Shown here: one piece after another, positions 1 through 64,000 of the stretch
Position numbering within the stretch: position 1 is the first letter of the stretch
Layout of the letters: every line of letters starts with the position of its first letter
Source of the DNA: Candidatus Thiodiazotropha sp. (ex Codakia rugifera)
GTDB lineage: Bacteria > Pseudomonadota > Gammaproteobacteria > Chromatiales > Chromatiaceae
Assembly: GCA_025656675.1 (NCBI GenBank)
Contig: JAHXHN010000012.1
Span: forward strand, 1-64,000
DNA length: 64,000 bases
Direction: 5' to 3'
Notes under the pieces: generated by a model
The model's database searches: none
What the model was told of the DNA's origin: nothing
What the model saw: only the letters and a program-made list of their open reading frames with translations
Program-made: the position numbers and the translations under genes

Positions 1-2
1 CG

Positions 3-128
3 CTCATGGAGAGTGACAAACCCGATGAGGCGGAAGCCCTGTATAGCCGGGTCGATCCCCTGTCAAAAGAGATTATCGGCTTGCTGGGCGACGTTGAGCA
101 GCATGTCTGCAGCGGTAGTGAGCACTGA
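3..128 (+). CDS. C-terminal fragment of an unidentified protein
   Basis: The third forward frame is open from the window edge to a TGA at 126-128 and gives 41 residues rich in acidic and small helical residues. The start lies outside the window. It reads like a helical C-terminus (for example of a sensor or chemotaxis protein), but no motif supports a family call. A different frame stays open through 225 but looks like a shadow. Function unknown. Confidence 0.5.
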   Translation, partial: LMESDKPDEAEALYSRVDPLSKEIIGLLGDVEQHVCSGSEH

Positions 129-207
129 TACCCTAGCTGACAAATCGTACTTACATTTTGAATTCGTATCGTCTATGCCGCTAGTCAATGAGTATGGCAT
201 GCAATAT

Positions 208-216
208 TGGTATAAT
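208..216 (+). promoter_or_regulatory. Candidate extended -10 promoter (TGGTATAAT)
   Basis: A perfect TATAAT at 211-216 is preceded by TG one base upstream, the extended -10 pattern; no convincing -35 box is visible. It would drive the response regulator at 387 with a leader of about 165 bases. The leader holds an inverted repeat of about 9 bp (AGGGATA near 225 against TATCCCT near 258) followed by an A-rich run. ANTAR proteins act on RNA hairpins, so the leader may be regulatory, but the two-hexaloop ANTAR target is not evident. Confidence 0.45.
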
Positions 217-386
217 CGAATGTAAGGGATAGTTATTGAAATGAGTTGGAATATTATCCCTTTAATCAAAAAAAACCATAAAAATAACAAGGATATGAAG
301 GTGTATGGATATCATATTCTCCCCTGTCGTATCTATTTTCAACATATTCAGATGGATGTGTAAGCAGTAACTTGATGGAGGCAAAG

Positions 387-974
387 GTGAATGGGGAGAC
401 AATACTTTTAGTGGATGACGATCGTCTTGTGCTGTCATCTTTGGGACTGAGTCTGCAGGCAGCAGGTTATAAGGTCGAGACGGCCTCTAACGGTGAAGAA
501 GCCATCCGCTTGTGTGAACGGGTAACACCGGATCTAGCTGTTCTTGACGTCCGCATGCCAGGAATGGATGGTGTAGAGGTGGCCCGCTGGATGAATGGAC
601 ACAAGGCTATACCCTTTATTTTTCTATCTGCATACAGTGATGATGGCGCCGTTATGAAAGCGATAGCAGAGGGTGCTATGAGCTATCTGATCAAGCCGGT
701 CGATCCTCCCCAATTACTGGCTACGATACGCGCCGCACTTGCTCGCAGTGCTGATCACAGGGCATTACTTGAAAAGGAGGAGCAGTTGAATCAGGCGTTG
801 GCAGGTGACCGTGCCATCAGCACCGCGGTTGGATTTCTGATCAGCCACGAACGCCTGAGCGAGAAGGAGGCTTTCGAGAAACTACGACAATATGCCCGTT
901 CAAATCGCCAGAAATTGGCTGATGTGGCCCAGGAATTGGTTAAAGCGGCTGAAAAAATGAATCAACTTTCCTGA
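387..974 (+). CDS. ANTAR-domain response regulator (copy 1)
   Basis: Two-component response regulator of the AmiR/NasR type, predicted to bind RNA and act by antitermination. A receiver domain (about residues 4-120) has the acidic pocket DDD at 10-12, phospho-acceptor Asp54 in VLDVRMPG and the KP pair in LIKPVD. A helical linker leads to a C-terminal ANTAR domain (about 135-190) with the typical GDRAISTAVG entry. I chose GTG 387 because GGAGG lies 5 bases upstream; TTG 372 and ATG 375 are in frame but have no ribosome binding site. It is about 65% identical by eye to the regulator at 4711, and the two flank a HisKA_2 kinase, the usual partner class for ANTAR regulators. Confidence 0.9.
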   Translation: MNGETILLVDDDRLVLSSLGLSLQAAGYKVETASNGEEAIRLCERVTPDLAVLDVRMPGMDGVEVARWMNGHKAIPFIFLSAYSDDGAVMKAIAEGAMSYLIKPVDPPQLLATIRAALARSADHRALLEKEEQLNQALAGDRAISTAVGFLISHERLSEKEAFEKLRQYARSNRQKLADVAQELVKAAEKMNQLS

Positions 975-981
975 TGCGTAC

Positions 982-1012
982 TTCACAAGCCGGATATCTA
1001 CAGACTTGTGAA
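982..1012 (+). promoter_or_regulatory. 8-bp inverted repeat after regulator 1
   Basis: TTCACAAG (982-989) and CTTGTGAA (1005-1012) form a perfect 8-bp stem with a 15-base loop, just after the stop of the first ANTAR regulator and 240 bases before the kinase gene. No T-run follows, so a simple intrinsic terminator is unlikely; an operator or RNA attenuator is possible. Confidence 0.35.
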
Positions 1013-1250
1013 AACTATCCGAATTGATTTAAGGTACTCTTAATCTTTAGGTGAATTACAAAAAAATATCCTGCACCCCGCTCTGTGATAGGAACTATTC
1101 TGAGGCCTCGCCCCTGTCTCAATCTCACCTAACTTAAAGCTCACCAGAATGCTGTGCATTTAACCGGATGCTAATGGTCTTCTGTTGAGTGGCAACAAGT
1201 AATCACTAGATAAGCCAGGGATTGCATAGCTTGAGAAAAAGTAGACTTCC

Positions 1251-4200
1251 ATGAGCACTATTGTCACAACCCTGGGCAAGATTCTAACCCGAGATGTTCT
1301 CACAACCACGCCTGAGGGCACGCTCAATGATGCATTGGCGGCCATGGAGATACGCAACGTAAGCTCTGTAGTGGTTGTTGAGGGCAACCGCCCAATCGGC
1401 ATTTTTACACATCGTGATGCGGTAATGCTGGCAGGTAACGATGCAGGGAAAGTGACTCAACCCATCGGTACATTGATGCGTTTCCCCTTGGTGGTGACAA
1501 CAGATATTAACATGGGGCTGCATGAGGCCTACCGGTTCATGGTAAATCAGGGCATTCGTCACCTGGTGGTGATTGATGAGGATGGAATACTAGTAGGTAT
1601 TGCGACTGAAGGGGATTTTTTTGTCCATCTTGACTCATGGCATTTCAGCCAAATGGGTTGTGTGGAATCAATAATGACCCAGAACATTATCAGTGCACAG
1701 TCAGGTGAAATGCTCTCTACTGTATTTCGGCGTATGGCCGAACGTGGAATCAACCACCTTGTCGTGGGACATGAATGCCGTGTAGTGGGTATTCTGACAG
1801 AGAGGGATGTGGCCCGCTTACTGGTTGCTGGCATCGATACTGATCATACCTCCTTGGGAGAGGTTATAGTACGACCTGAACATACAGTCCGAGATGACAA
1901 ACCAGTGATGTCGGCGAAGTCAAAAATGGTGTCCTTGGATGTACGTTATCTCTTGGTAACCAATAATCAGGGAGATTGGGTAGGATTTATTTCCAGGGAC
2001 GATCTGCTGACTGGCCAGGAGAAGCACTATTGGCGCATCATTCAGGAGAACGAAGCCCACTTTCGCTGCTTTTTCGAGGATGCACCCCTGCCTTACCAGT
2101 CACTTGACAATGAAGGTCGGCTAATGGCTGTCAACCAAGTTTGGGAGGAGACCTTCGGTTGTACGCAACAGGATGCCGTTGGACGCTTTATTGGTGATTT
2201 TCTTGTGCCTGGTCAGGAAGAAAAACTACAGAGCGTTTGTGATGATCTTGTTAATTTCAATGAGATCAGTGGTGTTGAATTAGCGTTTCTTTGTCGAGAT
2301 GGAAACTGTAATCTCATGGCCATGCATGGCCGAATTGTCCATGAAAAACAGAAGGGTGGTGTACACGTACACTGTATTCTTAGTGATGTAACAGAACGAA
2401 GGAGTGCGGAAAGGAAATTACGGAAAAGTGAAACCCTATACAAATCCTTGGTAGAGCAAATTCCTGCACTGGTTTATTCAGCGCAACTGGATGATTATTC
2501 AACCACTTTTTATATGTCGCCGCAGTCAGTCAGGATTACCGGTTACACACAGGACGATATGGAGAATGACCCCCGATTCTGGGACAAGGCCCTACATCCT
2601 GAGGATAAGGAGCGTGTTCTCACGGCATTCGCCGACTGCCATCGAACAGAATCTCAGCTATCGATTGAGTACCGGATGCAGACCAAGAATGGCCATGATG
2701 TCTGGGTACATGACGAGGCTGCCATCGTATCTGTTGACGACAGGCGTTTTTTACATGGGGTTGTGCTGGATATTTCGACACAGAAAAAAGCGGAACAGGC
2801 CTTACGCGAGAGTGAACTGCGATTTCGCTCGATATTCGAAAATGCTGCTGCGGGTATGGTCATGGGTACGCCGGATGGGCATATTACCGAAGTCAATGCC
2901 GCCTTTGCACAGATGCTGGGTTACCACCAGGCTGAAATGAAGGGTATGACAATCCGGGAAATAACACATCCGGATGATTGGGAGGCCAATCGTATTGAGA
3001 TTGAAGCAGTGAACGAGGGTACGTCTTCTACCTACCACCTCGAAAAACGCTATATGAAGCGTGATGGTCAGCCTGTCTGGTGCCTGCTCTCCTCTGCCTG
3101 GGTGCGGGATGGAGAAGGGAATCCTGCTCTTGTCATTGCACTGGTGCAGAATATTGATGAAAAGAAAAAAACCGAGATGCAGTTGTCCGAGCGTTTTAAG
3201 GAGTGGACATCCCTGATCAATGCCGCGCCAATCGGTATCGGTTTTGTGAAGGATAGGGTATTGCAATGGGCCAGCCCAAAATTTTTAGATATGGTTGGTT
3301 TTTCCGAGGAGAATATAGTAGGTCGGAGTAGTCGTTTCCTCTATCCCGACGATGAAGAGTTTTCAAGGGTGGGAGAGGAAAAATATCGCCAACTCAAAGA
3401 GTCAAATAGCGGTGAGATCGAAACCCGGCTTCAATGCAAAGATGGTAGTGTGATTGATGTATTATTGCGTTCCTCTGCACTGGATCCCGGTAATCTGGCT
3501 GCTGGTGTAATATTTACAGCACTGGATATCAGTCAGCGCAAGCAGACAGAAGAAGCCCTGACACTCAAGACTCAAGAGTTGTCGGCGCTGCTGAACAGTA
3601 TTCCTTCACCTGTATATTTCAAGGATTGTCAGTCACGCTATCAGGCAGTGAATAAAGCATTCCTTGAATGGGTGGGGTTGAATAGCGAACAGGTTATCGG
3701 GAAGAGCGATAGCGATATTTTTCCCGAGGAAATAGGCAGGCAATATCTTAGGAGCGATAAACAGGTATTCGAAAATCGGCAGGAGTTTCATGATAATCAA
3801 CAAAGAGCAGCTGACTCTGTGGGAAATATCCACTGGTTTTCCACGAGCAAAATTCCAGTATTAAGTTCAGAAGAGTGTGTAGAGGGCCTGGTAGGCATCA
3901 GCTTTGACATTACTGAAAGTAAATTGGCAGAGGAGAGAAAACTGAAGGAAGAGCAGGCGCTGCGAAAAACATTGATTCATGAAGTACATCATCGTATCAA
4001 GAATCATCTACAGGGTGTGGCGGGGTTGCTTCGAAACCTGTCGATGAGCGACACCAGTCCCAAACAGTGTCTCGATATGGCAATTTCCCAGGTACGAACG
4101 ATCGCTACGGTGTATGGTCTGCAATGCAATGTCGATAGTGAACTCATTCAGGTGAGCGAACTGCTCAGAGCGTGTATTGATCTACACCAAAATACTTCAC

Positions 4201-4604
4201 GCAATAATATTGAATTCAAAGTATATGAAAAGCAGAGATGTCGATTGGTGAGAGAAGAGTCTGTACCTATTGCACTGGTTATCAATGAGCTTGTCACCAA
4301 TGCATTGAAACATACACCAGAACATCTCTCGTCACATTCAGTTCAGGTGATGTTAGAGGGTGATGATTCAAGTGTGCAGCTGTTTATTCGAAATCGAGGC
4401 AATGGACTGCATCAACAGTCAAACCTTAATAAGCAAATGGGTACGGGTTTGGATTTGCTACGCACATTGTTGCCAAAACAAGGGGCACGTTTCTCTCTGT
4501 ATGAAGATGGAGGAGAAGTTGTTGCTGAACTGATTCTTGAACATCCTGTATTGTGGCGAAAGCGTGCAGATCATGCAACGATAAGTATCAAAGATATCCA
4601 TTGA
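1251..4604 (+). CDS. CBS-PAS hybrid sensor histidine kinase (HisKA_2 family)
   Basis: A soluble 1117-residue sensor kinase; no membrane segment is evident. In order: four CBS domains (about 1-260), at least five PAS domains (about 275-390, 400-520, 525-650, 655-775 and 785-905, several ending in DISxxK/DITxxK), a HisKA_2 dimerisation/phosphotransfer region (about 915-990) with the H-box EVHHRIKNHLQG, and a HATPase_c domain with N-box NELVTNALKHT and glycine motif GTGLDLL. CBS pairs usually bind adenine nucleotides, so energy or second-messenger state plus several PAS ligands may be integrated. HisKA_2 kinases commonly pair with ANTAR regulators, and one lies on each side. The ATG has only a weak ribosome binding site; the leader is 276 bases. 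Confidence 0.93.
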   Translation: MSTIVTTLGKILTRDVLTTTPEGTLNDALAAMEIRNVSSVVVVEGNRPIGIFTHRDAVMLAGNDAGKVTQPIGTLMRFPLVVTTDINMGLHEAYRFMVNQGIRHLVVIDEDGILVGIATEGDFFVHLDSWHFSQMGCVESIMTQNIISAQSGEMLSTVFRRMAERGINHLVVGHECRVVGILTERDVARLLVAGIDTDHTSLGEVIVRPEHTVRDDKPVMSAKSKMVSLDVRYLLVTNNQGDWVGFISRDDLLTGQEKHYWRIIQENEAHFRCFFEDAPLPYQSLDNEGRLMAVNQVWEETFGCTQQDAVGRFIGDFLVPGQEEKLQSVCDDLVNFNEISGVELAFLCRDGNCNLMAMHGRIVHEKQKGGVHVHCILSDVTERRSAERKLRKSETLYKSLVEQIPALVYSAQLDDYSTTFYMSPQSVRITGYTQDDMENDPRFWDKALHPEDKERVLTAFADCHRTESQLSIEYRMQTKNGHDVWVHDEAAIVSVDDRRFLHGVVLDISTQKKAEQALRESELRFRSIFENAAAGMVMGTPDGHITEVNAAFAQMLGYHQAEMKGMTIREITHPDDWEANRIEIEAVNEGTSSTYHLEKRYMKRDGQPVWCLLSSAWVRDGEGNPALVIALVQNIDEKKKTEMQLSERFKEWTSLINAAPIGIGFVKDRVLQWASPKFLDMVGFSEENIVGRSSRFLYPDDEEFSRVGEEKYRQLKESNSGEIETRLQCKDGSVIDVLLRSSALDPGNLAAGVIFTALDISQRKQTEEALTLKTQELSALLNSIPSPVYFKDCQSRYQAVNKAFLEWVGLNSEQVIGKSDSDIFPEEIGRQYLRSDKQVFENRQEFHDNQQRAADSVGNIHWFSTSKIPVLSSEECVEGLVGISFDITESKLAEERKLKEEQALRKTLIHEVHHRIKNHLQGVAGLLRNLSMSDTSPKQCLDMAISQVRTIATVYGLQCNVDSELIQVSELLRACIDLHQNTSRNNIEFKVYEKQRCRLVREESVPIALVINELVTNALKHTPEHLSSHSVQVMLEGDDSSVQLFIRNRGNGLHQQSNLNKQMGTGLDLLRTLLPKQGARFSLYEDGGEVVAELILEHPVLWRKRADHATISIKDIH

Positions 4605-4710
4605 TCAGATTGGTTTAATGGATAATTTCAAACAACCCAGGATCCAGTTTATGGGTGAGGTTCCAGTTCAGTGTTAAAACCATTGAGATGAAAATATTTG
4701 TATTGTTCAG

Positions 4711-5349
4711 ATGATAAAACAGAAAACTGTCAGTAACACAAAAATACTACTGGTCGATGATGATCGCTTGGTACTGTCTACGCTTAGCTCAAGTCTTCAG
4801 AGCGCAGGTTACCAGGTAGAGACAGCTTCCAGTGGCGAAACAGCTATCCGTTTATGTGAACACAAAACACCGGATTTGGCTGTGCTTGATATGCGTATGC
4901 CTGGAATGGATGGTATTGAAGTTGCGTGTTGGATGAGTGATCGCACAGAAATTCCCTTTATCTTTCTTTCAGCGCATGGGGAAGATGACGTAGTGGAGAA
5001 AGCGGTTGCTTCGGGTGCCATGGGTTACCTGTTAAAGCCAGTCGATTCGCCTCAATTGATTGCCATGGTGAGTGCCGTGTTGGAACGCAGTGCAGAGCAG
5101 CAAATGCTACGGAATAAGGAGAGGCAGCTGACACAGGCTTTGTCTGGCGATCGTGCCATCAGTACGGCAGTAGGTATACTGATCGGACGCGAGCGTTTAA
5201 ATGAGAAGCAAGCTTTTGAACTATTGCGAAAGTATGCCCGCTCAAATCATCGCAAGTTGGCCGATGTGGCACATGAACTGGTGGAGACTGCAGAGAAGCT
5301 GAATCTGTTTGCTTCATCGTGTACTTCAGCAGCCGACAACTCGAGATGA
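4711..5349 (+). CDS. ANTAR-domain response regulator (copy 2)
   Basis: A second receiver-ANTAR regulator of 212 residues. The receiver has DDD at 16-18, phospho-acceptor Asp60 in VLDMRMPG and LLKPVD; the ANTAR domain (about 145-200) again starts GDRAISTAVG. It follows the kinase by 106 bases in the same direction and is probably its co-transcribed partner. It is a close paralogue of the regulator at 387, which suggests duplication around the kinase. The ATG at 4711 has no clear ribosome binding site, and the 12-residue serine-rich tail after the ANTAR domain is absent from copy 1. Expected to act on RNA rather than DNA; targets unknown. Confidence 0.92.
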   Translation: MIKQKTVSNTKILLVDDDRLVLSTLSSSLQSAGYQVETASSGETAIRLCEHKTPDLAVLDMRMPGMDGIEVACWMSDRTEIPFIFLSAHGEDDVVEKAVASGAMGYLLKPVDSPQLIAMVSAVLERSAEQQMLRNKERQLTQALSGDRAISTAVGILIGRERLNEKQAFELLRKYARSNHRKLADVAHELVETAEKLNLFASSCTSAADNSR

Positions 5350-5573
5350 GCGTGCGCTCATCTCCGGATTGTGCTAAAGATATAGTCGTAACAGCCGAAT
5401 ATGTAATAAGTTAGAAAAGAATAAGATAAAGACTTTATAGGGGGCCTTGCCCTGTCCCCGCTTAAACAATCATGTTTGGATCCAAGATGGATCCGTCTGG
5501 CCACGACCCTGCCATCATATCCCACCACCTGCCGTATACAAGGCAGATGTATGTATAGATGGAGATTTGCAGC

Positions 5574-7295
5574 ATGACTTGTCCGCATGCAGGAGTGACC
5601 AGGTCAGTTTCGAAGCAATCGGAATCAACCGGTTGTTTGTCTCGTCGTATATTATCGCAGGCCTTGGAGCAGACAGCGGATATCGTACTTATCACAGATT
5701 GTCATGGTGTCATCGAGTATGTTAATTCTGCCTTTGAGCAGTGTACTGGATTCAGTCGGAAGGAGGTGCTGGGACGCAAACCAGCACTTTTGCGTTCCGG
5801 ACAGCATGATGAGGCATACTATCAGAGTATGTGGGAAACAATTCGACAAGGGGAGGCTTTTCGCGGCGTCATAGTCAATCAGTGTAAAGATCATTCACTC
5901 TATTATGAAGAGAAGACCATTTCACCATTATTCAATAGCAATGGTGAGATAACTCACTATGTTTCGACCGGAAAGGATGTGAGCGATAGCATGCGGACGC
6001 AGAAACGTCTCAGGCATTTGGCTTACTACGATACCCTGACCGGTCTGCCAAACAGGGTGGAATTGCGTAACCAGTTAAGTCAGGCAATCAGTCATGCAGA
6101 GCGTCATGATGAGTCCCTTGCAGTACTCTTCCTGGACCTGGACCGTTTCAAGAATATCAATGACTCTCTCGGCCATGATGAGGGTGACTGTTTATTGCGG
6201 GAGGTCGCACGTCGTCTACGCCAGGCCCTTCGTAATGATGACACGGTAGCCCGTAATGGGGGTGATGAATTTATCATTCTACTGCGTGGGCCTATCAATG
6301 AGAATGATGTTTTAAGGGTTGTCGATAAATTATTCAGTTGCATGTCTACACCATTCATCCTTGCTGGATTGGAGTATAACGTAAGCGCCAGCATGGGTAT
6401 CAGCCTCTATCCACAGGATTACAAATCGAAAAAGGATCTGCTTAAAGGTGCTGATATAGCCATGTATCAAGCCAAGGCTAAAGGTGGGTCAGGTTACTGC
6501 TTCTTCAGTCGTGATATGGAATCGCGGGTGATGGAACGGATGGAGCTGGAACACAGTCTTCGCCAAGGTCTGCTAAGGGATGAGTTGGTTAACTACTATC
6601 AGCCTCAGTACAATTTGACAACCGGGCAACTGGAGGGTGCTGAGGCACTGGTGCGCTGGCAGCATCCTCAACTGGGTCTGGTGGGACCCGGGCGTTTCAT
6701 TCCGGTAGCCGAGGATACCGGGGATATTGTATCGCTGGGGGAAAATGTGCTTAAACGCGCTTGTCGGCAACTGGTTGAATGGCGGTCTGCCGGTCTGTAT
6801 CTTCCACGTGTATCTGTCAACCTGTCTCCACGGCAGCTTTCTCATCCGGAAATTACTAAACAGGTCGTCGAAGCATTGCATGAAACTGGTCTGGAGGCGG
6901 ATGCATTGGTGTTGGAACTGACCGAGTCTGCGCTTATGCAACACCCTGAACAGGCTGCCAGATCATTGGTGGAACTGAAGTCCATGGGTGTGAGGTTGTC
7001 GGTGGATGATTTTGGGACCGGCCATTCAAGCCTCAGCTATCTAAGACGATTTCCTCTCGATTGCGTCAAGGTTGACCGCAGCTTTGTACAGGACATTCCT
7101 GAAAATGAAGAAGCAGCTGCTCTGGTTGGGGCTATCGTACACCTGGCCCATAGTTTGAAAATGGTGGTTGTGGCTGAAGGCGTGGAGACTACAGCTCAAT
7201 TAGAGTTCTTACGACAGGCGGGTTGCGAGGGTGCTCAAGGTTATTTACTTGGTAAGCCCATGTCCGCCTCATGCTTTATTAAACATACATGCTGA
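5574..7295 (+). CDS. PAS-GGDEF-EAL cyclic-di-GMP turnover protein
   Basis: A 573-residue predicted cytoplasmic c-di-GMP protein: a PAS domain (about 28-135) with a DVS-type exit, a GGDEF domain (about 150-305) and an EAL domain (about 320-570). The diguanylate cyclase signature is intact (ARNGGDEF), with an RxxD inhibitory-site motif five residues before it. The EAL domain keeps EGAEALVRW, ELTESAL, DDFGTGHSSL, KVDRSFV and VAEGVET, so both activities may be present. ATG 5574 is preferred over ATG 5559 because GGAG lies 8 bases upstream. It may belong with the preceding regulator block; it is convergent with the polyamine genes. Confidence 0.93.
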   Translation: MTCPHAGVTRSVSKQSESTGCLSRRILSQALEQTADIVLITDCHGVIEYVNSAFEQCTGFSRKEVLGRKPALLRSGQHDEAYYQSMWETIRQGEAFRGVIVNQCKDHSLYYEEKTISPLFNSNGEITHYVSTGKDVSDSMRTQKRLRHLAYYDTLTGLPNRVELRNQLSQAISHAERHDESLAVLFLDLDRFKNINDSLGHDEGDCLLREVARRLRQALRNDDTVARNGGDEFIILLRGPINENDVLRVVDKLFSCMSTPFILAGLEYNVSASMGISLYPQDYKSKKDLLKGADIAMYQAKAKGGSGYCFFSRDMESRVMERMELEHSLRQGLLRDELVNYYQPQYNLTTGQLEGAEALVRWQHPQLGLVGPGRFIPVAEDTGDIVSLGENVLKRACRQLVEWRSAGLYLPRVSVNLSPRQLSHPEITKQVVEALHETGLEADALVLELTESALMQHPEQAARSLVELKSMGVRLSVDDFGTGHSSLSYLRRFPLDCVKVDRSFVQDIPENEEAAALVGAIVHLAHSLKMVVVAEGVETTAQLEFLRQAGCEGAQGYLLGKPMSASCFIKHTC

Positions 7296-7358
7296 TAAAC
7301 GGTCGCTCGGGCAAAATGGGTCGAAGCGTCAGACTATTGAGCATTCAATTTTTCAGCG

Positions 7359-8495
7359 CTAAGAGAGCCGCATTTCATAGTCAGCGTAGTTGAACTCTCT
7401 CACAATCTCAATCTCCCCATCCTCATGCTGAATTGCAATTGAAGGATGAGGAACGCCATTAAACATTGTTGTCTTGACCATGGTGTAATGGATCATGTCC
7501 TCAAAGATGACAGTGTCGCCCACATTCAATGGTTGGTTGAACGCGTAATCACCTATCACATCACCTGCGAGACAAGTCGGTCCCGTCAGACGGTAGGTAT
7601 AGGGTTTATTTTCCGGTAAGTCTGCATTGTGTACCGCTGCGCGATAAGGCATTTCCAAAACATCAGGCATGTGTGCTGTAGCGGAAATATCGAGGATGGC
7701 GATGTGTATACCATCTCGTTCAATTACATCCAACACGCTGGAAATTAATTGACCCGCTTGCCAGGCAATTGCCGAACCAGGTTCAAGTATGATTTCGAGA
7801 TGAGGGTGGCGCTGGCGGAATCTCTTGAGTGCAATAATTAAACGATCCACATCATAGCCTGGGCGGGTCATAAGGTGACCACCACCCAGATTGCACCACT
7901 TCAGATAGGGCAGTAAATGCCCAAATTTATTTTCTACCGCATCAATGAGACGTTGTGTGGAGTCGGCTTCGCACTCACACAGGGCATGTACATGCAACCC
8001 TTCTATACCTTCCGGAAAACCATCTTCAACCTCTTCAGGGGGAATGCCGAGTCTTGATTCTCTTCCACATGGATTATAGAGATCGGTCTCTACCTCATCT
8101 ATGCCGGGGTTGACCCTTAGTCCGCAGGAAATATGAGCTGAGAGGGCCTGTTTGCCAAAGCTTCGCCATTGACTCAATGAGTTGAAGGAGATGCGATCGC
8201 ATAGCTTAAGCAATGAGGAAAAATTCGTTGCGCTATAAGCAGGGGCATAGAGATGGACATGACCGCCAAAGTGCTGCCGGGCCAGACGTGCCTCATTGTG
8301 TGAGCTGGCAGAGCACCCTAACAGATATTCACCGACCATAGGGAAGACAGACCACATGGCAAAAGCCTTTAGAGCAAGAATAATCGTACATCCTGAAGCC
8401 TGCTGTACCCGGTCAATCAATTGTAGATTGTTTCTCAGCTTCGATGCTTCCAGCAGGTAGCAGGGGGAAGGTAATGTAATTTTGTCAGTCGTCAT
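7359..8495 (-). CDS. nspC: Carboxynorspermidine/carboxyspermidine decarboxylase
   Basis: A PLP-dependent decarboxylase of the alanine racemase/ornithine decarboxylase fold that converts carboxyspermidine or carboxynorspermidine to the triamine. The N-terminus has the PLP-lysine segment ILALKAFAMW; CNLGGGHLMTRPGYD is the glycine-rich phosphate site; EPGSAIAWQAG and GPTCLAGDVIGDYAF match NspC-type C-terminal active-site segments. The start at 8495 overlaps the end of the dehydrogenase gene upstream by 11 bases, giving 378 residues; a longer frame back to 8612 is only read-through of the neighbour. The gene pair forms the aspartate-semialdehyde-dependent alternative spermidine pathway. Confidence 0.92.
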   Translation of the reverse strand: MTTDKITLPSPCYLLEASKLRNNLQLIDRVQQASGCTIILALKAFAMWSVFPMVGEYLLGCSASSHNEARLARQHFGGHVHLYAPAYSATNFSSLLKLCDRISFNSLSQWRSFGKQALSAHISCGLRVNPGIDEVETDLYNPCGRESRLGIPPEEVEDGFPEGIEGLHVHALCECEADSTQRLIDAVENKFGHLLPYLKWCNLGGGHLMTRPGYDVDRLIIALKRFRQRHPHLEIILEPGSAIAWQAGQLISSVLDVIERDGIHIAILDISATAHMPDVLEMPYRAAVHNADLPENKPYTYRLTGPTCLAGDVIGDYAFNQPLNVGDTVIFEDMIHYTMVKTTMFNGVPHPSIAIQHEDGEIEIVREFNYADYEMRLS

Positions 8496-9699
8496 GTGAT
8501 ACCGGCAGGTTATCAATATCAATATGGCAAGCAACATCATGCCAGGGTAGGCCGTAGCGATTGAGATCCTGCATAAACGGGTCAGGATCGAACTGTTCCA
8601 TATTCCATACACCAGGCTGGCGCCACTTGCCCTCCAGGATCATTTTCGCTCCGATCATCGCAGGTACACCGGTTGTGTAGGAAACACCCTGAGCATAGGT
8701 TTCCTTATAGCAGGTCTCATGATCACAGATGTTGTATATGTACCTGGAAGCTGGCTTACCATCTTTCACACCGTGGATAATACAACCAATATTAGTTTTT
8801 CCCTTCGTGCGTGGTCCCAGAGTAGCAGGGTCAGGTAGCAGCGCTTTGAGAAACTGTAGTGGAATGATCTGCTGGCCTTGAAACGCCATCGGTTCAATAC
8901 TGTCGAGTCCCAGATTCTGAATCACCTCAAGGTGTTTTAAGTAGCTCTCACCAAAAGTCATCCAAAACCGCATTTGTCGAACCGGGATGTGTTTGGTCAA
9001 CGATTCCATCTCTTCGTGGTAGAGCAGAAACATTTTTCGTGGTCCGATTTCCGGGAAATCGAAGACTCTGGATATTTCCATGGGTTGGGTTTCAATCCAT
9101 TTGCCCTCATTGAAATAACGGCCGTTAGCAGTTACCTCGCGAATATTGATTTCCGGATTAAAATTAGTGGCGAAGGGGTAACCATGATCCCCCGCGTTAC
9201 AATCGAGAATATCCACACTATCGATCTGATCGAAGTGGTGTTTTAAGGCATAAGCAATAAATACATTGGTTACCCCTGGATCGAAGCCTGAACCCAATAG
9301 CGCCATCAATCCCGCATCTATGAAGCGCTGCTGATAGGCCCACTGCCACTTATATTCAAATTTGGCTTCATCCCGTGGTTCATAGTTGGCTGTATCAAGG
9401 TAGTCGATACCGGTTTCCAGACAGGCATCCATGATCGTCAGATCCTGATAGGGCAGGGCAACATTGATGACCATTTCAGGTTCAATTGTGCGGATAAGCG
9501 TAACTAATTCAGATACATCATCAGCATCCACCTTGGCGGTGTGAATCGAACGTCCCTTTATCTCGCTGGCAATCTGATCGCATTTAGACAAGGTTCTGCT
9601 GGCTAGCCATATGTCACTGAAGATGGCTGGTAACTGAGCGCATTTATGGGTCACAACGCGACCGACACCACCTGCACCGATGATTAAAACTCGACTCAT
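8485..9699 (-). CDS. Carboxynorspermidine/carboxyspermidine dehydrogenase (saccharopine dehydrogenase family)
   Basis: An NAD(P)H-dependent enzyme that condenses a diamine with L-aspartate beta-semialdehyde to carboxyspermidine or carboxynorspermidine. The N-terminal Rossmann motif VLIIGAGGVGRVV is at residues 4-16, followed by a saccharopine-dehydrogenase-like body with ALLGSGFDPGVTNVF and the C-terminal YTTGVPAMIGAKM. ATG 9699 is chosen because the Rossmann strand starts at once and GAGAG lies upstream; a TTG six codons earlier is less likely. The length of 404 residues is normal. It overlaps nspC and was probably the first gene of a two-gene operon. Confidence 0.92.
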   Translation of the reverse strand: MSRVLIIGAGGVGRVVTHKCAQLPAIFSDIWLASRTLSKCDQIASEIKGRSIHTAKVDADDVSELVTLIRTIEPEMVINVALPYQDLTIMDACLETGIDYLDTANYEPRDEAKFEYKWQWAYQQRFIDAGLMALLGSGFDPGVTNVFIAYALKHHFDQIDSVDILDCNAGDHGYPFATNFNPEINIREVTANGRYFNEGKWIETQPMEISRVFDFPEIGPRKMFLLYHEEMESLTKHIPVRQMRFWMTFGESYLKHLEVIQNLGLDSIEPMAFQGQQIIPLQFLKALLPDPATLGPRTKGKTNIGCIIHGVKDGKPASRYIYNICDHETCYKETYAQGVSYTTGVPAMIGAKMILEGKWRQPGVWNMEQFDPDPFMQDLNRYGLPWHDVACHIDIDNLPVSHDD

Positions 9700-9793
9700 T
9701 TGAATTCTCTCTAGCAAGAACAGTTAAGCGAGGATTTTAGACTCGGAGCGATTAACTTGTCTTCGGTTTTTTTGATCAGGTGAAGGTCTGTTT

Positions 9794-10210
9794 TCAGGAT
9801 TTGTCATCACTAAAATCATCTGCTACATCAGTTTTCTCATCATCACTGGCGTGCTGATGACGGGGTCCGAATTCAATCTCAAGTCGTTGCTCAATCAGAT
9901 TACGGATCCTATGTTCCAAAGTGCTGTCGAGTTCATCATGTAAGAGCTGTCCAATTCTGGCAGTGGTCTCTTCAATAGCCTGTTTGACTGCCTCGGATAC
10001 CAAGGTTCGAAGATTATCTTCCAACTGTTTAGCAATATCGTCCCGCATGGCGAGGAGTTCCTCGTCATATTCAGGTACACCACTATCCTCCATCTCACCG
10101 TCATCATCGATAAAATCGATATACTCAGATTCCACCTCATCCGTCGTGACCACATCCTCCAGTAGTGGAATAGTCTGGTTCTGATCGTCTGATTGTTCGT
10201 CTTTGCTCAT
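9794..10210 (-). CDS. Conserved-looking acidic coiled-coil protein downstream of holC
   Basis: A 138-residue, very acidic protein. Residues 1-55 are Asp/Glu-rich and probably disordered, 55-115 are heptad-like helix (DDIAKQLEDNLRTLVSEAV), and the tail is again acidic. Its ATG directly abuts the TAG of holC, so the two are translationally linked. No enzyme motif is visible. Its place suggests a helper linked to HolC/PepA, but the function is unknown. The next gene would usually be valS in gammaproteobacteria; here it is a polyamine gene. Confidence 0.72.
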   Translation of the reverse strand: MSKDEQSDDQNQTIPLLEDVVTTDEVESEYIDFIDDDGEMEDSGVPEYDEELLAMRDDIAKQLEDNLRTLVSEAVKQAIEETTARIGQLLHDELDSTLEHRIRNLIEQRLEIEFGPRHQHASDDEKTDVADDFSDDKS

Positions 10211-10639
10211 CTATTTGATGTCATGTTTGTTGAGTGGATAGCCTCTGTCACGATAAAAGCGGAAACGCTCCCGGCCGGCTGTGACTACCTGTGGTTCCTT
10301 GTCTATAATTTCCGCAACACGCTCGAAGCGGCTGAAAAAGTTGGGTACTTGGTTGTCAAGGTTTATCAAGACATCCTGTTCTTCACCTGTTTCCCCGTCA
10401 TGGCTGATGATGACCGGTGTGGCCAGAGGATCGCACTGACTGGCCATCCCATGGGGGATAAAACTGCCTTGGCGGAAGGTCCATAACAGTCTATCCATAT
10501 GTCTCGACTCCTCTTCAGAGCCGGTATGGATATAGATTCTGCGTCCCTGGTGATAAATTTTTTCACTCAGACGACAGGCCAAAGTAAAACGGTTACCCAT
10601 GGCTCGCTCATCAAGGACATAGAAATCGACCTGGGTCAT
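10211..10639 (-). CDS. holC: DNA polymerase III chi subunit
   Basis: The chi subunit of the clamp-loader complex, which links it to single-strand-binding protein. The 142 residues match HolC in length and sequence: an N-terminal VDFYVLDE strand, ACRLSEKIYHQGRRIYI, DRLLWTFRQGSFIPHG, and a PNFFSRFERVAEII stretch, ending in FRFYRDRGYPL. GGAG lies 5 bases before the ATG. It lies 76 bases after pepA and directly before the acidic ORF. Confidence 0.95.
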   Translation of the reverse strand: MTQVDFYVLDERAMGNRFTLACRLSEKIYHQGRRIYIHTGSEEESRHMDRLLWTFRQGSFIPHGMASQCDPLATPVIISHDGETGEEQDVLINLDNQVPNFFSRFERVAEIIDKEPQVVTAGRERFRFYRDRGYPLNKHDIK

Positions 10640-10715
10640 GATTACTCCAGATTGCCGCTGGGAGACCGGCTAACAAGCTGTGTTTCAGGATTAGCACCTG
10701 TGGGTGTCGGCTGTA

Positions 10716-12209
10716 TCATTGTCCACAGCGTTTCATTAAGAACTGGCTGAGTAACGATACGGGTCGACCAGTGGCGCCTTTGTTGGAGCCACTGTGCCAG
10801 GCGGTACCGGCGATGTCCAGATGCGCCCATTTGAATTTTTTGGTGAAGCGGGAGAGAAAGCAGGCGGCTGTGATTGTACCCGCGCCCTTACCGCCGATGT
10901 TGGCCATATCCGCAAAATTACTGTCGAGCTGCTCCTGATAATCATCCCATAGGGGGAGTTGCCAGACACGATCTCCCGTGTGGGTGCCTGCTGCCAACAG
11001 TTCATTGGCCAGGGTTTCATTGTTGGCCATCAAACCGGATGCCTGGTTGCCAAGGGCGACAATACATGCCCCTGTCAGGGTGGCGATATCGATGACTGCT
11101 GCAGGGTTAAATCGCTCACTGTAAGTGAGGGCATCACAGAGGATCAATCGACCTTCAGCATCAGTATTGAGTATCTCAATGGTTTGTCCCGACATACTGG
11201 TAACGATATCACCCGGTTTATTGGCATCGCCATCAGGCAGATTCTCTGAAGCTGGCACAACACCAATGAGGTTGATCGGCAGTTCCATTGAGAGACATGC
11301 CTTGAGTGTACCGATGACTGTCGCTCCGCCACACATGTCGTATTTCATCTCGTCCATGGCTGCAGAGGGTTTGAGGGAGATACCGCCGGCATCGAAAGTC
11401 AATCCCTTACCAACAAGCACCACCGGCTTTGCTGTGGATTTCCCACCCATGTACTCCATGACAATCAATTTTGCAGGCTGGCGGCTGCCACGGGAGACGG
11501 AGAGCAGGGCGCCCATCCCAAGCTTGGTCATCTGCTTCTCGTCGAGAATACGCACTTTAAGGTTGCTATGTAATCGTCCCAGTTTCCGTGCCTGCTCGGC
11601 CAGATAACTGGGTGTACAGATATTACCGGGCAGGTTTGCCAGATCCTTGGTTAATTTAATCCCGTCAGCAACGGCGGCAGCCTGTGATAGCGTCTTTTGT
11701 GCAGATTTTAGATGACGGCGGTCACTGATAAATAGGGCCAGGCGCTTGAGGGGCCGCACTGTTTTCTTGAATTCACTTTTAGTTTCGGTGAATCGATAGA
11801 GGCTTTGTTCGGCACCCATCACTGTATCCCTAATGGTCTGTTGGGGGGCGCTGTCATTGATAACCGCTTCACTTAGGCCCCAGATCGCCTCAATAGCATG
11901 ACTCTTATCCAGACTTTTAATGACAGCTGTGACCATTTTGGCGTACTTTTTTCTGTTAAGATCACGTGATTTACCCAGTCCAACTAACAAGATGCGCTCG
12001 GCTTGAATACCGGGTACATCGTAGAGCATCAACTGCTGTCCACTCTCCCCATCCATATCACCACGTTTTAGAATGCCTTGAAGAAAGCCCTTGCTTGCTT
12101 TGTCCAGCTGCAGCGCCAATGGCGAAAGTTGGCGTTTGGAGAAAACCCCGGCAATCAGACATGCGGTACGTTGCTTGGTAGGGTCACCGGATTTTATGCT
12201 GTATTCCAT
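10716..12209 (-). CDS. pepA: Cytosol (leucyl) aminopeptidase PepA
   Basis: A hexameric M17 metallo-aminopeptidase of 497 residues, normal for the family. The C-terminal catalytic domain carries the metal- and substrate-binding segments VGKGLTFDAGGISLKP, KYDMCGGATVIG and the hallmark NTDAEGRLIL; the N-terminal macro-like domain (about 1-170) is also present. In enterobacteria PepA doubles as a DNA-binding protein (Xer recombination, carAB regulation); whether that applies here is unknown. It is divergent from lptF, the common gammaproteobacterial arrangement, and heads the run pepA-holC-acidic ORF. Confidence 0.97.
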   Translation of the reverse strand: MEYSIKSGDPTKQRTACLIAGVFSKRQLSPLALQLDKASKGFLQGILKRGDMDGESGQQLMLYDVPGIQAERILLVGLGKSRDLNRKKYAKMVTAVIKSLDKSHAIEAIWGLSEAVINDSAPQQTIRDTVMGAEQSLYRFTETKSEFKKTVRPLKRLALFISDRRHLKSAQKTLSQAAAVADGIKLTKDLANLPGNICTPSYLAEQARKLGRLHSNLKVRILDEKQMTKLGMGALLSVSRGSRQPAKLIVMEYMGGKSTAKPVVLVGKGLTFDAGGISLKPSAAMDEMKYDMCGGATVIGTLKACLSMELPINLIGVVPASENLPDGDANKPGDIVTSMSGQTIEILNTDAEGRLILCDALTYSERFNPAAVIDIATLTGACIVALGNQASGLMANNETLANELLAAGTHTGDRVWQLPLWDDYQEQLDSNFADMANIGGKGAGTITAACFLSRFTKKFKWAHLDIAGTAWHSGSNKGATGRPVSLLSQFLMKRCGQ

Positions 12210-12510
12210 GGACGGGATGGCCTCACTGTTTCTTGTTGGTGGTTGGTTTTCTGTAGGATAGACAGGAATATTACTGTTTTATATACACTAGGAACCTGTA
12301 ATTGTCAGGATCATAGCGATTGCCTAGCCTGTAGTGATCGATATGATTAAGTTTACCGAAACAATAACCATTTAACATCTAGTGCAGCGTAACGTATAAA
12401 TTGATCGCTATGAAGGGCTGTAAATACCATACTGGACAACGAAATCGGCCGGTGACGGCCGGTAGGTCAAATGTTGATCGGTATGGCGAAAATATTCTAG
12501 GAACTGAGTT
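12210..12510. promoter_or_regulatory. pepA/lptF divergent intergenic region with CGGCCGGT direct repeat
   Basis: This 301-base gap must hold the divergent promoters of pepA and lptF. No strong sigma-70 pair stands out. The clearest structure is a tandem octamer CGGCCGGT at 12446-12453 and 12456-12463, two bases apart and about 50 bases before lptF. Its 10-base period puts both copies on one DNA face, as in an operator, but this is inference. Confidence 0.35.
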
Positions 12511-13617
12511 TTGATCACACTAATTGACCGTTACCTGCTGAAAGAAGTGCTGAAGGCATTACTGGCCATTCTGCTGGTATTGGTTCTGATTATGCTGAGT
12601 AACAGTTTCATCAAGCTTTTGAAAGAGGTGGCATCTGGTGATTTAAATACCAATCTACTTTTCCAGGCACTCGGTTTGCAGATGGTTGTCTATGTCTCTC
12701 GCCTGATACCACCCGCTTTCTTCTTTGCTGTGTTGTATGCAGTTGGACGAATGTATCGTGACAGCGAGATGGTTGCTCTGGAATCATGCGGTATAGGTGG
12801 GTTTCGTCTCTATCGTTCACTGATCCTTGTGGTCGCGCCGGTGGCGCTGTTAACCGGTTGGCTATCGCTCATAGTACAACCCTGGGCGAGTCAACTTAGT
12901 GCGGAACTGATGAGTACACAGAGCGGCCAGGCGACTGAATTGGCAGGAATCAGTGCAGGACGTTTCAACGAATACAGCCAGGGTGATCTGGTACTGTATG
13001 TTGAGTCGATTGCCAGTGAACAAAGACGCATGCGCAACATCTTCGTACAGCAGCGTAAAGAAGGTGTATTGAGTTTGGTGAGTGCGAAGCATGGATACCA
13101 ACGCATTGATGAAGAATCTGGTGACCGTTATCTGGTGTTGGAGGACGGATTCAGGCATGAAGGCACACCGGGACATGCCGATTATCGGGTCAGTGAGTTC
13201 GAACGTTATGGGTTGCGAATCAAGACATCCGAAGGGTCTGTTGTAAAGATCACTCGCAAGTCACTCTCAAGCTATGCACTGCTTAATTCCGAATCAATCT
13301 CAGACCGTGCGGAGTTTCAGGTCAGGATAGCGCAGGTCCTCGGGTTACTGGTATTTGCCTTGCTAAGCCTGCCATTGAGTCGCTCCATGCCACGTCAGGG
13401 ACCGTTTGGCCGCTTGGTGTTTGCCTTTGTCCTCTATACCCTCTACCTGAGTCTGCAAGGCGTGGCAGAGAACTGGATGGTGGCTGGGACAACACCGGAA
13501 TGGCTGGGTGTCTGGTGGGTTCATCTGACACTGGCAATAGTTGGGCTATTGCTTTTGATTCCAGACACTTATCTTTATAGACGAGCACGCCGGAATTTTT
13601 TTGGGAGTGGGGTATGA
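12511..13617 (+). CDS. lptF: LPS export system permease LptF
   Basis: An inner-membrane permease of the LptB2FG lipopolysaccharide transporter, 368 residues. It has the YjgP/YjgQ-family layout: N-terminal membrane helices starting IDRYLLKEVLKALLA, a periplasmic beta-jellyroll (about 130-260), and C-terminal helices with LPLSRSMPRQGPFGRL. The start is TTG 12511, preceded by GGAACTGAG; no ATG or GTG fits before the first helix. It overlaps lptG by four bases (ATGA), so the two are translationally coupled. Confidence 0.95.
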   Translation: MITLIDRYLLKEVLKALLAILLVLVLIMLSNSFIKLLKEVASGDLNTNLLFQALGLQMVVYVSRLIPPAFFFAVLYAVGRMYRDSEMVALESCGIGGFRLYRSLILVVAPVALLTGWLSLIVQPWASQLSAELMSTQSGQATELAGISAGRFNEYSQGDLVLYVESIASEQRRMRNIFVQQRKEGVLSLVSAKHGYQRIDEESGDRYLVLEDGFRHEGTPGHADYRVSEFERYGLRIKTSEGSVVKITRKSLSSYALLNSESISDRAEFQVRIAQVLGLLVFALLSLPLSRSMPRQGPFGRLVFAFVLYTLYLSLQGVAENWMVAGTTPEWLGVWWVHLTLAIVGLLLLIPDTYLYRRARRNFFGSGV

Positions 13618-14678
13618 TTTCCCTGTTCGATCGTTATATCGGCGGTGCTGTTTTAGCGGGTGTGATTGCAGTGCTTGCCCTGTTACTGGTATTGATCGGC
13701 TTCTTCGAACTGGTTTCAGAATTGGAAGAGGTGGAGCGTGGTTACACCACCGCTATGGCCTATACCTATGTTCTCCTGGGTATGCCTCGTTACAGCTATG
13801 AATTATTTCCATTAGCTACCTTACTTGGGAGTTTGATTGGACTGGGTATCCTGGCAGGAAACTCGGAGCTCATGGCGATGCGTGCTGCAGGAGTATCAAT
13901 CACCCGGATCGTGATTTCGGTGCTCAAAGCGGGTCTTTTGGTCTTATCGGTAGTGGTATTGGTCGGTGAATATTTAGCACCACGAGCTGAGCAGCAGGCG
14001 CAACGTATGAAAATGGAAGCGTTGTCTGATCAGATCACTTTAAAAACCCGTTACGGTTTTTGGTCACGAGATGGCAATACCTTCATCAATATCCGGCAAA
14101 TTCTTCCCGATGCCCAGCTGGCCAATATATCCATATACGAATATGGTGAAGATGCCAGGCTGGACCGGGCAATTCATGCCGAGCGTGCTCGTTATCAACA
14201 GGATGAATGGGTTATGCAGGAGGTGGAGCAGAGTGATTTCAGTCATGAGCGGATCAGTGTTGACAGCATGCCGAGTCGAGTGTGGAAAACTCAACTGGAG
14301 CCTTCAACGCTCGATGTGCTGACCGTGAAACCTCACATGCTTGCTGCTTGGGATCTATGGCGTTATATCGGTTATTTAAAGAACAATGGTCAGGCTGCGG
14401 TGAATTATGAGGTGGCCTTCTGGGGCAAGTTGACAGCCCCTCTGGTGACCTTGGTCATGCTGTTTCTGAGTATACCCTTTGTATTCGGTTCCTTGCGTAG
14501 TGTCAGTATCGGTCAGCGGGTATTCGTCGGCGCCATGTTGGGTATTGTGTTCTATTTACTGAATCGGGCCTTCTCCTATATGGCCGTGGTCTATTCGATG
14601 AATGCCTTGTTTGCCGCCTGTTTTCCCTTACTCATGTTCCTGGCTCTGGCGATATGGATGTTCCGGCGAATCCGATAA
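13614..14678 (+). CDS. lptG: LPS export system permease LptG
   Basis: The partner of LptF in the LptB2FG transporter, 354 residues. An N-terminal segment FDRYIGGAVLAGVIAVLALL is followed by the coupling region GNSELMAMRAAGVSITRI, a periplasmic domain (about 130-260), then C-terminal membrane helices with PFVFGSLRSVSIGQR and a typical FRRIR tail. It shares an ATGA with lptF. No convincing terminator follows before the convergent gene at 14758. Confidence 0.96.
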   Translation: MISLFDRYIGGAVLAGVIAVLALLLVLIGFFELVSELEEVERGYTTAMAYTYVLLGMPRYSYELFPLATLLGSLIGLGILAGNSELMAMRAAGVSITRIVISVLKAGLLVLSVVVLVGEYLAPRAEQQAQRMKMEALSDQITLKTRYGFWSRDGNTFINIRQILPDAQLANISIYEYGEDARLDRAIHAERARYQQDEWVMQEVEQSDFSHERISVDSMPSRVWKTQLEPSTLDVLTVKPHMLAAWDLWRYIGYLKNNGQAAVNYEVAFWGKLTAPLVTLVMLFLSIPFVFGSLRSVSIGQRVFVGAMLGIVFYLLNRAFSYMAVVYSMNALFAACFPLLMFLALAIWMFRRIR

Positions 14679-14757
14679 GTGTTAACAGACCCTAAGGCGA
14701 TTCTTTGACCGGTAAGCTATTCGGGTCTCTATGTTGTCTATGCACTTTTCTCTACTC

Positions 14758-15669
14758 TCAGTGCCAGTGAAGAGTAAGTTGAACTCCGATATAGTCTTTT
14801 ACAACCGGGTTGCTATGTTCCGCATAGGGGTCGTTCAAGGCAGGTACTTCCAAATGGGTGAAATTTGGACTCTGGTAGAAAGAGCGCATTTCCAGCTCAC
14901 TCTCAACGCCAACACCAAATAGATTGTCCACCATGGTATTGAGGGTGCCGAGGGGATCAGTGGTAATGAGGATGGTTTTATCCCAAAAGCTGAAGCTGGT
15001 CTGGCTCTTGATTTCACGGCGGGTTCCCTCAAAATACCACCCCAAAAGGGAGCCGACTGCCGGGGTGAAGATGACATCCTGCACAGACACTGGCTCAAAC
15101 AGGGCCTCTAATCCAAATTCATAGATTGATGAGAGGGTAAAAGAGAACCAAAAAGCACCCGCTTCGGTCAGTCCTCGCTCTCTGCCACGGGTATAGTAGG
15201 TCATGCCCCAGTAGGGGTGTAGTATATAGTTGATATACCACTCATCCGGATCCCAGCGAGGATGTGAGACATTGTCCCACCACTTTTCGAAGGTGTACTC
15301 CTCTTTTTGCTCTTCGCTCCAGGCAGAGATATTTTCCGGCATCACATAGAGCAGTCCTACGATGAAAAACTGGTAACCGAAGAAGTAGGCGGCGTCATGT
15401 GTCAGACCAGGAAAGTCAGCAGGACTGGTGTCATTTAACTCTCTACCGAATCCATAGGGTCTTTCCGCAGGTTCTGTTTCCTGAGTCGTGTCAAACGAAG
15501 CGGTCAGGCCAGCGTAACGAGACTGTGGATTGAGGGACCATGAGCGCTTTGTTGTCTCCATTTCGTAAAAAGAGACCGGACTTTCAGGTAACCACTCCCG
15601 GGATTGTGCAGGAAGAGTGAGCAGCATGGTAAAGAGGCCAACGAACAGGCATAGCGTCAGATGCTTCAT
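14758..15669 (-). CDS. DUF3943-like exported envelope protein
   Basis: A predicted secreted or outer-membrane-associated protein of 303 residues. From ATG 15669 it begins with a signal peptide (hydrophobic LFVGLFTMLLTLP, likely cut after AQS). The body has the DUF3943-type segments YINYILHPYWGMTYYTRGRE and FGLEALFEPVSVQD, then PAVGSLLGWYFEG, and ends in strand-like LTLHWH. An in-frame ATG at 15702 exists; neither start has a good Shine-Dalgarno, and the signal peptide favours 15669. The family has no firm function. It stands alone, convergent with lptG. Confidence 0.8.
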   Translation of the reverse strand: MKHLTLCLFVGLFTMLLTLPAQSREWLPESPVSFYEMETTKRSWSLNPQSRYAGLTASFDTTQETEPAERPYGFGRELNDTSPADFPGLTHDAAYFFGYQFFIVGLLYVMPENISAWSEEQKEEYTFEKWWDNVSHPRWDPDEWYINYILHPYWGMTYYTRGRERGLTEAGAFWFSFTLSSIYEFGLEALFEPVSVQDVIFTPAVGSLLGWYFEGTRREIKSQTSFSFWDKTILITTDPLGTLNTMVDNLFGVGVESELEMRSFYQSPNFTHLEVPALNDPYAEHSNPVVKDYIGVQLTLHWH

Positions 15670-16030
15670 CGGAGTACTAAACGGTGTTGTCTCTCTGGTC
15701 ATAGTATCTGAAATCTGTTACCCAACAGGGATCTAAAACGACAGTGATCCTGACAGCTTGTCGGGATTCAGTACAGCAGCTGGTCTTCACGCAGTGATGA
15801 CGGAAAAGTCACAGGCGGCGTTTCAGAAGGGCATTGCCGGGCGCGATTATAACGGATCGATACACAGGAGCCACCCTTTACACAGGGCATTTTAACTTTA
15901 TAGAGCGGATTAGATTTTAAAGGTGAGCGATAGATCAACTAATATTTTATGCTGCCGGTTATTAGTAGAGGATGATAATGGATACTAATTATTTATAAAA
16001 ATCAATATCTTGAGAAGTACTTATAGAATT
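15670..16030. other. Intergenic region, no gene seen
   Basis: This 361-base gap lies between two minus-strand genes. It holds a small 7-bp hairpin (15749-15755 with 15759-15765) without a T-run, and is AT-rich from about 15890. The promoter of the DUF3943-like gene should lie here, but no box is convincing. No ORF with a ribosome binding site was found. Confidence 0.4.
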
Positions 16031-16966
16031 TCAGTGAGTTTTTCGCAGGTTCTCCAGATTATCCAGTACACGTTGTGCCCGCTGAATTTTCTCCCTGGCC
16101 CGCTCGTCCGTAGGATCGAGTGCGAGAGCCGCCCGCCAAGTTGCCTTGGCACTTTCGAGTTCCCCGTCTCTATAGAGACGGTCTCCGGCCAGTAGTAGGT
16201 TCTCAATGTACTTATCCAATCGGCCATTGACCTCCGAGAGCAGCTTTTTTGCAGCTTCATTGTTTGGTGACTCTTTCAGGACCAATTTTAGGGCCTTCCT
16301 GGCGTCTTTCAGCTGTCCGCTTTCCGTGAGCCGTTTTGCATCTGCGAGGTGTTTATCGATGCGCTGTTTCCATTTTTGCTCACGGACTGCTTTTTCCTGG
16401 GTGGCAACCGCTACTTTATGCTGTTTCTGTTCTTTCAGGAGATGTTCCATCAGATTCTGATCTGCCTTGTCCTGACGAAGTGACAAAGCGATAGTCAGGC
16501 AATCCTTGGCCAGGGCATTATTCCTTTTAAAGTGCCGCCAGGCGCACTCTGAGAGGGCTTGCTGCATGCTTTCCAACTGCTTGCGGGTCTCTTGCAGCAG
16601 TTGATAATAGTGTGGTGTTTCAGGACTGGCTTGTGAGAGTTTTGTCAATATCGGCAGTTGATTCTTCAGGGCCGAGGTGTTGCTGATCAGTAGTTGATCG
16701 GTCAGCTCCTCTTCCAATGTCTTCTGCTGACTTCTGATACTCCTGAGCTCATCATCATAGGTATGATTTGGCTTATTATTATTAATACGGGCATGATCGA
16801 GTAGTCGAATGGCCTCGCCATAGCGTCCTTTAGCGACCAGAAGCCGGCTTTTATTCAGTACGTTATCATCGACAGGTTCAGGGGCTTTTTTGGTTTCAAT
16901 CAATTGGCAGCCGTTGAGCAGCAGCAGAATGAGAGAAACAGTGAAGAGTCTTTGAAGCAGTTTCAT
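16031..16966 (-). CDS. Helical-repeat (TPR-like) lipoprotein
   Basis: A predicted lipoprotein of 311 residues: signal segment with lipobox LLNGC (Cys about residue 20), then an all-helical, charged body with TPR-like repeats, clearest at 38-57 (GRYGEAIRLLDHARINN) and near the C-terminus (RDGELESAKATWRAALALDP). The middle (120-220) looks coiled-coil. ATG 16966 overlaps the stop of the adenylate cyclase gene (ATGA), so it is coupled to it. It may be the periplasmic partner of the cyclase sensor domain or a peptidoglycan-side scaffold; neither is shown by the sequence. Confidence 0.85.
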   Translation of the reverse strand: MKLLQRLFTVSLILLLLNGCQLIETKKAPEPVDDNVLNKSRLLVAKGRYGEAIRLLDHARINNNKPNHTYDDELRSIRSQQKTLEEELTDQLLISNTSALKNQLPILTKLSQASPETPHYYQLLQETRKQLESMQQALSECAWRHFKRNNALAKDCLTIALSLRQDKADQNLMEHLLKEQKQHKVAVATQEKAVREQKWKQRIDKHLADAKRLTESGQLKDARKALKLVLKESPNNEAAKKLLSEVNGRLDKYIENLLLAGDRLYRDGELESAKATWRAALALDPTDERAREKIQRAQRVLDNLENLRKTH

Positions 16967-18408
16967 CGAACCTGTTTTTTTAGGATATAGGCCATGGTAC
17001 GCATCAACCATTGACCAAATTCTCTCGATGGTGTTCCCGCTATGGAAGGGGTGACTAGATTTTTTTTGCCACGTATCTTCAGCGCTGGTTGTCTATGCAG
17101 TTCGACCATCTCGGCCACACCGGGGAATTCAGCTGAGGTCTGGCTCATCATGATGCCATCCGCAGGAGCCGCGCCACAAAGGCGAGAGGCGAGGTTTACG
17201 GTATCGCCAACTACAGTATATTCCAATCGATCAGGAATACCGATATTACCAGCGAGCATAGTGCCGCTGTTGATACCGATACGCAACATGATAGGCTCTT
17301 TGCCCACTTGCCTGCGCTGCTTGTTGATATGTCGTACCATGGCTTGGATCAGCCAGGCGCAGCGGATTGCCTGTTGACCATGTTCCTTGTCAGCTTCCGG
17401 GACACCAAACAGGATCATCGCACTATCACCAATGAATTTATCTACGACACCCCTGCAGCGATGTGCAGAATCAGCGATGGCACCAAGATAGAGATTGAGC
17501 AGGGAGGCTACTTCGTCGGCTGGCAGATCCTCAGAGAGCTGAGTGAATCCGACTATATCACAGAACAACACACTACCTTCCATCTCCTGATTGGCGAGAC
17601 GGGGTTGGGATAGATTTGATAATATTTTTTCTGCCACAATTGGAGAGACATAGCGTGACAGAGCAGCCTCAACCTGGCGTTTTTCCAAGAGTCCAGCGCT
17701 CATACGATCGAAATGAGCGTACACTTGGCCGATTTCATCGTGGCGCTCTTCGTCCATCGGGCTGATAAGGAGTCCCGCTTCCGTTCGTTGCCCTGCCTGG
17801 GCGAGCAGTGTAATTGGACGACTCAGACGCTTACTCAGCACATAAGAGAGAATTGCTGCTATGAGGATCAGACCAAAGGTGGCATAGCTGATGATACCGA
17901 TGGTCCGCTTTTGATTGCGATCGAGAAATTCTCGATCGAGTGTAATCATTGCATGACCGGCAATGACATCCCGGAAATTGATGGGACTGAAAAAAGTGAT
18001 GGCAAGATGTCTGTTGTTTTCCGGGTCACGCCACGCCCAGGTCATCGGATAGAGATCATCTGAACTGGGTAGCTGATGAGGGACGTTACCTGAGGTAATC
18101 CAGGGTTTGTCTGTGGGGACGATGGCGGCACCGACCACATTGTCGTTCTGGGTCTGCCGGCTGACCAGTCCCTGGAGATTGAACTGGTCGTCAGCGAGCA
18201 GAGGCTCACTGGCCGAATGGGCCAGCTGCTCTACCAAAACTTCACCGAACCCATTAACTTCGCGCATATGAAAACTGGTCTGTTGGGTAATCAAGAACCA
18301 GCCGAGTACCCCCATTACCAGCGTTATCAGTGTACCGATGTAGATCGTCCACTTGATGGCAATGGGTACAGGTGCCTTGCGAAAGAGTCGTGCGAGCCAG
18401 TTGATCAC
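16963..18408 (-). CDS. Membrane class III adenylate/guanylate cyclase with HAMP
   Basis: A membrane cyclase of 481 residues: TM helix at about 20-42, a periplasmic sensor region (about 43-170), a second TM helix (about 172-195), a HAMP segment and a C-terminal class III catalytic domain (about 270-450). Catalytic features are visible: the two metal aspartates in VLFCDIVGFTQLSED and DKFIGDSAMILFG, and YTVVGDTVNLASRL carrying the transition-state Asn and Arg. It would make cAMP (or cGMP) in response to an envelope signal. The lipoprotein gene downstream is coupled by an ATGA overlap. Confidence 0.93.
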   Translation of the reverse strand: MINWLARLFRKAPVPIAIKWTIYIGTLITLVMGVLGWFLITQQTSFHMREVNGFGEVLVEQLAHSASEPLLADDQFNLQGLVSRQTQNDNVVGAAIVPTDKPWITSGNVPHQLPSSDDLYPMTWAWRDPENNRHLAITFFSPINFRDVIAGHAMITLDREFLDRNQKRTIGIISYATFGLILIAAILSYVLSKRLSRPITLLAQAGQRTEAGLLISPMDEERHDEIGQVYAHFDRMSAGLLEKRQVEAALSRYVSPIVAEKILSNLSQPRLANQEMEGSVLFCDIVGFTQLSEDLPADEVASLLNLYLGAIADSAHRCRGVVDKFIGDSAMILFGVPEADKEHGQQAIRCAWLIQAMVRHINKQRRQVGKEPIMLRIGINSGTMLAGNIGIPDRLEYTVVGDTVNLASRLCGAAPADGIMMSQTSAEFPGVAEMVELHRQPALKIRGKKNLVTPSIAGTPSREFGQWLMRTMAYILKKQVR

Positions 18409-18722
18409 AGATAAAAAGCCAGTACTTTTAAGGAAATAGGGTGTTTAATTAATATTGGGATAATAGGAAGCTTTCATGAAAAAAGCTGGCTAAGTATAGT
18501 CCCGTTTTATCAGTGTGTCGCTATTAATCCGGCAACCCAATATGCTGCATTCAGCCGATGTGCGCCTACCTTTATCTAACTCAATTCAATAGGGGCTTCA
18601 AGCATGCCCTGAATGCCACATATCAGGCTGCCGGGTTATTTATCAGCATTCATGCTGAGAAACTTACCCGAACTTGCGTTGATCTACCACCGGCATTATT
18701 GAATTATGGAGAAATTGGATGG
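18409..18722. other. Intergenic region between ppsR end and cyclase start
   Basis: A gap of 314 bases with no supported gene; a plus-strand 67-codon frame (18558-18761) runs into ppsR and has no ribosome binding site. The region is dominated by an imperfect inverted repeat (separate entry, 18521-18646). The promoter of the cyclase-lipoprotein pair must lie here on the minus strand. Confidence 0.5.
18521..18646. repeat. Imperfect inverted repeat, part of a dispersed repeat family
   Basis: The left arm (about 18521-18554, with TCCGGCAACCCAATATG) and right arm (about 18610-18646, reverse complement ACCCGGCAGCCTGATATG) pair with about 75-80% identity around a 55-base loop. A third copy of the core occurs at 50685-50708 (21 of 24 bases identical to the left arm). 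This suggests a dispersed palindromic repeat of REP or MITE type, or an RNA hairpin after ppsR. Confidence 0.5.
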
Positions 18723-19544
18723 TTAGCTCAGTACCGTGGCAGCACGGTTGATGTGCTGTAATAGCCGAGCTGATATCTCCTCAATAGACATTGATGTGGT
18801 GTCCAGATAGGGGATTTTATAGTGCTTATACAGATCTTCAGCCAATTTGATCTCCATCTTACACTGTTCAAGGGAAGAGTAGCGACGATCAGGACGACGT
18901 TCCTGTCGGATGCGTTGCAGTTGCAGAGGATCGATAGTCAGGCCATACAGCTTTTCCCGATAAGTATTTAATGTTTTTGGGAGCAGGTCGTTATACAAGT
19001 CATCTTCCGTCAGCGGGTAATTAGCGGCTAGAACGCTATGTTGAAGGCCAAGAAACAGACAAGTAGGTGTTTTACCTACCCGTGATACACCGACCAGGAT
19101 CAGGTCGGCAGTGGTGTAGTTTTTTGTCACTGCCCCATCATCATTGTTCAGCGCAAAATTGACTGCATGGATGCGTCGATCATAGGCTCTGTTATTGTCA
19201 GTTGTGTGATAACGGCCTAATGCGTGGGAGGAGGGTAGGCTCAATTCCTCTTCAAGTCGGTTGGTAAATGACTCGAAGAAATCCATCACCGGGACATCCA
19301 GTTTCTTGAAATAGTCACGTATTCTGGGATCGACAAGGGTGGTGAATACGATCGGTTTTTCATCGGATTCGATGGTGGTCTGATTAATACGTTCTGCGAC
19401 ACGCCTGGCTTTTTCCAGGGTGTCGATAAATGGCCAATGAACTGTTTCATATTTGAAACCGTCGAATTGGCTCAATAGCGAGCGTCCCATCGCCTCGACA
19501 GTAATGCCGGTGTGGTCTGCAAGAAAGAAAATGGTCCGTTTCAT
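18723..19544 (-). CDS. ppsR: PEP synthase regulatory kinase/phosphorylase (DUF299)
   Basis: A bifunctional regulator that phosphorylates PEP synthase on a catalytic-domain threonine with ADP and removes it by phosphorolysis. The 273 residues match the family; the P-loop GVSRVGKTPTCLFLG is intact, as are the N-terminal FFLADHTGITVEAMGRSLL and C-terminal PYLDTTSMSIEEISA. ATG 19544 is taken because the family begins KRTIFFLADHTG; a frame back to 19592 lacks support. It lies 124 bases after ppsA on the same strand, with a strong hairpin between. In E. coli the two genes are divergent; here they are tandem. Confidence 0.95.
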   Translation of the reverse strand: MKRTIFFLADHTGITVEAMGRSLLSQFDGFKYETVHWPFIDTLEKARRVAERINQTTIESDEKPIVFTTLVDPRIRDYFKKLDVPVMDFFESFTNRLEEELSLPSSHALGRYHTTDNNRAYDRRIHAVNFALNNDDGAVTKNYTTADLILVGVSRVGKTPTCLFLGLQHSVLAANYPLTEDDLYNDLLPKTLNTYREKLYGLTIDPLQLQRIRQERRPDRRYSSLEQCKMEIKLAEDLYKHYKIPYLDTTSMSIEEISARLLQHINRAATVLS

Positions 19545-19633
19545 CAGATAGACTGCATGGTATTCATATACGTAGGAATGGCGCTTGGGCAAATATTGGT
19601 GCGACAGGACCGCACCTGACTAATGATGAATGC

Positions 19634-19660
19634 ATAGGGTGCGGCTCTGCCGCACCCTAT
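19634..19660 (-). terminator. 12-bp perfect hairpin between ppsA and ppsR
   Basis: ATAGGGTGCGGC (19634-19645) and GCCGCACCCTAT (19649-19660) form a perfect, GC-rich 12-bp stem with a TCT loop just after the ppsA stop. No T-run follows on either strand, so it may be a partial terminator, processing site or 3'-end protector setting the ppsA:ppsR ratio rather than a full stop. Confidence 0.55.
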
Positions 19661-19668
19661 CTGAATGT

Positions 19669-22077
19669 TCAGCCTTTTAAATTAGCCAAAAGTCGCCAGG
19701 TATCAACCACCGTATCCGGATTCAGCGAAATGCTGGCGATACGCTGTTCAACCAGCCACTCAGCCAGATCGGGATAGTCCGAGGGCCCCTGGCCACAGAT
19801 ACCGACATACTTGCCAGCATCGTTACAGGCCTGTATGGCCATGCTGAGCATTTTCTTCACTGCCGGGTTGCGTTCATCAAAACTTTTGGCAACCAGACCT
19901 GAATCTCGATCCAGTCCCAGAGTCAATTGGGTCATGTCGTTTGAGCCAATGGAAAAGCCATCGAAGTACTCCAGAAACTCCTTGGCCAGCACCGCATTGG
20001 ATGGCAATTCACACATCATGATGACCTTTAGCCCATTTACGCCACGTTTCAGCCCATTCTCTTCAAGCAGTTGGATAACCCCTGCGGCTTCTTCCAGGGT
20101 GCGCACGAAGGGAATCATGATCTCCACATTACTGAACCCCATCTCCTCACGGACCCGTTTCAATGCTTGGCATTCCAGTTCAAAGCAGGGTCTGAAGCTC
20201 TCTGAAATATAGCGTGAGGCGCCGCGAAATCCGATCATCGGGTTTTCTTCTTCAGGTTCGTAGAGCTTGCCACCGATCAAATTGGCGTATTCGTTCGATT
20301 TGAAATCGGACATACGAACAATCACAGATTTGCCATTAAAGGCTGCAGCCAGCGTGGATATACCCTCTACCAGCTTATCCACATAGAAACTGACCGGATC
20401 CTCGTAGCCATTGATCTGCTCCTGTACAGTGGATTTGATTTCAGCGGGTAGTTTGTCAAATTCCATCAGTGCACGGGGATGTACACCAATGGTGGTATTG
20501 ATGATGAACTCCAGACGTGCCAAACCGATACCGGCATTAGGGATGCGACTGAAAGCAAATGCGCGGCTGGGATTGGCTACATTCATCATTATCTTGGCTG
20601 GCGGTTCAGGTAAACTGGTGACATCGCCATGGGTGATTGAAAACTTCAGTAAACCTTCATAGATATAGCCATCGTCACCTTCGGCACAGGATACGGTTAC
20701 CTCCTGACCCTCAATCAGAGATTCGGTGGCATCATGACAGCCAACCACGGCAGGGATACCCAACTCACGGGCAATGATTGCCGCATGGCAGGTACGTCCG
20801 CCACGATTGGTCACAATCGCTGAGGCGCGTTTCATGACAGGCTCCCAATCCGGGTCGGTCATGTCGGTGATCAGCACATCTCCTGCTGCTACCTTGGCCA
20901 TTTCACTGGCATTGTGGATGATTTTCGCAACACCGCTACCGATGCGTTGACCTATCGCTCTGCCCTGAGCCAACACGTTACCATTCTCTTCCAGTTTAAA
21001 GCGTTCCACCGATGTGGCATCAACACGACTCTCCACGGTTTCAGGTCGAGCCTGCAGGATATAGAGCTGACCATCACTACCGTCCAGTCCCCATTCGATA
21101 TCCATTGGACGCTGATAGTGTTTCTCAATGGTGATCGCCATCTGCGCCAGGCTCTCTATCTGTTCACCGCTCAGGGAGAATTGTCGACGCTCCTGCTCTG
21201 GTACATCGACAGTCACGACACGCTCTTCGCCTGCCTGACCGTATACCATCTTGATCGCCTTGCTACCCAGATTACGGCGTAAGATTGCGGGTCGTCCCGC
21301 TTCTACATTTCCCTTATGCACATAGAATTCATCTGGATTGACTGAACCTTGTACAACGGTCTCGCCCAGACCATAGGAGCTGGTGATGAAAACAGCATCC
21401 TTAAAACCCGATTCCGTATCCAGGGTGAACATAACCCCAGCGGAACCGATATCAGAACGCACCATGCGTTGAATGCCTGCGGACAGGGCAACCTCTTCAT
21501 GTGCGAATCCCTGATGAACCCGATAGGAAATGGCGCGATCGTTATAGAGGGAAGCAAATACCTCCTTGATCGCGATCATGACATCATCCAGGCCCTGCAC
21601 ATTGAGGAAGGTTTCCTGCTGACCTGCGAAAGAGGCGTCAGGCAAGTCTTCCGCTGTTGCTGATGAGCGAACAGCTACCGAGGGAGGTTGGGCGGCATTG
21701 CCGGTGAGTTTTTTATAGGCTGCTGTGACTGCATTTTCCAGCGCTTCAGGGAAAGGGGCCTCAATAACCCACTCGCGTACTCTCTTACCTGCTTCAGCCA
21801 AGGCCGTCACATCCTCTACATCCAACTGTTTTAACAGTGGATCAATCCGTTCTGCGAGATGGTTATGGCGTAAGAACTCACGAAAGGCATGTGCGGTAGT
21901 TGCAAAACCACCAGGGACACTGACACCCGCATCGGCAAGGCCACTGATCATCTCTCCCAAGGACGCATTCTTACCGCCAACCTGGTCAACATCATGCATC
22001 TTAAGATTTTCGAACCAGATTATTTGCTCATTCACCGCTTGTCCTCGGCTCTTGGATTGATTAGATGGCTCATTCAT
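19669..22077 (-). CDS. ppsA: Phosphoenolpyruvate synthase
   Basis: Pyruvate, water dikinase: pyruvate + ATP + H2O to PEP + AMP + Pi, a gluconeogenic entry step. The 802 residues are normal. An N-terminal ATP-grasp region ([32 protein letters not shown]), the phosphohistidine domain with [19 protein letters not shown] (catalytic His), and a PEP-binding barrel ending [11 protein letters not shown] (catalytic Cys) are all seen. AGAGG lies 9 bases before the ATG. Only 5 bases separate it from the Cys-rich ORF that follows rnfA, so it appears to be part of the rnf/nifJ operon, an unusual position. Likely controlled post-translationally by PpsR. Confidence 0.97.
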
Positions 22078-22082
22078 TGTTT

Positions 22083-22280
22083 TTAACCTCTGAGGTGGTC
22101 TCCTTGACGTTGGCAGCTGCTACCACTGCACAGACAGCTTTTTCCACAGCCCGCACCCTCTTCCCTGGGGGGGCCTAGTTCTGGATGCAGTTTAGCGAAT
22201 CGCCGTGCGATTGACTGCACAATCAGCCAACCGAGCAGCAAGATGGGAATTAGAGTCATGGCAATAAGATAATCGATCAT
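22083..22280 (-). CDS. Small Cys-rich single-pass membrane protein in the rnf operon
   Basis: A 65-residue protein: one N-terminal membrane helix ([17 protein letters not shown]), a basic segment, then a cysteine cluster [14 protein letters not shown]. It resembles small FeoB- or NqrM-associated Cys-rich membrane proteins in layout only, and may help iron-sulfur or flavin assembly of Rnf (inference). It starts 14 bases after rnfA and ends 5 bases before ppsA. A run of seven C (coding strand, near 22170) lies just before the Cys-rich part. The other frame after this run stays open to a TGA overlapping the ppsA start, so slippage or a sequencing error would change the tail. Confidence 0.68.
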
Positions 22281-22294
22281 CGTGTCAATCCCAG

Positions 22295-22876
22295 CTAGCC
22301 TCCAAGGCCGGCGAAACCCATGAAAGAGAGAGAGAGGAGTCCGCCAAGCATCAGACTGACTGCAGCACCCTGGGTAATGCTGGGCATGGTTGAGAGTTCC
22401 AGCTTTTCCCTCAGACCGGCCATTAACAGAATTGCCAGAATAAAGCCTGTTCCCGCACCCAGGGCATAAACCAGGGATTGCAGGAAGTCGTACTCCTTGA
22501 AAGTCTGAAACAGTGCCAGACCGAGGATTGCACAGTTGGTTGTGATCAGAGGCAGAAAGATACCCAGAGAACGGAACAGACCGGGGGAGAACTTTTTCAG
22601 TGTCATCTCCACCAGCTGTACAGCACTGGCAATAACTGCGATATAGGCAATCAAACGCAGGAATTCGATATTAAATGAGACCAAAACGGTATTGATCAGG
22701 TAGGCGCAGATTGAACTCACCAACATCACGAACATTGTCGCCAATCCCATCGGAAGGGCGGTATTGAGTTTGCCGGAAACACCCAGAAATGGGCAAAGAC
22801 CGAGAAAGAGTGCTAAAACGAAATTGTTTGCCAGCACCGCATTGAGAAAGATGAAGCTGAGTGTTTCTGTTGCCAT
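22295..22876 (-). CDS. rnfA: Rnf complex subunit A
   Basis: A six-helix membrane subunit of the ion-translocating ferredoxin:NAD+ oxidoreductase, 193 residues. NFVLALFLGLCPFLG and ITTNCAILGLALF each carry a conserved cysteine of the pair that RnfA and RnfE use to hold an intramembrane iron-sulfur centre. It follows rnfE after a 151-base gap with short direct repeats, the largest gap inside the operon. Confidence 0.96.
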   Translation of the reverse strand: MATETLSFIFLNAVLANNFVLALFLGLCPFLGVSGKLNTALPMGLATMFVMLVSSICAYLINTVLVSFNIEFLRLIAYIAVIASAVQLVEMTLKKFSPGLFRSLGIFLPLITTNCAILGLALFQTFKEYDFLQSLVYALGAGTGFILAILLMAGLREKLELSTMPSITQGAAVSLMLGGLLSLSFMGFAGLGG

Positions 22877-22991
22877 GGGTGATGTTACTTTGTTCCAGGT
22901 TTTGTATTTTGTAATTTGAATATTGAATGAGTGAGTTCACTTTGCTCATCTCTTTTTTTATTCATAGGCAGTGTGTGCGCTTCACACACAT

Positions 22992-23025
22992 TCAATTCAA
23001 AATTCAAAAATATCAATTCAAAATT
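22992..23025. repeat. 13-bp direct repeat in the rnfE-rnfA gap
   Basis: TCAATTCAAAATT occurs at 22992-23004 and again at 23013-23025, a 21-bp period (two helical turns). On the coding strand these copies precede a TGTGTG/CACACA hairpin (near 22970-22990). The 151-base gap is much AT-richer than its surroundings. It could be a regulator site for an internal promoter before rnfA-orf-ppsA. Confidence 0.4.
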
Positions 23026-23027
23026 TA

Positions 23028-23675
23028 TCATCTTGTTTCCGCCACAGGCTCAAGTTCTGCTCGCTCTTTGCGTTGCTTCAGCCATTCAAACAGCAACAGC
23101 CATGCCCCGAGGACAAGAAAACCACCCGCTGGAAGCACCATGACTACCCAGGGTTCGAAACGGGGTCCGAAAAGATCAAAACCAAACAGGCTGCCGGCAC
23201 CGAGGATTTCACGTACCACACCCAGACAGAGCAGGGCGAAGGTAAAACCAATGCCCATTCCAAGGGCGTTGACCACCGCTTTCATGGGCCGGTTTCTTGA
23301 GGCGTAGGCTTCGGCGCGACCCAGAATCATACAATTCACCACAATCAGCTGAATAAAAGCACCCAATGCGTTATAGAGATCGAGGGAGATGGCTTGGATG
23401 GTGTAGTCGACGATGGTAACGAAGGTGGCAATGATCACGATGTAAGTGGCGATTCGCACCTGCTTGGGAATGCTGTGACGGAGCAGGGAGATCAGTGTGC
23501 CGGAGGCAAGTAGTACAAATGTGGTGGCAAGCCCCATGGCCAGAGCATTGATTGCCGAGTTGGTCACTGCCAGTACCGGGCACATGCCTAACAACATGAC
23601 AAACACCGGATTGTCATGCCACAGACCTTCACTGAAGGTGTCCCAGGTGATGACGTTGTTCTCTTTTTTAGCCAT
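23028..23675 (-). CDS. rnfE: Rnf complex subunit E
   Basis: A six-helix membrane subunit homologous to RnfA/NqrD, 215 residues from ATG 23675. NPVFVMLLGMCPVLAVTNSA and LIVVNCMILGRAEAYASRN carry the paired conserved cysteines; PMKAVVNALGMGIGF and REILGAGSLFGFDL are RnfE-typical. A longer frame to 23717 adds a residue stretch without family support. The C-terminal tail is charged and cytoplasmic. Confidence 0.95.
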   Translation of the reverse strand: MAKKENNVITWDTFSEGLWHDNPVFVMLLGMCPVLAVTNSAINALAMGLATTFVLLASGTLISLLRHSIPKQVRIATYIVIIATFVTIVDYTIQAISLDLYNALGAFIQLIVVNCMILGRAEAYASRNRPMKAVVNALGMGIGFTFALLCLGVVREILGAGSLFGFDLFGPRFEPWVVMVLPAGGFLVLGAWLLLFEWLKQRKERAELEPVAETR

Positions 23676-23764
23676 GGTCAATTCATTTAGATTGTGGTTT
23701 GTGGGTTTTTTGGGCACTACAAACCCGCGTGAATATTGAAATCAAGCACAGGCTGAATACATGC

Positions 23765-24484
23765 TTATTCATGGGTTACCTCCGCTTCATGCATAATAAA
23801 ACGCTCTTCCATCATTTTTTTCAGATGAGGGGCGATGCCAGGTAATAGCTGTTGAGCCGACTGGTTTAACGCTTTTCCCACTGCCTTTGAGGAAATTGTG
23901 GCGCCAGAGATGGCATCGATTTCCCAGGGATGCTGTTTGGTGCCATGTTTAACGGTGACAATTTCATTAGCCAGTGTTTTGCCATCATCGGCTAGTCGGG
24001 TCTCCAGTGCATCGAAGTTGGCTACAAAATTGGGATCTGTGATGATCTTGTCACCCAACCCAGGGGTTTCTGCCAATTTCAACACCTTGATTCCACGGAT
24101 GCATTGACAGACTGGATCATAACCGTAGAGTAGATAGATCATGTCTGCATAACCCTGTGCAGCGGCTTTGGCAGCAATACCCTTCAGTCGACCTTCACTA
24201 TCGTAGCCCGCGTAGATCAGAAGACCCTTAGCTGGGTTTTCCGCAGTGACAGCAACAACGCCGGACTCATTGATCACAAAGTCCTTTCGCGCAACAGCGC
24301 CGGGGATGACCTGGAAGACAGCCGCTTCAATAGCCCTGCGTTGATTTTCCTCGATCATCGGCTTTGTCAGTTGGTAGGTGAGTACCACCAGAAAGCCCGA
24401 TAACATGGCAATACCCATCAATGTACGGATCATGGGACCGGCAGGTGTCGCCGGTTTTATGACTTCAGCTTCGGGGGTGCTCAT
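23765..24484 (-). CDS. rnfG: Rnf complex subunit G (FMN-binding)
   Basis: A single-pass subunit with a periplasmic flavin domain, 239 residues. One N-terminal membrane helix (about 18-40) precedes the FMN-binding domain. ETPGLGDKI and the covalent FMN-threonine motif SGATISS (about residues 192-198) are intact. ATG 24484 overlaps the rnfD stop (ATGA), so the two are coupled. The insert with QCIRGIKVLKLAET is also family-like. Confidence 0.95.
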   Translation of the reverse strand: MSTPEAEVIKPATPAGPMIRTLMGIAMLSGFLVVLTYQLTKPMIEENQRRAIEAAVFQVIPGAVARKDFVINESGVVAVTAENPAKGLLIYAGYDSEGRLKGIAAKAAAQGYADMIYLLYGYDPVCQCIRGIKVLKLAETPGLGDKIITDPNFVANFDALETRLADDGKTLANEIVTVKHGTKQHPWEIDAISGATISSKAVGKALNQSAQQLLPGIAPHLKKMMEERFIMHEAEVTHE

Positions 24485-25527
24485 TTACTTGCCCTCTGCT
24501 GACCGAAGACACGGGGCTGGGTGATCTGGTCGATCAGTGGCGTGGCTGCATTGCCCAGAAGAATGGCATACATCACACCCTCGGTAAGGCCGCCGAAAAG
24601 ACGGATGATAACGGTAATGATACCAATCATCAGGCCATAGATGATGATTCCCAGCGGGGTAACAGGGGAACCTATCATATCGCTAGCCATGAACCAGGCC
24701 CCAAGCATCAGACCACCGGAGCAAAGCACAAACAGTGGATCGGGGTAACGCACTGGATCGATGAGAAAAAAGACGCCCGCAGTCAATGCCGCACCCAGCA
24801 TCACCATGACAGGAATACGCCAGTCGAGCATATTGCGTGCGGCCAGGTAGAGTCCACAGACCAGAATCAACAGTGCGGATGTTTCACCGGCAGATCCTGC
24901 TGTTGTGCCTAGCAACATATCCATGATGTCCGTTTGTACACCCTCAAATTTTTGCAGTGCCAAGGGTGTTGCCCCACTGAAGGCATCAATGTTGACTGTT
25001 TCAACCCACTCTCCGATGGTGGGTGACTGGAGAAAAGGGGGGGTCAGGGTTGTGGGAATAAATTGGCTGAACCGGTCCTCGAAAAAAGCGGGTGTCCAGG
25101 TGGTAATGGCTACAGGAAAGGCTGCCTGCACAAAGGCTCGGCCGATCAGTGCAGGATTCATTGCATTCATGCCGAGACCACCAAACAGGGCTTTGCCCAG
25201 GGCGATGGCTATAAATCCGGCTACTGCACCCATCCAAAGGGGAAAACCCGGTGGAAGGGTCAGCGCCAGTAATAAACCTGTTATGGTGGCTGACCAGTCA
25301 CTCAAGCTGCTGGCTGAATCATTCAGGCGATTGAATAGACGCTCACTCAACAGACAGGTAACCGTTACCACGATGAGTAGAGCGAGAGCACTCAATCCAA
25401 ATTCCCAGATGGTAAATGCACATATTGGAAGTAGGGCATAGATCACATTGCGCATGATCCTCACAACATCGTCACCCGCATGTGCATGGGGTGACGTACG
25501 TAGTTCAATTGTGGGTTTCTTGCTCAT
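24481..25527 (-). CDS. rnfD: Rnf complex subunit D (FMN-binding membrane subunit)
   Basis: A multi-helix membrane subunit of 348 residues from ATG 25527. The start SPHAHAGDDVVRIM is RnfD-typical; the FMN-threonine motif SGATPLA is present in the periplasmic loop near the middle. ATGA overlaps link it to both rnfC (upstream) and rnfG (downstream). A longer frame to 25617 only reads through the end of rnfC. Confidence 0.95.
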   Translation of the reverse strand: MSKKPTIELRTSPHAHAGDDVVRIMRNVIYALLPICAFTIWEFGLSALALLIVVTVTCLLSERLFNRLNDSASSLSDWSATITGLLLALTLPPGFPLWMGAVAGFIAIALGKALFGGLGMNAMNPALIGRAFVQAAFPVAITTWTPAFFEDRFSQFIPTTLTPPFLQSPTIGEWVETVNIDAFSGATPLALQKFEGVQTDIMDMLLGTTAGSAGETSALLILVCGLYLAARNMLDWRIPVMVMLGAALTAGVFFLIDPVRYPDPLFVLCSGGLMLGAWFMASDMIGSPVTPLGIIIYGLMIGIITVIIRLFGGLTEGVMYAILLGNAATPLIDQITQPRVFGQQRASK

Positions 25528-26864
25528 ACTGCCTGTTCTCTGTTGATCGCCTTGGCAATCCGAAAATATTGTACAAGTGGTATGTTGGAAGGACATACAT
25601 AAGAACAACAACCACATTCGAAGCAGTCGTTGAGGTGGTACTCCTGGGCCATCTCTTCATATTTACGTTTGGCGGCCATTTGCCCTAGGATAGAGGGGTT
25701 GAGGTGCATTGGACAGGCATAGACGCAACGTGCACATCGAATACAAGGCCAGATTCTATGGCTCTCCTCCTCAATTGAGGGCTCGTTGAGCACCAGCAGA
25801 CCGGAAGTCCCCTTAGTGATGGGTGTGTCCATGGCAGAGACTGCCGGTCCCATCATCGGCCCACCTAAAATAAATTCAGTACGGGATCCTTCATAGCCTG
25901 CCTGCTGCAAAATATGGCTTATCGGTGTTCCCAGAGGGACCATGTAGTTGCCGGGTTTGACAACCCCCGGGCCAGCAACAGTAATGACACGCTCAATCAA
26001 TCCCTGGCCTTCGGGAAGCAGTTGCCCAAGGCTTGCCAGGGTGCCCACATTATTGACAACCACACCAACATCGGCCGGTAGCCCGCCAGCCGGTACTTCA
26101 CGGTCGAGTAGCGATTTAATCAACATCTTCTCGGAGCCTTGCGGATACTTGGTTTCTACCGCCTCGACCCGTACTGGACTGCCCTTTGAGAGGTGACTCC
26201 GCAACACTTCGACGGCATCCATCTTATTGTCTTCAATGCCGATGATGGCCTGGCTGGTGCCAGATGCCCGCATCGCATAACGTATACCCCTCAACAACTG
26301 TTTCGGATACTCGAGCATGATACGGTGATCGCAAGTCAGATAGGGCTCGCACTCACAGCCATTGATAATCAGGGTATCGACCTGCTTACCCTCGGGTATC
26401 ATCATCTTTATATGGGAAGGAAAGGCGGCCCCGCCCAGCCCCACCATGCCGCTATCCTGAATCGCATGAATGATCTCCTGCTGGGTGAGGTCGCTCATCT
26501 CCTGGGGTTGTCCCCACAGGACCTCCTGAGTGGATCCCTCATACACATCCAACACGATAGCGTTGGATTTTGGGCCCTTGGGAGTCGGCATTAACTCGAT
26601 CACCCTTACCCGGCCGGTTGCAGGGGCGTGTATGGGTACAGAGAAATTGCCATCCGCCTTGGCAATAAGCTCCCCACGTACCACTTCCTGTCCTTTACGG
26701 ACCATAGGGATGGCTGGTTTACCTATATGTTGATCCAGCGGTAATACCAATTCCACTGGAAAAGGGAGACGGCGTATCGGTTTGTCCGCCGTATCCTTAT
26801 GGTAGGGCGGATGGATGCCGTGGGTGAAGCTTTTCAGCCCAAACAGCAGGTTGAGAAGTCCCAT
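25524..26864 (-). CDS. rnfC: Rnf complex subunit C (iron-sulfur, NADH/FMN site)
   Basis: A peripheral subunit of 446 residues that carries the NADH-reactive site. An N-terminal sandwich-hybrid region (GIHPPYHKD) is followed by the NuoF-like nucleotide/FMN domain (GLGGAAFPSHIKM, INGCECEPYLTCDHR) and two C-terminal 4Fe-4S motifs CIRCARCVYACP and CFECGCCSYVCP. It lacks the long C-terminal repeat extension of enterobacterial RsxC. It lies 92 bases after nifJ with a strong hairpin between, and overlaps rnfD. Confidence 0.96.
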   Translation of the reverse strand: MGLLNLLFGLKSFTHGIHPPYHKDTADKPIRRLPFPVELVLPLDQHIGKPAIPMVRKGQEVVRGELIAKADGNFSVPIHAPATGRVRVIELMPTPKGPKSNAIVLDVYEGSTQEVLWGQPQEMSDLTQQEIIHAIQDSGMVGLGGAAFPSHIKMMIPEGKQVDTLIINGCECEPYLTCDHRIMLEYPKQLLRGIRYAMRASGTSQAIIGIEDNKMDAVEVLRSHLSKGSPVRVEAVETKYPQGSEKMLIKSLLDREVPAGGLPADVGVVVNNVGTLASLGQLLPEGQGLIERVITVAGPGVVKPGNYMVPLGTPISHILQQAGYEGSRTEFILGGPMMGPAVSAMDTPITKGTSGLLVLNEPSIEEESHRIWPCIRCARCVYACPMHLNPSILGQMAAKRKYEEMAQEYHLNDCFECGCCSYVCPSNIPLVQYFRIAKAINREQAV

Positions 26865-26881
26865 ATCATTCAGACTCGGTT

Positions 26882-26909
26882 AACGGGTGGATCTGACGAT
26901 CCACCCGTT
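26882..26909 (-). promoter_or_regulatory. 12-bp intercistronic hairpin between nifJ and rnfC
   Basis: AACGGGTGGATC (26882-26893) pairs perfectly with GATCCACCCGTT (26898-26909) around a TGAC loop. No T-run follows on the minus strand, so this is better read as an mRNA processing or stability element protecting the nifJ 3' end than as a terminator. It sits 17 bases before the rnfC start. Confidence 0.5.
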
Positions 26910-26956
26910 TGATGAAAAGCGTGTTCTGTCAGCAATCATTGCTTTTGCCAACATGC

Positions 26957-29900
26957 TTATTGGTATTTGGCCGCACGCTTGACCCACTTATCCAAATCCT
27001 TCTCCGATGGATTCCAGGGTGTACCGGGATGTATACAGCCGGCAGTGCATTTCTCCGCCGACTTGACGATGTCCTTAAAGTGGCCCGCTTTGGCATCGAC
27101 GATAATCGCCTTCTTATCATCGTTATAGCTGAAGATCTTTGGATTAATATCGATGCACTCATCACAAGCGGTACACTCCGGGGTCTCGATCCATACCGGT
27201 TCATAATCACCCGCTTCACCACCGCCACCTGCATCTGAAGCCATAGCGCCGGCACCGGCGCCATTTGCCGAGATTGAACCTGCCAATGCCCCGGCATTAC
27301 CACTGGCTGCCATCGAAAGCAGTGTAGAACTGAGGCGATTGGCCATATCGACCTTGGCCTGGTCTACCAAGGCATTCACATCCACTTTATTGAGTTCGCC
27401 GGCAATACCCTTGAGTTGACGCCAGAATTGACGGCGCTCATCACAAGAGAGGGCGATCTCTTTGGCACAGATGATGCGCGTCAAGCGATTCTTGGCATCG
27501 ACACCCCAGATGTACGGGAATTTACCGTCACGATCATCTTCGTCAAAGTCCAGGAATTCGTGCATCGGTACCATGTTGTCATTCCAGGTCTCCGGCGGTG
27601 CTGTACGGAACTGCTTACGGAAACGGCCCTCGGTAACAGCAAAGTCTGCAAAGGTCATGGGGACTTCCAGTTTGCACTCCTTGCCTTTCTCATCCTGATA
27701 GCTGATGTTGTACATTGGCCAATCATCATCCATCGCCGGATTGCCTTCCAGGTCGATACATTCCTCTATGCTTTCACCGGCATCCGGATCATATTTCATC
27801 AGCGGATAACCGCGTGACTCCACGGCCAGTTTGGATTGCTGAGAGGCTATATCATCACCGATTCCATGCTCTGGCGGGCAGACTGCATAGATGTTGAACA
27901 GTGCCGGACGACGACTGTTCAATCCATCGATATAACCCTCCAACAGATGGGTGATGTTACTGATGGTACTCTGCAGGACATAGGTCGTACGGTGGGCGAT
28001 ACCGATCAACGAGACCTCCTTGCGGATCTCTTCCTTGCCCTTCCAGGCTTTGCCGTAGGGGCTCATGTCTGCCACCTGGCCGATATAGCCTGAAGTACAA
28101 GCTTGTCCACCGGTATTGGAATAGACCTGGGTATCGAGTACCAGTACCTTGATGGGCATGCCCGAGGCAAGCGCCCTGGAAAGGTTCTGGAAACCGATAT
28201 CGTACATTGCGCCGTCACCGCCTATGGAGACAACTGGCGGACACAGCAGCCATTCATCATCGGTAAACTGTTTCCAACTGAACTGCTTGAAGAAGTCTTC
28301 ATGCTCGGCCAGGTTGTATTTGCCGGCCAGTTCCAGCTCAGCTTTGCGGATGGCGGAAAAGCCATCCGCCATCTTGCACATATGTCCTTCGAAGAGACCC
28401 ATGGCAACCGATGGGCTGTCCTGGAACAGGTGGCTGGCCCAGGGGAAAGGGTAGGGGTTATAGGGATAGGTGGAACCCCAAACGGAGGTACAACCCGTTG
28501 CGTTGACAATGCCCATCTCAGCACGTCCGTTCTTGCTGGTGCCTTCGGCATAGCGCCATTTGAGGTCACGCAGCTCATCCAGCAACTGGGTCACCCACTG
28601 CAACCATTCACGATCAATCACGGTTTTCTCATGACCGCTGTCGAGATTGTCGCTCAGGTTGGAGAGAGTCAGGTCACTTTCGCTGTCATTCGAGGCAGCC
28701 TCGGCAATCGCAGTTGCGTTACTCAGATCGACGCCGGCAGCCAGTTTCAGCCGTACATGCTGCTCCAGCTGTTCGATCAACTTGTCGATCTTTTCCAGCT
28801 GCTGTTTGACCCGTGGCTGCATCAGTGCGGTTACGGTACCGGTAAAGAGATGAATAATGGTCTTCTCACCACATCCCAGGCAGGCTCCATCACCGCAGGA
28901 CATGGAGTTGTAGTTGGCCTTGTCCATCAACAGTGTCTGCAGGGCGCCAATCTTCTCATCCAGGTCATCGATGCGGTTGAATGACGGGTCGCTGGTAGGC
29001 AGTTCCAGCCAGAAGTCCCAATCGTTGCGCAGTCGCTGAATGGCTGCTTCATCCTGATGGGTGGCGACCAATGCATCGTCTTCACAGATTTCGACACACT
29101 CCATACACCCTTTACAGGTATAGGGATTGACGGTGATGGAGAAGAGTCCACCGCTGTTTTTGTTCTTCTTCTCCATGTTGTTCCAATACGGTTTGGTAAC
29201 CGAAAATTCGAATTCACCCAAGGACTGTAGGAACAGGCCGAACTCTTCTTCAAGCGCAGGACGGGCATCATCCTCAATCTCGGCAGCAGCTATGCATTCC
29301 AGTACAGCCTGATCAAGCATGGTGCGTACATCTGCGGCTTCACCGGATTCGTTCAATAATTCACGCAGCCGCTTCTCCACATTGCGGCTTTCGCGTCGCA
29401 GATACTGGGTAGGACGACCACCTGTTTCAATGTGGTTGATGGCAGTGGCAAACACATCGGTGACGGTGTTGACCAGACCCGGTATGGCACTGTCAGGGCA
29501 GACAGTGTAACAGTCACCACAGGCAGTACAGTTTTCCGCCACCCATTTCGGATAGTCGAAACGAATCTGGGTCATATCACGATAGACGCCGGTGGCGGCG
29601 GGTATCAATGACAGGGCTTGATAGGGGTCCGCCAGGTTGTCATTACCTTTGCCGGAGGCATAGAAGCTGCCTGTTTGTTCCCAGAAACGGTGCACATCGG
29701 AGATGCCACCCTCTGTCTGAGGGAGCTGCTTGAGCATGACAGGCATACCCAGCTCTTTTTTGACCGGCATTTGAGCGGATGAGCCAATCGTCTTATTGGT
29801 GATTTCATGAATCTCATCGAATCCGCGACGTACCACTCGCAGATTATCTTCCACCACACGACGGCCTTTGCTACCGAATTTGCTGACCAGTTGGTCCTCG

Positions 29901-31897
29901 ATTGCGGAGAATAGTTTCTTCTCATCCAGACCTGACATCTCCATCAGCGGTGAGCCGGCAAAGAAGGCACCCTGGAAGGCATTACCCTGCATACGCAGTT
30001 GCAGCTCTGCATCGGAAGCCTCTTCACGAGCAATCTTAAAGCCATCCACATAGAAGACATGGATCTCATTTTCTATGACCTGCTGCTGCATCCAGCGGGG
30101 GAAGGAGTCCCACACATCATCAGTGCTGGCAAGGTTGGATTGGATGATCAGTGTGCCCCCCTTCTTCAAGCCGGATAAAGGGTTGGAGTGACCAAATACA
30201 TTCGGGTCAGGACTCAACACCACATCGACATAGTGGTACTCACAGTTGAGCGGTATCGGTGTAGGCGCTGCGGAGAGATAATAGGTGGTTGGCTGACCCT
30301 TTTTCTCAGAACCGTATTTCGGATTTGCCTTGATCTCATAACCGAGCAGATCATAGAGGGTCATAACCAGGTTTTTGCCGGTGGTAATGGCACCCCATCC
30401 ACCCACTGAATGCATACGAACCGTAATCGAACCCTCGGGCATCAGATTTGGGTTCTCAGAGCCGCGTACAGCTATGTCACCGATATCGGGATAGGCCTCA
30501 AGCAGCTTCTGGATATGGATCTCTTGTTTGGGTGTGCTTGCTTCCCTGACAAAATCGATACCCAGGTAGAAAAACTTGCGATGTTCACCTTCAGGTAACA
30601 TGTTTTCAATGGCACCAATCAATGCTTCAGGCTGAAGATCCCGTGAGCCCAGGCCGTAGGCACCTGAGTAGAGATGTGGCGCATCGGCAAAGCTGCCATA
30701 GCTGTTGTATTTGGGGTAAGGCTGTGTCTGCTTAGTCGCAGCGGCCTGGCCGTTTTCAATACACTTGGAAACGACGGAACGTACTTCACGCATCAGGGGC
30801 AGGTCTTCTGCCAGCGGCTGGTCGGTGCGCTCCAGCACACAAACACCCTTTTTCCCTTTCAGGATGGTGCCCAAGAGATCACCGGGGAAGGGACGAAACA
30901 TGGTGATATCGATGATACCGACCTTCAGCTTACGGGTTTTCTGCAGATAATCGGCAACGCCATGGGCCTGTACGATCATCGATCCCATACCAACGATGAC
31001 ATAGTCGGCTTTGTCTGTGTTGTAACAACCGATACGCTCGTAGCGACGCCCAGTGAGTTCGTAGTACTCATCCATCACCTGGTCAGCGATGTCAGGGATA
31101 TGCTGAAAGAAGTAAGGACGCTGAGACGCAGTGGTCTGCATATAGGCATCCTGATTTTGTACAGAACCGGAGAGCATGGGGTTGTCGACGTCCCAGATTG
31201 CGGGAACACGGCGGCGAGTCTCACCAAATAGCATCTTTTGGGCCGGTGTCGGGCATTCAATTTCATCATCCGGACGACCCAGATATTCAGTGATCAACTC
31301 ACGCTCCGGTACCTGCAGCGGTTCAATCAGGTGGGTGGTGAGGAAGCCGTCCTGGGCAACGGCAGCAGGGGTCAGAGAGAGCTCGGCAATTTTTCGGCCA
31401 ATCAGATTGAGGTCAGCTGCACCCTGGGCATTATTGGCAAATACCTGGAAAAAACCGGTATCGTCGATACAGTGATAGTCGTCATGACCACAGTGTACAT
31501 TCAATGAGGCCTTGGTAATTGCGCGACACCCAATGTTCAGTACGTAAGGCAAACGTTTACCGACTGCGGCATACAGGGATTCGTGCATGAAAGCCACGCC
31601 CTGTGCCGAGGAGAAATTGGTTGAACGCAGACCGGTCATGGACATGCCCGCGGTGACCGCCGCTGCCGCATGTTCCGATTCAGGTTCAATGAAGATCAGT
31701 GATCGGTCCGAGATGTTGATATGGCCCTTGGCCGTCTCTTCTGCCCAGTATTCACCCATCTGGGTTGAGGGCGTGATGGGGTAAGCACCAGCCGCATCGG
31801 AGGCCTCCCGCTCACACATAATCACCGCGCCGTTGCCATCCATTGCCATGCGGATACCGGGGTATTTGAAGGTCTTCTCGTCTTTTTTACCAAACAT
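26957..31897 (-). CDS. nifJ: Pyruvate:ferredoxin (flavodoxin) oxidoreductase, extended form with C-terminal ferredoxin
   Basis: Reversible pyruvate + CoA + oxidised ferredoxin to acetyl-CoA + CO2 + reduced ferredoxin. All PFOR modules are present: the pyruvate/TPP domain (YPITPSTQMGEYWAEE near residue 40), the gamma domain, a two-cluster ferredoxin domain (CTACGDCYTVCP near 785, CKGCMECVEIC near 925), the proximal-cluster segment CGDGACLGCGEK (near 1005) and the TPP motif GGDGAMYD (near 1225). At 1646 residues it is some 450 longer than usual NifJ (about 1170-1200). There are helical inserts of roughly 90-100 residues between the two ferredoxin motifs and before the TPP domain. After a Gly/Ala-rich linker comes an extra ferredoxin domain (CTACDEC near 1575, CTAGC near 1620). 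It sits inside the rnf operon. Confidence 0.95.
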   Translation of the reverse strand: MFGKKDEKTFKYPGIRMAMDGNGAVIMCEREASDAAGAYPITPSTQMGEYWAEETAKGHINISDRSLIFIEPESEHAAAAVTAGMSMTGLRSTNFSSAQGVAFMHESLYAAVGKRLPYVLNIGCRAITKASLNVHCGHDDYHCIDDTGFFQVFANNAQGAADLNLIGRKIAELSLTPAAVAQDGFLTTHLIEPLQVPERELITEYLGRPDDEIECPTPAQKMLFGETRRRVPAIWDVDNPMLSGSVQNQDAYMQTTASQRPYFFQHIPDIADQVMDEYYELTGRRYERIGCYNTDKADYVIVGMGSMIVQAHGVADYLQKTRKLKVGIIDITMFRPFPGDLLGTILKGKKGVCVLERTDQPLAEDLPLMREVRSVVSKCIENGQAAATKQTQPYPKYNSYGSFADAPHLYSGAYGLGSRDLQPEALIGAIENMLPEGEHRKFFYLGIDFVREASTPKQEIHIQKLLEAYPDIGDIAVRGSENPNLMPEGSITVRMHSVGGWGAITTGKNLVMTLYDLLGYEIKANPKYGSEKKGQPTTYYLSAAPTPIPLNCEYHYVDVVLSPDPNVFGHSNPLSGLKKGGTLIIQSNLASTDDVWDSFPRWMQQQVIENEIHVFYVDGFKIAREEASDAELQLRMQGNAFQGAFFAGSPLMEMSGLDEKKLFSAIEDQLVSKFGSKGRRVVEDNLRVVRRGFDEIHEITNKTIGSSAQMPVKKELGMPVMLKQLPQTEGGISDVHRFWEQTGSFYASGKGNDNLADPYQALSLIPAATGVYRDMTQIRFDYPKWVAENCTACGDCYTVCPDSAIPGLVNTVTDVFATAINHIETGGRPTQYLRRESRNVEKRLRELLNESGEAADVRTMLDQAVLECIAAAEIEDDARPALEEEFGLFLQSLGEFEFSVTKPYWNNMEKKNKNSGGLFSITVNPYTCKGCMECVEICEDDALVATHQDEAAIQRLRNDWDFWLELPTSDPSFNRIDDLDEKIGALQTLLMDKANYNSMSCGDGACLGCGEKTIIHLFTGTVTALMQPRVKQQLEKIDKLIEQLEQHVRLKLAAGVDLSNATAIAEAASNDSESDLTLSNLSDNLDSGHEKTVIDREWLQWVTQLLDELRDLKWRYAEGTSKNGRAEMGIVNATGCTSVWGSTYPYNPYPFPWASHLFQDSPSVAMGLFEGHMCKMADGFSAIRKAELELAGKYNLAEHEDFFKQFSWKQFTDDEWLLCPPVVSIGGDGAMYDIGFQNLSRALASGMPIKVLVLDTQVYSNTGGQACTSGYIGQVADMSPYGKAWKGKEEIRKEVSLIGIAHRTTYVLQSTISNITHLLEGYIDGLNSRRPALFNIYAVCPPEHGIGDDIASQQSKLAVESRGYPLMKYDPDAGESIEECIDLEGNPAMDDDWPMYNISYQDEKGKECKLEVPMTFADFAVTEGRFRKQFRTAPPETWNDNMVPMHEFLDFDEDDRDGKFPYIWGVDAKNRLTRIICAKEIALSCDERRQFWRQLKGIAGELNKVDVNALVDQAKVDMANRLSSTLLSMAASGNAGALAGSISANGAGAGAMASDAGGGGEAGDYEPVWIETPECTACDECIDINPKIFSYNDDKKAIIVDAKAGHFKDIVKSAEKCTAGCIHPGTPWNPSEKDLDKWVKRAAKYQ

Positions 31898-31995
31898 TGA
31901 ACACTTCTCTTGTCTAGTTACTGGTTATGACTTCTAGTTTATTAAATTGCATTGAACGAACTAAAGTCTCAAAACCGAACACTGAGGCTACCTGC

Positions 31996-32874
31996 TTATA
32001 GAGGTAACGCTTCATTGCGTACGATGCGCTTAGCTTTAACACCTTTTATCGGGCCCCTGTCATCATCCAACCATACGATGGCCCCAGTCGGGCAACGCTC
32101 CGTTGCAATCGGTGAGGCGAAACCGTTATTGCTGTAATCAACCACAGCCAGGTTGTCTTGAATGGTGATCAGTCCCTCGGGTGAATCCTTCACACATCGC
32201 TCACAGGCTGTACAGGCTACTTCACAGTTGTTTTCTGCTGTATCTTCATCTTCCAGGTTCTTGCATGCCACCCACAGACGGCGATCCACGGGGTGGATGG
32301 AGAATAACCCCTTTGGACAGATATCCACACAATCCTCACATGCCGTGCATTTCGCAGCGTCTACGATCGGCAGGCCATGGTGGTCCATGGTGATGGCATC
32401 AAAGTCGCATACTTCAGCACAGTCAGCCAATCCGATGCAGCCCCAGGTGCAACTCTTAGGCCCACCTGAAACAACAGCTGCTGCTCGACAGCTTTCAAGA
32501 CCTTTGTAATGAGCGCGCATGCGGGCGACATGAGTACCACCCGCACAAGCAAGCCGAGCGACGCGTTTAACCACATCTCCCGCATCAACACCCAGGTAAT
32601 CGGCAATTTCATCAATTGCTTCACTGCTACTGACCGTGCACTGAGCGGGGGTGACCTCGCCGGAAATCAGGGCTTCGGCAAAAGGTCGACAACCGGCATT
32701 GCCACAGGCACCGCAGTTAGTGGCAGGTAGCATGCCCTCAAGATCATCGATACGTGGATCCTCGAATACCCAGAGTTTCTTGTTGGCAAACGCAAGCATG
32801 GAGGAGAGCAACAGCCCAAGCACCCCCATAAAGAGGATAGCGGTTGTAACATTCAGTGCTATGTCAATATCCAT
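31996..32874 (-). CDS. rnfB: Rnf complex subunit B (multi-cluster ferredoxin subunit)
   Basis: The electron-entry subunit of Rnf, 292 residues, long form. An N-terminal membrane helix (ILFMGVLGLLLSSML) precedes the 4Fe-4S domain NCGACGNAGC...C, then a ferredoxin pair (CTWGCIGLADCAEVC and CTACEDCVDICP) and a C-terminal ferredoxin region. In this last region the first motif reads CTACERCVKDSP (fourth Cys replaced by Ser) and the second keeps only ERCP: one of the two clusters has been lost as a unit. ATG 32874 is used; TTG 32886 is possible. First gene of the rnf-nifJ-pps run. Confidence 0.94.
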   Translation of the reverse strand: MDIDIALNVTTAILFMGVLGLLLSSMLAFANKKLWVFEDPRIDDLEGMLPATNCGACGNAGCRPFAEALISGEVTPAQCTVSSSEAIDEIADYLGVDAGDVVKRVARLACAGGTHVARMRAHYKGLESCRAAAVVSGGPKSCTWGCIGLADCAEVCDFDAITMDHHGLPIVDAAKCTACEDCVDICPKGLFSIHPVDRRLWVACKNLEDEDTAENNCEVACTACERCVKDSPEGLITIQDNLAVVDYSNNGFASPIATERCPTGAIVWLDDDRGPIKGVKAKRIVRNEALPL

Positions 32875-33479
32875 AACCTTTACCAACTGTCATGTGAGGA
32901 TAATCCAACTGAAACCGGGAACAGTTTAGTGATGGGTTTAGTATTGGTCCATGGAGTGGGTTCAATAGAAAGTATTAATTTTCTGAAATACCCTCATGTA
33001 TTGGCTGAGCAAATAATTACTATAGCTTAGTGCCGAGTATAGCTGACCATTCCTCTGCCAACTCTATACTCAGAGCCATGGAAATCAACCCTGCTGGCTT
33101 GTCTGGAAACGATCTCCATCCACCTGAGAAACAGGTAATTTGATATTTAATAAAAAATTTGTGGAACCTTTTTCCCACAATAAGCGTGTTATCCATTAAG
33201 AGCTACTGTAGGGAAATGTTGTAACGAGTCTTTATTAGTCAACACTATAAGTAGTGTCTGGACAAAAACTGCGACCTTGGTCATGTCGGCACATGCCTGA
33301 ATCTAGTAAGTCATTGTATACCCTGGATTCAGCCTTAATCCGTATTGACACAATTTTTTGAAAAGTAAGTTTTCCCGGATACTAACTGGTACACCGTTAA
33401 TATCATCTTGATGGAGTGCCAGGTGACAATGGTAGCTTAAGTAGTTTGGAGTTTTAAGGAATAAGTAGTTGAGGAAGCT
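32875..33479. other. 605-base divergent intergenic region (rnfB / ECF sigma)
   Basis: No supported gene; a minus-strand 74-codon frame (33303-33527) overlaps the sigma start and lacks a ribosome binding site. It must hold the rnf promoter (minus) and the sigma operon promoter (plus). Visible signals: an 8-bp inverted repeat GAGTATAG (33035-33042) / CTATACTC (33064-33071), a possible rnf operator; a GGAACC...CGTGTT pair (separate entry); TTGACA at about 33346 without a good -10. The rest is AT-rich. Confidence 0.45.
33163..33190 (+). promoter_or_regulatory. Candidate ECF-type promoter (GGAACC-N16-CGTGTT)
   Basis: GGAACC at 33163-33168 is followed after 16 bases by CGTGTT at 33185-33190, close to the GGAAC/CGT pattern of many ECF sigma factors. 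It would give the sigma gene at 33480 a leader of about 280 bases and imply autoregulation. This rests on motif resemblance only. Confidence 0.3.
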
Positions 33480-34061
33480 TTGAATATTTTCTCCTTCAAA
33501 TATCGTGAGAGTAGCAATTTTGAACAACTGTTGGAGCCCTATTTCGATCAGTTATACCGACTGGCATTCCGTTTCACCACAAATCAGGATGAGGCGGAAG
33601 ATCTATTACAAGAGCTATTGACAAAACTCTATCCAAAACAGGATCAGCTACAACAGATTGAGGATCTTAAGCCCTGGTTGGCTCGTTCACTTTATAACTT
33701 GTTCATTGACAGATACCGAAGCAGCACTCGCTCCGCTATTGATCTGATCGATCGTGACTCGTCAGAAAAACTCGATAATTTACGCGATCATGCTGAAAAT
33801 CCAGAGGAACTCAATGCGCGTTGGCAGATACAGGATCTACTTAGTAAGGCCATGTTTAAATTGAGTGAACCACATCGGATTTTGTTGATCCTGCACGACA
33901 TAGAAGGTTACAGCCTGCCCGAACTGACGGACGTGCTCAACCTGCCACTCGGCACACTTAAATCACGTCTGCACCGGGCTAGAGATGGATTACGTATCAT
34001 CCTTACCAGGGAACCTTTCAGTAGCATTGGACGTGTTTCTAGTGAGAGGCAGCAAAAATGA
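33480..34061 (+). CDS. ECF RNA polymerase sigma factor
   Basis: A 193-residue group 4 sigma-70 factor. Region 2 (about 18-85) has FDQLYRLAFRFTTNQDEAEDLLQE; region 4 (about 120-175) has the helix-turn-helix ending LPLGTLKSRLHRARDGL. The start is TTG 33480, with GAGGAAGC directly upstream as ribosome binding site. It overlaps the anti-sigma gene by ATGA, so the pair is made in a fixed ratio. The downstream genes are an exported coiled-coil protein and an outer-membrane-type protein, which points to an envelope regulon. Confidence 0.94.
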   Translation: MNIFSFKYRESSNFEQLLEPYFDQLYRLAFRFTTNQDEAEDLLQELLTKLYPKQDQLQQIEDLKPWLARSLYNLFIDRYRSSTRSAIDLIDRDSSEKLDNLRDHAENPEELNARWQIQDLLSKAMFKLSEPHRILLILHDIEGYSLPELTDVLNLPLGTLKSRLHRARDGLRIILTREPFSSIGRVSSERQQK

Positions 34062-34732
34062 ACTGTAATGCAATCAGATCAAGATTAAATGAGTACTTGG
34101 ATAGAACGGTGACTCTGCCGGTCAGGGCCGAAATTGAAGCTCATCTGATGATTTGTTCCAGCTGTCAATTGGAGCTGCAAGCCAGACAGGAATTACTTTT
34201 AAGATTACGAAAGTTGCCTGTTCCGCCAGTACGGCCTGGATTTCGCAAACAGGTGTTCAAGCATGCACGCAAGGCCGATAAAAAAAACCATTTTGGTTTT
34301 ATCGTGGGTTTTAGCAGTGCTGTCACTGCAGGTCTTTTGATCTGGTTAATTACGACATTCTGGCTGGACCAAGATTCACCAGAAGCACTGCTCATGCCCA
34401 GTGTTGTACTGACAGTGGAACAACCAAGCGATCTTCGTCTGGTATTTAATGCAAATGATGATCTCCTACAGGTGGGTTTTACCCTTCTACTTCCTCCTGG
34501 GGTAGTCATGGAAGGTTTTCCTCCACAGCATGAGATTACCTGGCAAGATCGATTGGTGAAGGGTAGGAACGTACTGAATCTGAGCCTTGTGGCCTCCCAG
34601 GGGGTGAGTGGTGAAATTATTGCAATGATCAGCCATGAAGGTAGAGAACGACTATTCCGTATCCCATTCAGATCTGTGTTACGGAGGGCAGGTAATCTAC
34701 CGTCTCGAGGAAAGGCATCAATATTTATTTAA
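34058..34732 (+). CDS. Zinc-type anti-sigma factor (ZAS), single-pass
   Basis: A cognate anti-sigma factor of 224 residues. The N-terminus has Cys3 and the H-x3-C-x2-C motif (His29, Cys33, Cys36) of zinc-binding anti-sigma domains, then a basic linker, one membrane helix (about 77-98: GFSSAVTAGLLIWLI) and a beta-rich periplasmic domain (about 110-215) that may sense the signal. The ZAS motif can make release redox- or metal-dependent. It is coupled to the sigma gene by a 4-base overlap. Confidence 0.88.
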   Translation: MNCNAIRSRLNEYLDRTVTLPVRAEIEAHLMICSSCQLELQARQELLLRLRKLPVPPVRPGFRKQVFKHARKADKKNHFGFIVGFSSAVTAGLLIWLITTFWLDQDSPEALLMPSVVLTVEQPSDLRLVFNANDDLLQVGFTLLLPPGVVMEGFPPQHEITWQDRLVKGRNVLNLSLVASQGVSGEIIAMISHEGRERLFRIPFRSVLRRAGNLPSRGKASIFI

Positions 34733-34748
34733 ATAAAAGGAGAGAAGT

Positions 34749-35195
34749 ATGAAAAGGTATCATTTAATGACAGCGCTTATATTGAGTGGATTTTTCGTAT
34801 CCTCAGCATTGGCCTCTTCACTCGATGAAGTGACAATGGAAGTAGTCGATTTGGATACGGAACAGGCCAGTGATGTGACCAGGGAGATCAAGATACCCCA
34901 GGCCATGCTACAGGATAGACTTCGCAAACGTCACGAATACCAAAAGGATGAGGCTGACAAGGCTTCCGATGAAGCAGTAAGGGACCGGGACAGAGATCGA
35001 AGTGAATTGCGAGAAGAGCAACAGGGACGCATCCGTGAGCAAGCACGGGACAATGTAGAGGTCGCACAAGAGGAAGCACAGGAACAGGTTAGAGAACAGG
35101 TCAGAGAGAGTGCTGAGGATGTTCAACAAGAGATCCATGATCATATGCAGAATATGCAAGATGTGAGACAACAGTATCAACAGGGAAAGGAGTAA
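34749..35195 (+). CDS. Exported, highly charged coiled-coil protein in ECF cassette
   Basis: A 148-residue protein: signal peptide (LMTALILSGFFVSSALA, likely cut near residue 24), a short beta-like segment, then a long Arg/Glu/Gln-rich helix (about 55-145) with repeats such as RDRDRDRSEL and EQVREQVRE. Mature protein is predicted periplasmic and fully helical. GGAG lies 8 bases upstream of the ATG. The third gene of the sigma/anti-sigma cassette, so probably a target or sensor component; function unknown. The low-complexity sequence makes family assignment unsafe. Confidence 0.8.
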   Translation: MKRYHLMTALILSGFFVSSALASSLDEVTMEVVDLDTEQASDVTREIKIPQAMLQDRLRKRHEYQKDEADKASDEAVRDRDRDRSELREEQQGRIREQARDNVEVAQEEAQEQVREQVRESAEDVQQEIHDHMQNMQDVRQQYQQGKE

Positions 35196-35222
35196 CATTC
35201 GCTGCTAGTTGTGCTAACAAGG

Positions 35223-35254
35223 TGCCAGCACATCAAATGAGTGATGTGCTGGCA
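35223..35254 (+). terminator. 13-bp perfect hairpin after the coiled-coil gene
   Basis: TGCCAGCACATCA (35223-35235) pairs perfectly with TGATGTGCTGGCA (35242-35254). A T-rich stretch follows only after about 12 bases, so it may be a partial terminator or attenuator before the next gene (35282). The loop is the hexamer AATGAG, with A at position 1 and G at position 4 as in ANTAR-type loops, although a second small hairpin is not obvious. Confidence 0.5.
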
Positions 35255-35281
35255 TGATGTTGTATTTTTGTGAGGCTCACC

Positions 35282-36568
35282 ATGTCACGGATCTATCTGA
35301 CAATAATGCTCTCTCTCTGTTTACTTTCAACCCTGCATGCCGATGAGGGAAAGACGGTATTCCAACAGGCTATGCAAGCATTTAAATCTGGCGAATATGT
35401 ACAAGCGATGGAGTGGTTCGAGCAAGCCAGATCGCAAGGTATGTCTCGGCCTGCGCTCTACTATAATCTGGGTGTTACCTATTTTCGCCTGGAGCGATGG
35501 CATGATGCCCAGACGGCCTTCGAAAAGACTGCCGACTATCCCACTATGGCACCATTGGCCTATTACAATCTTGGTCTGGTCAAGCGCAAGCAAAACGATG
35601 TCGATAGCGCACGTGATTGGTTTATGCGATGTCTCGATACAACCCAGGATATCAAGCTGGTTACACTTGCTAACGATGCACTAGCTGCCTTGCCTAAAAA
35701 AATAAGTTTCTGGAGCTCCTTTTTCAGTGTCGGGCTCGGCTACGATGACAATATAACCCTGGAGAATGATTCCCTGAATCTTGCCAGCAACGAGTCTGAT
35801 ACCCTGCTGGAGTTATTTGGGTTTACCCAAGGTCTACTCATTGGTAGTCATCATGATGGTCTATTGTTCAGGGGTAGTCTGTTTAGTGATCTCTATACCA
35901 GCCAGTCCGATTATAGTCTTACAGAGGTGAATCTGGGGCTCTACAAGCGTTTCAGATTGCAAGCGTGGGATAATGAGAGTGGTTTATATTTGACCTATTC
36001 GACCTTGGGGGGGGAGCCTTACCTTAGTAGTGCAAATCTATCACTGAATGCCCGGCGTAATCTCTCAAATGAGCTGGGACTCAGATTCAGGGTACGACTA
36101 AAAGCGATACAGTCATTGGATCAGGATAATGATGGACTGGAAGGCAGTGCCTTTGATCTGCGGACTGAAGGTAGATGGGCTATGCGTGAAAATACACGGT
36201 TTCGCACCTACTACCAACCAGAGTTGAATGATCGAGACGGTAGTGCGACAGTTACCACATTCACCAGTCTGTCTCCCACCCGGCATAGCCTCTACCTCGA
36301 TTACTTACAACCGGTTTTACAGAACTGGCAACTGAAACTCTCAGGCAGCTATCGTCTTAGCGATTACGATGAAGAGAATCTTGAGGCAGATGGTACAACC
36401 ATCACCCGAAAGGATGAACGGGTGCGTATGGGGATTGAGCTGAATCGACGGTTTTGGGATCGTTTCCAGCTTGCAGTGGAGTACAGTCATACAGATAACA
36501 GTTCCAATATTGATCGATACAGCTATCAACGCAACATGATATTAGCGAGCCTGATGTTAGATCTTTAG
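35282..36568 (+). CDS. TPR plus outer-membrane beta-barrel protein
   Basis: A 428-residue predicted outer-membrane protein: a signal peptide (ending near LHA, residue 20), about three TPR-like units (25-135: AFKSGEYVQAMEWFEQAR, YYNLGVTYFRLERWHDAQ, YYNLGLVKRKQND), then a C-terminal barrel (about 145-428) with alternating aromatic strands such as SVGLGYDDNITLEND and a final strand ASLMLDL. The layout matches TPR-barrel proteins such as surface lipoprotein assembly modifiers or polysaccharide-export barrels. ATG 35282 has GAGG 6 bases upstream; GTG 35270 is less likely. It may belong to the ECF regulon. Confidence 0.85.
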   Translation: MSRIYLTIMLSLCLLSTLHADEGKTVFQQAMQAFKSGEYVQAMEWFEQARSQGMSRPALYYNLGVTYFRLERWHDAQTAFEKTADYPTMAPLAYYNLGLVKRKQNDVDSARDWFMRCLDTTQDIKLVTLANDALAALPKKISFWSSFFSVGLGYDDNITLENDSLNLASNESDTLLELFGFTQGLLIGSHHDGLLFRGSLFSDLYTSQSDYSLTEVNLGLYKRFRLQAWDNESGLYLTYSTLGGEPYLSSANLSLNARRNLSNELGLRFRVRLKAIQSLDQDNDGLEGSAFDLRTEGRWAMRENTRFRTYYQPELNDRDGSATVTTFTSLSPTRHSLYLDYLQPVLQNWQLKLSGSYRLSDYDEENLEADGTTITRKDERVRMGIELNRRFWDRFQLAVEYSHTDNSSNIDRYSYQRNMILASLMLDL

Positions 36569-36596
36569 GGCCATCTGGTCCCATTGAATCAGGAGG

Positions 36597-37226
36597 TCAA
36601 AAAGGCCAAAGACTCCAGCCTCGTTCCAGAGAATCGCTGCATTTGGCGATCTGCGCTCGGTAACGTTTGGCATTGTTGTCCACTTTACGGGCCACCTTCG
36701 TCAACCAGGGTTTTTGTTTATAACTTCCTCGCTTATAGCCACCTTGGCCCTCGTGATAGGCCAAGTACTGTCTATATGCGTCCCATTTCGAGATGCCGAG
36801 CTTGCTGTGGGAGACACTCCCATACCAGCCAATAAAATCGACCGCATCTTCGTAGTCATTACGGTCGGCCCAACGCCTACCGGTTTCCCGTTTATACCAC
36901 GCCCATGTGGCATCTTGCGCTTGGGCATAGCCGTAGGCGGATGACTTACGGAACCAGGGAATAAACCAAAAGAGCTTTCCCCGGGGGGGCTTGGCATCGT
37001 GCTTAAAACGTGATTCCTGGTGAATAATAGCCAGTTGTACATGTACCGGTACTCCCCACCTCTCAAAGGCATCCTGGGAAGCTTCGTACCAGTCATCTTT
37101 TTCTTTGAGTATCTCACAGGCATCTGCCGTATTTTTTGGAGGTGAGCTTGAGCATCCTAAAAGCGACATAAAGAGCATGCCTGCAAAAGCTAGGTTAAAA
37201 TTATATATTTTATGTAGATAGCGCAT
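36597..37226 (-). CDS. Lytic transglycosylase (SLT-like) lipoprotein
   Basis: A predicted outer-membrane lipoprotein of 209 residues that cleaves peptidoglycan glycan strands. The lipobox LLGC is at about residues 22-25; the SLT-type domain has the catalytic Glu in IHQESRFKHDA, then SSAYGYAQAQDATWAWY and a late YHEGQGGYKRGSY segment. It is convergent with the beta-barrel gene (28 bases apart). This compact family is distinct from the larger MltC or MltF. Confidence 0.88.
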   Translation of the reverse strand: MRYLHKIYNFNLAFAGMLFMSLLGCSSSPPKNTADACEILKEKDDWYEASQDAFERWGVPVHVQLAIIHQESRFKHDAKPPRGKLFWFIPWFRKSSAYGYAQAQDATWAWYKRETGRRWADRNDYEDAVDFIGWYGSVSHSKLGISKWDAYRQYLAYHEGQGGYKRGSYKQKPWLTKVARKVDNNAKRYRAQIAKCSDSLERGWSLWPF

Positions 37227-37236
37227 AATAATAGAT

Positions 37237-37485
37237 TTAACTATAGGTTTTATCCAATGCCTTGTTATTCATGTGTGCTTGAATGCTGCAGAGCCAATGA
37301 TGGAGTGCTCGGGTTAGCTTTATCGCAAAGTAAATAGGATGATATGTCACCCTTCTTTTCAGAGCTACATCATTCCAGCGTATGCCGGGACCGGGTAATT
37401 CAGCGACTTTTTGGATTTTATCATTTGGTCCATAAACGGTGCATTCATGCACCACTTCTCCGGCATGTGCCCGAATGACTGGCAT
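37237..37485 (-). CDS. Small hypothetical protein upstream of the transglycosylase
   Basis: An 82-codon frame ending 10 bases before the transglycosylase start. It begins MPVIRAHAGEVVHECTVYG, then a Pro/Gly turn (ELPGPGIRW) and a helical second half. No signal peptide, known motif or good ribosome binding site is visible. The close spacing and lack of an alternative gene support it; the missing Shine-Dalgarno does not. Confidence 0.35.
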   Translation of the reverse strand: MPVIRAHAGEVVHECTVYGPNDKIQKVAELPGPGIRWNDVALKRRVTYHPIYFAIKLTRALHHWLCSIQAHMNNKALDKTYS

Positions 37486-37537
37486 GGATGATTTTGAATG
37501 AAAACGAGTTAAAACGAGACCCTTCCAGCAAAATCAG

Positions 37538-37543
37538 TATAAT
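37538..37543 (+). promoter_or_regulatory. Candidate -10 box for adk
   Basis: A perfect TATAAT at 37538-37543 lies about 100 bases before the adk start. No good -35 hexamer is placed 16-18 bases upstream, so this is a weak call. Confidence 0.3.
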
Positions 37544-37648
37544 AGCGCCGGTTTTGACAATAGGCTGGGGCGATTGATTCACCATGTGGTCGTGTTCGTA
37601 CTTGGCAGAAAAATACTAATTAGTAGAGATTAAGAATAGGAGCGATCA

Positions 37649-38296
37649 ATGAAACTGATTCTGTTAGGCGCGCCAGGCGCAGGCAAGGGTACAGTGGCCA
37701 AACAGCTGACACAGCTGGACGGTTCAGTACAAATTTCAACCGGTGATATTTTGCGTGGCGCAGTTCAGGCTGGTAGCGAGCTGGGCAAACAGGCCGAGGC
37801 CTTTATGAAAGCAGGCGATTTGGTCCCTGATGACCTGATCATGGGGATCATGGAACAGCGTCTTCAGGAGCCCGATTGTGCAAATGGTTTTCTCCTGGAC
37901 GGTTTTCCCCGCACCATACCTCAGGCGGAGGCACTGAAGGCGTTGCTGGGTAAGATAAATGTCGATCTTGACTTTGCCGTGGAGATCGATGTACCGCGTG
38001 AGGTGATTCTGGATCGACTCACCACCCGTCGTACCTGCGTGGACTGTGGCGCCATCTATAATGTCAAGAGCATGCCAACCAAGGTTGAGGGTGTGTGTGA
38101 TAAATGTGGCGGTAGCGTCGTACAGCGTGACGATGAGACTGAACAGGCGATTTCCAATCGACTCGATGTCTACAATGAAAAGACAGCCCCATTGGTCGGT
38201 TTTTACAAAAACGAGAATATGTTGCTGACTGTAAGCGCTACCTCAAGTGAGGTGGTGGTGAATGCAATCCAGGAAAGGCTTGGCAGCAAAGAGTAG
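37649..38296 (+). CDS. adk: Adenylate kinase
   Basis: AMP + ATP to 2 ADP, 215 residues. The P-loop GAPGAGKGT (8-16), the AMP-binding DGFPRT and the long LID are present. The LID has the four-cysteine zinc pattern (CVDCGAIYN and CDKCGG), which many gammaproteobacterial enzymes lack. AGGAG lies 6 bases before the ATG. A strong terminator follows. Confidence 0.97.
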   Translation: MKLILLGAPGAGKGTVAKQLTQLDGSVQISTGDILRGAVQAGSELGKQAEAFMKAGDLVPDDLIMGIMEQRLQEPDCANGFLLDGFPRTIPQAEALKALLGKINVDLDFAVEIDVPREVILDRLTTRRTCVDCGAIYNVKSMPTKVEGVCDKCGGSVVQRDDETEQAISNRLDVYNEKTAPLVGFYKNENMLLTVSATSSEVVVNAIQERLGSKE

Positions 38297-38328
38297 TTTT
38301 TTCTCGCACTGCTGGAATTGACTTGTAT

Positions 38329-38357
38329 AACCCGCTCATTAGAGCGGGTTTTATTTT
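38329..38357. terminator. Bidirectional intrinsic terminator (adk / tautomerase)
   Basis: AACCCGCTC (38329-38337) and GAGCGGGTT (38342-38350) form a 9-bp stem with an ATTA loop, followed on the plus strand by TTATTTT. It lies between the convergent adk and 4-OT genes and can serve both. Confidence 0.85.
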
Positions 38358-38388
38358 GGCAATGTGAAGGCACGATCCGGGTGAATAG

Positions 38389-38592
38389 CTACAATCCCTT
38401 GCGTCGGCGTTCAGTGACTTGTTCACCAGCGATACCCCAGTTATCCGTATCGACTTCATCTATCACAACTGAGGTAGTTGCCGGATTTTTACCGAGCACA
38501 TCCACTAATAATTTCGTAGCGCCTGCAATCAATGCCTGCTTTTGTTGCTTTGTAACCCCTTCGCGGGTGATCTTTATATTGATATAAGGCAT
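38389..38592 (-). CDS. 4-oxalocrotonate tautomerase family protein
   Basis: A 67-residue tautomerase-fold enzyme. After Met removal it starts with the catalytic Pro1 (PYINIKITREG). TKQQKQALIAGATKLLVDVLG and TSVVIDEVDTDNWGIAGE fit the 4-OT family, including the Trp50-region. Single small gene; the substrate is unknown and no aromatic-degradation genes are nearby. Confidence 0.93.
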   Translation of the reverse strand: MPYINIKITREGVTKQQKQALIAGATKLLVDVLGKNPATTSVVIDEVDTDNWGIAGEQVTERRRKGL

Positions 38593-38851
38593 GCAATTTT
38601 CTCCTTATCAGGTTGTGAGATGTAAATACCTGGGTGAGTGTTCAATCTTTCTGTATCAATTCGATCGTAGAGTTGGTTGTCAGAGCGCTTCTGGAACTAA
38701 AATGGCTATCCTGCACGCCATCCACCTTAAATTTTGCTAGAATTTGGACGCTAATCCCGGGTAGGCGAACCTATGCACTTAGATTAGACGATCTGACTTT
38801 TTCAGATACTACTCAGTTCCCACCCGTTGAAGGACAAATTATAGTTTAGTT

Positions 38852-40252
38852 ATGATCAAGCTATTCGGCATCTATATCTCCAAGGCAGTTGTTCTACTCG
38901 GCGTGGTTGAGATTCTCATCTTTTTTTCTTCCATGATTGGTGCGATCTATCTGCACCATGAGCTCGATGGTAGCGCCATTACAGTCGATGACGAAACACT
39001 AGACAACCTTCCAGTCATCTTCTCGATCATCATGTTTTCATCGTTTACCGCGCTGGGTCTTTATCAAAAGGGATCAATGGCATCCTCTTCAGGTTTTCTG
39101 GTAAGGCTCATCCTGGCCTTTCTGGTTGGTGGGGTGGCGATGGCGTTGCTGTTTTTTGTCCTGCCGCTTTTTCCCGTCGACCAGCGGTCGGTTCTGACCT
39201 ATGGCTTGTCACTCTCACTGCTGGGTGTGCTGATTGCCAGAACTGTATTTGTCAGAGTCACTTCTGACAAGATTCTGAGGCGTCGGGTTTTGGTATTGGG
39301 TGTAGGGATCAATGCAGATCGTATCGAAGAGTCGGTAAATGCCAAGGATACTGTGGGTATTGTGGTGGTGGGTTACGTCAATCTAGGTGACAGGATCGAG
39401 TTGATTGATGAGGAACGTCAGATCGTCAAGGATCAGACATTGCTGGAGATATCCAATAGGTTAGCGGTGGATGAGATTGTTGTGGCGGTGGATGACAGGC
39501 GAAAAAAGCTACCGAATCACGAACTCCTGGAATGTAAGATCAAAGGGATACAGATACTCGATCTCCTGACCTTTTTCGAGAAGGAGCTCTCAATCATCAA
39601 CATCGATCTGCTCTATCCCAGTTGGATGTTATATACAGACGGATACCGGCAGAGGCCACTAAACCGTGCAATAAAGAAAGGATTCGACATGTCGGTAGGA
39701 ATAGTCATCTCTATCGTTGCAGCGCCATTGATGGTGCTGGTCACGCTTGCCAGTCTCATTGAGTCAACAGGTAGAGATCCAATCCTTTATAGTCAGGTAA
39801 GGGTAGGTAAAAACGGCAAGCTGTTTAAAGTCTACAAATTCAGGAGTATGCGTACCGATGCCGAGGCGGATGGTGTGGCGAGATGGGCGACCAAAAACGA
39901 TGCGCGTGTCACTAAGCTAGGTAGTTTTCTCAGAAAGACCCGATTGGATGAATTACCACAGATCTACAATATCCTAAATGGTGATATGAGTTTGGTAGGA
40001 CCGCGCCCTGAGCGCCCTGAATTCGTTCTGCAACTTTCGAATGATATCCCCTACTATTTACAGCGTCACTGGGTGAAGCCTGGATTGACAGGGTGGGCTC
40101 AGATGCTCTATCCCTATGGGGCTTCTGAAGAGGATGCGAAACGTAAGCTTGAGTACGATCTGTATTATGTGAAGAATGCCAGTACCATGCTCGATTTTAT
40201 TATCCTGTTACAGACCATTGAAGTGGTGCTTCTGGGTAAGGGTGCCCAGTAG
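38852..40252 (+). CDS. Exopolysaccharide-type undecaprenyl-phosphate sugar transferase (EpsB/TIGR03013-like)
   Basis: A polyisoprenyl-phosphate hexose-1-phosphate transferase that starts a polysaccharide repeat unit. Length 466 residues: four or so N-terminal membrane helices (about 8-125), a Rossmann-like middle domain (RRVLVLGVGINADRIEESV), one more helix, then the bacterial sugar transferase domain (about 270-466) with KVYKFRSMRTDAEAD, RKTRLDELPQIYNILNGDMS, VGPRPERPEFV and PGLTGWAQ. The family often occurs with PEP-CTERM/exosortase loci, but no other such gene is in this window. It stands alone, convergent with aceK. Confidence 0.92.
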   Translation: MIKLFGIYISKAVVLLGVVEILIFFSSMIGAIYLHHELDGSAITVDDETLDNLPVIFSIIMFSSFTALGLYQKGSMASSSGFLVRLILAFLVGGVAMALLFFVLPLFPVDQRSVLTYGLSLSLLGVLIARTVFVRVTSDKILRRRVLVLGVGINADRIEESVNAKDTVGIVVVGYVNLGDRIELIDEERQIVKDQTLLEISNRLAVDEIVVAVDDRRKKLPNHELLECKIKGIQILDLLTFFEKELSIINIDLLYPSWMLYTDGYRQRPLNRAIKKGFDMSVGIVISIVAAPLMVLVTLASLIESTGRDPILYSQVRVGKNGKLFKVYKFRSMRTDAEADGVARWATKNDARVTKLGSFLRKTRLDELPQIYNILNGDMSLVGPRPERPEFVLQLSNDIPYYLQRHWVKPGLTGWAQMLYPYGASEEDAKRKLEYDLYYVKNASTMLDFIILLQTIEVVLLGKGAQ

Positions 40253-40362
40253 GCGGTTATCTCTTCCATACATATCGTCCCTGTGAACCCCTGCTTACGC
40301 AGATATCGTTGCTGATTCTGCATCCGTTAAATATTAAGAAATTCCTTATCCGGATAGATTTT

Positions 40363-42114
40363 CTAACCTGTTTTAGCGATTTTCAATACGTCCGGTTCTG
40401 TACGTTTGAACCGCAATTTCTGAGAATAAGGGAAGACATCTGCCTGAATGCCAGCCGCCAGGTTTTCCTGAGCACTGCGCCAATAAGCGAAGTCAAACAA
40501 CTCTGGATGAATTTCCATCAGGATCTTACGGATCTTTGGATCAGTAGTGACAAAGGTGATGAACTCTTCAGGAAAGATGTCATTGGGATTGATGCTATAC
40601 CAAGGTTCATCACGGTAAAGATCGTAAGAGCTGCGAGGAGGCGGTATCTTGCGAAAATTGCATTCGCTGAGATAACAGACCTCGTCATAATCATAGAACA
40701 CAACCTTACCCTGGCAGTTGACACCAAAATTCTTGAATAGCAGGTCGCCTGGGAAAATGTTAACACCCATTAGCTGCTTTAACGCCAGACCCCAGTCATC
40801 CAGTATATCTCTAACCTGTGTCTCGTTCGCATCCTGCAGGTAGAGATTGAGTGGCGTCATGCGGCGTTCGATGTAGAGATGTCGTATCACCAGCATGTCT
40901 CCATCATATTCGAGCAGGGATGCAATCGTCTCCTGCAACGCTTGCAGCAATGAAGGTTCGATTCTTTCTATGGGTAGAGCTACATCGATGAAATCCAGGG
41001 TATCTGACATACGACCGATTCGATCGTGTTTCTTGACCTGCAGGTAACGCTCCTTTACCAGCTTGTGTGTAACCTCCTTCTGAGGTGGAAAACGGTCACG
41101 TATCACTTTAAAAACATACGGGAAAGAAGGAAGTGTAAAGACCTGCATGACCAGTCCTGGTGTGCCAGCTGCAGTGACAAACAGGTCATCGCTCACTTCG
41201 AGATGATTAAGCAGATCTCTATAAAACTCGTTTTTTGCCTGTTTATGCAGACCAATACTGTTGTAGAGCTCGGCCAGGGTTTTATAAGGCATGATGCTCT
41301 GTAAAAATTCTACTGTTGCAGTCGGTACGGGTGTTTTAGCCATGAAGTAGGCACGTGCAAAGCTGAAAACGGCTTCAACATGCCGCCCACGGATCAGCAC
41401 GGTATCCACATACAGGCTTCCTTGCTCGTTGTTGATCAAAGGTAAAATGAAAGGGCGGACCTTCTCGCCATACACTATTCGGCCAATGATGTAAGCCGCC
41501 TTGTTACGATAAAAGGGGGATTCAAGTACATCAATTCGCAGGTCATTGGGTAGTTGATCGAAGCCGGTTTGATACAGTAGAGATTCCGCCACAAGACCGC
41601 AATCTCGCTTGATCTCCTCGTAGGGCAGAGAAAAATAGAAGGCAGAGAGGATATCCAAGATGATGCCGCTCAGACCGCCATCAGCCAAGTGGAAGGACAT
41701 ATAGACCCGATAGCGCTCAGACAACTCCGCTCTGTTGACCTGAGACTCAATGAAGATTTTGTCGTTGTCGTAATACCTGCGGTCAAATAAGCGGCAGAAG
41801 ACTGAATTATAGAAGGTTTCTGCCAACTCAGGTCGGCTGTGGGTCTTTAGCATGCCTGTGTAGAGCTGTTTGACCTGCTGCCACAAACCCTCATTCAGTA
41901 CCTCTATATCGAAATTGGCACGTAATTTCTCAATGGCTTCCTGTACACGCAGGTCATAGAAGCTGATGCGCTTTGCGGAAGCATCCCGCACCGCTTCCCA
42001 ATCCGCATTCTCGAAACGCTGGCGTGCCGCACTGCTGATCTCCTGGAAAAATGAGAAGTGCCGCTCGAAACCGGTAAGGATCGATTGGGCGATCTGTTGG
42101 GGGTGATTTTGCAT
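40363..42114 (-). CDS. aceK: Isocitrate dehydrogenase kinase/phosphatase
   Basis: A bifunctional enzyme that phosphorylates and inactivates isocitrate dehydrogenase to push isocitrate into the glyoxylate shunt, and reverses this. The 583 residues are family length. The regulatory N-terminus (QSILTGFERHFSFFQEI) and the kinase part are seen: GTPGLVMQVFTLPSFPYVFKVIRDRF-type nucleotide loop (start near 325), MTPLNLYL, NFGVNCQGKVVFYDYDEVCYL with the catalytic Asp. It is divergent from aceB-aceA, not downstream as in E. coli. Confidence 0.97.
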   Translation of the reverse strand: MQNHPQQIAQSILTGFERHFSFFQEISSAARQRFENADWEAVRDASAKRISFYDLRVQEAIEKLRANFDIEVLNEGLWQQVKQLYTGMLKTHSRPELAETFYNSVFCRLFDRRYYDNDKIFIESQVNRAELSERYRVYMSFHLADGGLSGIILDILSAFYFSLPYEEIKRDCGLVAESLLYQTGFDQLPNDLRIDVLESPFYRNKAAYIIGRIVYGEKVRPFILPLINNEQGSLYVDTVLIRGRHVEAVFSFARAYFMAKTPVPTATVEFLQSIMPYKTLAELYNSIGLHKQAKNEFYRDLLNHLEVSDDLFVTAAGTPGLVMQVFTLPSFPYVFKVIRDRFPPQKEVTHKLVKERYLQVKKHDRIGRMSDTLDFIDVALPIERIEPSLLQALQETIASLLEYDGDMLVIRHLYIERRMTPLNLYLQDANETQVRDILDDWGLALKQLMGVNIFPGDLLFKNFGVNCQGKVVFYDYDEVCYLSECNFRKIPPPRSSYDLYRDEPWYSINPNDIFPEEFITFVTTDPKIRKILMEIHPELFDFAYWRSAQENLAAGIQADVFPYSQKLRFKRTEPDVLKIAKTG

Positions 42115-42181
42115 CGGAATGAGGCGTGTCTCGGGTTTATGGCCAATAAGTCTGAGTCATTTACTAAGGTTTAGCTGATTT

Positions 42182-42281
42182 TTTTGCACTGCACTATTTT
42201 TTTTATCAAACCTAACTATTGATATTTTTTAGAAAATAATCTTGACCTTTTCACTATGCTTTAACGCAGTGCACAAAAATA
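42182..42281. promoter_or_regulatory. Paired inverted sites in the aceK/aceB intergenic region
   Basis: TTTTGCACTGC (about 42182-42193) and GCAGTGCACAAAA (42267-42279) are inverted copies about 75 bases apart, flanking the AT-rich core where the divergent promoters should lie. The arrangement suits a dimeric regulator that loops or bridges both promoters. The regulator is not identifiable from the sequence. Confidence 0.4.
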
Positions 42282-42325
42282 ACAGCGTGCCTCGATGGAG
42301 GACACGAGAAACCAGATCCCAATAT

Positions 42326-42348
42326 CCATGCACCCATTTGGTGCATGG
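42326..42348 (+). promoter_or_regulatory. 9-bp hairpin in the aceB leader
   Basis: CCATGCACC (42326-42334) and GGTGCATGG (42340-42348) form a perfect stem with a 5-base loop, ending about 12 bases before the aceB ribosome binding site (GAGGAGAG). No T-run follows. It may influence translation or mRNA stability. Confidence 0.45.
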
Positions 42349-42377
42349 CAATCGTGAAGATGAGGAGAGAGAAGATT

Positions 42378-43991
42378 ATGTCCACCACACCATCGAGCCT
42401 CAAGCAATCGGCGCAGGAGGTAAGAGTTACCGGCCCAATGGGACCGGGTTTCGATACCATCCTCACACCTGAAGCGCGCCACTTCGTTGCCGAACTGGAA
42501 CGCCGTTTTGGTAGCAGAAGACGAGAGTTGCTGAAAATACGGACGGATCGACAGCAGCTACTGAATCGTGGTGAGTTACCCGATTTCCTTGCGCAAACTG
42601 AAGCAATCCGCGAATCGGACTGGCAGGTTCGTCCTGCACCGGCAGACCTTCAGGACCGGCGTGTGGAGATTACAGGTCCAGTCGACCGAAAAATGCTGAT
42701 CAATGCCCTGAACTCCGGTGCCAAGTGTTTCATGGCTGATCTGGAAGATGCTCATTCTCCCACCTGGGAGGCGACCGTCGAAGGACAGATTAATTTACGG
42801 GAGGCGGTCAACCGCACCTTGACCTTCACCAGCCCAGAAGGCAAGGCCTATAGCCTTAACGAACAGTTGGCAACCCTCATTGTACGTCCCCGTGGCTGGC
42901 ATCTGGAAGAGAAGCATGTGCTGGTGGACGGTCAGCGACTCTCTGCCGCGCTGTTTGATTTCGGTCTCTATCTGTTCCATAACGCTGAAACTCTGCTTGC
43001 TCAGGGTAGCGGACCCTACCTGTATCTGCCGAAGATGGAGAGTCATCTTGAAGCACAGTTGTGGGCAGATATCTTCACCTGGGCTGAACAGGAATTAGGG
43101 CTGGAGCATGGCACTGTCCGTTGCACGGTTCTGATCGAGACCATCACAGCGGTATTCGAGATGGATGAGATCCTGTATGCGCTGAGGGATTATATTTGTG
43201 GTCTCAACTGTGGTCGCTGGGACTATATTTTCAGTTTCATCAAACGTTTTCACGCCCATCCAGAATGTGTTTTGCCGGATCGTAGCCAAGTCAACATGAC
43301 GGTGCCGTTCCTGCGTTCCTATTCAAAGCTCCTGATCAATACATGCCATCGACGTGGTGCCCATGCCATGGGCGGTATGGCGGCTCAGATTCCGATTCGT
43401 GATGATGCCGCCGCTGATGCAGCTGCCAAAGAGAAGGTGCGACTCGACAAGGTGCGTGAAGCCGGAGATGGTCACGATGGGACCTGGGTCGCGCATCCTG
43501 GTCTGGTGCCGGTAGCAATGGCTGTCTTTGATCAGCACATGCCGGGTCCTAACCAACTTGATCGAATAGACCATGCTCTGCAGGTGAGTGCCAGCGATTT
43601 ATTACAGGTCCCGGAAGGTGAGATTACCGAGGCGGGATTGCGTAACAACGTCAGTGCAGCCCTGCGCTACATGGCTGCCTGGCTGGGTGGACGCGGTGCG
43701 GTGCCTATCCACCATCTTATGGAGGATGCAGCCACAGCTGAGATTGCCCGTTCACAGATTTGGCAATGGATTCGCTACCCCAAGGGCGTGCTCAGCGATG
43801 GCCGGAATGTCACAAATCAGCTTTTCGAGCAAGCGGTTGATGACGAACTGACTGAAATAAGAGGTGAAGTTGGTGAGCTGGCTTATGAATCTGACCGATA
43901 CGAAAAGGCGGCGATGCTGTTGAGACAGATTGTTGCTGAAGACAAGTTTGAAGAGTTTCTAACCCTCCCTGCTTATGAGCAACTCGATTGA
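42378..43991 (+). CDS. aceB: Malate synthase A
   Basis: Glyoxylate + acetyl-CoA to malate + CoA, second step of the glyoxylate shunt. Length 537 residues from ATG 42378, which follows GAGGAGAGAG; a frame to 42345 is not needed. Isoform-A motifs: FMADLEDAHSPTW, IVRPRGWHLEEKH (catalytic Arg), IETITAVFEMDEI, GLNCGRWDYIFS and the C-terminal catalytic Asp in HHLMEDAATAEI. It lies 51 bases before aceA in the same operon. Confidence 0.97.
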   Translation: MSTTPSSLKQSAQEVRVTGPMGPGFDTILTPEARHFVAELERRFGSRRRELLKIRTDRQQLLNRGELPDFLAQTEAIRESDWQVRPAPADLQDRRVEITGPVDRKMLINALNSGAKCFMADLEDAHSPTWEATVEGQINLREAVNRTLTFTSPEGKAYSLNEQLATLIVRPRGWHLEEKHVLVDGQRLSAALFDFGLYLFHNAETLLAQGSGPYLYLPKMESHLEAQLWADIFTWAEQELGLEHGTVRCTVLIETITAVFEMDEILYALRDYICGLNCGRWDYIFSFIKRFHAHPECVLPDRSQVNMTVPFLRSYSKLLINTCHRRGAHAMGGMAAQIPIRDDAAADAAAKEKVRLDKVREAGDGHDGTWVAHPGLVPVAMAVFDQHMPGPNQLDRIDHALQVSASDLLQVPEGEITEAGLRNNVSAALRYMAAWLGGRGAVPIHHLMEDAATAEIARSQIWQWIRYPKGVLSDGRNVTNQLFEQAVDDELTEIRGEVGELAYESDRYEKAAMLLRQIVAEDKFEEFLTLPAYEQLD

Positions 43992-44042
43992 GTTGTGCGG
44001 CGAGTAACAAACGACACGAAGTAATACCACTGGAGAGCATAA

Positions 44043-45365
44043 ATGACACGTAATGAACAGATTGAAGCCTTGAAAAAGGATTGGGCAGATAACCCCCGTT
44101 GGACCGATGTGAAACGCGGCTATAGTGCTGAGGACGTGGTGCGTCTGCGCGGATCGGTTCAACCAGAACATACCTATGCCAAGCAGGGTGCCGAAAAGCT
44201 ATGGAAATTGGTGCGAGGCGATGCCAAGAAAGGTTATGTGAATTGTATGGGCGCTATTACCGGCGGACAGGCAATGCAACAGGCGAAGGCTGGCATAGAG
44301 GCGATCTATCTCTCCGGTTGGCAGGTTGCGGCGGACGGCAACACATCAGAGACCATGTATCCGGATCAATCGCTTTATGCCTACGATTCAGTGCCGACCA
44401 TGGTGCGCCGAATCAACAACGGTTTCAAACGTGCCGATGAGATCCAGTGGTCTCGTGATATCAATCCGGGCGATGAAGGGTATGTTGACTATTTCCTGCC
44501 TATCGTTGCGGATGCTGAAGCCGGTTTTGGTGGCGTGCTTAACGCCTTTGAACTGATGAAAAACATGATTGCCGCGGGGGCATCCGGGGTTCACTATGAA
44601 GATCAGCTGGCTGCAGTAAAAAAGTGTGGTCACATGGGCGGTAAGGTATTGGTGCCTACCCAAGAAGCGGTGCAGAAGTTGATCGCTGCGCGTCTTGCGG
44701 CTGACGTCATGGGTACCCCGACCCTGGTATTGGCGCGTACCGACGCTGAAGCAGCCAATCTGCTGACCTCGGATGTAGATCCAAATGATAAACCCTTCCT
44801 GACCGGTGATCGTACATCCGAAGGTTTCTATCAAGTCAAGAATGGTCTGGAACAGGCCATCTCTCGAGGTGTGGCCTACGCACCCTATGCCGACCTGGTG
44901 TGGTGTGAGACGGGTACACCGGATCTTGGATTTGCTCGTGAATTCGCCCAGGCGGTTCTCGCCGAAAATCCAAATAAACTACTGGCCTACAATTGCTCCC
45001 CCTCCTTCAACTGGAAGAAAAACCTGGATGACAGCACAATTGCGAAATTTCAGGATGAGCTTTCCGACATGGGCTACAAATATCAGTTCATTACCTTGGC
45101 TGGTATCCACAATATGTGGTTCAACATGTTCGATCTGGCTTATGACTACGCTCGCGGTGAGGGTATGAAGCACTATGTCCAAAAGGTACAGGAACCCGAA
45201 TTTGCAGCCCGCGACAAGGGTTATACCTTTGTCTCTCATCAGCAAGAGGTCGGAGCTGGTTATTTTGATGATGTCACAACCGTTATTCAGGGTGGTGCTT
45301 CATCCGTGACAGCGCTAACGGGTTCAACGGAAGAAGAGCAATTCGATAGCGCGGCCGGTATGTAA
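44043..45365 (+). CDS. aceA: Isocitrate lyase
   Basis: Isocitrate to glyoxylate + succinate, first step of the shunt. Length 440 residues. The catalytic loop KKCGHMGGK, the metal-binding [11 protein letters not shown], the [10 protein letters not shown] segment and [10 protein letters not shown] are all intact. GGAG lies 7 bases before the ATG. It is followed by an intrinsic terminator at 45465, which closes the aceBA operon. Confidence 0.98.
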
Positions 45366-45464
45366 CGTAATTGTCAATAAGCATAGTTGATGGGCTTTTA
45401 GGTGTTATCAACACCTACTGAATCTATCGGCTGTGTTTGTTTTTTTACCTTTTTCTGCCCTTCG

Positions 45465-45492
45465 GCCGTGCCTCCTGGCACGGCTTTTTTTT
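45465..45492 (+). terminator. Intrinsic terminator of aceBA
   Basis: GCCGTGCC (45465-45472) and GGCACGGC (45477-45484) form an 8-bp GC-rich stem with a short TCCT loop, followed by eight T. Classic rho-independent terminator 100 bases after aceA. Confidence 0.92.
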
Positions 45493-45550
45493 GCACTGTA
45501 TTGTGTGAAAAAAGCATGAAAGGGAGCCAATAGTCAGGAGTAGAGAATAA

Positions 45551-46045
45551 ATGAGCCTGAGTGACAGTGCTATGAAAACAGCCGATCTGTATGACATTCA
45601 TGAAGAGAAGCTTCAGATCTGTTATCCCGGTTTTCGCCACTATGGCGGACATCATGCATTCCATGGTGCCATTGCAACCCTGAAGTGTTTTGAGGACAAC
45701 TCCTTGGTACGAGAACAATTGGATCAACCAGGACTGGGTAGGGTACTGGTGGTTGATGCCGGTGGTTCCCTGCGCTGTGCGATGTTGGGCGATCTGCTGG
45801 CACAGAAGGGAGTCGACAACGGTTGGGCAGGTGTTTTGATGTTTGGTTGTATTCGTGATGCTGTAGAGATTGGTGAGATGCCGCTTGGTGTGATGGCATT
45901 GGCCACCAATCCCCGTAAAAGTGTCAAGAAAGGCATAGGGGAGGTGGGTTGTGAAGTCAATTTCAGCGGTGTGACATTCAAACCGGGAGAGTGGCTATAT
46001 GCCGATGAGGATGGGATTGTAGTACTGGCTGAGCCCGCGACATAG
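45551..46045 (+). CDS. rraA: RraA family protein (RNase E activity regulator type)
   Basis: A 164-residue protein of the RraA/demethylmenaquinone methyltransferase-like fold. In E. coli RraA binds RNase E and inhibits it; related proteins are HMG/oxaloacetate aldolases. RVLVVDAGGSLRCAMLGDLLA and GVLMFGCIRDAVEI carry the family's Gly-Gly and Arg-Asp pair. The gene stands alone after the aceA terminator with AGGAG upstream. Confidence 0.93.
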   Translation: MSLSDSAMKTADLYDIHEEKLQICYPGFRHYGGHHAFHGAIATLKCFEDNSLVREQLDQPGLGRVLVVDAGGSLRCAMLGDLLAQKGVDNGWAGVLMFGCIRDAVEIGEMPLGVMALATNPRKSVKKGIGEVGCEVNFSGVTFKPGEWLYADEDGIVVLAEPAT

Positions 46046-46106
46046 TCAATTCCGATAACAGCACGATTACACGCTCAATTGAGAGACTGACAATATTGAT
46101 GCTGGC

Positions 46107-46625
46107 ATGATAAGCGATTTAATTCATGGATTTGCACGGCCAGGCAGGATTGAGGGTATCTACCTGCGTCCGAAACGTAGAGGGCCCGTGCAGGCTGTGG
46201 ATTCAGCATTAGCTGTAGCTGAACACGGACTTGAAGGGGATCATAGCGGCAACTATTCCGCAAAAAGGCTTACTGCCGGTACCAGGCAGGTTACGCTTAT
46301 CCAGGCGGAACATCTTCCTGTCATAGCATCATTCCTGGCTTCAGATTCTATAGATCCTTCACTGCTTAGACGCAACCTGGTCGTATCGGGGCTGAATCTA
46401 GTGGCTTGTCGTACACTCTTGAAGAATCACCCCCTCGTGTTGCATATTGGTGACCAGGTGATTTTAGGACTTACTGGCAACTGTGCTCCCTGTTCCAGAA
46501 TGGAAGAGGCGCTGGGTATCGGTGGTTACAATGCCATGCGTGGCCATGGAGGAGTGACGGCGAGTGTTATTAAAGGCGGTTACATTAGTTTGTATAACGC
46601 TGTGATTTGTTCGGCAGCCGAATAA
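46107..46625 (+). CDS. MOSC domain protein
   Basis: A 172-residue stand-alone MOSC (molybdenum cofactor sulfurase C-terminal) domain. The hallmark segments are present: GLEGDHSGNY, RQVTLIQAEHLPVI, LRRNLVVSGLNL, and the conserved Cys in GNCAPCSRMEEALG. Such proteins are thought to carry sulfur for Mo-enzymes or detoxification, but most are uncharacterised. It lies 61 bases after rraA in the same direction. Confidence 0.9.
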   Translation: MISDLIHGFARPGRIEGIYLRPKRRGPVQAVDSALAVAEHGLEGDHSGNYSAKRLTAGTRQVTLIQAEHLPVIASFLASDSIDPSLLRRNLVVSGLNLVACRTLLKNHPLVLHIGDQVILGLTGNCAPCSRMEEALGIGGYNAMRGHGGVTASVIKGGYISLYNAVICSAAE

Positions 46626-46898
46626 CATGAATCAGATCATGTATTTCAACGAAATGCAGTGTAGTCAATCCCACTGAATCCATATGCCGTAATCTGAGCG
46701 CATGCTGCCCAACCTTTGAAAATTGATATGTCCGATGAGGCTGAAAAGTCGGGTATGTTTATTCAGACCTTCAATATGAGATGAAGTCTGTTGTACGCGT
46801 CAGCTTATATCGTTTTATGTAGCCATATATAACAGTGCCCTGACTTGAAGTATGCTACTACCGACATTTTGTCTGCTCAATATGGGAGATTCCTAAGA

Positions 46899-47825
46899 GT
46901 GAAACACCATTTAACGGGGCTACTGGTACTCATTTTATTAACCGGTACGGCCCAGGCCTTCGAAACTGTAAAGGTCAATGAACGGGTCTATGCCCTTGTC
47001 GGTGATCTTGGACAACGTTCTGCTGACAACCTTGGGCACAATATGACATCTGGCTTTATTGTAGGTGATGAGGGTGTTGCAGTGGTGGATCCAGGTGCCT
47101 GCAGGGCAGATGCCGTTGCTATTGAGTCAGCAATCCGTAGTGTGACGGACAAACCGGTGCGTTGGGTAATCAATACCGGTGGGCAGGATCACCGATGGCT
47201 GGCCAATGGCTACTTCAAAAGACAAGGTGCAGAGATAGTGGCAGCAGCTGCAGGACGTGAATATATGCAGGCAAACGTTGAGCAGCAGAAAAGCAATATC
47301 AAACGGCTTGTCGGTGATCCATGTGGCGACCCGGAGCCAGTCTTTCCTGATAAGACTTTTACCGATAGCTATCGTTTGCCGATACAGGGAGTCGATGTGG
47401 AGCTACGCTTTACGGGAGGCGCTCATACACCAGGTGATCTATTTGTCTGGTTACCGGCAACGGGGATACTTTTTACAGGTGATACAGTCTATGTTGAACG
47501 CTTGTTGGGGATTTTTCCCGGTGGACTGTTGCGTTGGATCGCTACACTTGAATTCATGCGGGATCAGCTTAAACCAGAAATTATCATTCCAGGTCATGGG
47601 CATGTTACCCATCTTGATGAGGCATTACATGACAGTTACGCCTATTTGACCATGCTGAGAGATCGGGTTGGTCAACGAATTGCAGATGGTGCATTCGACC
47701 CTGTAGAAGCGGCGGAGGGACTTGACCAGTCAGAATTTTCCTACCTGAAGAATTACGATCAATTGAGTTTCCGTGCTATGAATGCACTGCGAGCTGCCGA
47801 AGAGTTATTCGAGGCTGAAGAGTAG
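46899..47825 (+). CDS. Exported metallo-beta-lactamase fold protein with reduced zinc site
   Basis: A 308-residue periplasmic hydrolase-like protein. GTG 46899 (GGGAG about 10 bases upstream) gives a clean signal peptide (LTGLLVLILLTGTAQA). The fold resembles SoxH/quinoprotein-relay zinc hydrolases. The usual HxHxDH reads GGQDH (residues 94-98, within INTGGQDHRW): both histidines of metal site 1 are replaced, while Asp-His of site 2, GGAHTPGD, LFTGDTV and PGHGHVT remain. It may bind one metal or have lost hydrolysis. A longer frame from 46845 lacks a signal peptide at its start. Confidence 0.87.
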   Translation: MKHHLTGLLVLILLTGTAQAFETVKVNERVYALVGDLGQRSADNLGHNMTSGFIVGDEGVAVVDPGACRADAVAIESAIRSVTDKPVRWVINTGGQDHRWLANGYFKRQGAEIVAAAAGREYMQANVEQQKSNIKRLVGDPCGDPEPVFPDKTFTDSYRLPIQGVDVELRFTGGAHTPGDLFVWLPATGILFTGDTVYVERLLGIFPGGLLRWIATLEFMRDQLKPEIIIPGHGHVTHLDEALHDSYAYLTMLRDRVGQRIADGAFDPVEAAEGLDQSEFSYLKNYDQLSFRAMNALRAAEELFEAEE

Positions 47826-47988
47826 TGCCTGGCTGAAAGAAGTCACACAACAATACAGATGATCACTTCCTGCGCGGAACCAGGTGCACCCTGCGTTCTA
47901 AGTTATTCGAGTTGGCAGGCCCTAGTGAAATGGACGGTAAATGCCTGTATAAACGAGTAGTAAGTTCGGTTCTGTCGTTGGTGCTTTC

Positions 47989-49047
47989 ATGCTACTACTC
48001 ATTGTGTATGTCCTCATTGCCTTAGGGTTTTCATTTCTCTGTTCAATTGCCGAGGCAGTGATACTCAGTATTACTCATCCCTATATATCTGTTCTTGAAC
48101 AGGATGGAAATGGGGCGGCACCCCTGTTGCGGGATATGAAACAGGATATCAATGATCCGTTGGCAGCGATTCTTACCTTAAACACGACTGCCCACACCAT
48201 CGGTGCTGCCGGAGCGGGAGCACAGGCTGCTGTTGTGTTTGGTAGTGCTTATGTGGGAGTTGCCTCTGCAATACTAACCCTGCTTATACTGGTATTTTCT
48301 GAAATCATACCCAAGACATTAGGTGCCCACTACTGGCGACAACTTGCCCCCGCCACGGCCTATACCCTTAGGGCCCTCATCTGGATACTCTATCCATTTA
48401 TAGTGATGTCAGCTGTTCTTACACGCTTACTTTCTCGTGACAATGAACCGGGAAAATTTCGTAGGGATGAGTTTACTGCGATGGCGGATGTAGGTGTTGA
48501 AGAGGGGGAGCTTGATCAACACGAGTCATTAATACTCAAGAATCTTTTCCTCCTTAAAGAGACCAAAGTGATCGATGTAATGACGCCTCGTACAGTGGTG
48601 TTTTCTTTGGATGAATCGCTTTCAGTGCAGGAGTATTTCGAAAAATATAACAGTAGCCGGTTTTCTCGCATTCCCATCTATGAGAACAATCGTGATCATG
48701 TGACCGGCTTTGTGTTACGCAGTGATCTACTGCTCTCTCATGCCAGGGGAAATTCGGAAAAAAGGCTTGATGTCTATCGTCGTGATATCCCGACGCTTCC
48801 AGATACCAGTTCGTTGCAAGCTGCTTTCGAGGGCTTTATGGAAACGCGCAGCCATATCACATTGATTGTTGATGACTACGGCAGTATGGAGGGCATTCTA
48901 ACCTTGGAGGATATTCTTGAGACCATTCTTGGTATTGAGATAGTCGATGAGGGCGATAAGATAGATGATATGCGTAAATTGGCCCGGCGACTGTGGAGGA
49001 AACGTGCAACTAAAATGGGCTTGGAGGTTACTGATAAAGATGAATGA
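47989..49047 (+). CDS. CNNM-transmembrane/CBS domain protein
   Basis: A 352-residue membrane protein of the CNNM/HlyC-CorC family, linked to Mg2+/Co2+ efflux. The DUF21/CNNM domain (about 1-175) has four helices and EIIPKTLGAHYW; a CBS pair follows (about 195-320: VIDVMTPRTVVFSLDE, SRIPIYENNRDHVTGFV, LTLEDILETILG). The usual C-terminal CorC/HlyC domain is missing, so this is the short form. No clear ribosome binding site before the ATG. Confidence 0.92.
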   Translation: MLLLIVYVLIALGFSFLCSIAEAVILSITHPYISVLEQDGNGAAPLLRDMKQDINDPLAAILTLNTTAHTIGAAGAGAQAAVVFGSAYVGVASAILTLLILVFSEIIPKTLGAHYWRQLAPATAYTLRALIWILYPFIVMSAVLTRLLSRDNEPGKFRRDEFTAMADVGVEEGELDQHESLILKNLFLLKETKVIDVMTPRTVVFSLDESLSVQEYFEKYNSSRFSRIPIYENNRDHVTGFVLRSDLLLSHARGNSEKRLDVYRRDIPTLPDTSSLQAAFEGFMETRSHITLIVDDYGSMEGILTLEDILETILGIEIVDEGDKIDDMRKLARRLWRKRATKMGLEVTDKDE

Positions 49048-49089
49048 GGCAGATACAGACCAGAACGTAACCAACAGGGTTGGTAAAAT

Positions 49090-50505
49090 TCAACCTTTCA
49101 GTTGATAACAGGGTGAATAGTCACCCTGTAGCTTCATTCTATTCTGTTCCGCAAATGATATCAGCAGGTTGTCCATCGCAGCAACGATACCCTGTTCTCC
49201 ATGGATCACGAAAGGACCGTATTGCTCAACTGCATGTATCCCATCCTCTTTCACGTTCCCTGCAACGATACCTGAGAAGGCACGTCTCAGATTCGCTGCC
49301 ATGTCATGGCCATCCTGTTGATGATTCAACTTAAGTGCTGCCATGGCTTCATGAGAGGGTTTAAACGGTTGTTGCAGACCGCTCTCAATGAATAATCGCC
49401 AGTTAAAGTAGAATGCGTCATTGCCCTCATAACGGTAGGCTCTAACACTCTCCATAGCATTCCCCATGGCCAATGCCACTGCAGCGGGATCGTCAATAAT
49501 CACCTGGTAATACTTTTGTGCATCGGTACCGAGTGTGGCACCGATAAAACGGTCGATCTCCTCGAAATATTCAGCACCCTCGATAGGGCCTGTCAGGATC
49601 AGGGGAAAGGCGTGATCAGTATTTTCGGGATGCATCAGAATACCAAGAAGATAGAGTAGTTCCTCCATGGTACCGGCACCGCCCGGAAAGATGATCACAC
49701 CATGACCAACACGCACGAAGGCTTCCAGACGTTTCTCGATATCGGGCATAATGACCAGCTCATTGACGATAGGGTTGGGAGGCTCTGAAGCGATGATGCC
49801 CGGTTCGGTGATACCCAGGTATCGGCCACTGCTGATACGCTGTTTGGCATGTCCTATTGCAGCCCCTTTCATTGGCCCTTTCATCGCGCCTGGACCACAA
49901 CCGGTACACACATTCAGGCCTCTCAATCCTAATTCGTATCCTACTTCCTTGGAATAGTCATACTCTTTCCTGCCAATGGAATGGCCGCCCCAGCACACCA
50001 CCAGATTCGGATCCATGCCAGTATGCAGTACCCGTGCATTTCGTAAGATATGAAATACGGTAGAGGTGATATGGCTCGAATCATTCAGGTCATAGACAGG
50101 GTCATGTTGGATTTCATTATGGACATAGATGATGTCCCGAAGTACAGCGAACAGATGCTCTTGTATGCCACGTATCATCTTAGCATCGACAAAGGCACTG
50201 CCCGGCGCATTTTCCAACCGTAACTTGATACCTCTATTGGTCTGCATCAAATGGATGCCAAAATCCCGATAGGTCTCGAAGATCTCACGTGCATCATCCG
50301 TTTCACTGCCGCAATTGAGCACAGCCAGAGCGCAGCGTCGAAACAGGCCGTACAATCCGTGTGCATTGGTATCGAGTAGGGCGTTAACTTCAAGTTGTGA
50401 CAGCACTTCAAGACTGCCTTCCGGGCGAACGGATGCACTGAGTTTGGAGGGTGCGGAATTCAAAGTGCTGCTGTTCGAATGGTTTGAGTTGGATTGATTA
50501 GACAC
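49090..50505 (-). CDS. ppnN: Pyrimidine/purine nucleotide 5'-monophosphate nucleosidase
   Basis: A YgdH/PpnN-type enzyme that splits nucleoside monophosphates into base and ribose 5-phosphate; the E. coli enzyme is stimulated by (p)ppGpp. Length 471 residues: N-terminal domain (about 35-150), LOG catalytic domain with VCWGGHSI, CTGCGPGAMKGPMKGA and PGGAGTMEELLYLLG, and the C-terminal extension. The first 25 residues are Ser/Asn-rich and variable. It is convergent with the CNNM gene. Confidence 0.95.
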   Translation of the reverse strand: MSNQSNSNHSNSSTLNSAPSKLSASVRPEGSLEVLSQLEVNALLDTNAHGLYGLFRRCALAVLNCGSETDDAREIFETYRDFGIHLMQTNRGIKLRLENAPGSAFVDAKMIRGIQEHLFAVLRDIIYVHNEIQHDPVYDLNDSSHITSTVFHILRNARVLHTGMDPNLVVCWGGHSIGRKEYDYSKEVGYELGLRGLNVCTGCGPGAMKGPMKGAAIGHAKQRISSGRYLGITEPGIIASEPPNPIVNELVIMPDIEKRLEAFVRVGHGVIIFPGGAGTMEELLYLLGILMHPENTDHAFPLILTGPIEGAEYFEEIDRFIGATLGTDAQKYYQVIIDDPAAVALAMGNAMESVRAYRYEGNDAFYFNWRLFIESGLQQPFKPSHEAMAALKLNHQQDGHDMAANLRRAFSGIVAGNVKEDGIHAVEQYGPFVIHGEQGIVAAMDNLLISFAEQNRMKLQGDYSPCYQLKG

Positions 50506-50684
50506 TGGTTCCTAAGGAATTAGGTTGACGAAGTACAAGTATCACATCCATCAAGTGTTTCAACAACCTTGCTGAGTCAGGCTCAATAGAGGCAATCAAA
50601 ATAGTGTTTATAAGCCTGGGCTTAGGGTGCTACATGAGTGACGTGATTGCAATCGAATGTCCGGCGATTACTATCAGCGCCTCT

Positions 50685-50708
50685 CTATTAACCGGGCAAC
50701 CTAATATG
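50685..50708. repeat. Third copy of the 18.5-kb repeat core
   Basis: The 24 bases at 50685-50708 match 18521-18544 at 21 positions (both begin CTATTAA and end AATATG). It overlaps the stop codon of the small secreted protein gene. A partial inverted match (GCCGGGTAACATG, 50711-50723) follows, so it may be a degenerate palindromic repeat. Confidence 0.4.
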
Positions 50709-50994
50709 TCGCCGGGTAACATGTCCCTGTGTACCCACCGGATCCATTACTTTGAACGGAGCTATCACTGGTGTTGCCTGATGACATCGTTATTGTTTTG
50801 GTTTTAAAGGTGGTTCTCGTTTCGCCCGCCAGCAGAATGGACATGCCTGGCCGATTACTCGTGTCGGTGAGTGGATGATAGATGCCAGCATTAGATACAA
50901 TATAAGGTGAGGCATCCAGTACAGGGGCGAAAGCATCAACACGATAAGTAAGTGTCAATATCATAGTAGAAATAAGATAGATGTGTCGTTTCAT
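50701..50994 (-). CDS. Small secreted protein of unknown function
   Basis: A 97-residue protein with a signal peptide (LISTMILTLTYRVDAFA, cut near residue 23) and a short mature part rich in Ser, Thr and Gly, ending GYTGTCYPATY with one Cys. GGAAG lies 7 bases before the ATG, a good ribosome binding site that supports it as real. No family recognised. The stop codon falls inside the repeat copy at 50685-50708. Confidence 0.6.
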   Translation of the reverse strand: MKRHIYLISTMILTLTYRVDAFAPVLDASPYIVSNAGIYHPLTDTSNRPGMSILLAGETRTTFKTKTITMSSGNTSDSSVQSNGSGGYTGTCYPATY

Positions 50995-51158
50995 GATTAA
51001 TCTTCCTTGATCTATGGTGATCCTTACAAACAGCTGGGGTTTTAGCCTTCTAAGAGACAGCGTATTTAGAGTTCAGAACCATTTTCAGCTGTTCACCACA
51101 CAGCAATCAATGCTGTGATATTGATAGTAGAGGACCTGAAAAAAAGACTGTGTTGATA

Positions 51159-51181
51159 AAGTCACGAATGTGCCGTGACTT
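51159..51181 (-). terminator. 8-bp hairpin downstream of mdh
   Basis: AAGTCACG (51159-51166) pairs with CGTGACTT (51174-51181) about 100 bases after the mdh stop on the minus strand; a T-run follows only after about 15 bases. A weak terminator candidate in a 285-base gap that otherwise shows no gene. Confidence 0.35.
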
Positions 51182-51279
51182 AATTTACAGGGAAATTAGT
51201 AAAGCATTAATCGCAAGCTAACAGACATAATGAAGACAACCCGGATAGCTTGGAAGAGGCGTCCTTGCCCCGATACAGC

Positions 51280-52266
51280 CTAGGATTTTGGTAGCAAATC
51301 CTGAATAATTGACCGTTCTTCCAGTAACTCCTTCTCGGATAGCTTGAGACGCGAAACACTCAACTCATCCAGTTCCAGACCTTGAACGATTTCAAATTCC
51401 CCATTCTTGCAGGTCACAGGATAGGAGTAGACCAGGCCATCATCAATGCCGTAACTACCATCAGAGGGGATCGCCATGCTGACCCAGTCGCCATCAGGTG
51501 TGCCGAGTACCCAATCATGGACATGATCGACAATGGCGTCGGCAGCCGATGCTGCAGATGAAAGTCCGCGCGCCTCGATAACCTCTGCCCCCCGGCGTTG
51601 AATCCTGGGTACGAATTCATCGATAGCCCAGTCGCGTTCGACCAGGTCATATACCGGTTGACCATTGACCAGACAGTTGTCGATGTGTGGAAACTGGGTA
51701 CTGGAATGATTTCCCCAGATGGTTACCTGTTTTATATCGGCAACCCGTGACTTGGTTTTGATTGCTAGCTGGCCCAGTGCACGGTTATGGTCAAGACGGG
51801 TCATGGCCGTAAACTGTTTTCGTTGCAGGTCAGGTGCATTGGCAGAGGCGATTAGAGCGTTGGTATTGGCAGGATTTCCAACTACCAGAACACGTACATC
51901 GCGGGAAGCGTGATCATTGATTATCTTTCCTTGAGTAGAGAATATCTTGGCATTCTCAGTAATCAGATCCTTACGCTCCATCCCTTTGCCACGTGGCTTG
52001 GCGCCGATCAATATGGCATAGTTTGTCTCGCCAAAAGCGACCGATGGGTCATCTGTCAAGACTATCTCATGCAGCAGGGGGAAGGCACAATCCTCCAACT
52101 CCATGCCGACGCCCTTGAGTGATGATAGCGCCTGGGGAATTTCTAATAGTCTAAGAATCACGGGTTGATCCGGACCAAACATGTCGCCGGAGGCGACGCG
52201 GAATGCCAGCGCATAGCCAATATTTCCTGCGGCACCTGTGATTGTGACATTAACAGCTGGCTTCAT
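51280..52266 (-). CDS. mdh: Malate dehydrogenase (NAD-dependent)
   Basis: Malate + NAD+ to oxaloacetate + NADH, 328 residues from ATG 52266 (GAGG 10 bases upstream). The Rossmann motif [27 protein letters not shown], the active-site region [14 protein letters not shown] and [11 protein letters not shown] with the catalytic His are intact. This is the cytosolic-type MDH branch rather than the short enterobacterial one. Stand-alone gene; the product feeds the same C4 pool as the glyoxylate shunt. Confidence 0.96.
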
Positions 52267-52476
52267 TTTGGATGATCCTCTCATAAGTTTGTTGGATGGC
52301 GAAATAAGTATAGTTATTTCTGTCTTTTTGGATAGTGCATATAAATCAATAGAGAGTATTGCTCTGTAACCATAGTGACTGTCTGAAAATGTACCTATTA
52401 GTCAGATGCTTGCTGTCGGGTGACGATCTTTTCCGCCGTATGCCCACCTGCGATGTCATTTCTGAAGGGGCACTGG

Positions 52477-52788
52477 TTAAGATGTCCTATCCGCACTGAC
52501 AATCACCTCATGCATTTCGATAGTACTTTCCCCAATGAAGGCCTCTTTGGGCATTGGATTGGCGTGTGCGCGTTTGAAATCATCGCTGCAAACCCAGTCA
52601 TCGAACGACTGCCGATTAATCCAGCTGGTGAGTATCACATAGGGTATCTCGGGTTTGACGGGTTTAAGTACCTGCATGCTTACAAATCCTGGTTGTTGAT
52701 CGATCTGTCCAGCCCGTGAGCGGAAGCGCTGTTCAAATGCTTCCAGGAATGGTTCAGCAACAATTACCCGATTTGCAACAATGAACAT
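52477..52788 (-). CDS. Antibiotic biosynthesis monooxygenase (ABM) domain protein
   Basis: A 103-residue ferredoxin-like alpha/beta protein of the ABM superfamily. MFIVANRVIVAEPF, QPGFVSMQVLKP and YVILTSWINRQSFDDWV are typical, and resemble heme-degrading monooxygenases of the HmoB/IsdG type in layout. ATG 52788 follows the stop of the SagB-like gene by 5 bases; TTG 52797 overlaps that stop. It is the last gene of a bolA/SagB-like/ABM run. Confidence 0.87.
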   Translation of the reverse strand: MFIVANRVIVAEPFLEAFEQRFRSRAGQIDQQPGFVSMQVLKPVKPEIPYVILTSWINRQSFDDWVCSDDFKRAHANPMPKEAFIGESTIEMHEVIVSADRTS

Positions 52789-52793
52789 GTCTC

Positions 52794-54422
52794 TCAACGC
52801 CTATGCAGATGCTGGTAGGGTGGAAGCGTTTGCAGCCTGTCATCGGATTCGGCTGAACCGACTGTAAAATGATAAAGGCTTTGAAACTGGGTGTTGGAAA
52901 GCCCCAATGTCTCGTGTACAGCGTCATCGAAGAAACAGCCGATCCCGGTACCGCTTACTCCCGCAGCTTCCGCCTGCAGGTAGAGGACATGACCGATCAA
53001 CCCTGCCTCCCAGAAGAGCTCTGGATAGGCCTGTGGGCCGTCAGCCTCCAGGGTCGAATCAAATTCAGCCAACATACCAAGGCTGAAATAACTGCTGGCG
53101 GCTATATCCTGATGACACGACAGCGTCCGTGCTGCCTGTTTCGTATCTGCACTGAGTAGATGATATAGCGGTAGGTGATCAGGTGATCCGGCAGCGATCT
53201 TCCATAAAAACTCATCTGCCATGCTGGCCTTGAGTGTGGTTTGGATTTTGGGTCGCCTTGGGAGTAGATAGAGTCCTGAATCGAGACCCTCAATACGATG
53301 CAAAAACAGAATCAGATGTATTCTGGGCTGCTGTGGCCAGCTGCTCCAAGGGGTCCGTTCAGGACGTGACAGCAGTGCGTCAAGCATCTGAAACAGTGTT
53401 TCCCGGCGCATGCTGCCTTTTCCACTGAAGGCCTGAGCGCTACGGCGCTGAAGGATAAGCTGATGTATCGGTTTTTGGGGTGTGGGCAGTGGAGGTGGGA
53501 GATCAGCTCCGACTGACTTGATATTGATTCCATCACTACCTCTTCTGGTCGCATTCCCTACACACTGAATGATCGGCCATTGATGGTGTGGCTCGGTACT
53601 CAGAATGTTGGCTTGGCCACGCCAGCATGCGGTTCGGGCCTGTTCCAGCCATGACTCGGAAATAGCCAAGCGTGTCTGATTCTGTTTGGGCTTGATTCTG
53701 AGTAACAGATCAGGGTATTCACATTCAGCGTCTTTGAAGTCACTATTCCGGTCAATGCCCAGTAGAGTCGCAAGGCTGTCACTAGCGATGTTGACCGGCT
53801 CCAGAATCAGACCCATGGCTGCGCTGGAATAGGCCAAAGCACCAATCGCATGGCCCAGATCAAGTTGGACATATCTGTAGGCCCGCTCCCCGTATTTCCA
53901 TGCCTCCCGCCAGGCAATACTGCTCAGACCCACCAGGATCTCTGTATCAGGGTTGTGGGTGACTTCATCGTCCTTGGAAAAAATCGCTCTTAGTTCCAGC
54001 CCATGTTCATGGGGAGCATAGTGATAGATACCATTCTGCAATGCAGATAGACCGCGGATAACTAGATAGCACTCAGTCGCATGTAGATTTCCGCTGGAAG
54101 GTGTACAGCGAAGTGCCCATCGACTTGATCCGAATACCTTCCAGGCCGATAGCCCCAGGCTAAATCTGAGTAGAGAGGCGATCTCTGGCAATCCCCATGC
54201 CTTCAACTGCTTGTCGGGTCGCTGCTTGTCTAAATCACCCAAAAAAGTATCAGGAAGAGGATCAAAACTGAGTGGTAGATCAATAAGGGTCGTATTGTTG
54301 AATCTTCTGAATGGATCAGGCTGTTGCTCCCAGTCAAGGTAGTCCGGGCCAGCAGCATATCGGTCAAAGTGGTGCTTGGTGCGTGCATGGTAGTCCCGCA
54401 CTATCGCCAGGTTATCTGTCAT
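52794..54422 (-). CDS. Tandem nitroreductase-fold (SagB/ThcOx-type) protein
   Basis: A 542-residue protein with two flavin nitroreductase-like halves: about 70-270 (RWALRCTPSSGNLHATECYL, DLGHAIGALAYSSAAMGL) and about 320-530 (RRSAQAFSGKGSMRRETLFQM, ELFWEAGLIGHVLYLQAEAAGVSGTGIG). SagB/ThcOx proteins oxidise azolines in RiPP maturation, but many homologues have no RiPP partner. No YcaO, precursor peptide or protease gene is near, so the substrate is unknown. It sits between bolA (25 bases upstream) and the ABM gene. Confidence 0.87.
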   Translation of the reverse strand: MTDNLAIVRDYHARTKHHFDRYAAGPDYLDWEQQPDPFRRFNNTTLIDLPLSFDPLPDTFLGDLDKQRPDKQLKAWGLPEIASLLRFSLGLSAWKVFGSSRWALRCTPSSGNLHATECYLVIRGLSALQNGIYHYAPHEHGLELRAIFSKDDEVTHNPDTEILVGLSSIAWREAWKYGERAYRYVQLDLGHAIGALAYSSAAMGLILEPVNIASDSLATLLGIDRNSDFKDAECEYPDLLLRIKPKQNQTRLAISESWLEQARTACWRGQANILSTEPHHQWPIIQCVGNATRRGSDGINIKSVGADLPPPLPTPQKPIHQLILQRRSAQAFSGKGSMRRETLFQMLDALLSRPERTPWSSWPQQPRIHLILFLHRIEGLDSGLYLLPRRPKIQTTLKASMADEFLWKIAAGSPDHLPLYHLLSADTKQAARTLSCHQDIAASSYFSLGMLAEFDSTLEADGPQAYPELFWEAGLIGHVLYLQAEAAGVSGTGIGCFFDDAVHETLGLSNTQFQSLYHFTVGSAESDDRLQTLPPYQHLHRR

Positions 54423-54447
54423 GCCGTCGGAGAATGCCTGAGCGCGG

Positions 54448-54684
54448 TTATGATTGCCGGGCCTCGTCAGGCGTTTTGGCTCGTACCGTCAGTGCATGCA
54501 GCTCCCCAGTAGCAATTTCCTCATTAAACAGGGTGAGTATGGAACGTTGTCTCTGAAGGCTCTTCATAGCGCTAAATGCGGGGGTCGTAACATTGACTTC
54601 AAAGTTGCAGCTTTCACCTGCAACGCTGATTTCGGCATCCGGATAGATGCTTTTGATTCGGTTAATCAGGTCTTGTTCATTCAT
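54448..54684 (-). CDS. ibaG: BolA family protein (IbaG type)
   Basis: A 78-residue BolA-fold protein. With monothiol glutaredoxins, family members handle 2Fe-2S clusters. The segments LINRIKSIYPDAEISVAGE and RQRSILTLFNEEIATGELHALTV match IbaG/YrbA in length and pattern; the single Cys in ESCNFEV is at the usual ligand region. In other genomes ibaG lies by mlaB/murA; here it leads a SagB-like/ABM run, which is unusual. Confidence 0.9.
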   Translation of the reverse strand: MNEQDLINRIKSIYPDAEISVAGESCNFEVNVTTPAFSAMKSLQRQRSILTLFNEEIATGELHALTVRAKTPDEARQS

Positions 54685-54926
54685 CATTCACGTCTCGTAT
54701 GCAGCGTTAGGGGCCTATCTTCTCATGTTCTGACAAACTATTCGTTTCAGTTACTTGTATGTTTTTTGTGGATTTTCAGATGCCATGTGATAAGTATCAG
54801 CCTTGATGCCTGTTTTCATCCTGCATCACTCCTGTGTTCCATCACCTTCACTGATTTTTTTGGGTAATGATTGACAGCACAACGATCTTGGGGCAAGTTT
54901 TCACTACACATAAGCAGGAAAAGATC

Positions 54927-55988
54927 ATGGATATACACCATAAACCGATTCAGGAACGTATTGAATGGTTGGTTAACCATGCCAACACTCACTCAACCAT
55001 TTATAGCAGTCCTGGAAATTGGCTGGCGCGGACACGATATCTCGCTGAACATCCTACATCTATTGCAGTACTTAAATGCATGGATGGACGGATCAACATT
55101 CCGATAGCCACCAATACCCCCCAGGGTATAATCCAGCCCTTTCGCAACCTGGGTGGTATATTCGACCTGGGTTGGCCCCATCTTGGTGAGGTATTGGCCA
55201 ACTATATACAAAACGTCGTATCGGATGGCAGGCGGGTAATGGCGTTGATTACCTATCACTTCTCAAAAGGTGATCCTCAACGTGGATGTGCGGGATTTAA
55301 TTACGACACAGCAGCCGCAAAGGCACACACCTACCAGATAAAAAAACAGGTGGAGGAGGTATTCGGTGTCGATCACAATACGGTCTATCCCATCGTGTGT
55401 GGTTTTGAAACCGACGATGATGCCCTGATACTGCATGGCAGCACAGGTGAGCAACTGAATACGGCAGATATTAAATCAAGTGACAGGGATACTTTATTAC
55501 CCCGGCTGGAGGCTCTGTTCCCCGATATGTCAGGGCAAATGCGGCAGGATCTGTTGCCATTGATATCGGGTAATCTCGATCATATTGAAGAAGCACGCCA
55601 GTTGGAACGTGAATTGGATATTGTGCATCGCGAATGGATGATCTGTATTGGCCGCGGTTTTGACTTTCTACACATGCCGAATCTGGCCCTGATCATCGGT
55701 CCCTATAGCCCGAGTCTTGCCGATCCAATCCTCAAGGCTACTGGGATTATAGAAAACAACATGAAGGCCGGACGCATACCCGATGACGGTTTCCTGCTGC
55801 TGGCATCTGTCCCCTACCTGGATGTGGGCGTGGATCGGGCGCGGGCAGAAGTGAAGTCGAAATTTCTCAGTGGCTTTGCTGCTGAGCAGATCCGTATAGC
55901 ATATCCTGAGCTGGCAAAAAAGATGCATGTAAAAACCGCTGTGCTGAATTGGCAGTCACGGGCACTGGAGATGTTGTCTACAGACTGA
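54927..55988 (+). CDS. CsoSCA-like (carboxysomal-type) carbonic anhydrase
   Basis: A 353-residue protein with a beta-carbonic-anhydrase-like zinc site: Cys51-x-Asp53-x-Arg55 (LKCMDGR), His111 and Cys121 (YHFSKGDPQRGC). The CxDxR dyad and His/Cys spacing of 10 are close to CsoSCA of carboxysomes (Cys173, His242, Cys253), not to classical beta-CA (HxxC). It is shorter than CsoSCA (about 510), mainly at the N-terminus that tethers to the shell. AGGA lies 8 bases before ATG 54927; a frame from 54867 is possible. No rubisco or shell gene is in the window. It is convergent with the DAB cluster, which also handles CO2. Confidence 0.78.
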   Translation: MDIHHKPIQERIEWLVNHANTHSTIYSSPGNWLARTRYLAEHPTSIAVLKCMDGRINIPIATNTPQGIIQPFRNLGGIFDLGWPHLGEVLANYIQNVVSDGRRVMALITYHFSKGDPQRGCAGFNYDTAAAKAHTYQIKKQVEEVFGVDHNTVYPIVCGFETDDDALILHGSTGEQLNTADIKSSDRDTLLPRLEALFPDMSGQMRQDLLPLISGNLDHIEEARQLERELDIVHREWMICIGRGFDFLHMPNLALIIGPYSPSLADPILKATGIIENNMKAGRIPDDGFLLLASVPYLDVGVDRARAEVKSKFLSGFAAEQIRIAYPELAKKMHVKTAVLNWQSRALEMLSTD

Positions 55989-56013
55989 ATAGAATAGCGT
56001 ATCTATTTTTTTT

Positions 56014-56186
56014 GTCCGCAAATGAACGCGAATAAACCTAGATTGGGATATCCTCTCGTGAGTCATTTTGAACGGAAGTAGAACGTTTAAACAACGGTTG
56101 TTTAAGATGCCACTTTTTGCAGTTATGGCACAGGACTTGAGCGCCATAACTTGAGGTCATTGAAACATTTGCGTTTATTCGCGGAC
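56014..56186. repeat. 173-bp structured element with terminal inverted repeats (MITE/REP-like)
   Basis: The ends are inverted copies: GTCCGCAAATGAACGC (56014-56029) and, reversed, GTCCGCGAATAAACGC (56171-56186), 14 of 16 identical. Inside are a perfect 19-base palindrome TTAAACAACGGTTGTTTAA (56087-56105) and an 8-bp hairpin GTTATGGC/GCCATAAC (56122-56129, 56143-56150). No ORF is inside. It fills the gap between two convergent genes, a typical insertion place for a miniature mobile repeat. Confidence 0.6.
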
Positions 56187-56200
56187 TTACACTCGATCCA

Positions 56201-57703
56201 TTACAGCAGACGGTTTAGCCATGATTCAGCAGTGGCTTGAGTCAGGTCCAGAACCAGACCAGGGAACAGGCCGAAGAGGAGTACCAGTAGAGAAAAGAGT
56301 GCCATGGTAAAGAGTTCTCGTGGTCGCAAATCCTGTGCGGCGCGAACCTGGCCATCCAGGATTGGACCATAGAAACACTGCCGATAACTATTCAATAGGT
56401 AGCCTGCGCCGATGATGATGCCGAATAGAGCAGCCAGACCTGCCCCGGTGTGTGTCTTGAGTGCACTGATCAGGATCAGAAACTCAGCGGGGAATCCACT
56501 GCTGCCGGGAATACCGAGTGAAGCCAAACCCAGAAACATGAAAAACGCTGCCAGCAATGGCATGGTTTGGGCTACACCACCGAGATGAATCAGGTCTGTC
56601 GATCCAAGTCGATGATGTAGATAGCCTGTAAGCAGGAAGAGTCCACCGGCAATCATCACGAAATTGAGTAATTGAAAAACAGCACCTTGCAGTCCCTGTT
56701 GATTGAAAGAAGCGATGCCAAGTACAACCAGCCCAACATGACTCATGGATGAGTAAGCCAACATCCGTCTCAGATTGGTTTGATTCAGGGCCGCTAGTGC
56801 GCCATATAGAATGCCAATCACCCCGAGACCTGCAAGTAACCAATGTAATTCCTGAGCTGCAGTGGGTGCGAGTGGTACGGCAAAGCGAATAATACCGTAG
56901 GCGCCTAATTTGAGACCCACCAATAGGGCAGCAATAGGCACAGGTCCTTCAAGGGCAACGATTGGTAGCCAGGTATGAAGAGGGAAGAGGGGAGTCTTGA
57001 CCGCAAAGCCGATCAGAAGAAACAAAAATACGACTATTTCCAACCCAGGGGGCAATGGTGTGTCGATCAGGGCCTGGTAGTTGAATGAGAGTCCGGCAGG
57101 CGGTGTGGCTCCAATAATTTCAGCATGATTAAACGCCAATACAGCAATCGCAAGCAGTAGTGGTATGCCCCCCGCAAGCATGAACAAGGTATACTTTGTC
57201 GCTGCGTAGCGTCTATGGGGGCCTATACCCCAAAGACTGATAAGAAAGTAGAGTGGTACCAGCGTGAGTTCCCAAAATAGGAAAAAGGCCAGGGCATCAA
57301 TACTCATGAAGACGCCTAATGTGGCGGTAGCAAAAAGCAGCAACAGACTGAAATAGATTCTTTGTAAGCCCTGTACATTGGTCCAGGAGGCAAGGGTCAC
57401 ACCGATAAACAGCAGCATAGTCAGTGGCAGAAACGCAACTGACAGACCATCGACACCAAATCTGAAATGGGCATCCAGCGCAGGTATCCAGGGATACTGT
57501 TCAACGAACTGAAAATCGGGATTACCCTTGTCCAACAGGAAAATCAAAGCAATGGCAGGAATCAGAGCAATTGTCAGCGTGATCAATGTGACATGCCGAG
57601 CCTTGGCTACAGGTATGAGCCAGATTACAGCGATACCGATAAGCGGCAGCAACAAGAGTGTTGATAACAGTGGTAGATTCGCAATTGTGTCGAGTTGGCC
57701 CAT
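56201..57703 (-). CDS. NuoM/MrpD-like proton-translocating membrane subunit (DAB cluster, third)
   Basis: A 500-residue membrane protein with about 14 helices of the complex I antiporter-like family. The proton-channel residues are conserved: Glu145 in FLFWELTLVPLYF and Lys236 in AVKTPLFPLHTWLP; NQTNLRRMLAYSSMSHVG is also NuoM-like. GGAAAAATG supports the start. It lies 13 bases after the 57717 gene. Not part of a nuo operon; probably an extra membrane arm of the DAB complex. Confidence 0.9.
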   Translation of the reverse strand: MGQLDTIANLPLLSTLLLLPLIGIAVIWLIPVAKARHVTLITLTIALIPAIALIFLLDKGNPDFQFVEQYPWIPALDAHFRFGVDGLSVAFLPLTMLLFIGVTLASWTNVQGLQRIYFSLLLLFATATLGVFMSIDALAFFLFWELTLVPLYFLISLWGIGPHRRYAATKYTLFMLAGGIPLLLAIAVLAFNHAEIIGATPPAGLSFNYQALIDTPLPPGLEIVVFLFLLIGFAVKTPLFPLHTWLPIVALEGPVPIAALLVGLKLGAYGIIRFAVPLAPTAAQELHWLLAGLGVIGILYGALAALNQTNLRRMLAYSSMSHVGLVVLGIASFNQQGLQGAVFQLLNFVMIAGGLFLLTGYLHHRLGSTDLIHLGGVAQTMPLLAAFFMFLGLASLGIPGSSGFPAEFLILISALKTHTGAGLAALFGIIIGAGYLLNSYRQCFYGPILDGQVRAAQDLRPRELFTMALFSLLVLLFGLFPGLVLDLTQATAESWLNRLL

Positions 57704-57716
57704 TTTTCCGATTGTC

Positions 57717-59231
57717 TCAACGGGTTGTGTAAATGGCGCTCAGTGCCGAGAGCGGTTTATCGATCAGCGTGAGCCAGGGCTCAATGTAGAAGCCTGCGCT
57801 TAGCAGTACGATTACCAGGGCGCTGACCACGAATACCTCTGCCTTAGAAATGGGTATGACCTGAAAAGGTTGTCTACCACTTGGGCGGGGGGCGAGAAAT
57901 GCACGCTGGAAGGCCCAAAGAAGGAATCCCGCAGCTACCACATTACCCAGTGCGGAAGCGATGGTGACTAATGCGCCAAATTTGTGAATCGCTGACTCCA
58001 GTATCAGGTGTGCAGCATCGAACCCAGGGGTGCCGGGCATGCCAATGATGGCAAGGCCCCCAATGAGAAATGTGATGCCAAGAAAGGGCAAGGTATCAAA
58101 GAGCCCTCCCATGTTGTGCAACAGTGTCGTATGGATGCGACGATAGAGCAGACCGGTTGTGAACACCAATGCTGCCAGCGCCAGTCCAAATGTAGCGGAT
58201 AGAATCACGCTGCCCATGAAAGCAGCATGTTCCAGACTGAAAATGCCCAATATCAGGATGCCGGTATGGGAGATCACTGCATAGGCAAGCAATCTGCGCA
58301 GATTATCCTGCATCATCGCGAGGAAGGCGGCATAAAAGATACCACAGAGTGCAAAAGCGGCTACATAATTGTGCCATTCAGTGACAGCGGTAGGTAGCAA
58401 TGGCAGGACAAAGCGTAACAACCCATAGATACCAATTTTGAGGCCGAGCAGGAATGTGGGCGCTACGGCTACATTGCCGTGTTCGGCAATCAGTGGGAGC
58501 CAGCCATGTAATGGAAAAAGCGGTGTACGTATTGCTAGGCCGTAAAACAGCAGAAAGAAGGCAACTGAACGGAAGGTCTCTGAGACCGGTGTTTGCGCGA
58601 GATGAATTAGGTTAAAGCTCCAATGCCCATTGTGGCTGTCAGAATAGTTCCAGCCCATCAACACCGTACCGGCGATGAGGAGCAGGATACTCACAGACAT
58701 AAATTGGTAGAATCGTCGCATTGCAAGCTCTTTGTCCGGCGAGTTGCCCCACCGCCATAAGAGATAGCCAATAAGACCTATCTGAAGCGCCGACAGCAAC
58801 ACGAACCAGAGCAAGTTGAGTGTGACGAATAACCCCATCAGACTCGCTTGCACCGCGAAGATAACCATATACAGACGACTAAAGGGTTTTAAATCGCGTA
58901 CTGCACCGTAGAGTGCAACCAGCAGTGTCAATAAACCGGTCAGGAGAATGAAAATTACCGAAATGCCATCCACACCTGCATGGTAGATAAGTTGAGGCAG
59001 GATCTGGACTGACTCGGTAAATTGCATACCATTGATATTGGTATCATAGTGTTGCCAAAGATCGATACCGATCAATAGTTCAAGCAGTGCGGCGGCTATA
59101 CCCACTTGTACCAGAAAGCGGTGGTTGCGTAGTATCCAGAGAAGTACTACGGTCGCAAGCGGTAGCAGCTGTAATACCGATAGGATCGGATAAGAAATCT
59201 GTGTGGACCAGTGGAAGGTTTCAATTGTCAT
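57717..59231 (-). CDS. NuoM/N-like membrane subunit with altered channel residues (DAB cluster, second)
   Basis: A 504-residue, about 14-helix homologue of the antiporter-like subunits. AIRTPLFPLHGWLP and DNLRRLLAYAVISHTGI show the family, but the helix that normally carries the WE pair reads FVLLSALQIGLIGYLL (no Glu near 147), and the conserved Lys of the TPLFPLH motif is Arg235. It may not conduct protons on its own. GAGGA lies 7 bases before the ATG, and the gene follows dabB by 10 bases. Confidence 0.88.
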   Translation of the reverse strand: MTIETFHWSTQISYPILSVLQLLPLATVVLLWILRNHRFLVQVGIAAALLELLIGIDLWQHYDTNINGMQFTESVQILPQLIYHAGVDGISVIFILLTGLLTLLVALYGAVRDLKPFSRLYMVIFAVQASLMGLFVTLNLLWFVLLSALQIGLIGYLLWRWGNSPDKELAMRRFYQFMSVSILLLIAGTVLMGWNYSDSHNGHWSFNLIHLAQTPVSETFRSVAFFLLFYGLAIRTPLFPLHGWLPLIAEHGNVAVAPTFLLGLKIGIYGLLRFVLPLLPTAVTEWHNYVAAFALCGIFYAAFLAMMQDNLRRLLAYAVISHTGILILGIFSLEHAAFMGSVILSATFGLALAALVFTTGLLYRRIHTTLLHNMGGLFDTLPFLGITFLIGGLAIIGMPGTPGFDAAHLILESAIHKFGALVTIASALGNVVAAGFLLWAFQRAFLAPRPSGRQPFQVIPISKAEVFVVSALVIVLLSAGFYIEPWLTLIDKPLSALSAIYTTR

Positions 59232-59241
59232 TCTTTATTCC

Positions 59242-60798
59242 TCATAGAATCACAACGAAGGTCACCACCACCAGTACAATCATATAGCGGGGTTCGGTTA
59301 ATAATTGTTCCACACGTTCAAGTAGCGCACCTATGCGATATAGGCTTTTTTGTAGCCCTTCGCCACCACCCTGAAGTACCAGGTGAGATTCAAACCAGTA
59401 GAGTAGATTTGCCAGCCATGTCATGATTTTGCCGGCGACGCCTGTACCTTCTCCTATCGCTCCTGTTTGTGTTTTAGCGGTGCGCTTTTGGATGGTCTCC
59501 CATTGTGTAAGAGATGAGACACTGCGGGTATAAGCGGGCAGACCAACCACACGAGTCACCACCTGTTCATCAAAATATTGCACATCTTTTGCGAGCGATA
59601 CCGTTGGGCGTAGCAGCAGTGCATCAGTCAGGGACTCGACCCAGAAACGTTGCTGGGATGCACGATATAGCAAGCGCCAGCGCAATAGCCATTGAGGAGG
59701 AGGAGGTGTGGCTTGATCGATCTGATTCACCAGTGCAGGTGATGCCAAGAATTGAAATGTTCGCCAGATGGCATGTAGGCCAAGATGCCAGGCAGCAAGG
59801 GTAAACCAGCCCATACCACACCAGAAGAACATCCAACCTACCTGTGTGGTGGTGGCAAACATAAGTGAGCTTTTGACATCAGATTGGGTCAGACCCGCTA
59901 ACCAACCATATAACACAGTCAGTAAGCCCAGTATGGCAATAGAAATCATGACGAACGGCGCCTGCTCAAGCAAAGGAGCAAGGCGTATCAGCAGGATGAC
60001 ACCGGCATGAACCATCAAAGCGCCATAGAAGATGGCAGAGGATGGGGTTGGACCTTCCAGTGCTCGTGCGATCCAGGGTGAAAAGGGTAATTGGGCCGAT
60101 TTAGCCAATGCGGCAATAACAAAACCACCCGCTACAACACCGGCTGCCAGTGTCTCGATATTTCCGGCTTGAATATGGATTTGCGGCCATTCAACGCTAC
60201 CCAGCCAGAATATGGAGAGTGCTATACCCAGAATAAAACCTGCGTCACCTACTCGGTTGGTTATGAAGGCTCTAACCGCATTTTTTGTCGCGGTAGTACG
60301 GTCAATGGCATAACCAATCAGCAGGTATGAGGTGGCACCCGCAATTTCCCAACCAACAAACACAAGTAGCGCATTGCCAGCCATGACAATGAGTTCCATA
60401 CCACCGGCGAAGAGACAAAACAGTATAAAAATGCGTTGAAAACCACGCTCACGATGCATGTAATTGACTGAGAACTTGATTGTCAGTAACACCAGAAGTG
60501 TCACAATCAAGAGTAGCGAGAGTCCTATGGTATCCAGGCTGAAACTGATGGGTAGATGATAATCGCCACTGGTAAACCAATCACCCAAAAACAGGTGACC
60601 GGGTGCACCTTGCCAGACGGCTATCAGTGCCAATACTAAAGCCAATAAAAACGATCCGGTTGCAGCGCCCAAGGCAACCAGAGATGTCTGTCTTTCGCCG
60701 GCTTCACCGCGATTGGTATTCAGGATATAACCGACACCGATCCAGCCAGCAGCCAACCAATGAAAGACGGGAATCAGCCAAGCGTAATGCTCAAGCAT
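59242..60798 (-). CDS. dabB: DAB inorganic carbon transporter subunit B (NuoL-like)
   Basis: The membrane partner of DabA in the energy-coupled CO2/bicarbonate accumulation complex, 518 residues. VGWEIAGATSYLLIGYA (channel Glu), AALAKSAQLPFSPW (channel Lys) and NRVGDAGF are NuoL-type. ATG 60798 lies inside the end of dabA (8-base overlap, ATGCTTGA), so the two are translationally coupled. A longer frame to 60816 is not needed. It ends 10 bases before the next NuoM-like gene. Confidence 0.93.
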   Translation of the reverse strand: MLEHYAWLIPVFHWLAAGWIGVGYILNTNRGEAGERQTSLVALGAATGSFLLALVLALIAVWQGAPGHLFLGDWFTSGDYHLPISFSLDTIGLSLLLIVTLLVLLTIKFSVNYMHRERGFQRIFILFCLFAGGMELIVMAGNALLVFVGWEIAGATSYLLIGYAIDRTTATKNAVRAFITNRVGDAGFILGIALSIFWLGSVEWPQIHIQAGNIETLAAGVVAGGFVIAALAKSAQLPFSPWIARALEGPTPSSAIFYGALMVHAGVILLIRLAPLLEQAPFVMISIAILGLLTVLYGWLAGLTQSDVKSSLMFATTTQVGWMFFWCGMGWFTLAAWHLGLHAIWRTFQFLASPALVNQIDQATPPPPQWLLRWRLLYRASQQRFWVESLTDALLLRPTVSLAKDVQYFDEQVVTRVVGLPAYTRSVSSLTQWETIQKRTAKTQTGAIGEGTGVAGKIMTWLANLLYWFESHLVLQGGGEGLQKSLYRIGALLERVEQLLTEPRYMIVLVVVTFVVIL

Positions 60799-63700
60799 CA
60801 GCTGTACCCTCCTCAACCGTTTTTATCAATGCCGGGCGCAGTGGGCCCATAGAACCCAGGTACCAATCAGCAGAACGATTCACCTTAGGCAGTGGCTTTT
60901 CATCGGCCTGCCACGGAATCCAGCCTTGCTTAGGATTAAACAGATGAAACTCACCACTATCCGGGTCCATGGCAACTAACTGTACCCAGGCATTCCCTAC
61001 CAGTTCCTGTAGTGGTGGCTGTCTCTTGTAGATCTTGGTCAGGCTTTCCGTGCAGGCCTCGACGATGACCAGCAGGCGCATTGCCTCGTGAACCTCGATC
61101 ATTTGGCGTGGTAGCCCGGTACGCAGGTCTGAACTGGCACCTTCCATAACACCTAGAAAACCAGTGACATTGTGTGTGACTTTGGAGCCACAGCCATAGC
61201 GTTCATTATCTACTGTTGAGAAATAGTACTCGAGATTGATACCGGCACCGACAGCACCATTGATCAGGAGGTGACGTTCCAGGACCTCGCCCGTGGGATC
61301 TTTAGAGGCGTCGTAGGAGATCAGAAATGCACGACGATCGAAAAAAGCGCCACGGCTAATGGCGCGTCGGCCAAAAAATGCACAGGCATTGGTGGCATGT
61401 CCAAGTTCGGGTCTGGCTTGAGAGAAATCCAAGGCGCGACCGTTGATATGGTCAAAAGCACGCTGGGGACTGGGTCGTGTGGGTGCAGAGGCGAGTCGTC
61501 TACACCGTTCCTGGGCATGCAGTAGAGTGGCTTGCTCCAATGCCTGCTGTAGCTTTATCTGGGCTTTAATGCTGTCAACGGGTAACAGATCAAGATCGTA
61601 CCAGGCGATTGCTTCGTTACAGGTATCGTGTTCAGCACCAATGAACCAGGTATCTTCAGGTATCACTATGTCACGTTCTGCCAGAATGGCTCGGACCTCA
61701 CTACGATTTGCCATAGCTGCAACTACACGTGCATTGGGTCCACTGAAGCGTCCTGAACAGGCCCCACAATTATAGGCCGATGCATGGGGGTTGTTTTGGT
61801 TACGTGAACCATGACCGATGATCACGACTAACTTCGAAAACCCTTCAAGAAGACAGATACCCCGAAGTAGCGCCTGTACACGGTCAGCCTGCTCGATATC
61901 AGTGAATCCCACACGTGGGTTTTCCAGTGTTGCTTCTGGGCTGTCGTTGGGTGCCACATAAGCGATCCGGGTAGTCAACGGTTTCTCAAATAACTGCTTC
62001 AGATGCACGAGCAGTTGACCGAAAGAGCGGGGCGCGAGTATCTTGCCAATCAGCACGGCTAAGGTGGCCGGTGCTGCAATTGTTGCAAGGAGCGTGGGCA
62101 TCATCGATCCCCGTCGTGTGTTTTGAAGCAGTAGTTGATGTCCTTTTCGTAACCAATGATGCCGACGTTGATGCAGATCGCCGATCGCTTGATCTTTTAA
62201 AGCTGGCTGTTCATTGACTTCGTGCACTGGAATTACAGGTGTTGGTATCACCGGTGCCTGAGCGGCTGAACAGAGATCGTCCAGGCCTCGCCAGTTATGC
62301 GGAACATTGAAGTGAGCTGCAGTACCAAGGGTCTCAACTTCGGGATAGATCTCTTCTAGATGCCGGCGGGTACCCTCTTCACGATCATCCATGCAGAAAA
62401 CCAGTTGTGCAGCTGGTCTGTTTTCCCGATTGGACCAGGCACCTCGACTTTTGTTTTGTGCCAGTGCAGTCAGTATTTCATCACGGTAATGCTTTTCATA
62501 GGCGCAAAGCCAGATATAACCCATTCTGTCATCATCGAGTGATTCTACTGTACTGAATACTTCATGGATCTGCTCATCGGAAAGGGTACGTACTTCTGCA
62601 CCGCACCAACCGAGCTGTTGTGCGAGCTGGAATAGAGGCCAGGCACCTTGGCAAAGGGTTGGCCGGGTATTTGTTTCGTAGCTACCGCTACTTTGCCGCC
62701 AGGTCCATATCAGTTGAGCAAGATGTTGCCAGCGTGAAGTTTTTTGATTGTCATCATCCTGCTCCGGTGAGTGGACAGCTCGCTGTGCGCGGCTCGCCAA
62801 GTACTCTGGAAGACGACTGTTGAAGAGGGCTTCTCGAACAGTGAATTCACCGGCTTGATGACGAAAATACCAACGCAGCATATCGAGGCTGGACTCAATA
62901 TTGAAGAGGTGTGCACAGAGATTGTGGGCATAGATCCTCTCCAGTACCAGTCGCACAGCAAGATAGTCGAGCATATTGAGACGGGCAGAGAGTGCTTCGT
63001 AACCAGGATTGTTCTGCCGCCACAGCACCATACCCGACCACCCGGGTATCTCCAGTGCAAGACGCTCCAGGTAGCCTGTCCAACGTTCTCGATTCAGCCC
63101 AAGTCGATGCATCTCACTGATAATGGTCTCCAGTGGATCGCTCTCAAGCAGTTCAAGATGCTGACGCCAACCCTCAATACCCTGCAGCTGCCAGTTTAGG
63201 TCGCTCTTAGCCTGTCTACACCAGTAGCTGTAAAATCCCTCATGCTGATTTTCAGGTCGCCAGCTTGCCACGCCCTGATCAAGAAAGTTTGAAAGATCTT
63301 TAATTAACTGAGGCCGTATATCATCCAGCATGTCATGACCAGTTAGACCGAGTAAAAGGTCTCTCATTGTCATGTCGTATCCAACTCGATCGATCAGTGT
63401 GGACAACCGTTCATGGGCTGTTTGTTGTATCAACTGGGTGGTTGTATTGGGACCGCCAGTATCTGTTTTTGCCACATCGAGAAGGTCATGCAGCATGGTT
63501 TCCGCCTGCTCAGGCGCCAGATCGAAAAGCTCCTCCGGATGGGGTGACGTATGTTCTAAGTGCAGTACTTCGAGACAGGCATTCCACAGATCACTGACGG
63601 CAGCTGATTCTGAACCAAGTCCCTCCACTTGGGCGTTTTCCAGCAGTCGGGAGCGACTGCTATTAGGTAGATCGGATCTCAGTTTTTCCAGGACCTGGTT

Positions 63701-64000
63701 CTCTTCGATCTGCCAGTTGAGCTGACAGCCGGAGAGGGGTTGGTACGGCATGGTCAAAACTGCAAGATAGATATCACGACGGCTGAGTGAGGCGAGAGAA
63801 GTCTCTGCTACCAAACTATCAGGTTCTAAGGTCGTCTCTTTATTGACGCTGGCCGCTAAATCCTCTACTGAGATACGCCCCTGAAGGAAATACTCACGGT
63901 ATTTCTCCAATGGCATATAACCATTGGCGCCGGTTAAACGGCGGGCAGATGCGAGTGCTTCTGGAAAGGGTAGGTGTTGATAGCCATGCAAGGTGTTGTG
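60791..64000 (-). CDS. dabA: DAB inorganic carbon transporter subunit A (DUF2309), N-terminus outside the window
   Basis: A zinc protein related to beta-carbonic anhydrase that hydrates CO2 in one direction in the DAB complex. At least 1069 residues are visible; the frame is still open at the window edge. The zinc site is intact: Cys-x-Asp (FCMDDREEG, 62381-62398), His in IIGHGSRNQ (61811-61813) and, 15 residues later, Cys in YNCGACSGR (61766-61768). The His-Cys spacing of 15 equals that of H. neapolitanus DabA2 (His524, Cys539). The protein is longer than DabA2 (about 830), so closer to the DabA1 size class. It overlaps dabB. Confidence 0.95.
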   Translation of the reverse strand, partial: HNTLHGYQHLPFPEALASARRLTGANGYMPLEKYREYFLQGRISVEDLAASVNKETTLEPDSLVAETSLASLSRRDIYLAVLTMPYQPLSGCQLNWQIEENQVLEKLRSDLPNSSRSRLLENAQVEGLGSESAAVSDLWNACLEVLHLEHTSPHPEELFDLAPEQAETMLHDLLDVAKTDTGGPNTTTQLIQQTAHERLSTLIDRVGYDMTMRDLLLGLTGHDMLDDIRPQLIKDLSNFLDQGVASWRPENQHEGFYSYWCRQAKSDLNWQLQGIEGWRQHLELLESDPLETIISEMHRLGLNRERWTGYLERLALEIPGWSGMVLWRQNNPGYEALSARLNMLDYLAVRLVLERIYAHNLCAHLFNIESSLDMLRWYFRHQAGEFTVREALFNSRLPEYLASRAQRAVHSPEQDDDNQKTSRWQHLAQLIWTWRQSSGSYETNTRPTLCQGAWPLFQLAQQLGWCGAEVRTLSDEQIHEVFSTVESLDDDRMGYIWLCAYEKHYRDEILTALAQNKSRGAWSNRENRPAAQLVFCMDDREEGTRRHLEEIYPEVETLGTAAHFNVPHNWRGLDDLCSAAQAPVIPTPVIPVHEVNEQPALKDQAIGDLHQRRHHWLRKGHQLLLQNTRRGSMMPTLLATIAAPATLAVLIGKILAPRSFGQLLVHLKQLFEKPLTTRIAYVAPNDSPEATLENPRVGFTDIEQADRVQALLRGICLLEGFSKLVVIIGHGSRNQNNPHASAYNCGACSGRFSGPNARVVAAMANRSEVRAILAERDIVIPEDTWFIGAEHDTCNEAIAWYDLDLLPVDSIKAQIKLQQALEQATLLHAQERCRRLASAPTRPSPQRAFDHINGRALDFSQARPELGHATNACAFFGRRAISRGAFFDRRAFLISYDASKDPTGEVLERHLLINGAVGAGINLEYYFSTVDNERYGCGSKVTHNVTGFLGVMEGASSDLRTGLPRQMIEVHEAMRLLVIVEACTESLTKIYKRQPPLQELVGNAWVQLVAMDPDSGEFHLFNPKQGWIPWQADEKPLPKVNRSADWYLGSMGPLRPALIKTVEEGTADA

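Follow-up and report, generated by a model that had tools for sequence, protein, structure and literature searches.

The rnf-PFOR operon and its long PFOR

The window, which is the whole analysed stretch of 64,000 nucleotides from Candidatus Thiodiazotropha sp. (ex Codakia rugifera), carries ten co-oriented genes on the minus strand in the order rnfB–PFOR–rnfC-D-G-E-A–small cysteine-rich ORF–ppsA–ppsR (all coordinates given here refer to that strand). A preliminary description of this DNA had listed these genes as one single-strand run from rnfB to ppsR, and the open reading frames bear this out in order and strand. Nine of the ten genes are named by Pfam or NCBIfam models, the small Cys ORF being the exception, and the probable starts of rnfB (32874), rnfD (25527), rnfE (23675) and ppsR (19544) were read by eye from the translations. 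A full set of six Rnf subunits (rnfA, B, C, D, E and G) is encoded, with scores over or near the model cut-offs. The ferredoxin-side subunit comes from an rnfB of the long type (31996..32874; TIGR01944 87.8 bits, cut-off 68.7), for which PRK07118-type models score higher than TIGR01944 yet remain below their own cut-offs, and the NAD(H)-side subunit from rnfC (25524..26864; TIGR01945 508 bits, cut-off 246). Then follow rnfD (24481..25527; TIGR01946 286 bits, cut-off 207), rnfG (23765..24484), which has an FMN_bind match and lies with 100.2 bits 1.8 under the TIGR01947 cut-off of 102, rnfE (23028..23675; TIGR01948 235 bits, cut-off 213), and rnfA (22295..22876; TIGR01943 235 bits, cut-off 229).

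Between rnfB and rnfC lies the gene of a long PFOR (26957..31897) that is matched by POR_N, PFOR_II, POR and TPP_enzyme_C and has intact motifs. It had been described as nifJ, and the assignment to the PFOR superfamily holds, as all its features are found (POR_N, PFOR_II, POR-gamma, two [4Fe-4S] clusters, and a TPP domain with GDG and NTGGQ), but an ordinary NifJ is ruled out by the length of 1646 aa as compared to 1171-1232 aa in the solved single-chain relatives, by a TIGR02176 score of 404 bits against a cut-off of 911, and by a best-segment identity of only 26% to the genome's own NifJ. In an alignment restricted to distinct open frames with 1400 aa or more, from which shorter frames cut at contig ends were dropped, the catalytic positions that were checked are intact in 49/49 window-type sequences including that of the window. 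These positions comprise the TPP glutamate and asparagine, the GGDG, the four cysteines of the proximal cluster, and both CxxCxxCxxxC clusters, whose roles we take to be those of the Desulfovibrio africanus enzyme. Records that match the protein at 97% identity belong to Candidatus Thiodiazotropha.

The additional length includes a C-terminal extension. A Gly/Ala-rich tether (residues 1536-1563; 27209..27292), which in the 49 sequences has 20-37 residues with 57% A+G, leads to a putative [4Fe-4S] ferredoxin domain (residues 1566-1646; 26960..27202). The tail matches Fer4_13 with an E-value of 4.7e-5 and 24.4 bits, slightly below the Pfam cut-off of 24.5, and its last 80 residues match ferredoxin I (PDB 1dax) with a phmmer E-value of 0.0005. 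Cysteines 1575, 1578, 1581, 1617 and 1621 of the tail are invariant in the 49 sequences; in four loci (L165, L175, L176, L178) the fifth was seen by eye to be replaced, while CxxCxxC and the fourth cysteine are retained. Judged by its sequence, the window PFOR is thus a representative of a divergent class with intact catalytic residues and a fused ferredoxin domain. Its substrate is probably pyruvate rather than another 2-oxoacid, as is suggested by similarity and, where ppsA is present, by the neighbouring gene. There are also long PFORs that lack both Rnf neighbours and a tail ferredoxin (L161-L164, 34-35% best-segment identity), and therefore length alone is no sign of a link to Rnf.

Behind rnfA, the small ORF (22083..22280) encodes a membrane-anchored Cys-rich protein that has homologues after rnfA in relatives, and it is followed by the PEP synthase gene ppsA (19669..22077; TIGR01418 1182 bits, above the equivalog cut-off of 740). 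The intervals reported earlier, 14 bases from rnfA to the Cys ORF and 5 bases from there to ppsA, are exact. The gene ppsR for the PEP synthase regulatory kinase/phosphorylase (18723..19544; NF003742 276 bits, cut-off 225; NF049928 348.9 bits, about 1 bit short of the cut-off of 350) does come next, as had been stated, but it is joined less tightly than ppsA, with a hairpin, recognized by eye, in the ppsA-ppsR gap. In the source genome (4.65 Mb on 19 contigs), ppsR is present as sole copy and ppsA is the only full-length PEP synthase match; contig C15 carries another gene with a PPDK_N match.

Upstream of rnfB, a block at 32923..32981 is the most conserved leader stretch in 12 aligned loci including the window, which makes it a candidate promoter/operator, and no comparable block occurs in the four internal gaps of 13-16 Thiodiazotropha-type loci. 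The sequence checks thus lean towards a single promoter before rnfB. Promoter-like sites (9 versus 17.6 in shuffles) and terminator-like sites (11 versus 12.5) are not in excess over shuffled sequences. Several internal gaps of the window contain hairpins, and the transcript may therefore be cut or attenuated. A riboswitch before rnfB was also considered and discarded, as there is no Rfam match.

Conservation of the core and the slot after rnfA

Loci of the window's type, here termed type 1, were collected in several searches: 49 came from an exact peptide-word search, which favours near relatives, and 18, 3, 2 and 2 were added by later searches, resulting in 74 loci, many of which are closely related. 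Neighbours were recounted without the filter for non-overlapping best matches, which hides rnfD, rnfB or korB. Of the 70 readable loci (four further loci are cut), 66 have rnfB immediately before PFOR and 69 have rnfC immediately after it, and in the 70th (L039) rnfC comes after the second of two PFOR pieces. The gene rnfD follows rnfC in 69/69 readable loci, and an earlier count of the core order in the first 67 loci gave 55/56. In the four exceptions, rnfB either stands after a ferredoxin-NADP reductase (FNR) gene (L152, L175) or was not seen (L166, L167); in L165, rnfG, rnfE and rnfA were not found within 7 kb after rnfD. With 66/70 and 69/70 readable loci, a chance adjacency can be ruled out. 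The dedicated Rnf-PFOR module that had been proposed from the window, with the proviso that the rnfB-nifJ-rnfC adjacency must not be limited to one genome, therefore exists and is conserved across loci.

Most carriers are Gammaproteobacteria, and there are carriers also in the Kiritimatiellota. With the own genome included in each case, type 1 is present in 95/170 genomes of the window's order, in 20/370 genomes (18/272 genera) sampled from the class, and in 3/397 genomes sampled from the phylum. Among 288 genomes of the phylum of one Kiritimatiellota carrier, 13 have a match, nine of them at 59-65% identity and four at 37-38%; all of these four were read and have neither Rnf neighbours nor a tail ferredoxin. 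PFOR stands before rnfC also on megaplasmids of Persicobacter (L175, Bacteroidota) and Gemmatirosa (L176, Gemmatimonadota). The Gemmatirosa locus has korA, korB and a 344-aa ORF without family, followed by rnfB-PFOR-rnfCDG-apbE-rnfEA, with intact PFOR motifs. A separate ferredoxin gene that had been assumed there from two BLAST pieces was withdrawn, as both pieces lie in one open frame.

Operons often unite enzymes that draw on a common pool, and one may thus think of plain co-regulation, in which PFOR and Rnf share an mRNA and a soluble ferredoxin pool without any physical link, the tail ferredoxin replacing the usual external one. Soluble ferredoxins are probably present in the cell, and rnfB is displaced in the few loci mentioned, which would both agree with such an arrangement. 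The constant place of PFOR before rnfC and the built-in ferredoxin with its invariant cysteines in 49 sequences speak against it, and we regard it as unlikely. The conserved presence of a PFOR with its own ferredoxin inside the rnf set, in sulfur-oxidising symbionts and here and there in other bacteria, rather suggests that the pump may feed electrons straight into the pyruvate reaction.

Less constant is what follows rnfA. A homologue of the Cys ORF is found there in 44/44 loci of the peptide-word set in which the region is covered, whereas in the second set of 18 loci 8 gave a match, three more (L152, L153, L158) showed the ORF on inspection by eye, and L154 and L157 leave no room for it. 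The protein has no Pfam match at E-values up to 10 and no NCBIfam match; it is a possible factor for the maturation of Rnf clusters. In the slot behind the Cys ORF, counted in the first 67 loci, 10 of which are cut, the 57 readable loci have ppsA in 26 cases, FNR in 25, ppsR alone in one and neither in five, and in no locus are ppsA and FNR found together in the slot. The FNR was named PetH/BoxA-like from models that score below their cut-offs; an FNR relative is encoded elsewhere in the stretch of L035, which was counted as neither, and also elsewhere in the window's genome. Beyond those 67 loci, L178 has ppsA in the slot and ppsR before rnfB, and L166, L167 and L175 have FNR. Among cultured carriers, Allochromatium humboldtianum has the FNR form. 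The gap from the Cys ORF to ppsA has a median of 6 bases (n=26), 20 of these 26 loci have ppsR behind ppsA, and the loci with ppsA in the slot come from at least five families. On a PFOR tree, made by a quick method, the ppsA label changes at least four times, and ppsA therefore joined or left the operon repeatedly. The rnfA-ppsA adjacency of the preliminary description thus recurs well beyond one genome, but the place is taken by FNR nearly as often, so that the link to PEP represents one of two arrangements that recur. Since there are FNR forms and bare forms, the core function of the Rnf-PFOR unit does not lie in PEP synthesis.

It is probable, though far from certain, that the Rnf pump is dedicated to the single PFOR, that the tethered ferredoxin shuttles between the two, and that the ppsA form runs most likely in the reductive direction. 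Electrons would pass from NAD(H) via RnfC/D/G/E/A, coupled to ion flow, to RnfB, from there to the tethered ferredoxin and to PFOR, which interconverts acetyl-CoA + CO2 and pyruvate, and it would be the tethered and not a diffusing ferredoxin that carries them between RnfB and the PFOR clusters. We infer that the tail docks to RnfB, and likewise the direction and the physiological use. In the ppsA form, the ion gradient and NADH would drive the formation of pyruvate from acetyl-CoA and CO2, and PpsA would pull the pyruvate to PEP under the control of PpsR, as in a conversion of acetate or stored PHA to sugars; in the FNR form, the same core would exchange electrons also with NADP. It is because of the neighbouring ppsA that pyruvate synthesis and PEP formation are favoured for the window operon, and a C2-to-C3 direction is plausible for this form.

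PFOR is reversible, and symbionts encounter anoxia, so that the same wiring might be used in the opposite direction: in an anoxic pyruvate oxidation, the tethered ferredoxin would feed RnfB, and Rnf would pump ions and make NADH, with ppsA and ppsR being co-expressed for balance only. Also the FNR form (25/57) would fit a disposal of ferredoxin electrons to NADPH, and Rnf works both ways (PMC12174285). A ppsA in the same tight operon would in this case compete for the pyruvate, and its recurrence in the slot in several families likewise speaks against such a use, which is why the reversed direction appears rather improbable for the ppsA form, if somewhat less so than plain co-regulation.

A second operon with a degenerate POR

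The genome carries three Rnf sets and, besides the window PFOR, six POR_N matches, among them a canonical NifJ of 1192 aa and the degenerate POR described below; pyruvate oxidation or synthesis could therefore run elsewhere. In the third Rnf set, rnfABCDGE, RnfB is short and divergent (29% identity, frame of 204 aa), and therefore the long RnfB goes with the PFOR/POR enzymes. Operon 2, at C1:393-409 kb, has the order korA-korB–p840–rnfB–POR–rnfC-D-G-E-A, followed by a similar Cys ORF that was recognized by eye. With the KorAB models TIGR03710 and TIGR02177, its korA reaches 494 bits (cut-off 483), whereas korB stays with 230 bits below the cut-off of 262. The protein p840 matches the C-terminal third of PFOR with 30% identity, tail ferredoxin included.

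The POR of this second type has 1572 aa and shows 27% identity to the window PFOR across about 1500 residues. All 32 distinct sequences have changes at the TPP glutamate and asparagine and at the first and third cysteines of the proximal cluster; the second cysteine is changed in 30/32 and the fourth in 31/32, so that in these 32 sequences neither the TPP-binding residues nor the proximal cluster of an active enzyme are found. Both CxxCxxCxxxC clusters are retained in 32/32, and six more type-2 PORs from outside the order give the same picture (clusters retained in 6/6). Type 2 occurs in 37/170 genomes of the order and in 8/370 of the class. It was considered that operon 2 may require operon 1, which is not the case: the 170 genomes comprise 24 with both, 71 with type 1 only, 13 with type 2 only and 62 with neither, and the two types show no association (Fisher p 0.26). 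In 14 loci related to operon 2, korA, korB and p840 precede rnfB in 10, which is 10 of the 12 readable ones; L135 and L140 are cut ahead of rnfB, both with p840, and in L129 and L130 rnfB and the dead POR are present, with no korAB or p840 in the preceding 9-12 kb. In L136 and L137, a flavoprotein of the FrdA/NadB family and a NuoF-like gene, both below equivalog cut-offs, stand before korA, in L137 with an Fe-S protein ahead of these two.

The loss of the TPP residues and of the first proximal cysteine in all sequences, together with the two loci in which no korAB or p840 accompanies the dead POR, could point to a pseudogene in decay or to a subunit with a structural role only, which does not transfer electrons. 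The frames of about 1500 aa stay open in many genera, both clusters are kept throughout, also outside the order, and the tail-ferredoxin cysteines of p840 are retained in 11/11 aligned sequences, and decay or a purely structural role is hence very improbable. The type-2 POR is apparently a dead PFOR that has been kept as an electron wire: it retains only the electron clusters and stands after rnfB, beside korAB, which fits an electron link to Rnf. Its retention at the same place also argues against the plain co-regulation discussed above, as it calls for a role other than catalysis.

In operon 2, the POR would thus link RnfB to KorAB as the 2-oxoacid enzyme. In some relatives, the flavoprotein and Kor genes would fit a run in the reductive direction, from fumarate towards 2-oxoglutarate. 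The position behind rnfB is occupied by a working PFOR or by one with clusters only, and the simplest reading is that this position serves as electron link from RnfB to a 2-oxoacid enzyme, which would be the own active site or KorAB. We read both operons, on the basis of their genes, as putative Rnf pumps that are each wired to one 2-oxoacid:ferredoxin enzyme. It is tempting to go further and to propose a single membrane complex of PFOR and Rnf in which ion flow drives pyruvate synthesis and the ferredoxin acts as a swinging arm, and to see in the duplicate PFOR a non-catalytic adaptor that couples KorAB, a separate 2-oxoglutarate synthase, to an Rnf of its own. This can be put forward only tentatively, with chances somewhat short of even; if true, every ferredoxin-dependent carboxylation would have its private ion-powered electron supply.

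Significance and relation to known systems

Ferredoxin-dependent CO2 fixation needs electrons at about -500 mV, and to our knowledge it is not settled how sulfur oxidisers obtain them. A pump that is dedicated to one carboxylase would directly answer this question, which could be addressed in cultured purple sulfur bacteria, and it would be unusual for an enzyme of such size to end up, dead but conserved, as wiring. The strangest parts are the ferredoxin that is fused to PFOR and the paralogous operon with KorAB, dead POR and Rnf.

A PFOR with a built-in electron partner is known from the Euglena-type pyruvate:NADP+ oxidoreductase, in which PFOR is fused to a reductase; here, in contrast, the partner is a ferredoxin encoded beside the genes of a membrane pump, and a reductase comes in only with the FNR form, from an adjacent gene. 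With the single-chain NifJ enzymes (PDB 1b0p, 6cin, 7plm), the window PFOR shares the domain set and the TPP and cluster residues, but it is about 400 aa longer due to insertions and the tethered C-terminal ferredoxin, and it stays below the TIGR02176 cut-off.

The components themselves have been noted before. In the portion of the Kentron paper that was covered, PFOR, PEP synthase, Rnf and PHA are listed for Thiodiazotropha and a carboxylation of PHA-derived acetyl-CoA to pyruvate by PFOR is argued for Kentron, and that portion does not mention an operon with PFOR inside rnf (PMC6593406). For Thiomargarita, the corresponding excerpts note Rnf and PFOR and do not link the genes (PMC4914600, PMC4853749). 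Neither the operon nor the dead POR was found named in the open-licence literature, which was covered as listings, abstracts and excerpts.

Like NqrM (DUF539) of Na+-NQR, as described in PMC12174285, the Cys ORF product is a small membrane protein encoded behind the genes of a pump, but there is no sequence match between the two, nor a Pfam match at E-values up to 10. The gene order rnfBCDGEA is that of the Chlorobi/Bacteroidetes-type Rnf, as given in an excerpt of PMC4014512, and the operons agree with it except for the insert: here, PFOR stands between rnfB and rnfC, and the Cys-rich membrane ORF, often with ppsA or FNR, stands after rnfA. The KorAB 2-oxoacid:acceptor oxidoreductase, finally, is represented in operon 2 by genes that share their run with a full Rnf set and two degenerate paralogues of PFOR.

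Pyruvate oxidoreductase genes beyond the window operon

In the second rnf operon of the same genome, the PFOR paralogue (L058:4626-9344, G000:C1) lies between rnfB and rnfC with korAB adjoining, and it and its relatives lack the TPP residues and the proximal cluster while both ferredoxin clusters are kept. In the related loci L129 and L130 this dead POR follows rnfB, and neither korAB nor p840, which resembles the C-terminal third of the window PFOR, was found in the 9-12 kb before it. Elsewhere in the genome (L060:6740-10937) a POR alpha-beta pair adjoins a pyridine-nucleotide oxidoreductase that contains ferredoxin domains. Loci L161-L164, from the same phylum as a Kiritimatiellota bacterium that carries rnfB-PFOR-rnfC, encode long PFORs that stand alone: their motifs are intact, but they lack the tail ferredoxin and have no Rnf genes beside them. 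These PFORs possibly represent the ancestral form.

Upstream genes and intergenic hairpins

Upstream of rnfB, at 33480-34732, the window has a divergent gene of the sigma-70 family together with one for a putative zinc-finger protein (zf-HC2); in a gammaproteobacterium (L035:8025-9011) the divergent upstream gene, named by eye from its sequence, is a LysR-type regulator. Within the operon, hairpins without a clear T run were recognized by eye in the gaps PFOR-rnfC (26864-26957), rnfE-rnfA (22876-23028) and ppsA-ppsR (19592-19669), which may be processing or attenuation sites.

The small Cys ORF after rnfA

Directly after rnfA (22083-22280) is encoded a small one-helix protein with a C-terminal Cys cluster, and most such operons have this ORF, though not L154 or L157. 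Similar ORFs were seen by eye 3' of rnfA in the second operon (L058/L073) and at some distant loci. No known family was matched by the protein, and its likeness to NqrM, the small membrane protein of Na+-NQR encoded after the pump genes, is one of position.

What the first reader, a model, noticed from the sequence alone, without database searches (positions are those of the whole stretch)
18723..32874. A single-strand run joins Rnf, PFOR, PEP synthase and its regulatory kinase
The order is rnfB-nifJ-rnfC-rnfD-rnfG-rnfE-rnfA-Cys-rich ORF-ppsA-ppsR. nifJ splits the rnf genes, ppsA starts 5 bases after the small ORF that follows rnfA by 14 bases, and ppsR is next. Known functions: Rnf couples ferredoxin/NAD to an ion gradient; PFOR interconverts pyruvate and acetyl-CoA + CO2; PpsA makes PEP; PpsR switches PpsA. 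Inference: a dedicated C2-to-C3 module in which Rnf uses the ion gradient and NADH to make reduced ferredoxin for pyruvate synthesis, and PpsA pulls pyruvate to PEP. In the other direction it would save energy under anoxia.
Basis: partly seen in the sequence, partly recalled or inferred. Interest (0 to 1): 0.85.

Follow-up and report, generated by a model that had tools for sequence, protein, structure and literature searches.

The report
Pyruvate enzyme wired into Rnf pump
In sulfur-oxidizing and purple bacteria, a large pyruvate enzyme with its own built-in electron carrier is encoded inside the genes of an ion pump, a conserved arrangement suggesting that the pump powers, or is powered by, pyruvate chemistry directly.

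Summary
In detail: one minus-strand run, rnfB-PFOR-rnfC-D-G-E-A-small Cys-rich ORF-ppsA-ppsR, in a Candidatus Thiodiazotropha-like genome. It is not private. Among the 80 best genome loci, rnfB lies within 2 kb upstream of the PFOR in 73 of 73 with room and rnfC within 3 kb downstream in 64 of 64; the full order holds in 56 of 56. ppsA follows in only 14 of 50. The PFOR is not ordinary NifJ: it is a divergent 1646-aa form with a ferredoxin domain on a flexible Ala/Gly linker. The Cys-rich ORF is a conserved single-TM family after rnfA (56 of 56), unmatched in Pfam. A second cluster in the same genome joins a KorAB-type oxidoreductase to another Rnf, with a PFOR copy that has lost active-site motifs but keeps its Fe-S motifs and is under purifying selection. 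I infer that this PFOR fold is a physical electron adaptor for Rnf. PFOR between rnfB and rnfC was already noted in one symbiont in 2014 (PMC4287430). Direction is unproven; pyruvate synthesis is favoured here.

The parts
31996..32874 (-). rnfB, long (anaerobe-type) form, about 292 aa
   Evidence: PF04060 and Fer4 domains; TIGR01944 87.8 bits over cut-off 68.7; best solved relatives are 9eri_B and 7zc6_B, both RnfB
26957..31897 (-). 1646-aa PFOR (pyruvate:ferredoxin oxidoreductase, long form) between rnfB and rnfC
   Evidence: POR_N, PFOR_II, POR, TPP_enzyme_C, Fer4; active-site motifs kept
26960..27211 (-). C-terminal ferredoxin domain of the PFOR (residues 1563-1646)
   Evidence: PF13370; matches ferredoxin I 1dax, E=3e-5; pLDDT about 60-84 by block; Cys motif in 119 of 121 proteins, the window's included
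27212..27304 (-). flexible Ala/Gly/Ser/Asn-rich linker (residues 1532-1562)
   Evidence: pLDDT under 50; picked out in 74 of 121 proteins by my pattern, median 43 aa including flanks
29156..29434 (-). helical insertion (about residues 822-914) relative to the genome's own NifJ, between the two 4Fe-4S motifs
28520..28840 (-). helical insertion (about residues 1020-1126)
25524..26864 (-). rnfC
   Evidence: TIGR01945 508 bits over 246
24481..25527 (-). rnfD (probable start at internal ATG 25527, overlapping rnfC by 4 nt; ORF runs from 25617); SGAT flavin motif
   Evidence: TIGR01946 286 over 207; motif; start inferred from the translation
23765..24484 (-). rnfG, SGAT flavin motif
   Evidence: TIGR01947 100.2 bits, cut-off 102; PF04205; motif
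23028..23717 (-). rnfE (start codon uncertain)
   Evidence: TIGR01948 234.8 over 213.4
22295..22876 (-). rnfA
   Evidence: TIGR01943 234.8 over 229.3
22083..22280 (-). 65-aa single-TM Cys-rich protein (called cysM in my scripts), conserved after rnfA
   Evidence: 56 of 56 loci; 89 of 101 in the order-level set; no Pfam or NCBIfam family; TM helix read by eye
19669..22077 (-). ppsA, PEP synthase
   Evidence: NF005057 1252.8 over 598
19598..19660 (-). two inverted repeats between ppsA and ppsR
   Evidence: read; region folds at z = -4.0, though the minimum-energy fold pairs the arms in another way
18723..19544 (-). ppsR, PEP synthase regulatory kinase/phosphorylase
   Evidence: PF03618; NF003742 276 over 225, NF049928 348.9 with cut-off 350

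Best explanation
The run encodes a dedicated, electrically coupled PFOR-Rnf unit. The long PFOR interconverts pyruvate + CoA with acetyl-CoA + CO2. Its two ferredoxin-type [4Fe-4S] clusters pass electrons to its own C-terminal ferredoxin, which swings on a flexible tether to RnfB, and Rnf exchanges them with NAD(H) against an ion gradient. Free ferredoxin is thus not needed. The Cys-rich membrane protein is most likely an Rnf accessory, perhaps for iron delivery to the intramembrane RnfA/RnfE cluster. In this lineage ppsA and ppsR were added, so the unit most likely runs mainly towards pyruvate and PEP. Shown: gene order and its conservation, domain content, kept active-site motifs, tethered ferredoxin domain by sequence and model. 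Inferred: physical contact, electron path, direction, ion, accessory role.
For: Ferredoxin motif in 119 of 121 proteins (the 120 best of 6611 hits plus the window's); domain matches ferredoxin I; linker disordered in the model. Active-site motifs kept. In cluster 2 of the same genome (C1:392953-408498) and in 10 relatives, a PFOR-derived protein beside rnfB has lost YPITP, GGDGA and YSNTGGQ in 11 of 11 but keeps both 4Fe-4S motifs in 11 of 11; its partner p840, a degenerate copy of PFOR 760-1642, keeps the tethered ferredoxin in 8 of 8 full copies; dN/dS is 0.137 and 0.083 in one pair. An enzyme body kept as a non-enzyme in the same operon slot argues that the PFOR fold itself serves Rnf. For direction: ppsA/ppsR in the run; isocitrate lyase and malate synthase about 9-12 kb away; purple sulfur bacteria among the hosts.
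Against: No biochemical or structural evidence of contact. The comparison with solved structures finds only the PFOR core and TM-scores are modest (0.3-0.4). ppsA is absent next to the cluster in 36 of 50 loci with room, including the Chromatiaceae. An FNR-like gene (at least 17 loci) and a LysR gene (at least 20) neighbour the cluster in others. Shewanella atlantica, not known to me as an autotroph, has the unit too. The published reading of the same gene order favours pyruvate oxidation (PMC4287430). The dead PFOR evolves faster (dN/dS 0.137) than its neighbours (0.04-0.08). Bias: loci were chosen by PFOR similarity, and some gaps are over 600 nt (e.g. L072).
Confidence: 0.6

Rival explanations
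1. The unit runs in the oxidative direction. Under anoxia pyruvate (from glycogen) is oxidised to acetyl-CoA, and Rnf turns the electrons into NADH plus an ion gradient; ppsA is just regulated alongside.
For: Proposed for the Solemya velum symbiont from the same gene order; ferredoxin oxidation by Rnf generates the gradient in many anaerobes (PMC12174285); hosts include a Shewanella.
Against: ppsA makes PEP from pyruvate and would compete with pyruvate oxidation; ppsA linkage needs at least 3 changes on the tree, so it was gained or kept more than once; the glyoxylate shunt nearby points to C2 assimilation. The enzyme set is reversible, so both may occur.
Confidence: 0.3
2. PFOR and Rnf are co-regulated but communicate only through the common soluble ferredoxin pool; there is no physical unit, and the fused ferredoxin is only an extra relay.
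For: Ordinary PFORs use soluble ferredoxin (established knowledge); no contact has been shown.
Against: The slot between rnfB and rnfC is kept even by a PFOR copy without active-site motifs but with intact Fe-S motifs, under purifying selection; ferredoxin is built in.
Confidence: 0.3
3. The unit mainly supplies reduced ferredoxin to nitrogenase, as the names nifJ and rnf suggest.
For: Rnf feeds nitrogenase in Rhodobacter and Azotobacter (PMC12174285, passages); Thiodiazotropha has nitrogenase (PMC6593406 table).
Against: No nitrogenase family hit among the window ORFs I scanned (not all ORFs were scanned); the genome has a separate canonical rnfABCDGE set; neighbours are ppsA/ppsR.
Confidence: 0.05
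4. The adjacency is an accident of operon history without functional meaning.
For: Operons can be inherited passively among relatives; the long PFORs sampled form one clade.
Against: Order kept at 64-89% PFOR identity in bins and isolates named as Gamma- and Betaproteobacteria and re-used with different partners in cluster 2.
Confidence: 0.03

Closest known systems
rnf2 operon with PFOR of the Solemya velum symbiont (PMC4287430; passages read)
   Same: Reports rnfBCDGEA with pyruvate:ferredoxin oxidoreductase genes between rnfB2 and rnfC2; the organism's locus is in my set as L066
   Different: One genome; direction read as pyruvate donating electrons; the passages I read do not mention the tethered ferredoxin, the Cys-rich protein, ppsA linkage or a dead PFOR cluster. 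In L066 the tblastn hits to PFOR and rnfB were short or in pieces
NQR-QFR supercomplex (SNFR) of Prevotella bryantii (PMC8516057; abstract and passages)
   Same: An Rnf-type ion pump physically joined to a metabolic redox enzyme
   Different: NQR and fumarate reductase joined by menaquinone; shown by native gels; here only genomic inference, with PFOR and a tethered ferredoxin
Canonical PFOR/NifJ (1b0p, 6cin)
   Same: Same catalytic domains and active-site motifs
   Different: About 450 residues longer than the genome's own NifJ; below the NifJ equivalog cut-off; helical insertions; fused ferredoxin
NqrM, maturation protein of Na+-NQR (PMC12174285, passages)
   Same: Small, one N-terminal TM helix, Cys-rich tail, gene beside the pump genes
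   Different: No PF04400 hit; profile comparison (with 6 rows, one of them a wrong-frame ORF) aligns only the TM part
Endoriftia rTCA cluster with Rnf, and korAB(3) with 'PFOR-like' (PMC11636981; passages)
   Same: Same kinds of genes; korAB and 'PFOR-like' fall together under sulfide limitation, as cluster 2 genes might
   Different: I could not check that these names are the cluster 2 genes; directions are marked unknown there

Membership tests
Rnf complex (RnfABCDGE) | Subunits A, B, C, D, E over the family cut-offs | tested here: met
   TIGR01943, 01944, 01945, 01946, 01948 all over cut-off
Rnf complex (RnfABCDGE) | Subunit G over the family cut-off | tested here: inconclusive
   TIGR01947 100.2 bits against 102; PF04205 57.9 over 22
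Rnf complex (RnfABCDGE) | Flavin-attachment motifs in RnfD and RnfG, Cys in RnfA/RnfE | tested here: met
   SGAT at RnfD 214 and RnfG 193; RnfA Cys 28 and 115, RnfE Cys 46 and 129; the roles of these residues are recalled
Rnf complex (RnfABCDGE) | Ion-coupled ferredoxin:NAD electron transfer | not testable with these tools
   needs membranes
PFOR / pyruvate synthase | Catalytic motifs (YPITP, Glu, Arg, GGDGA, YSNTGGQ, proximal-cluster Cys) | tested here: met
   alignment; motif roles recalled
PFOR / pyruvate synthase | Acts on pyruvate | not testable with these tools
   substrate inferred from kinship and ppsA neighbourhood only
NifJ equivalog (TIGR02176) | Score over the curated cut-off | tested here: not met
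   404.1 bits, cut-off 911.35
PEP synthase PpsA | Score over the equivalog cut-off | tested here: met
   NF005057 1252.8 over 598
PpsR | Score over the cut-off | tested here: inconclusive
   NF003742 276 over 225, but NF049928 348.9 with cut-off 350
NqrM (PF04400) | Match to the family model and Cys tail | tested here: not met
   no hit in own genome; PF04400 not among the families matched by 20 members at E<=10; hhalign aligns TM only
FeoB-associated Cys-rich protein (PF12669) | Match to the family model | tested here: not met
   1 of 20 members, best E=0.064
KorAB 2-oxoglutarate:ferredoxin oxidoreductase (cluster 2) | Alpha and beta subunit models, substrate | tested here: inconclusive
   TIGR03710 494 over 483; TIGR02177 230 with cut-off 262; sucCD beside the dead PFOR in 4 of 10 relatives points to 2-oxoglutarate/succinyl-CoA
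Rnf-enzyme supercomplex | Physical association | not testable with these tools
   needs native gels or cryo-EM

The most novel reading that the evidence does not exclude
Rnf of the rnfBCDGEA type in these bacteria is a plug-in ion-driven 2-oxoacid machine: a PFOR-fold subunit with a tethered ferredoxin docks on RnfB. In one version the subunit is the active pyruvate enzyme; in the other it has decayed into a pair of non-catalytic electron adaptors (dead PFOR + p840) that wire an independent KorAB to its own Rnf. The pump thereby drives reductive carboxylation (or harvests decarboxylation) without free ferredoxin, and a new small membrane protein family matures or assembles it.
Probability: 0.4. 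Interest if true: 0.88.

Novelty: new variant of a known kind. Interest (0 to 1): 0.7.

Why it matters
If true, an ion pump is hard-wired to a carbon-fixing or carbon-releasing enzyme, so that the membrane gradient sets the direction of the acetyl-CoA/pyruvate and succinyl-CoA/2-oxoglutarate steps. This would explain how microaerophilic sulfur oxidizers and purple bacteria can run ferredoxin-dependent carboxylations, might give a role to the extra Rnf sets of Allochromatium vinosum, called 'entirely unclear' in its genome paper (PMC3368242, passages), and offers a case of an iron-sulfur enzyme kept as a non-catalytic wire. The Cys-rich family is a testable candidate for an Rnf counterpart of NqrM.

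Tried and rejected
Rejected: ordinary NifJ (score far under the cut-off). Rejected: chance adjacency. Rejected: NqrM or FeoB-associated identity of the Cys-rich ORF. Rejected: that the dead PFOR is a decaying pseudogene (open over 1509-1564 aa in the 11 copies read; dN/dS 0.137 in one pair). Against this, 21 of the 38 genome rows show 1-3 stops inside the matched stretch; the query there begins upstream of the real start, and copies that I read from such rows (e.g. L107, L109, L113) are open, but I did not read all. Rejected: that ppsA belongs to the core.

Led nowhere: the promoter and terminator scan found fewer promoter-like sites (9) than shuffles (17.2) and 11 terminator-like against 12.4. 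No Rfam hit at gathering scores, no tRNA. In the held library no paper other than the genome paper names the six A. vinosum locus tags searched. Ten paper searches showed no title or abstract start describing the tethered ferredoxin, the Cys-rich protein after rnfA or the dead PFOR. The library lacks most subscription papers, and some listings were partial (25 of 40, 15 of 28, 15 of 92).

Dropped from counts: L023 has ppsA but missed my room threshold of 3,500 bases. Loci on short contigs were set aside as lacking room. One dN/dS value (bOFOR against L106) was mis-registered and is not used. In one search twelve of 101 PFOR rows, which I picked by eye as near-full (about 1,500 residues or more), had no Cys-rich hit on the same contig; seven of those genomes have a strong one on another contig. 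The tree of PFOR classes is midpoint-rooted with a very long NifJ branch, so the root is unsure.
Full report
What is there. The window holds, on the minus strand, rnfB, a 1646-aa PFOR, rnfC, rnfD, rnfG, rnfE, rnfA, a 65-aa Cys-rich ORF, ppsA and ppsR. The genome has 4.65 Mb in 19 contigs. It is most likely a Candidatus Thiodiazotropha or close relative: a genome of its genus (G532) has the PFOR at the same contig coordinates as the named locus L018, an inference. The gene order is rnfBCDGEA, which PMC4014512 (passages) gives for the Chlorobi/Bacteroidetes lineage, against rnfABCDGE for most proteobacteria. The genome has three Rnf-type sets: canonical rnfABCDGE at C1:10-15 kb, cluster 2 at C1:393-397 kb, and the window's.

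Is the arrangement conserved? With at least 1,000 bases upstream, rnfB lies within 2 kb upstream on the same strand in 73 of 73; with at least 1,500 downstream, rnfC lies within 3 kb downstream in 64 of 64; with room for all, the order rnfB-PFOR-rnfC-D-G-E-A holds in 56 of 56. Record titles include Thiodiazotropha, Sedimenticola, Allochromatium, Thiocapsa, Marichromatium, Imhoffiella, Ectothiorhodospira, Venteria, Shewanella atlantica, Rhodoferax antarcticus, Sulfuritalea and other Rhodocyclales, and one SAR324 bin (names of bins may be wrong). It is rare at large: 3 of 397 sampled genomes of the phylum, the own one included, at E <= 1e-200.

The ppsA arm. ppsA (over 50% identity) follows in 14 of the 50 loci with 3,500 bases of room after rnfA: Thiodiazotropha, tubeworm symbionts, one Sedimenticola bin, one other gammaproteobacterium bin, Venteria, a Thiotrichaceae bin and two further bins. 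On the PFOR tree (FastTree, 50 rows including the window) this label needs at least 3 changes, against 13.1 for shuffled labels. So it is an add-on gained more than once, or lost repeatedly. In other lineages an FNR-like gene follows (at least 17 loci), a LysR gene is divergent upstream (at least 20), or ApbE is near (5); each group was named from one member. In this genome ppsA is the only clear PEP synthase: the other PF01326 place is a 976-979-aa protein with 24% partial identity.

The PFOR is a distinct form. It keeps the catalytic motifs and the Cys of the proximal and the two ferredoxin-type clusters (motif roles recalled from D. africanus PFOR). Relative to the genome's own 1192-aa NifJ it has, among others, insertions at about 822-914 and 1020-1126 and a tail from 1510. 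A model of residues 780-1646 (52 sequences, mean pLDDT 77, pTM 0.79) shows helices for the insertions, a disordered linker at 1532-1562 (pLDDT 25-45 by block) and a C-terminal domain at about 60-84. Foldseek finds PFOR structures for the whole, at TM-scores of 0.3-0.4. The last 77 residues match ferredoxin I (1dax, E = 3e-5; Desulfovibrio africanus, recalled). The motif C-x2-C-x2-C...C-x3-C-x-HP is in 119 of 121 proteins, and the other two lack only the last Cys (these are the 120 best of 6611 hits plus the window's). The linker found in 74 of 121 by a simple pattern is 27% Ala, 21% Gly, 10% Ser, 8% Asn.

The Cys-rich protein. In 56 of 56 loci with room a small ORF with an N-terminal hydrophobic stretch, a P-x-x-G motif (mostly HPE-x-GP) and 3-5 Cys in the tail follows rnfA. 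An HMM of 20 of them finds 121 of 210 genomes of the order. Of 101 genomes with a near-full PFOR hit, 89 have it 4.3-5.8 kb downstream on the same strand. It has no Pfam or NCBIfam family. Its topology resembles NqrM, but profile comparison aligns only the TM part. A role in maturing or assembling Rnf is inference from position and Cys content.

Cluster 2, outside the window (own genome C1:392953-408498, minus strand). It encodes OFOR gamma-alpha (637 aa), beta (348 aa), an 840-aa protein (p840), rnfB2, a PFOR-like protein of about 1539 aa, rnfC2-D-G-E-A and a 65-aa Cys-rich protein; the last was seen by tblastn in 6 of 10 relatives. The OFOR pair keeps YPITP and GDGD motifs (sequences printed). 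The PFOR-like protein does not: in 11 of 11 copies (own and 10 relatives) YPITP, GGDGA and YSNTGGQ are gone, while both CxxCxxCxxxC motifs are kept. p840 is a degenerate copy of PFOR 760-1642 (hhalign probability 100%) that keeps only the tethered ferredoxin, in 8 of 8 full copies. The dead copies form one clade (100/100). dN/dS against the nearest relative fetched is 0.137 (dead PFOR) and 0.083 (p840), against 0.04-0.07 for the four other genes measured in that pair: constrained, but less than the neighbours. The dead PFOR is in 38 of 210 genomes of the order, 12 of which had no hit of long-PFOR strength, so it does not merely accompany the active one. In the phylum sample it was seen in the own genome only. 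In L107, L109 and L113 sucC and sucD sit between it and rnfC2, and in L110 they follow it; this points to 2-oxoglutarate/succinyl-CoA. In 10 of 11 copies the order rnfB2-dead PFOR-(sucCD or other ORFs)-rnfC2 is kept; in L110 rnfC2 is not in the fetched stretch, and L108 shows no rnfD-A after rnfC2.

Reasoning. A dead PFOR that keeps its place beside rnfB and its relay motifs, with a partner that keeps the tethered ferredoxin, under selection, next to an oxidoreductase that looks active, is most simply an electron adaptor for Rnf. If so, the live PFOR of the window probably docks the same way. This is inference; nothing here shows contact. Related precedents are the NQR-QFR supercomplex (PMC8516057) and the Rnf-ATP synthase preparation (PMC7414866, passages).

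Direction. For synthesis: ppsA/ppsR, the nearby isocitrate lyase and malate synthase A and AceK, and hosts that include purple sulfur bacteria; PMC6593406 lists PFOR, PEP synthase, glyoxylate shunt, PHA and CBB for Thiodiazotropha (table). For oxidation: the 2014 proposal and glycogen storage in the same table. Both directions may be used. In Endoriftia, korAB(3) and 'PFOR-like' fall together under sulfide limitation (PMC11636981, passages); this would fit cluster 2, but I could not check the gene identities.

Novelty. PFOR between rnfB2 and rnfC2 was reported in 2014 for one symbiont (PMC4287430). The breadth of conservation, the built-in ferredoxin, the Cys-rich family, the ppsA add-on and the dead-PFOR adaptor cluster did not show up in my ten searches of the held library (listings and the passages named). 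I rate it a new variant of a known kind.

Noticed in passing
own genome C1:392953-408498 (L099, L100): Second Rnf cluster with KorAB-type enzyme and a PFOR-derived pair without active-site motifs, kept under purifying selection
   Followed up: yes
L114-L118, L120 (1666-1707-aa ORFs): Third class of long PFOR with intact motifs and no Rnf cluster in the fetched stretch; in L114 it is followed by a 975-aa FAD/NAD(P)H protein with Fer4_20 and DHODB Fe-S domains, possibly making an NAD(P)-linked oxidoreductase
   Followed up: partly
window 40363-45365: AceK divergent from malate synthase A and isocitrate lyase, about 7-12 kb from the PFOR-Rnf-pps run
   Followed up: partly
window 19598-19660: Two GC-rich inverted repeats between ppsA and ppsR, no T-run; could separate ppsR expression
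   Followed up: partly
window 33480-34732: ECF-type sigma factor and zinc-finger (anti-sigma-like) pair divergent from rnfB
   Followed up: no
L033 and 19 other loci, upstream of rnfB: LysR-type regulator, mostly divergent from rnfB; candidate regulator of the unit
   Followed up: no
L043 and 16 other loci, downstream of the Cys-rich gene: FNR-like protein (PetH models match, under their cut-offs), suggesting a link to NADPH in those lineages
   Followed up: no
own genome C1:594000-606000 (L102): Another 2-oxoacid oxidoreductase with a Pyr_redox_2/Fer4_20 partner gene
   Followed up: no
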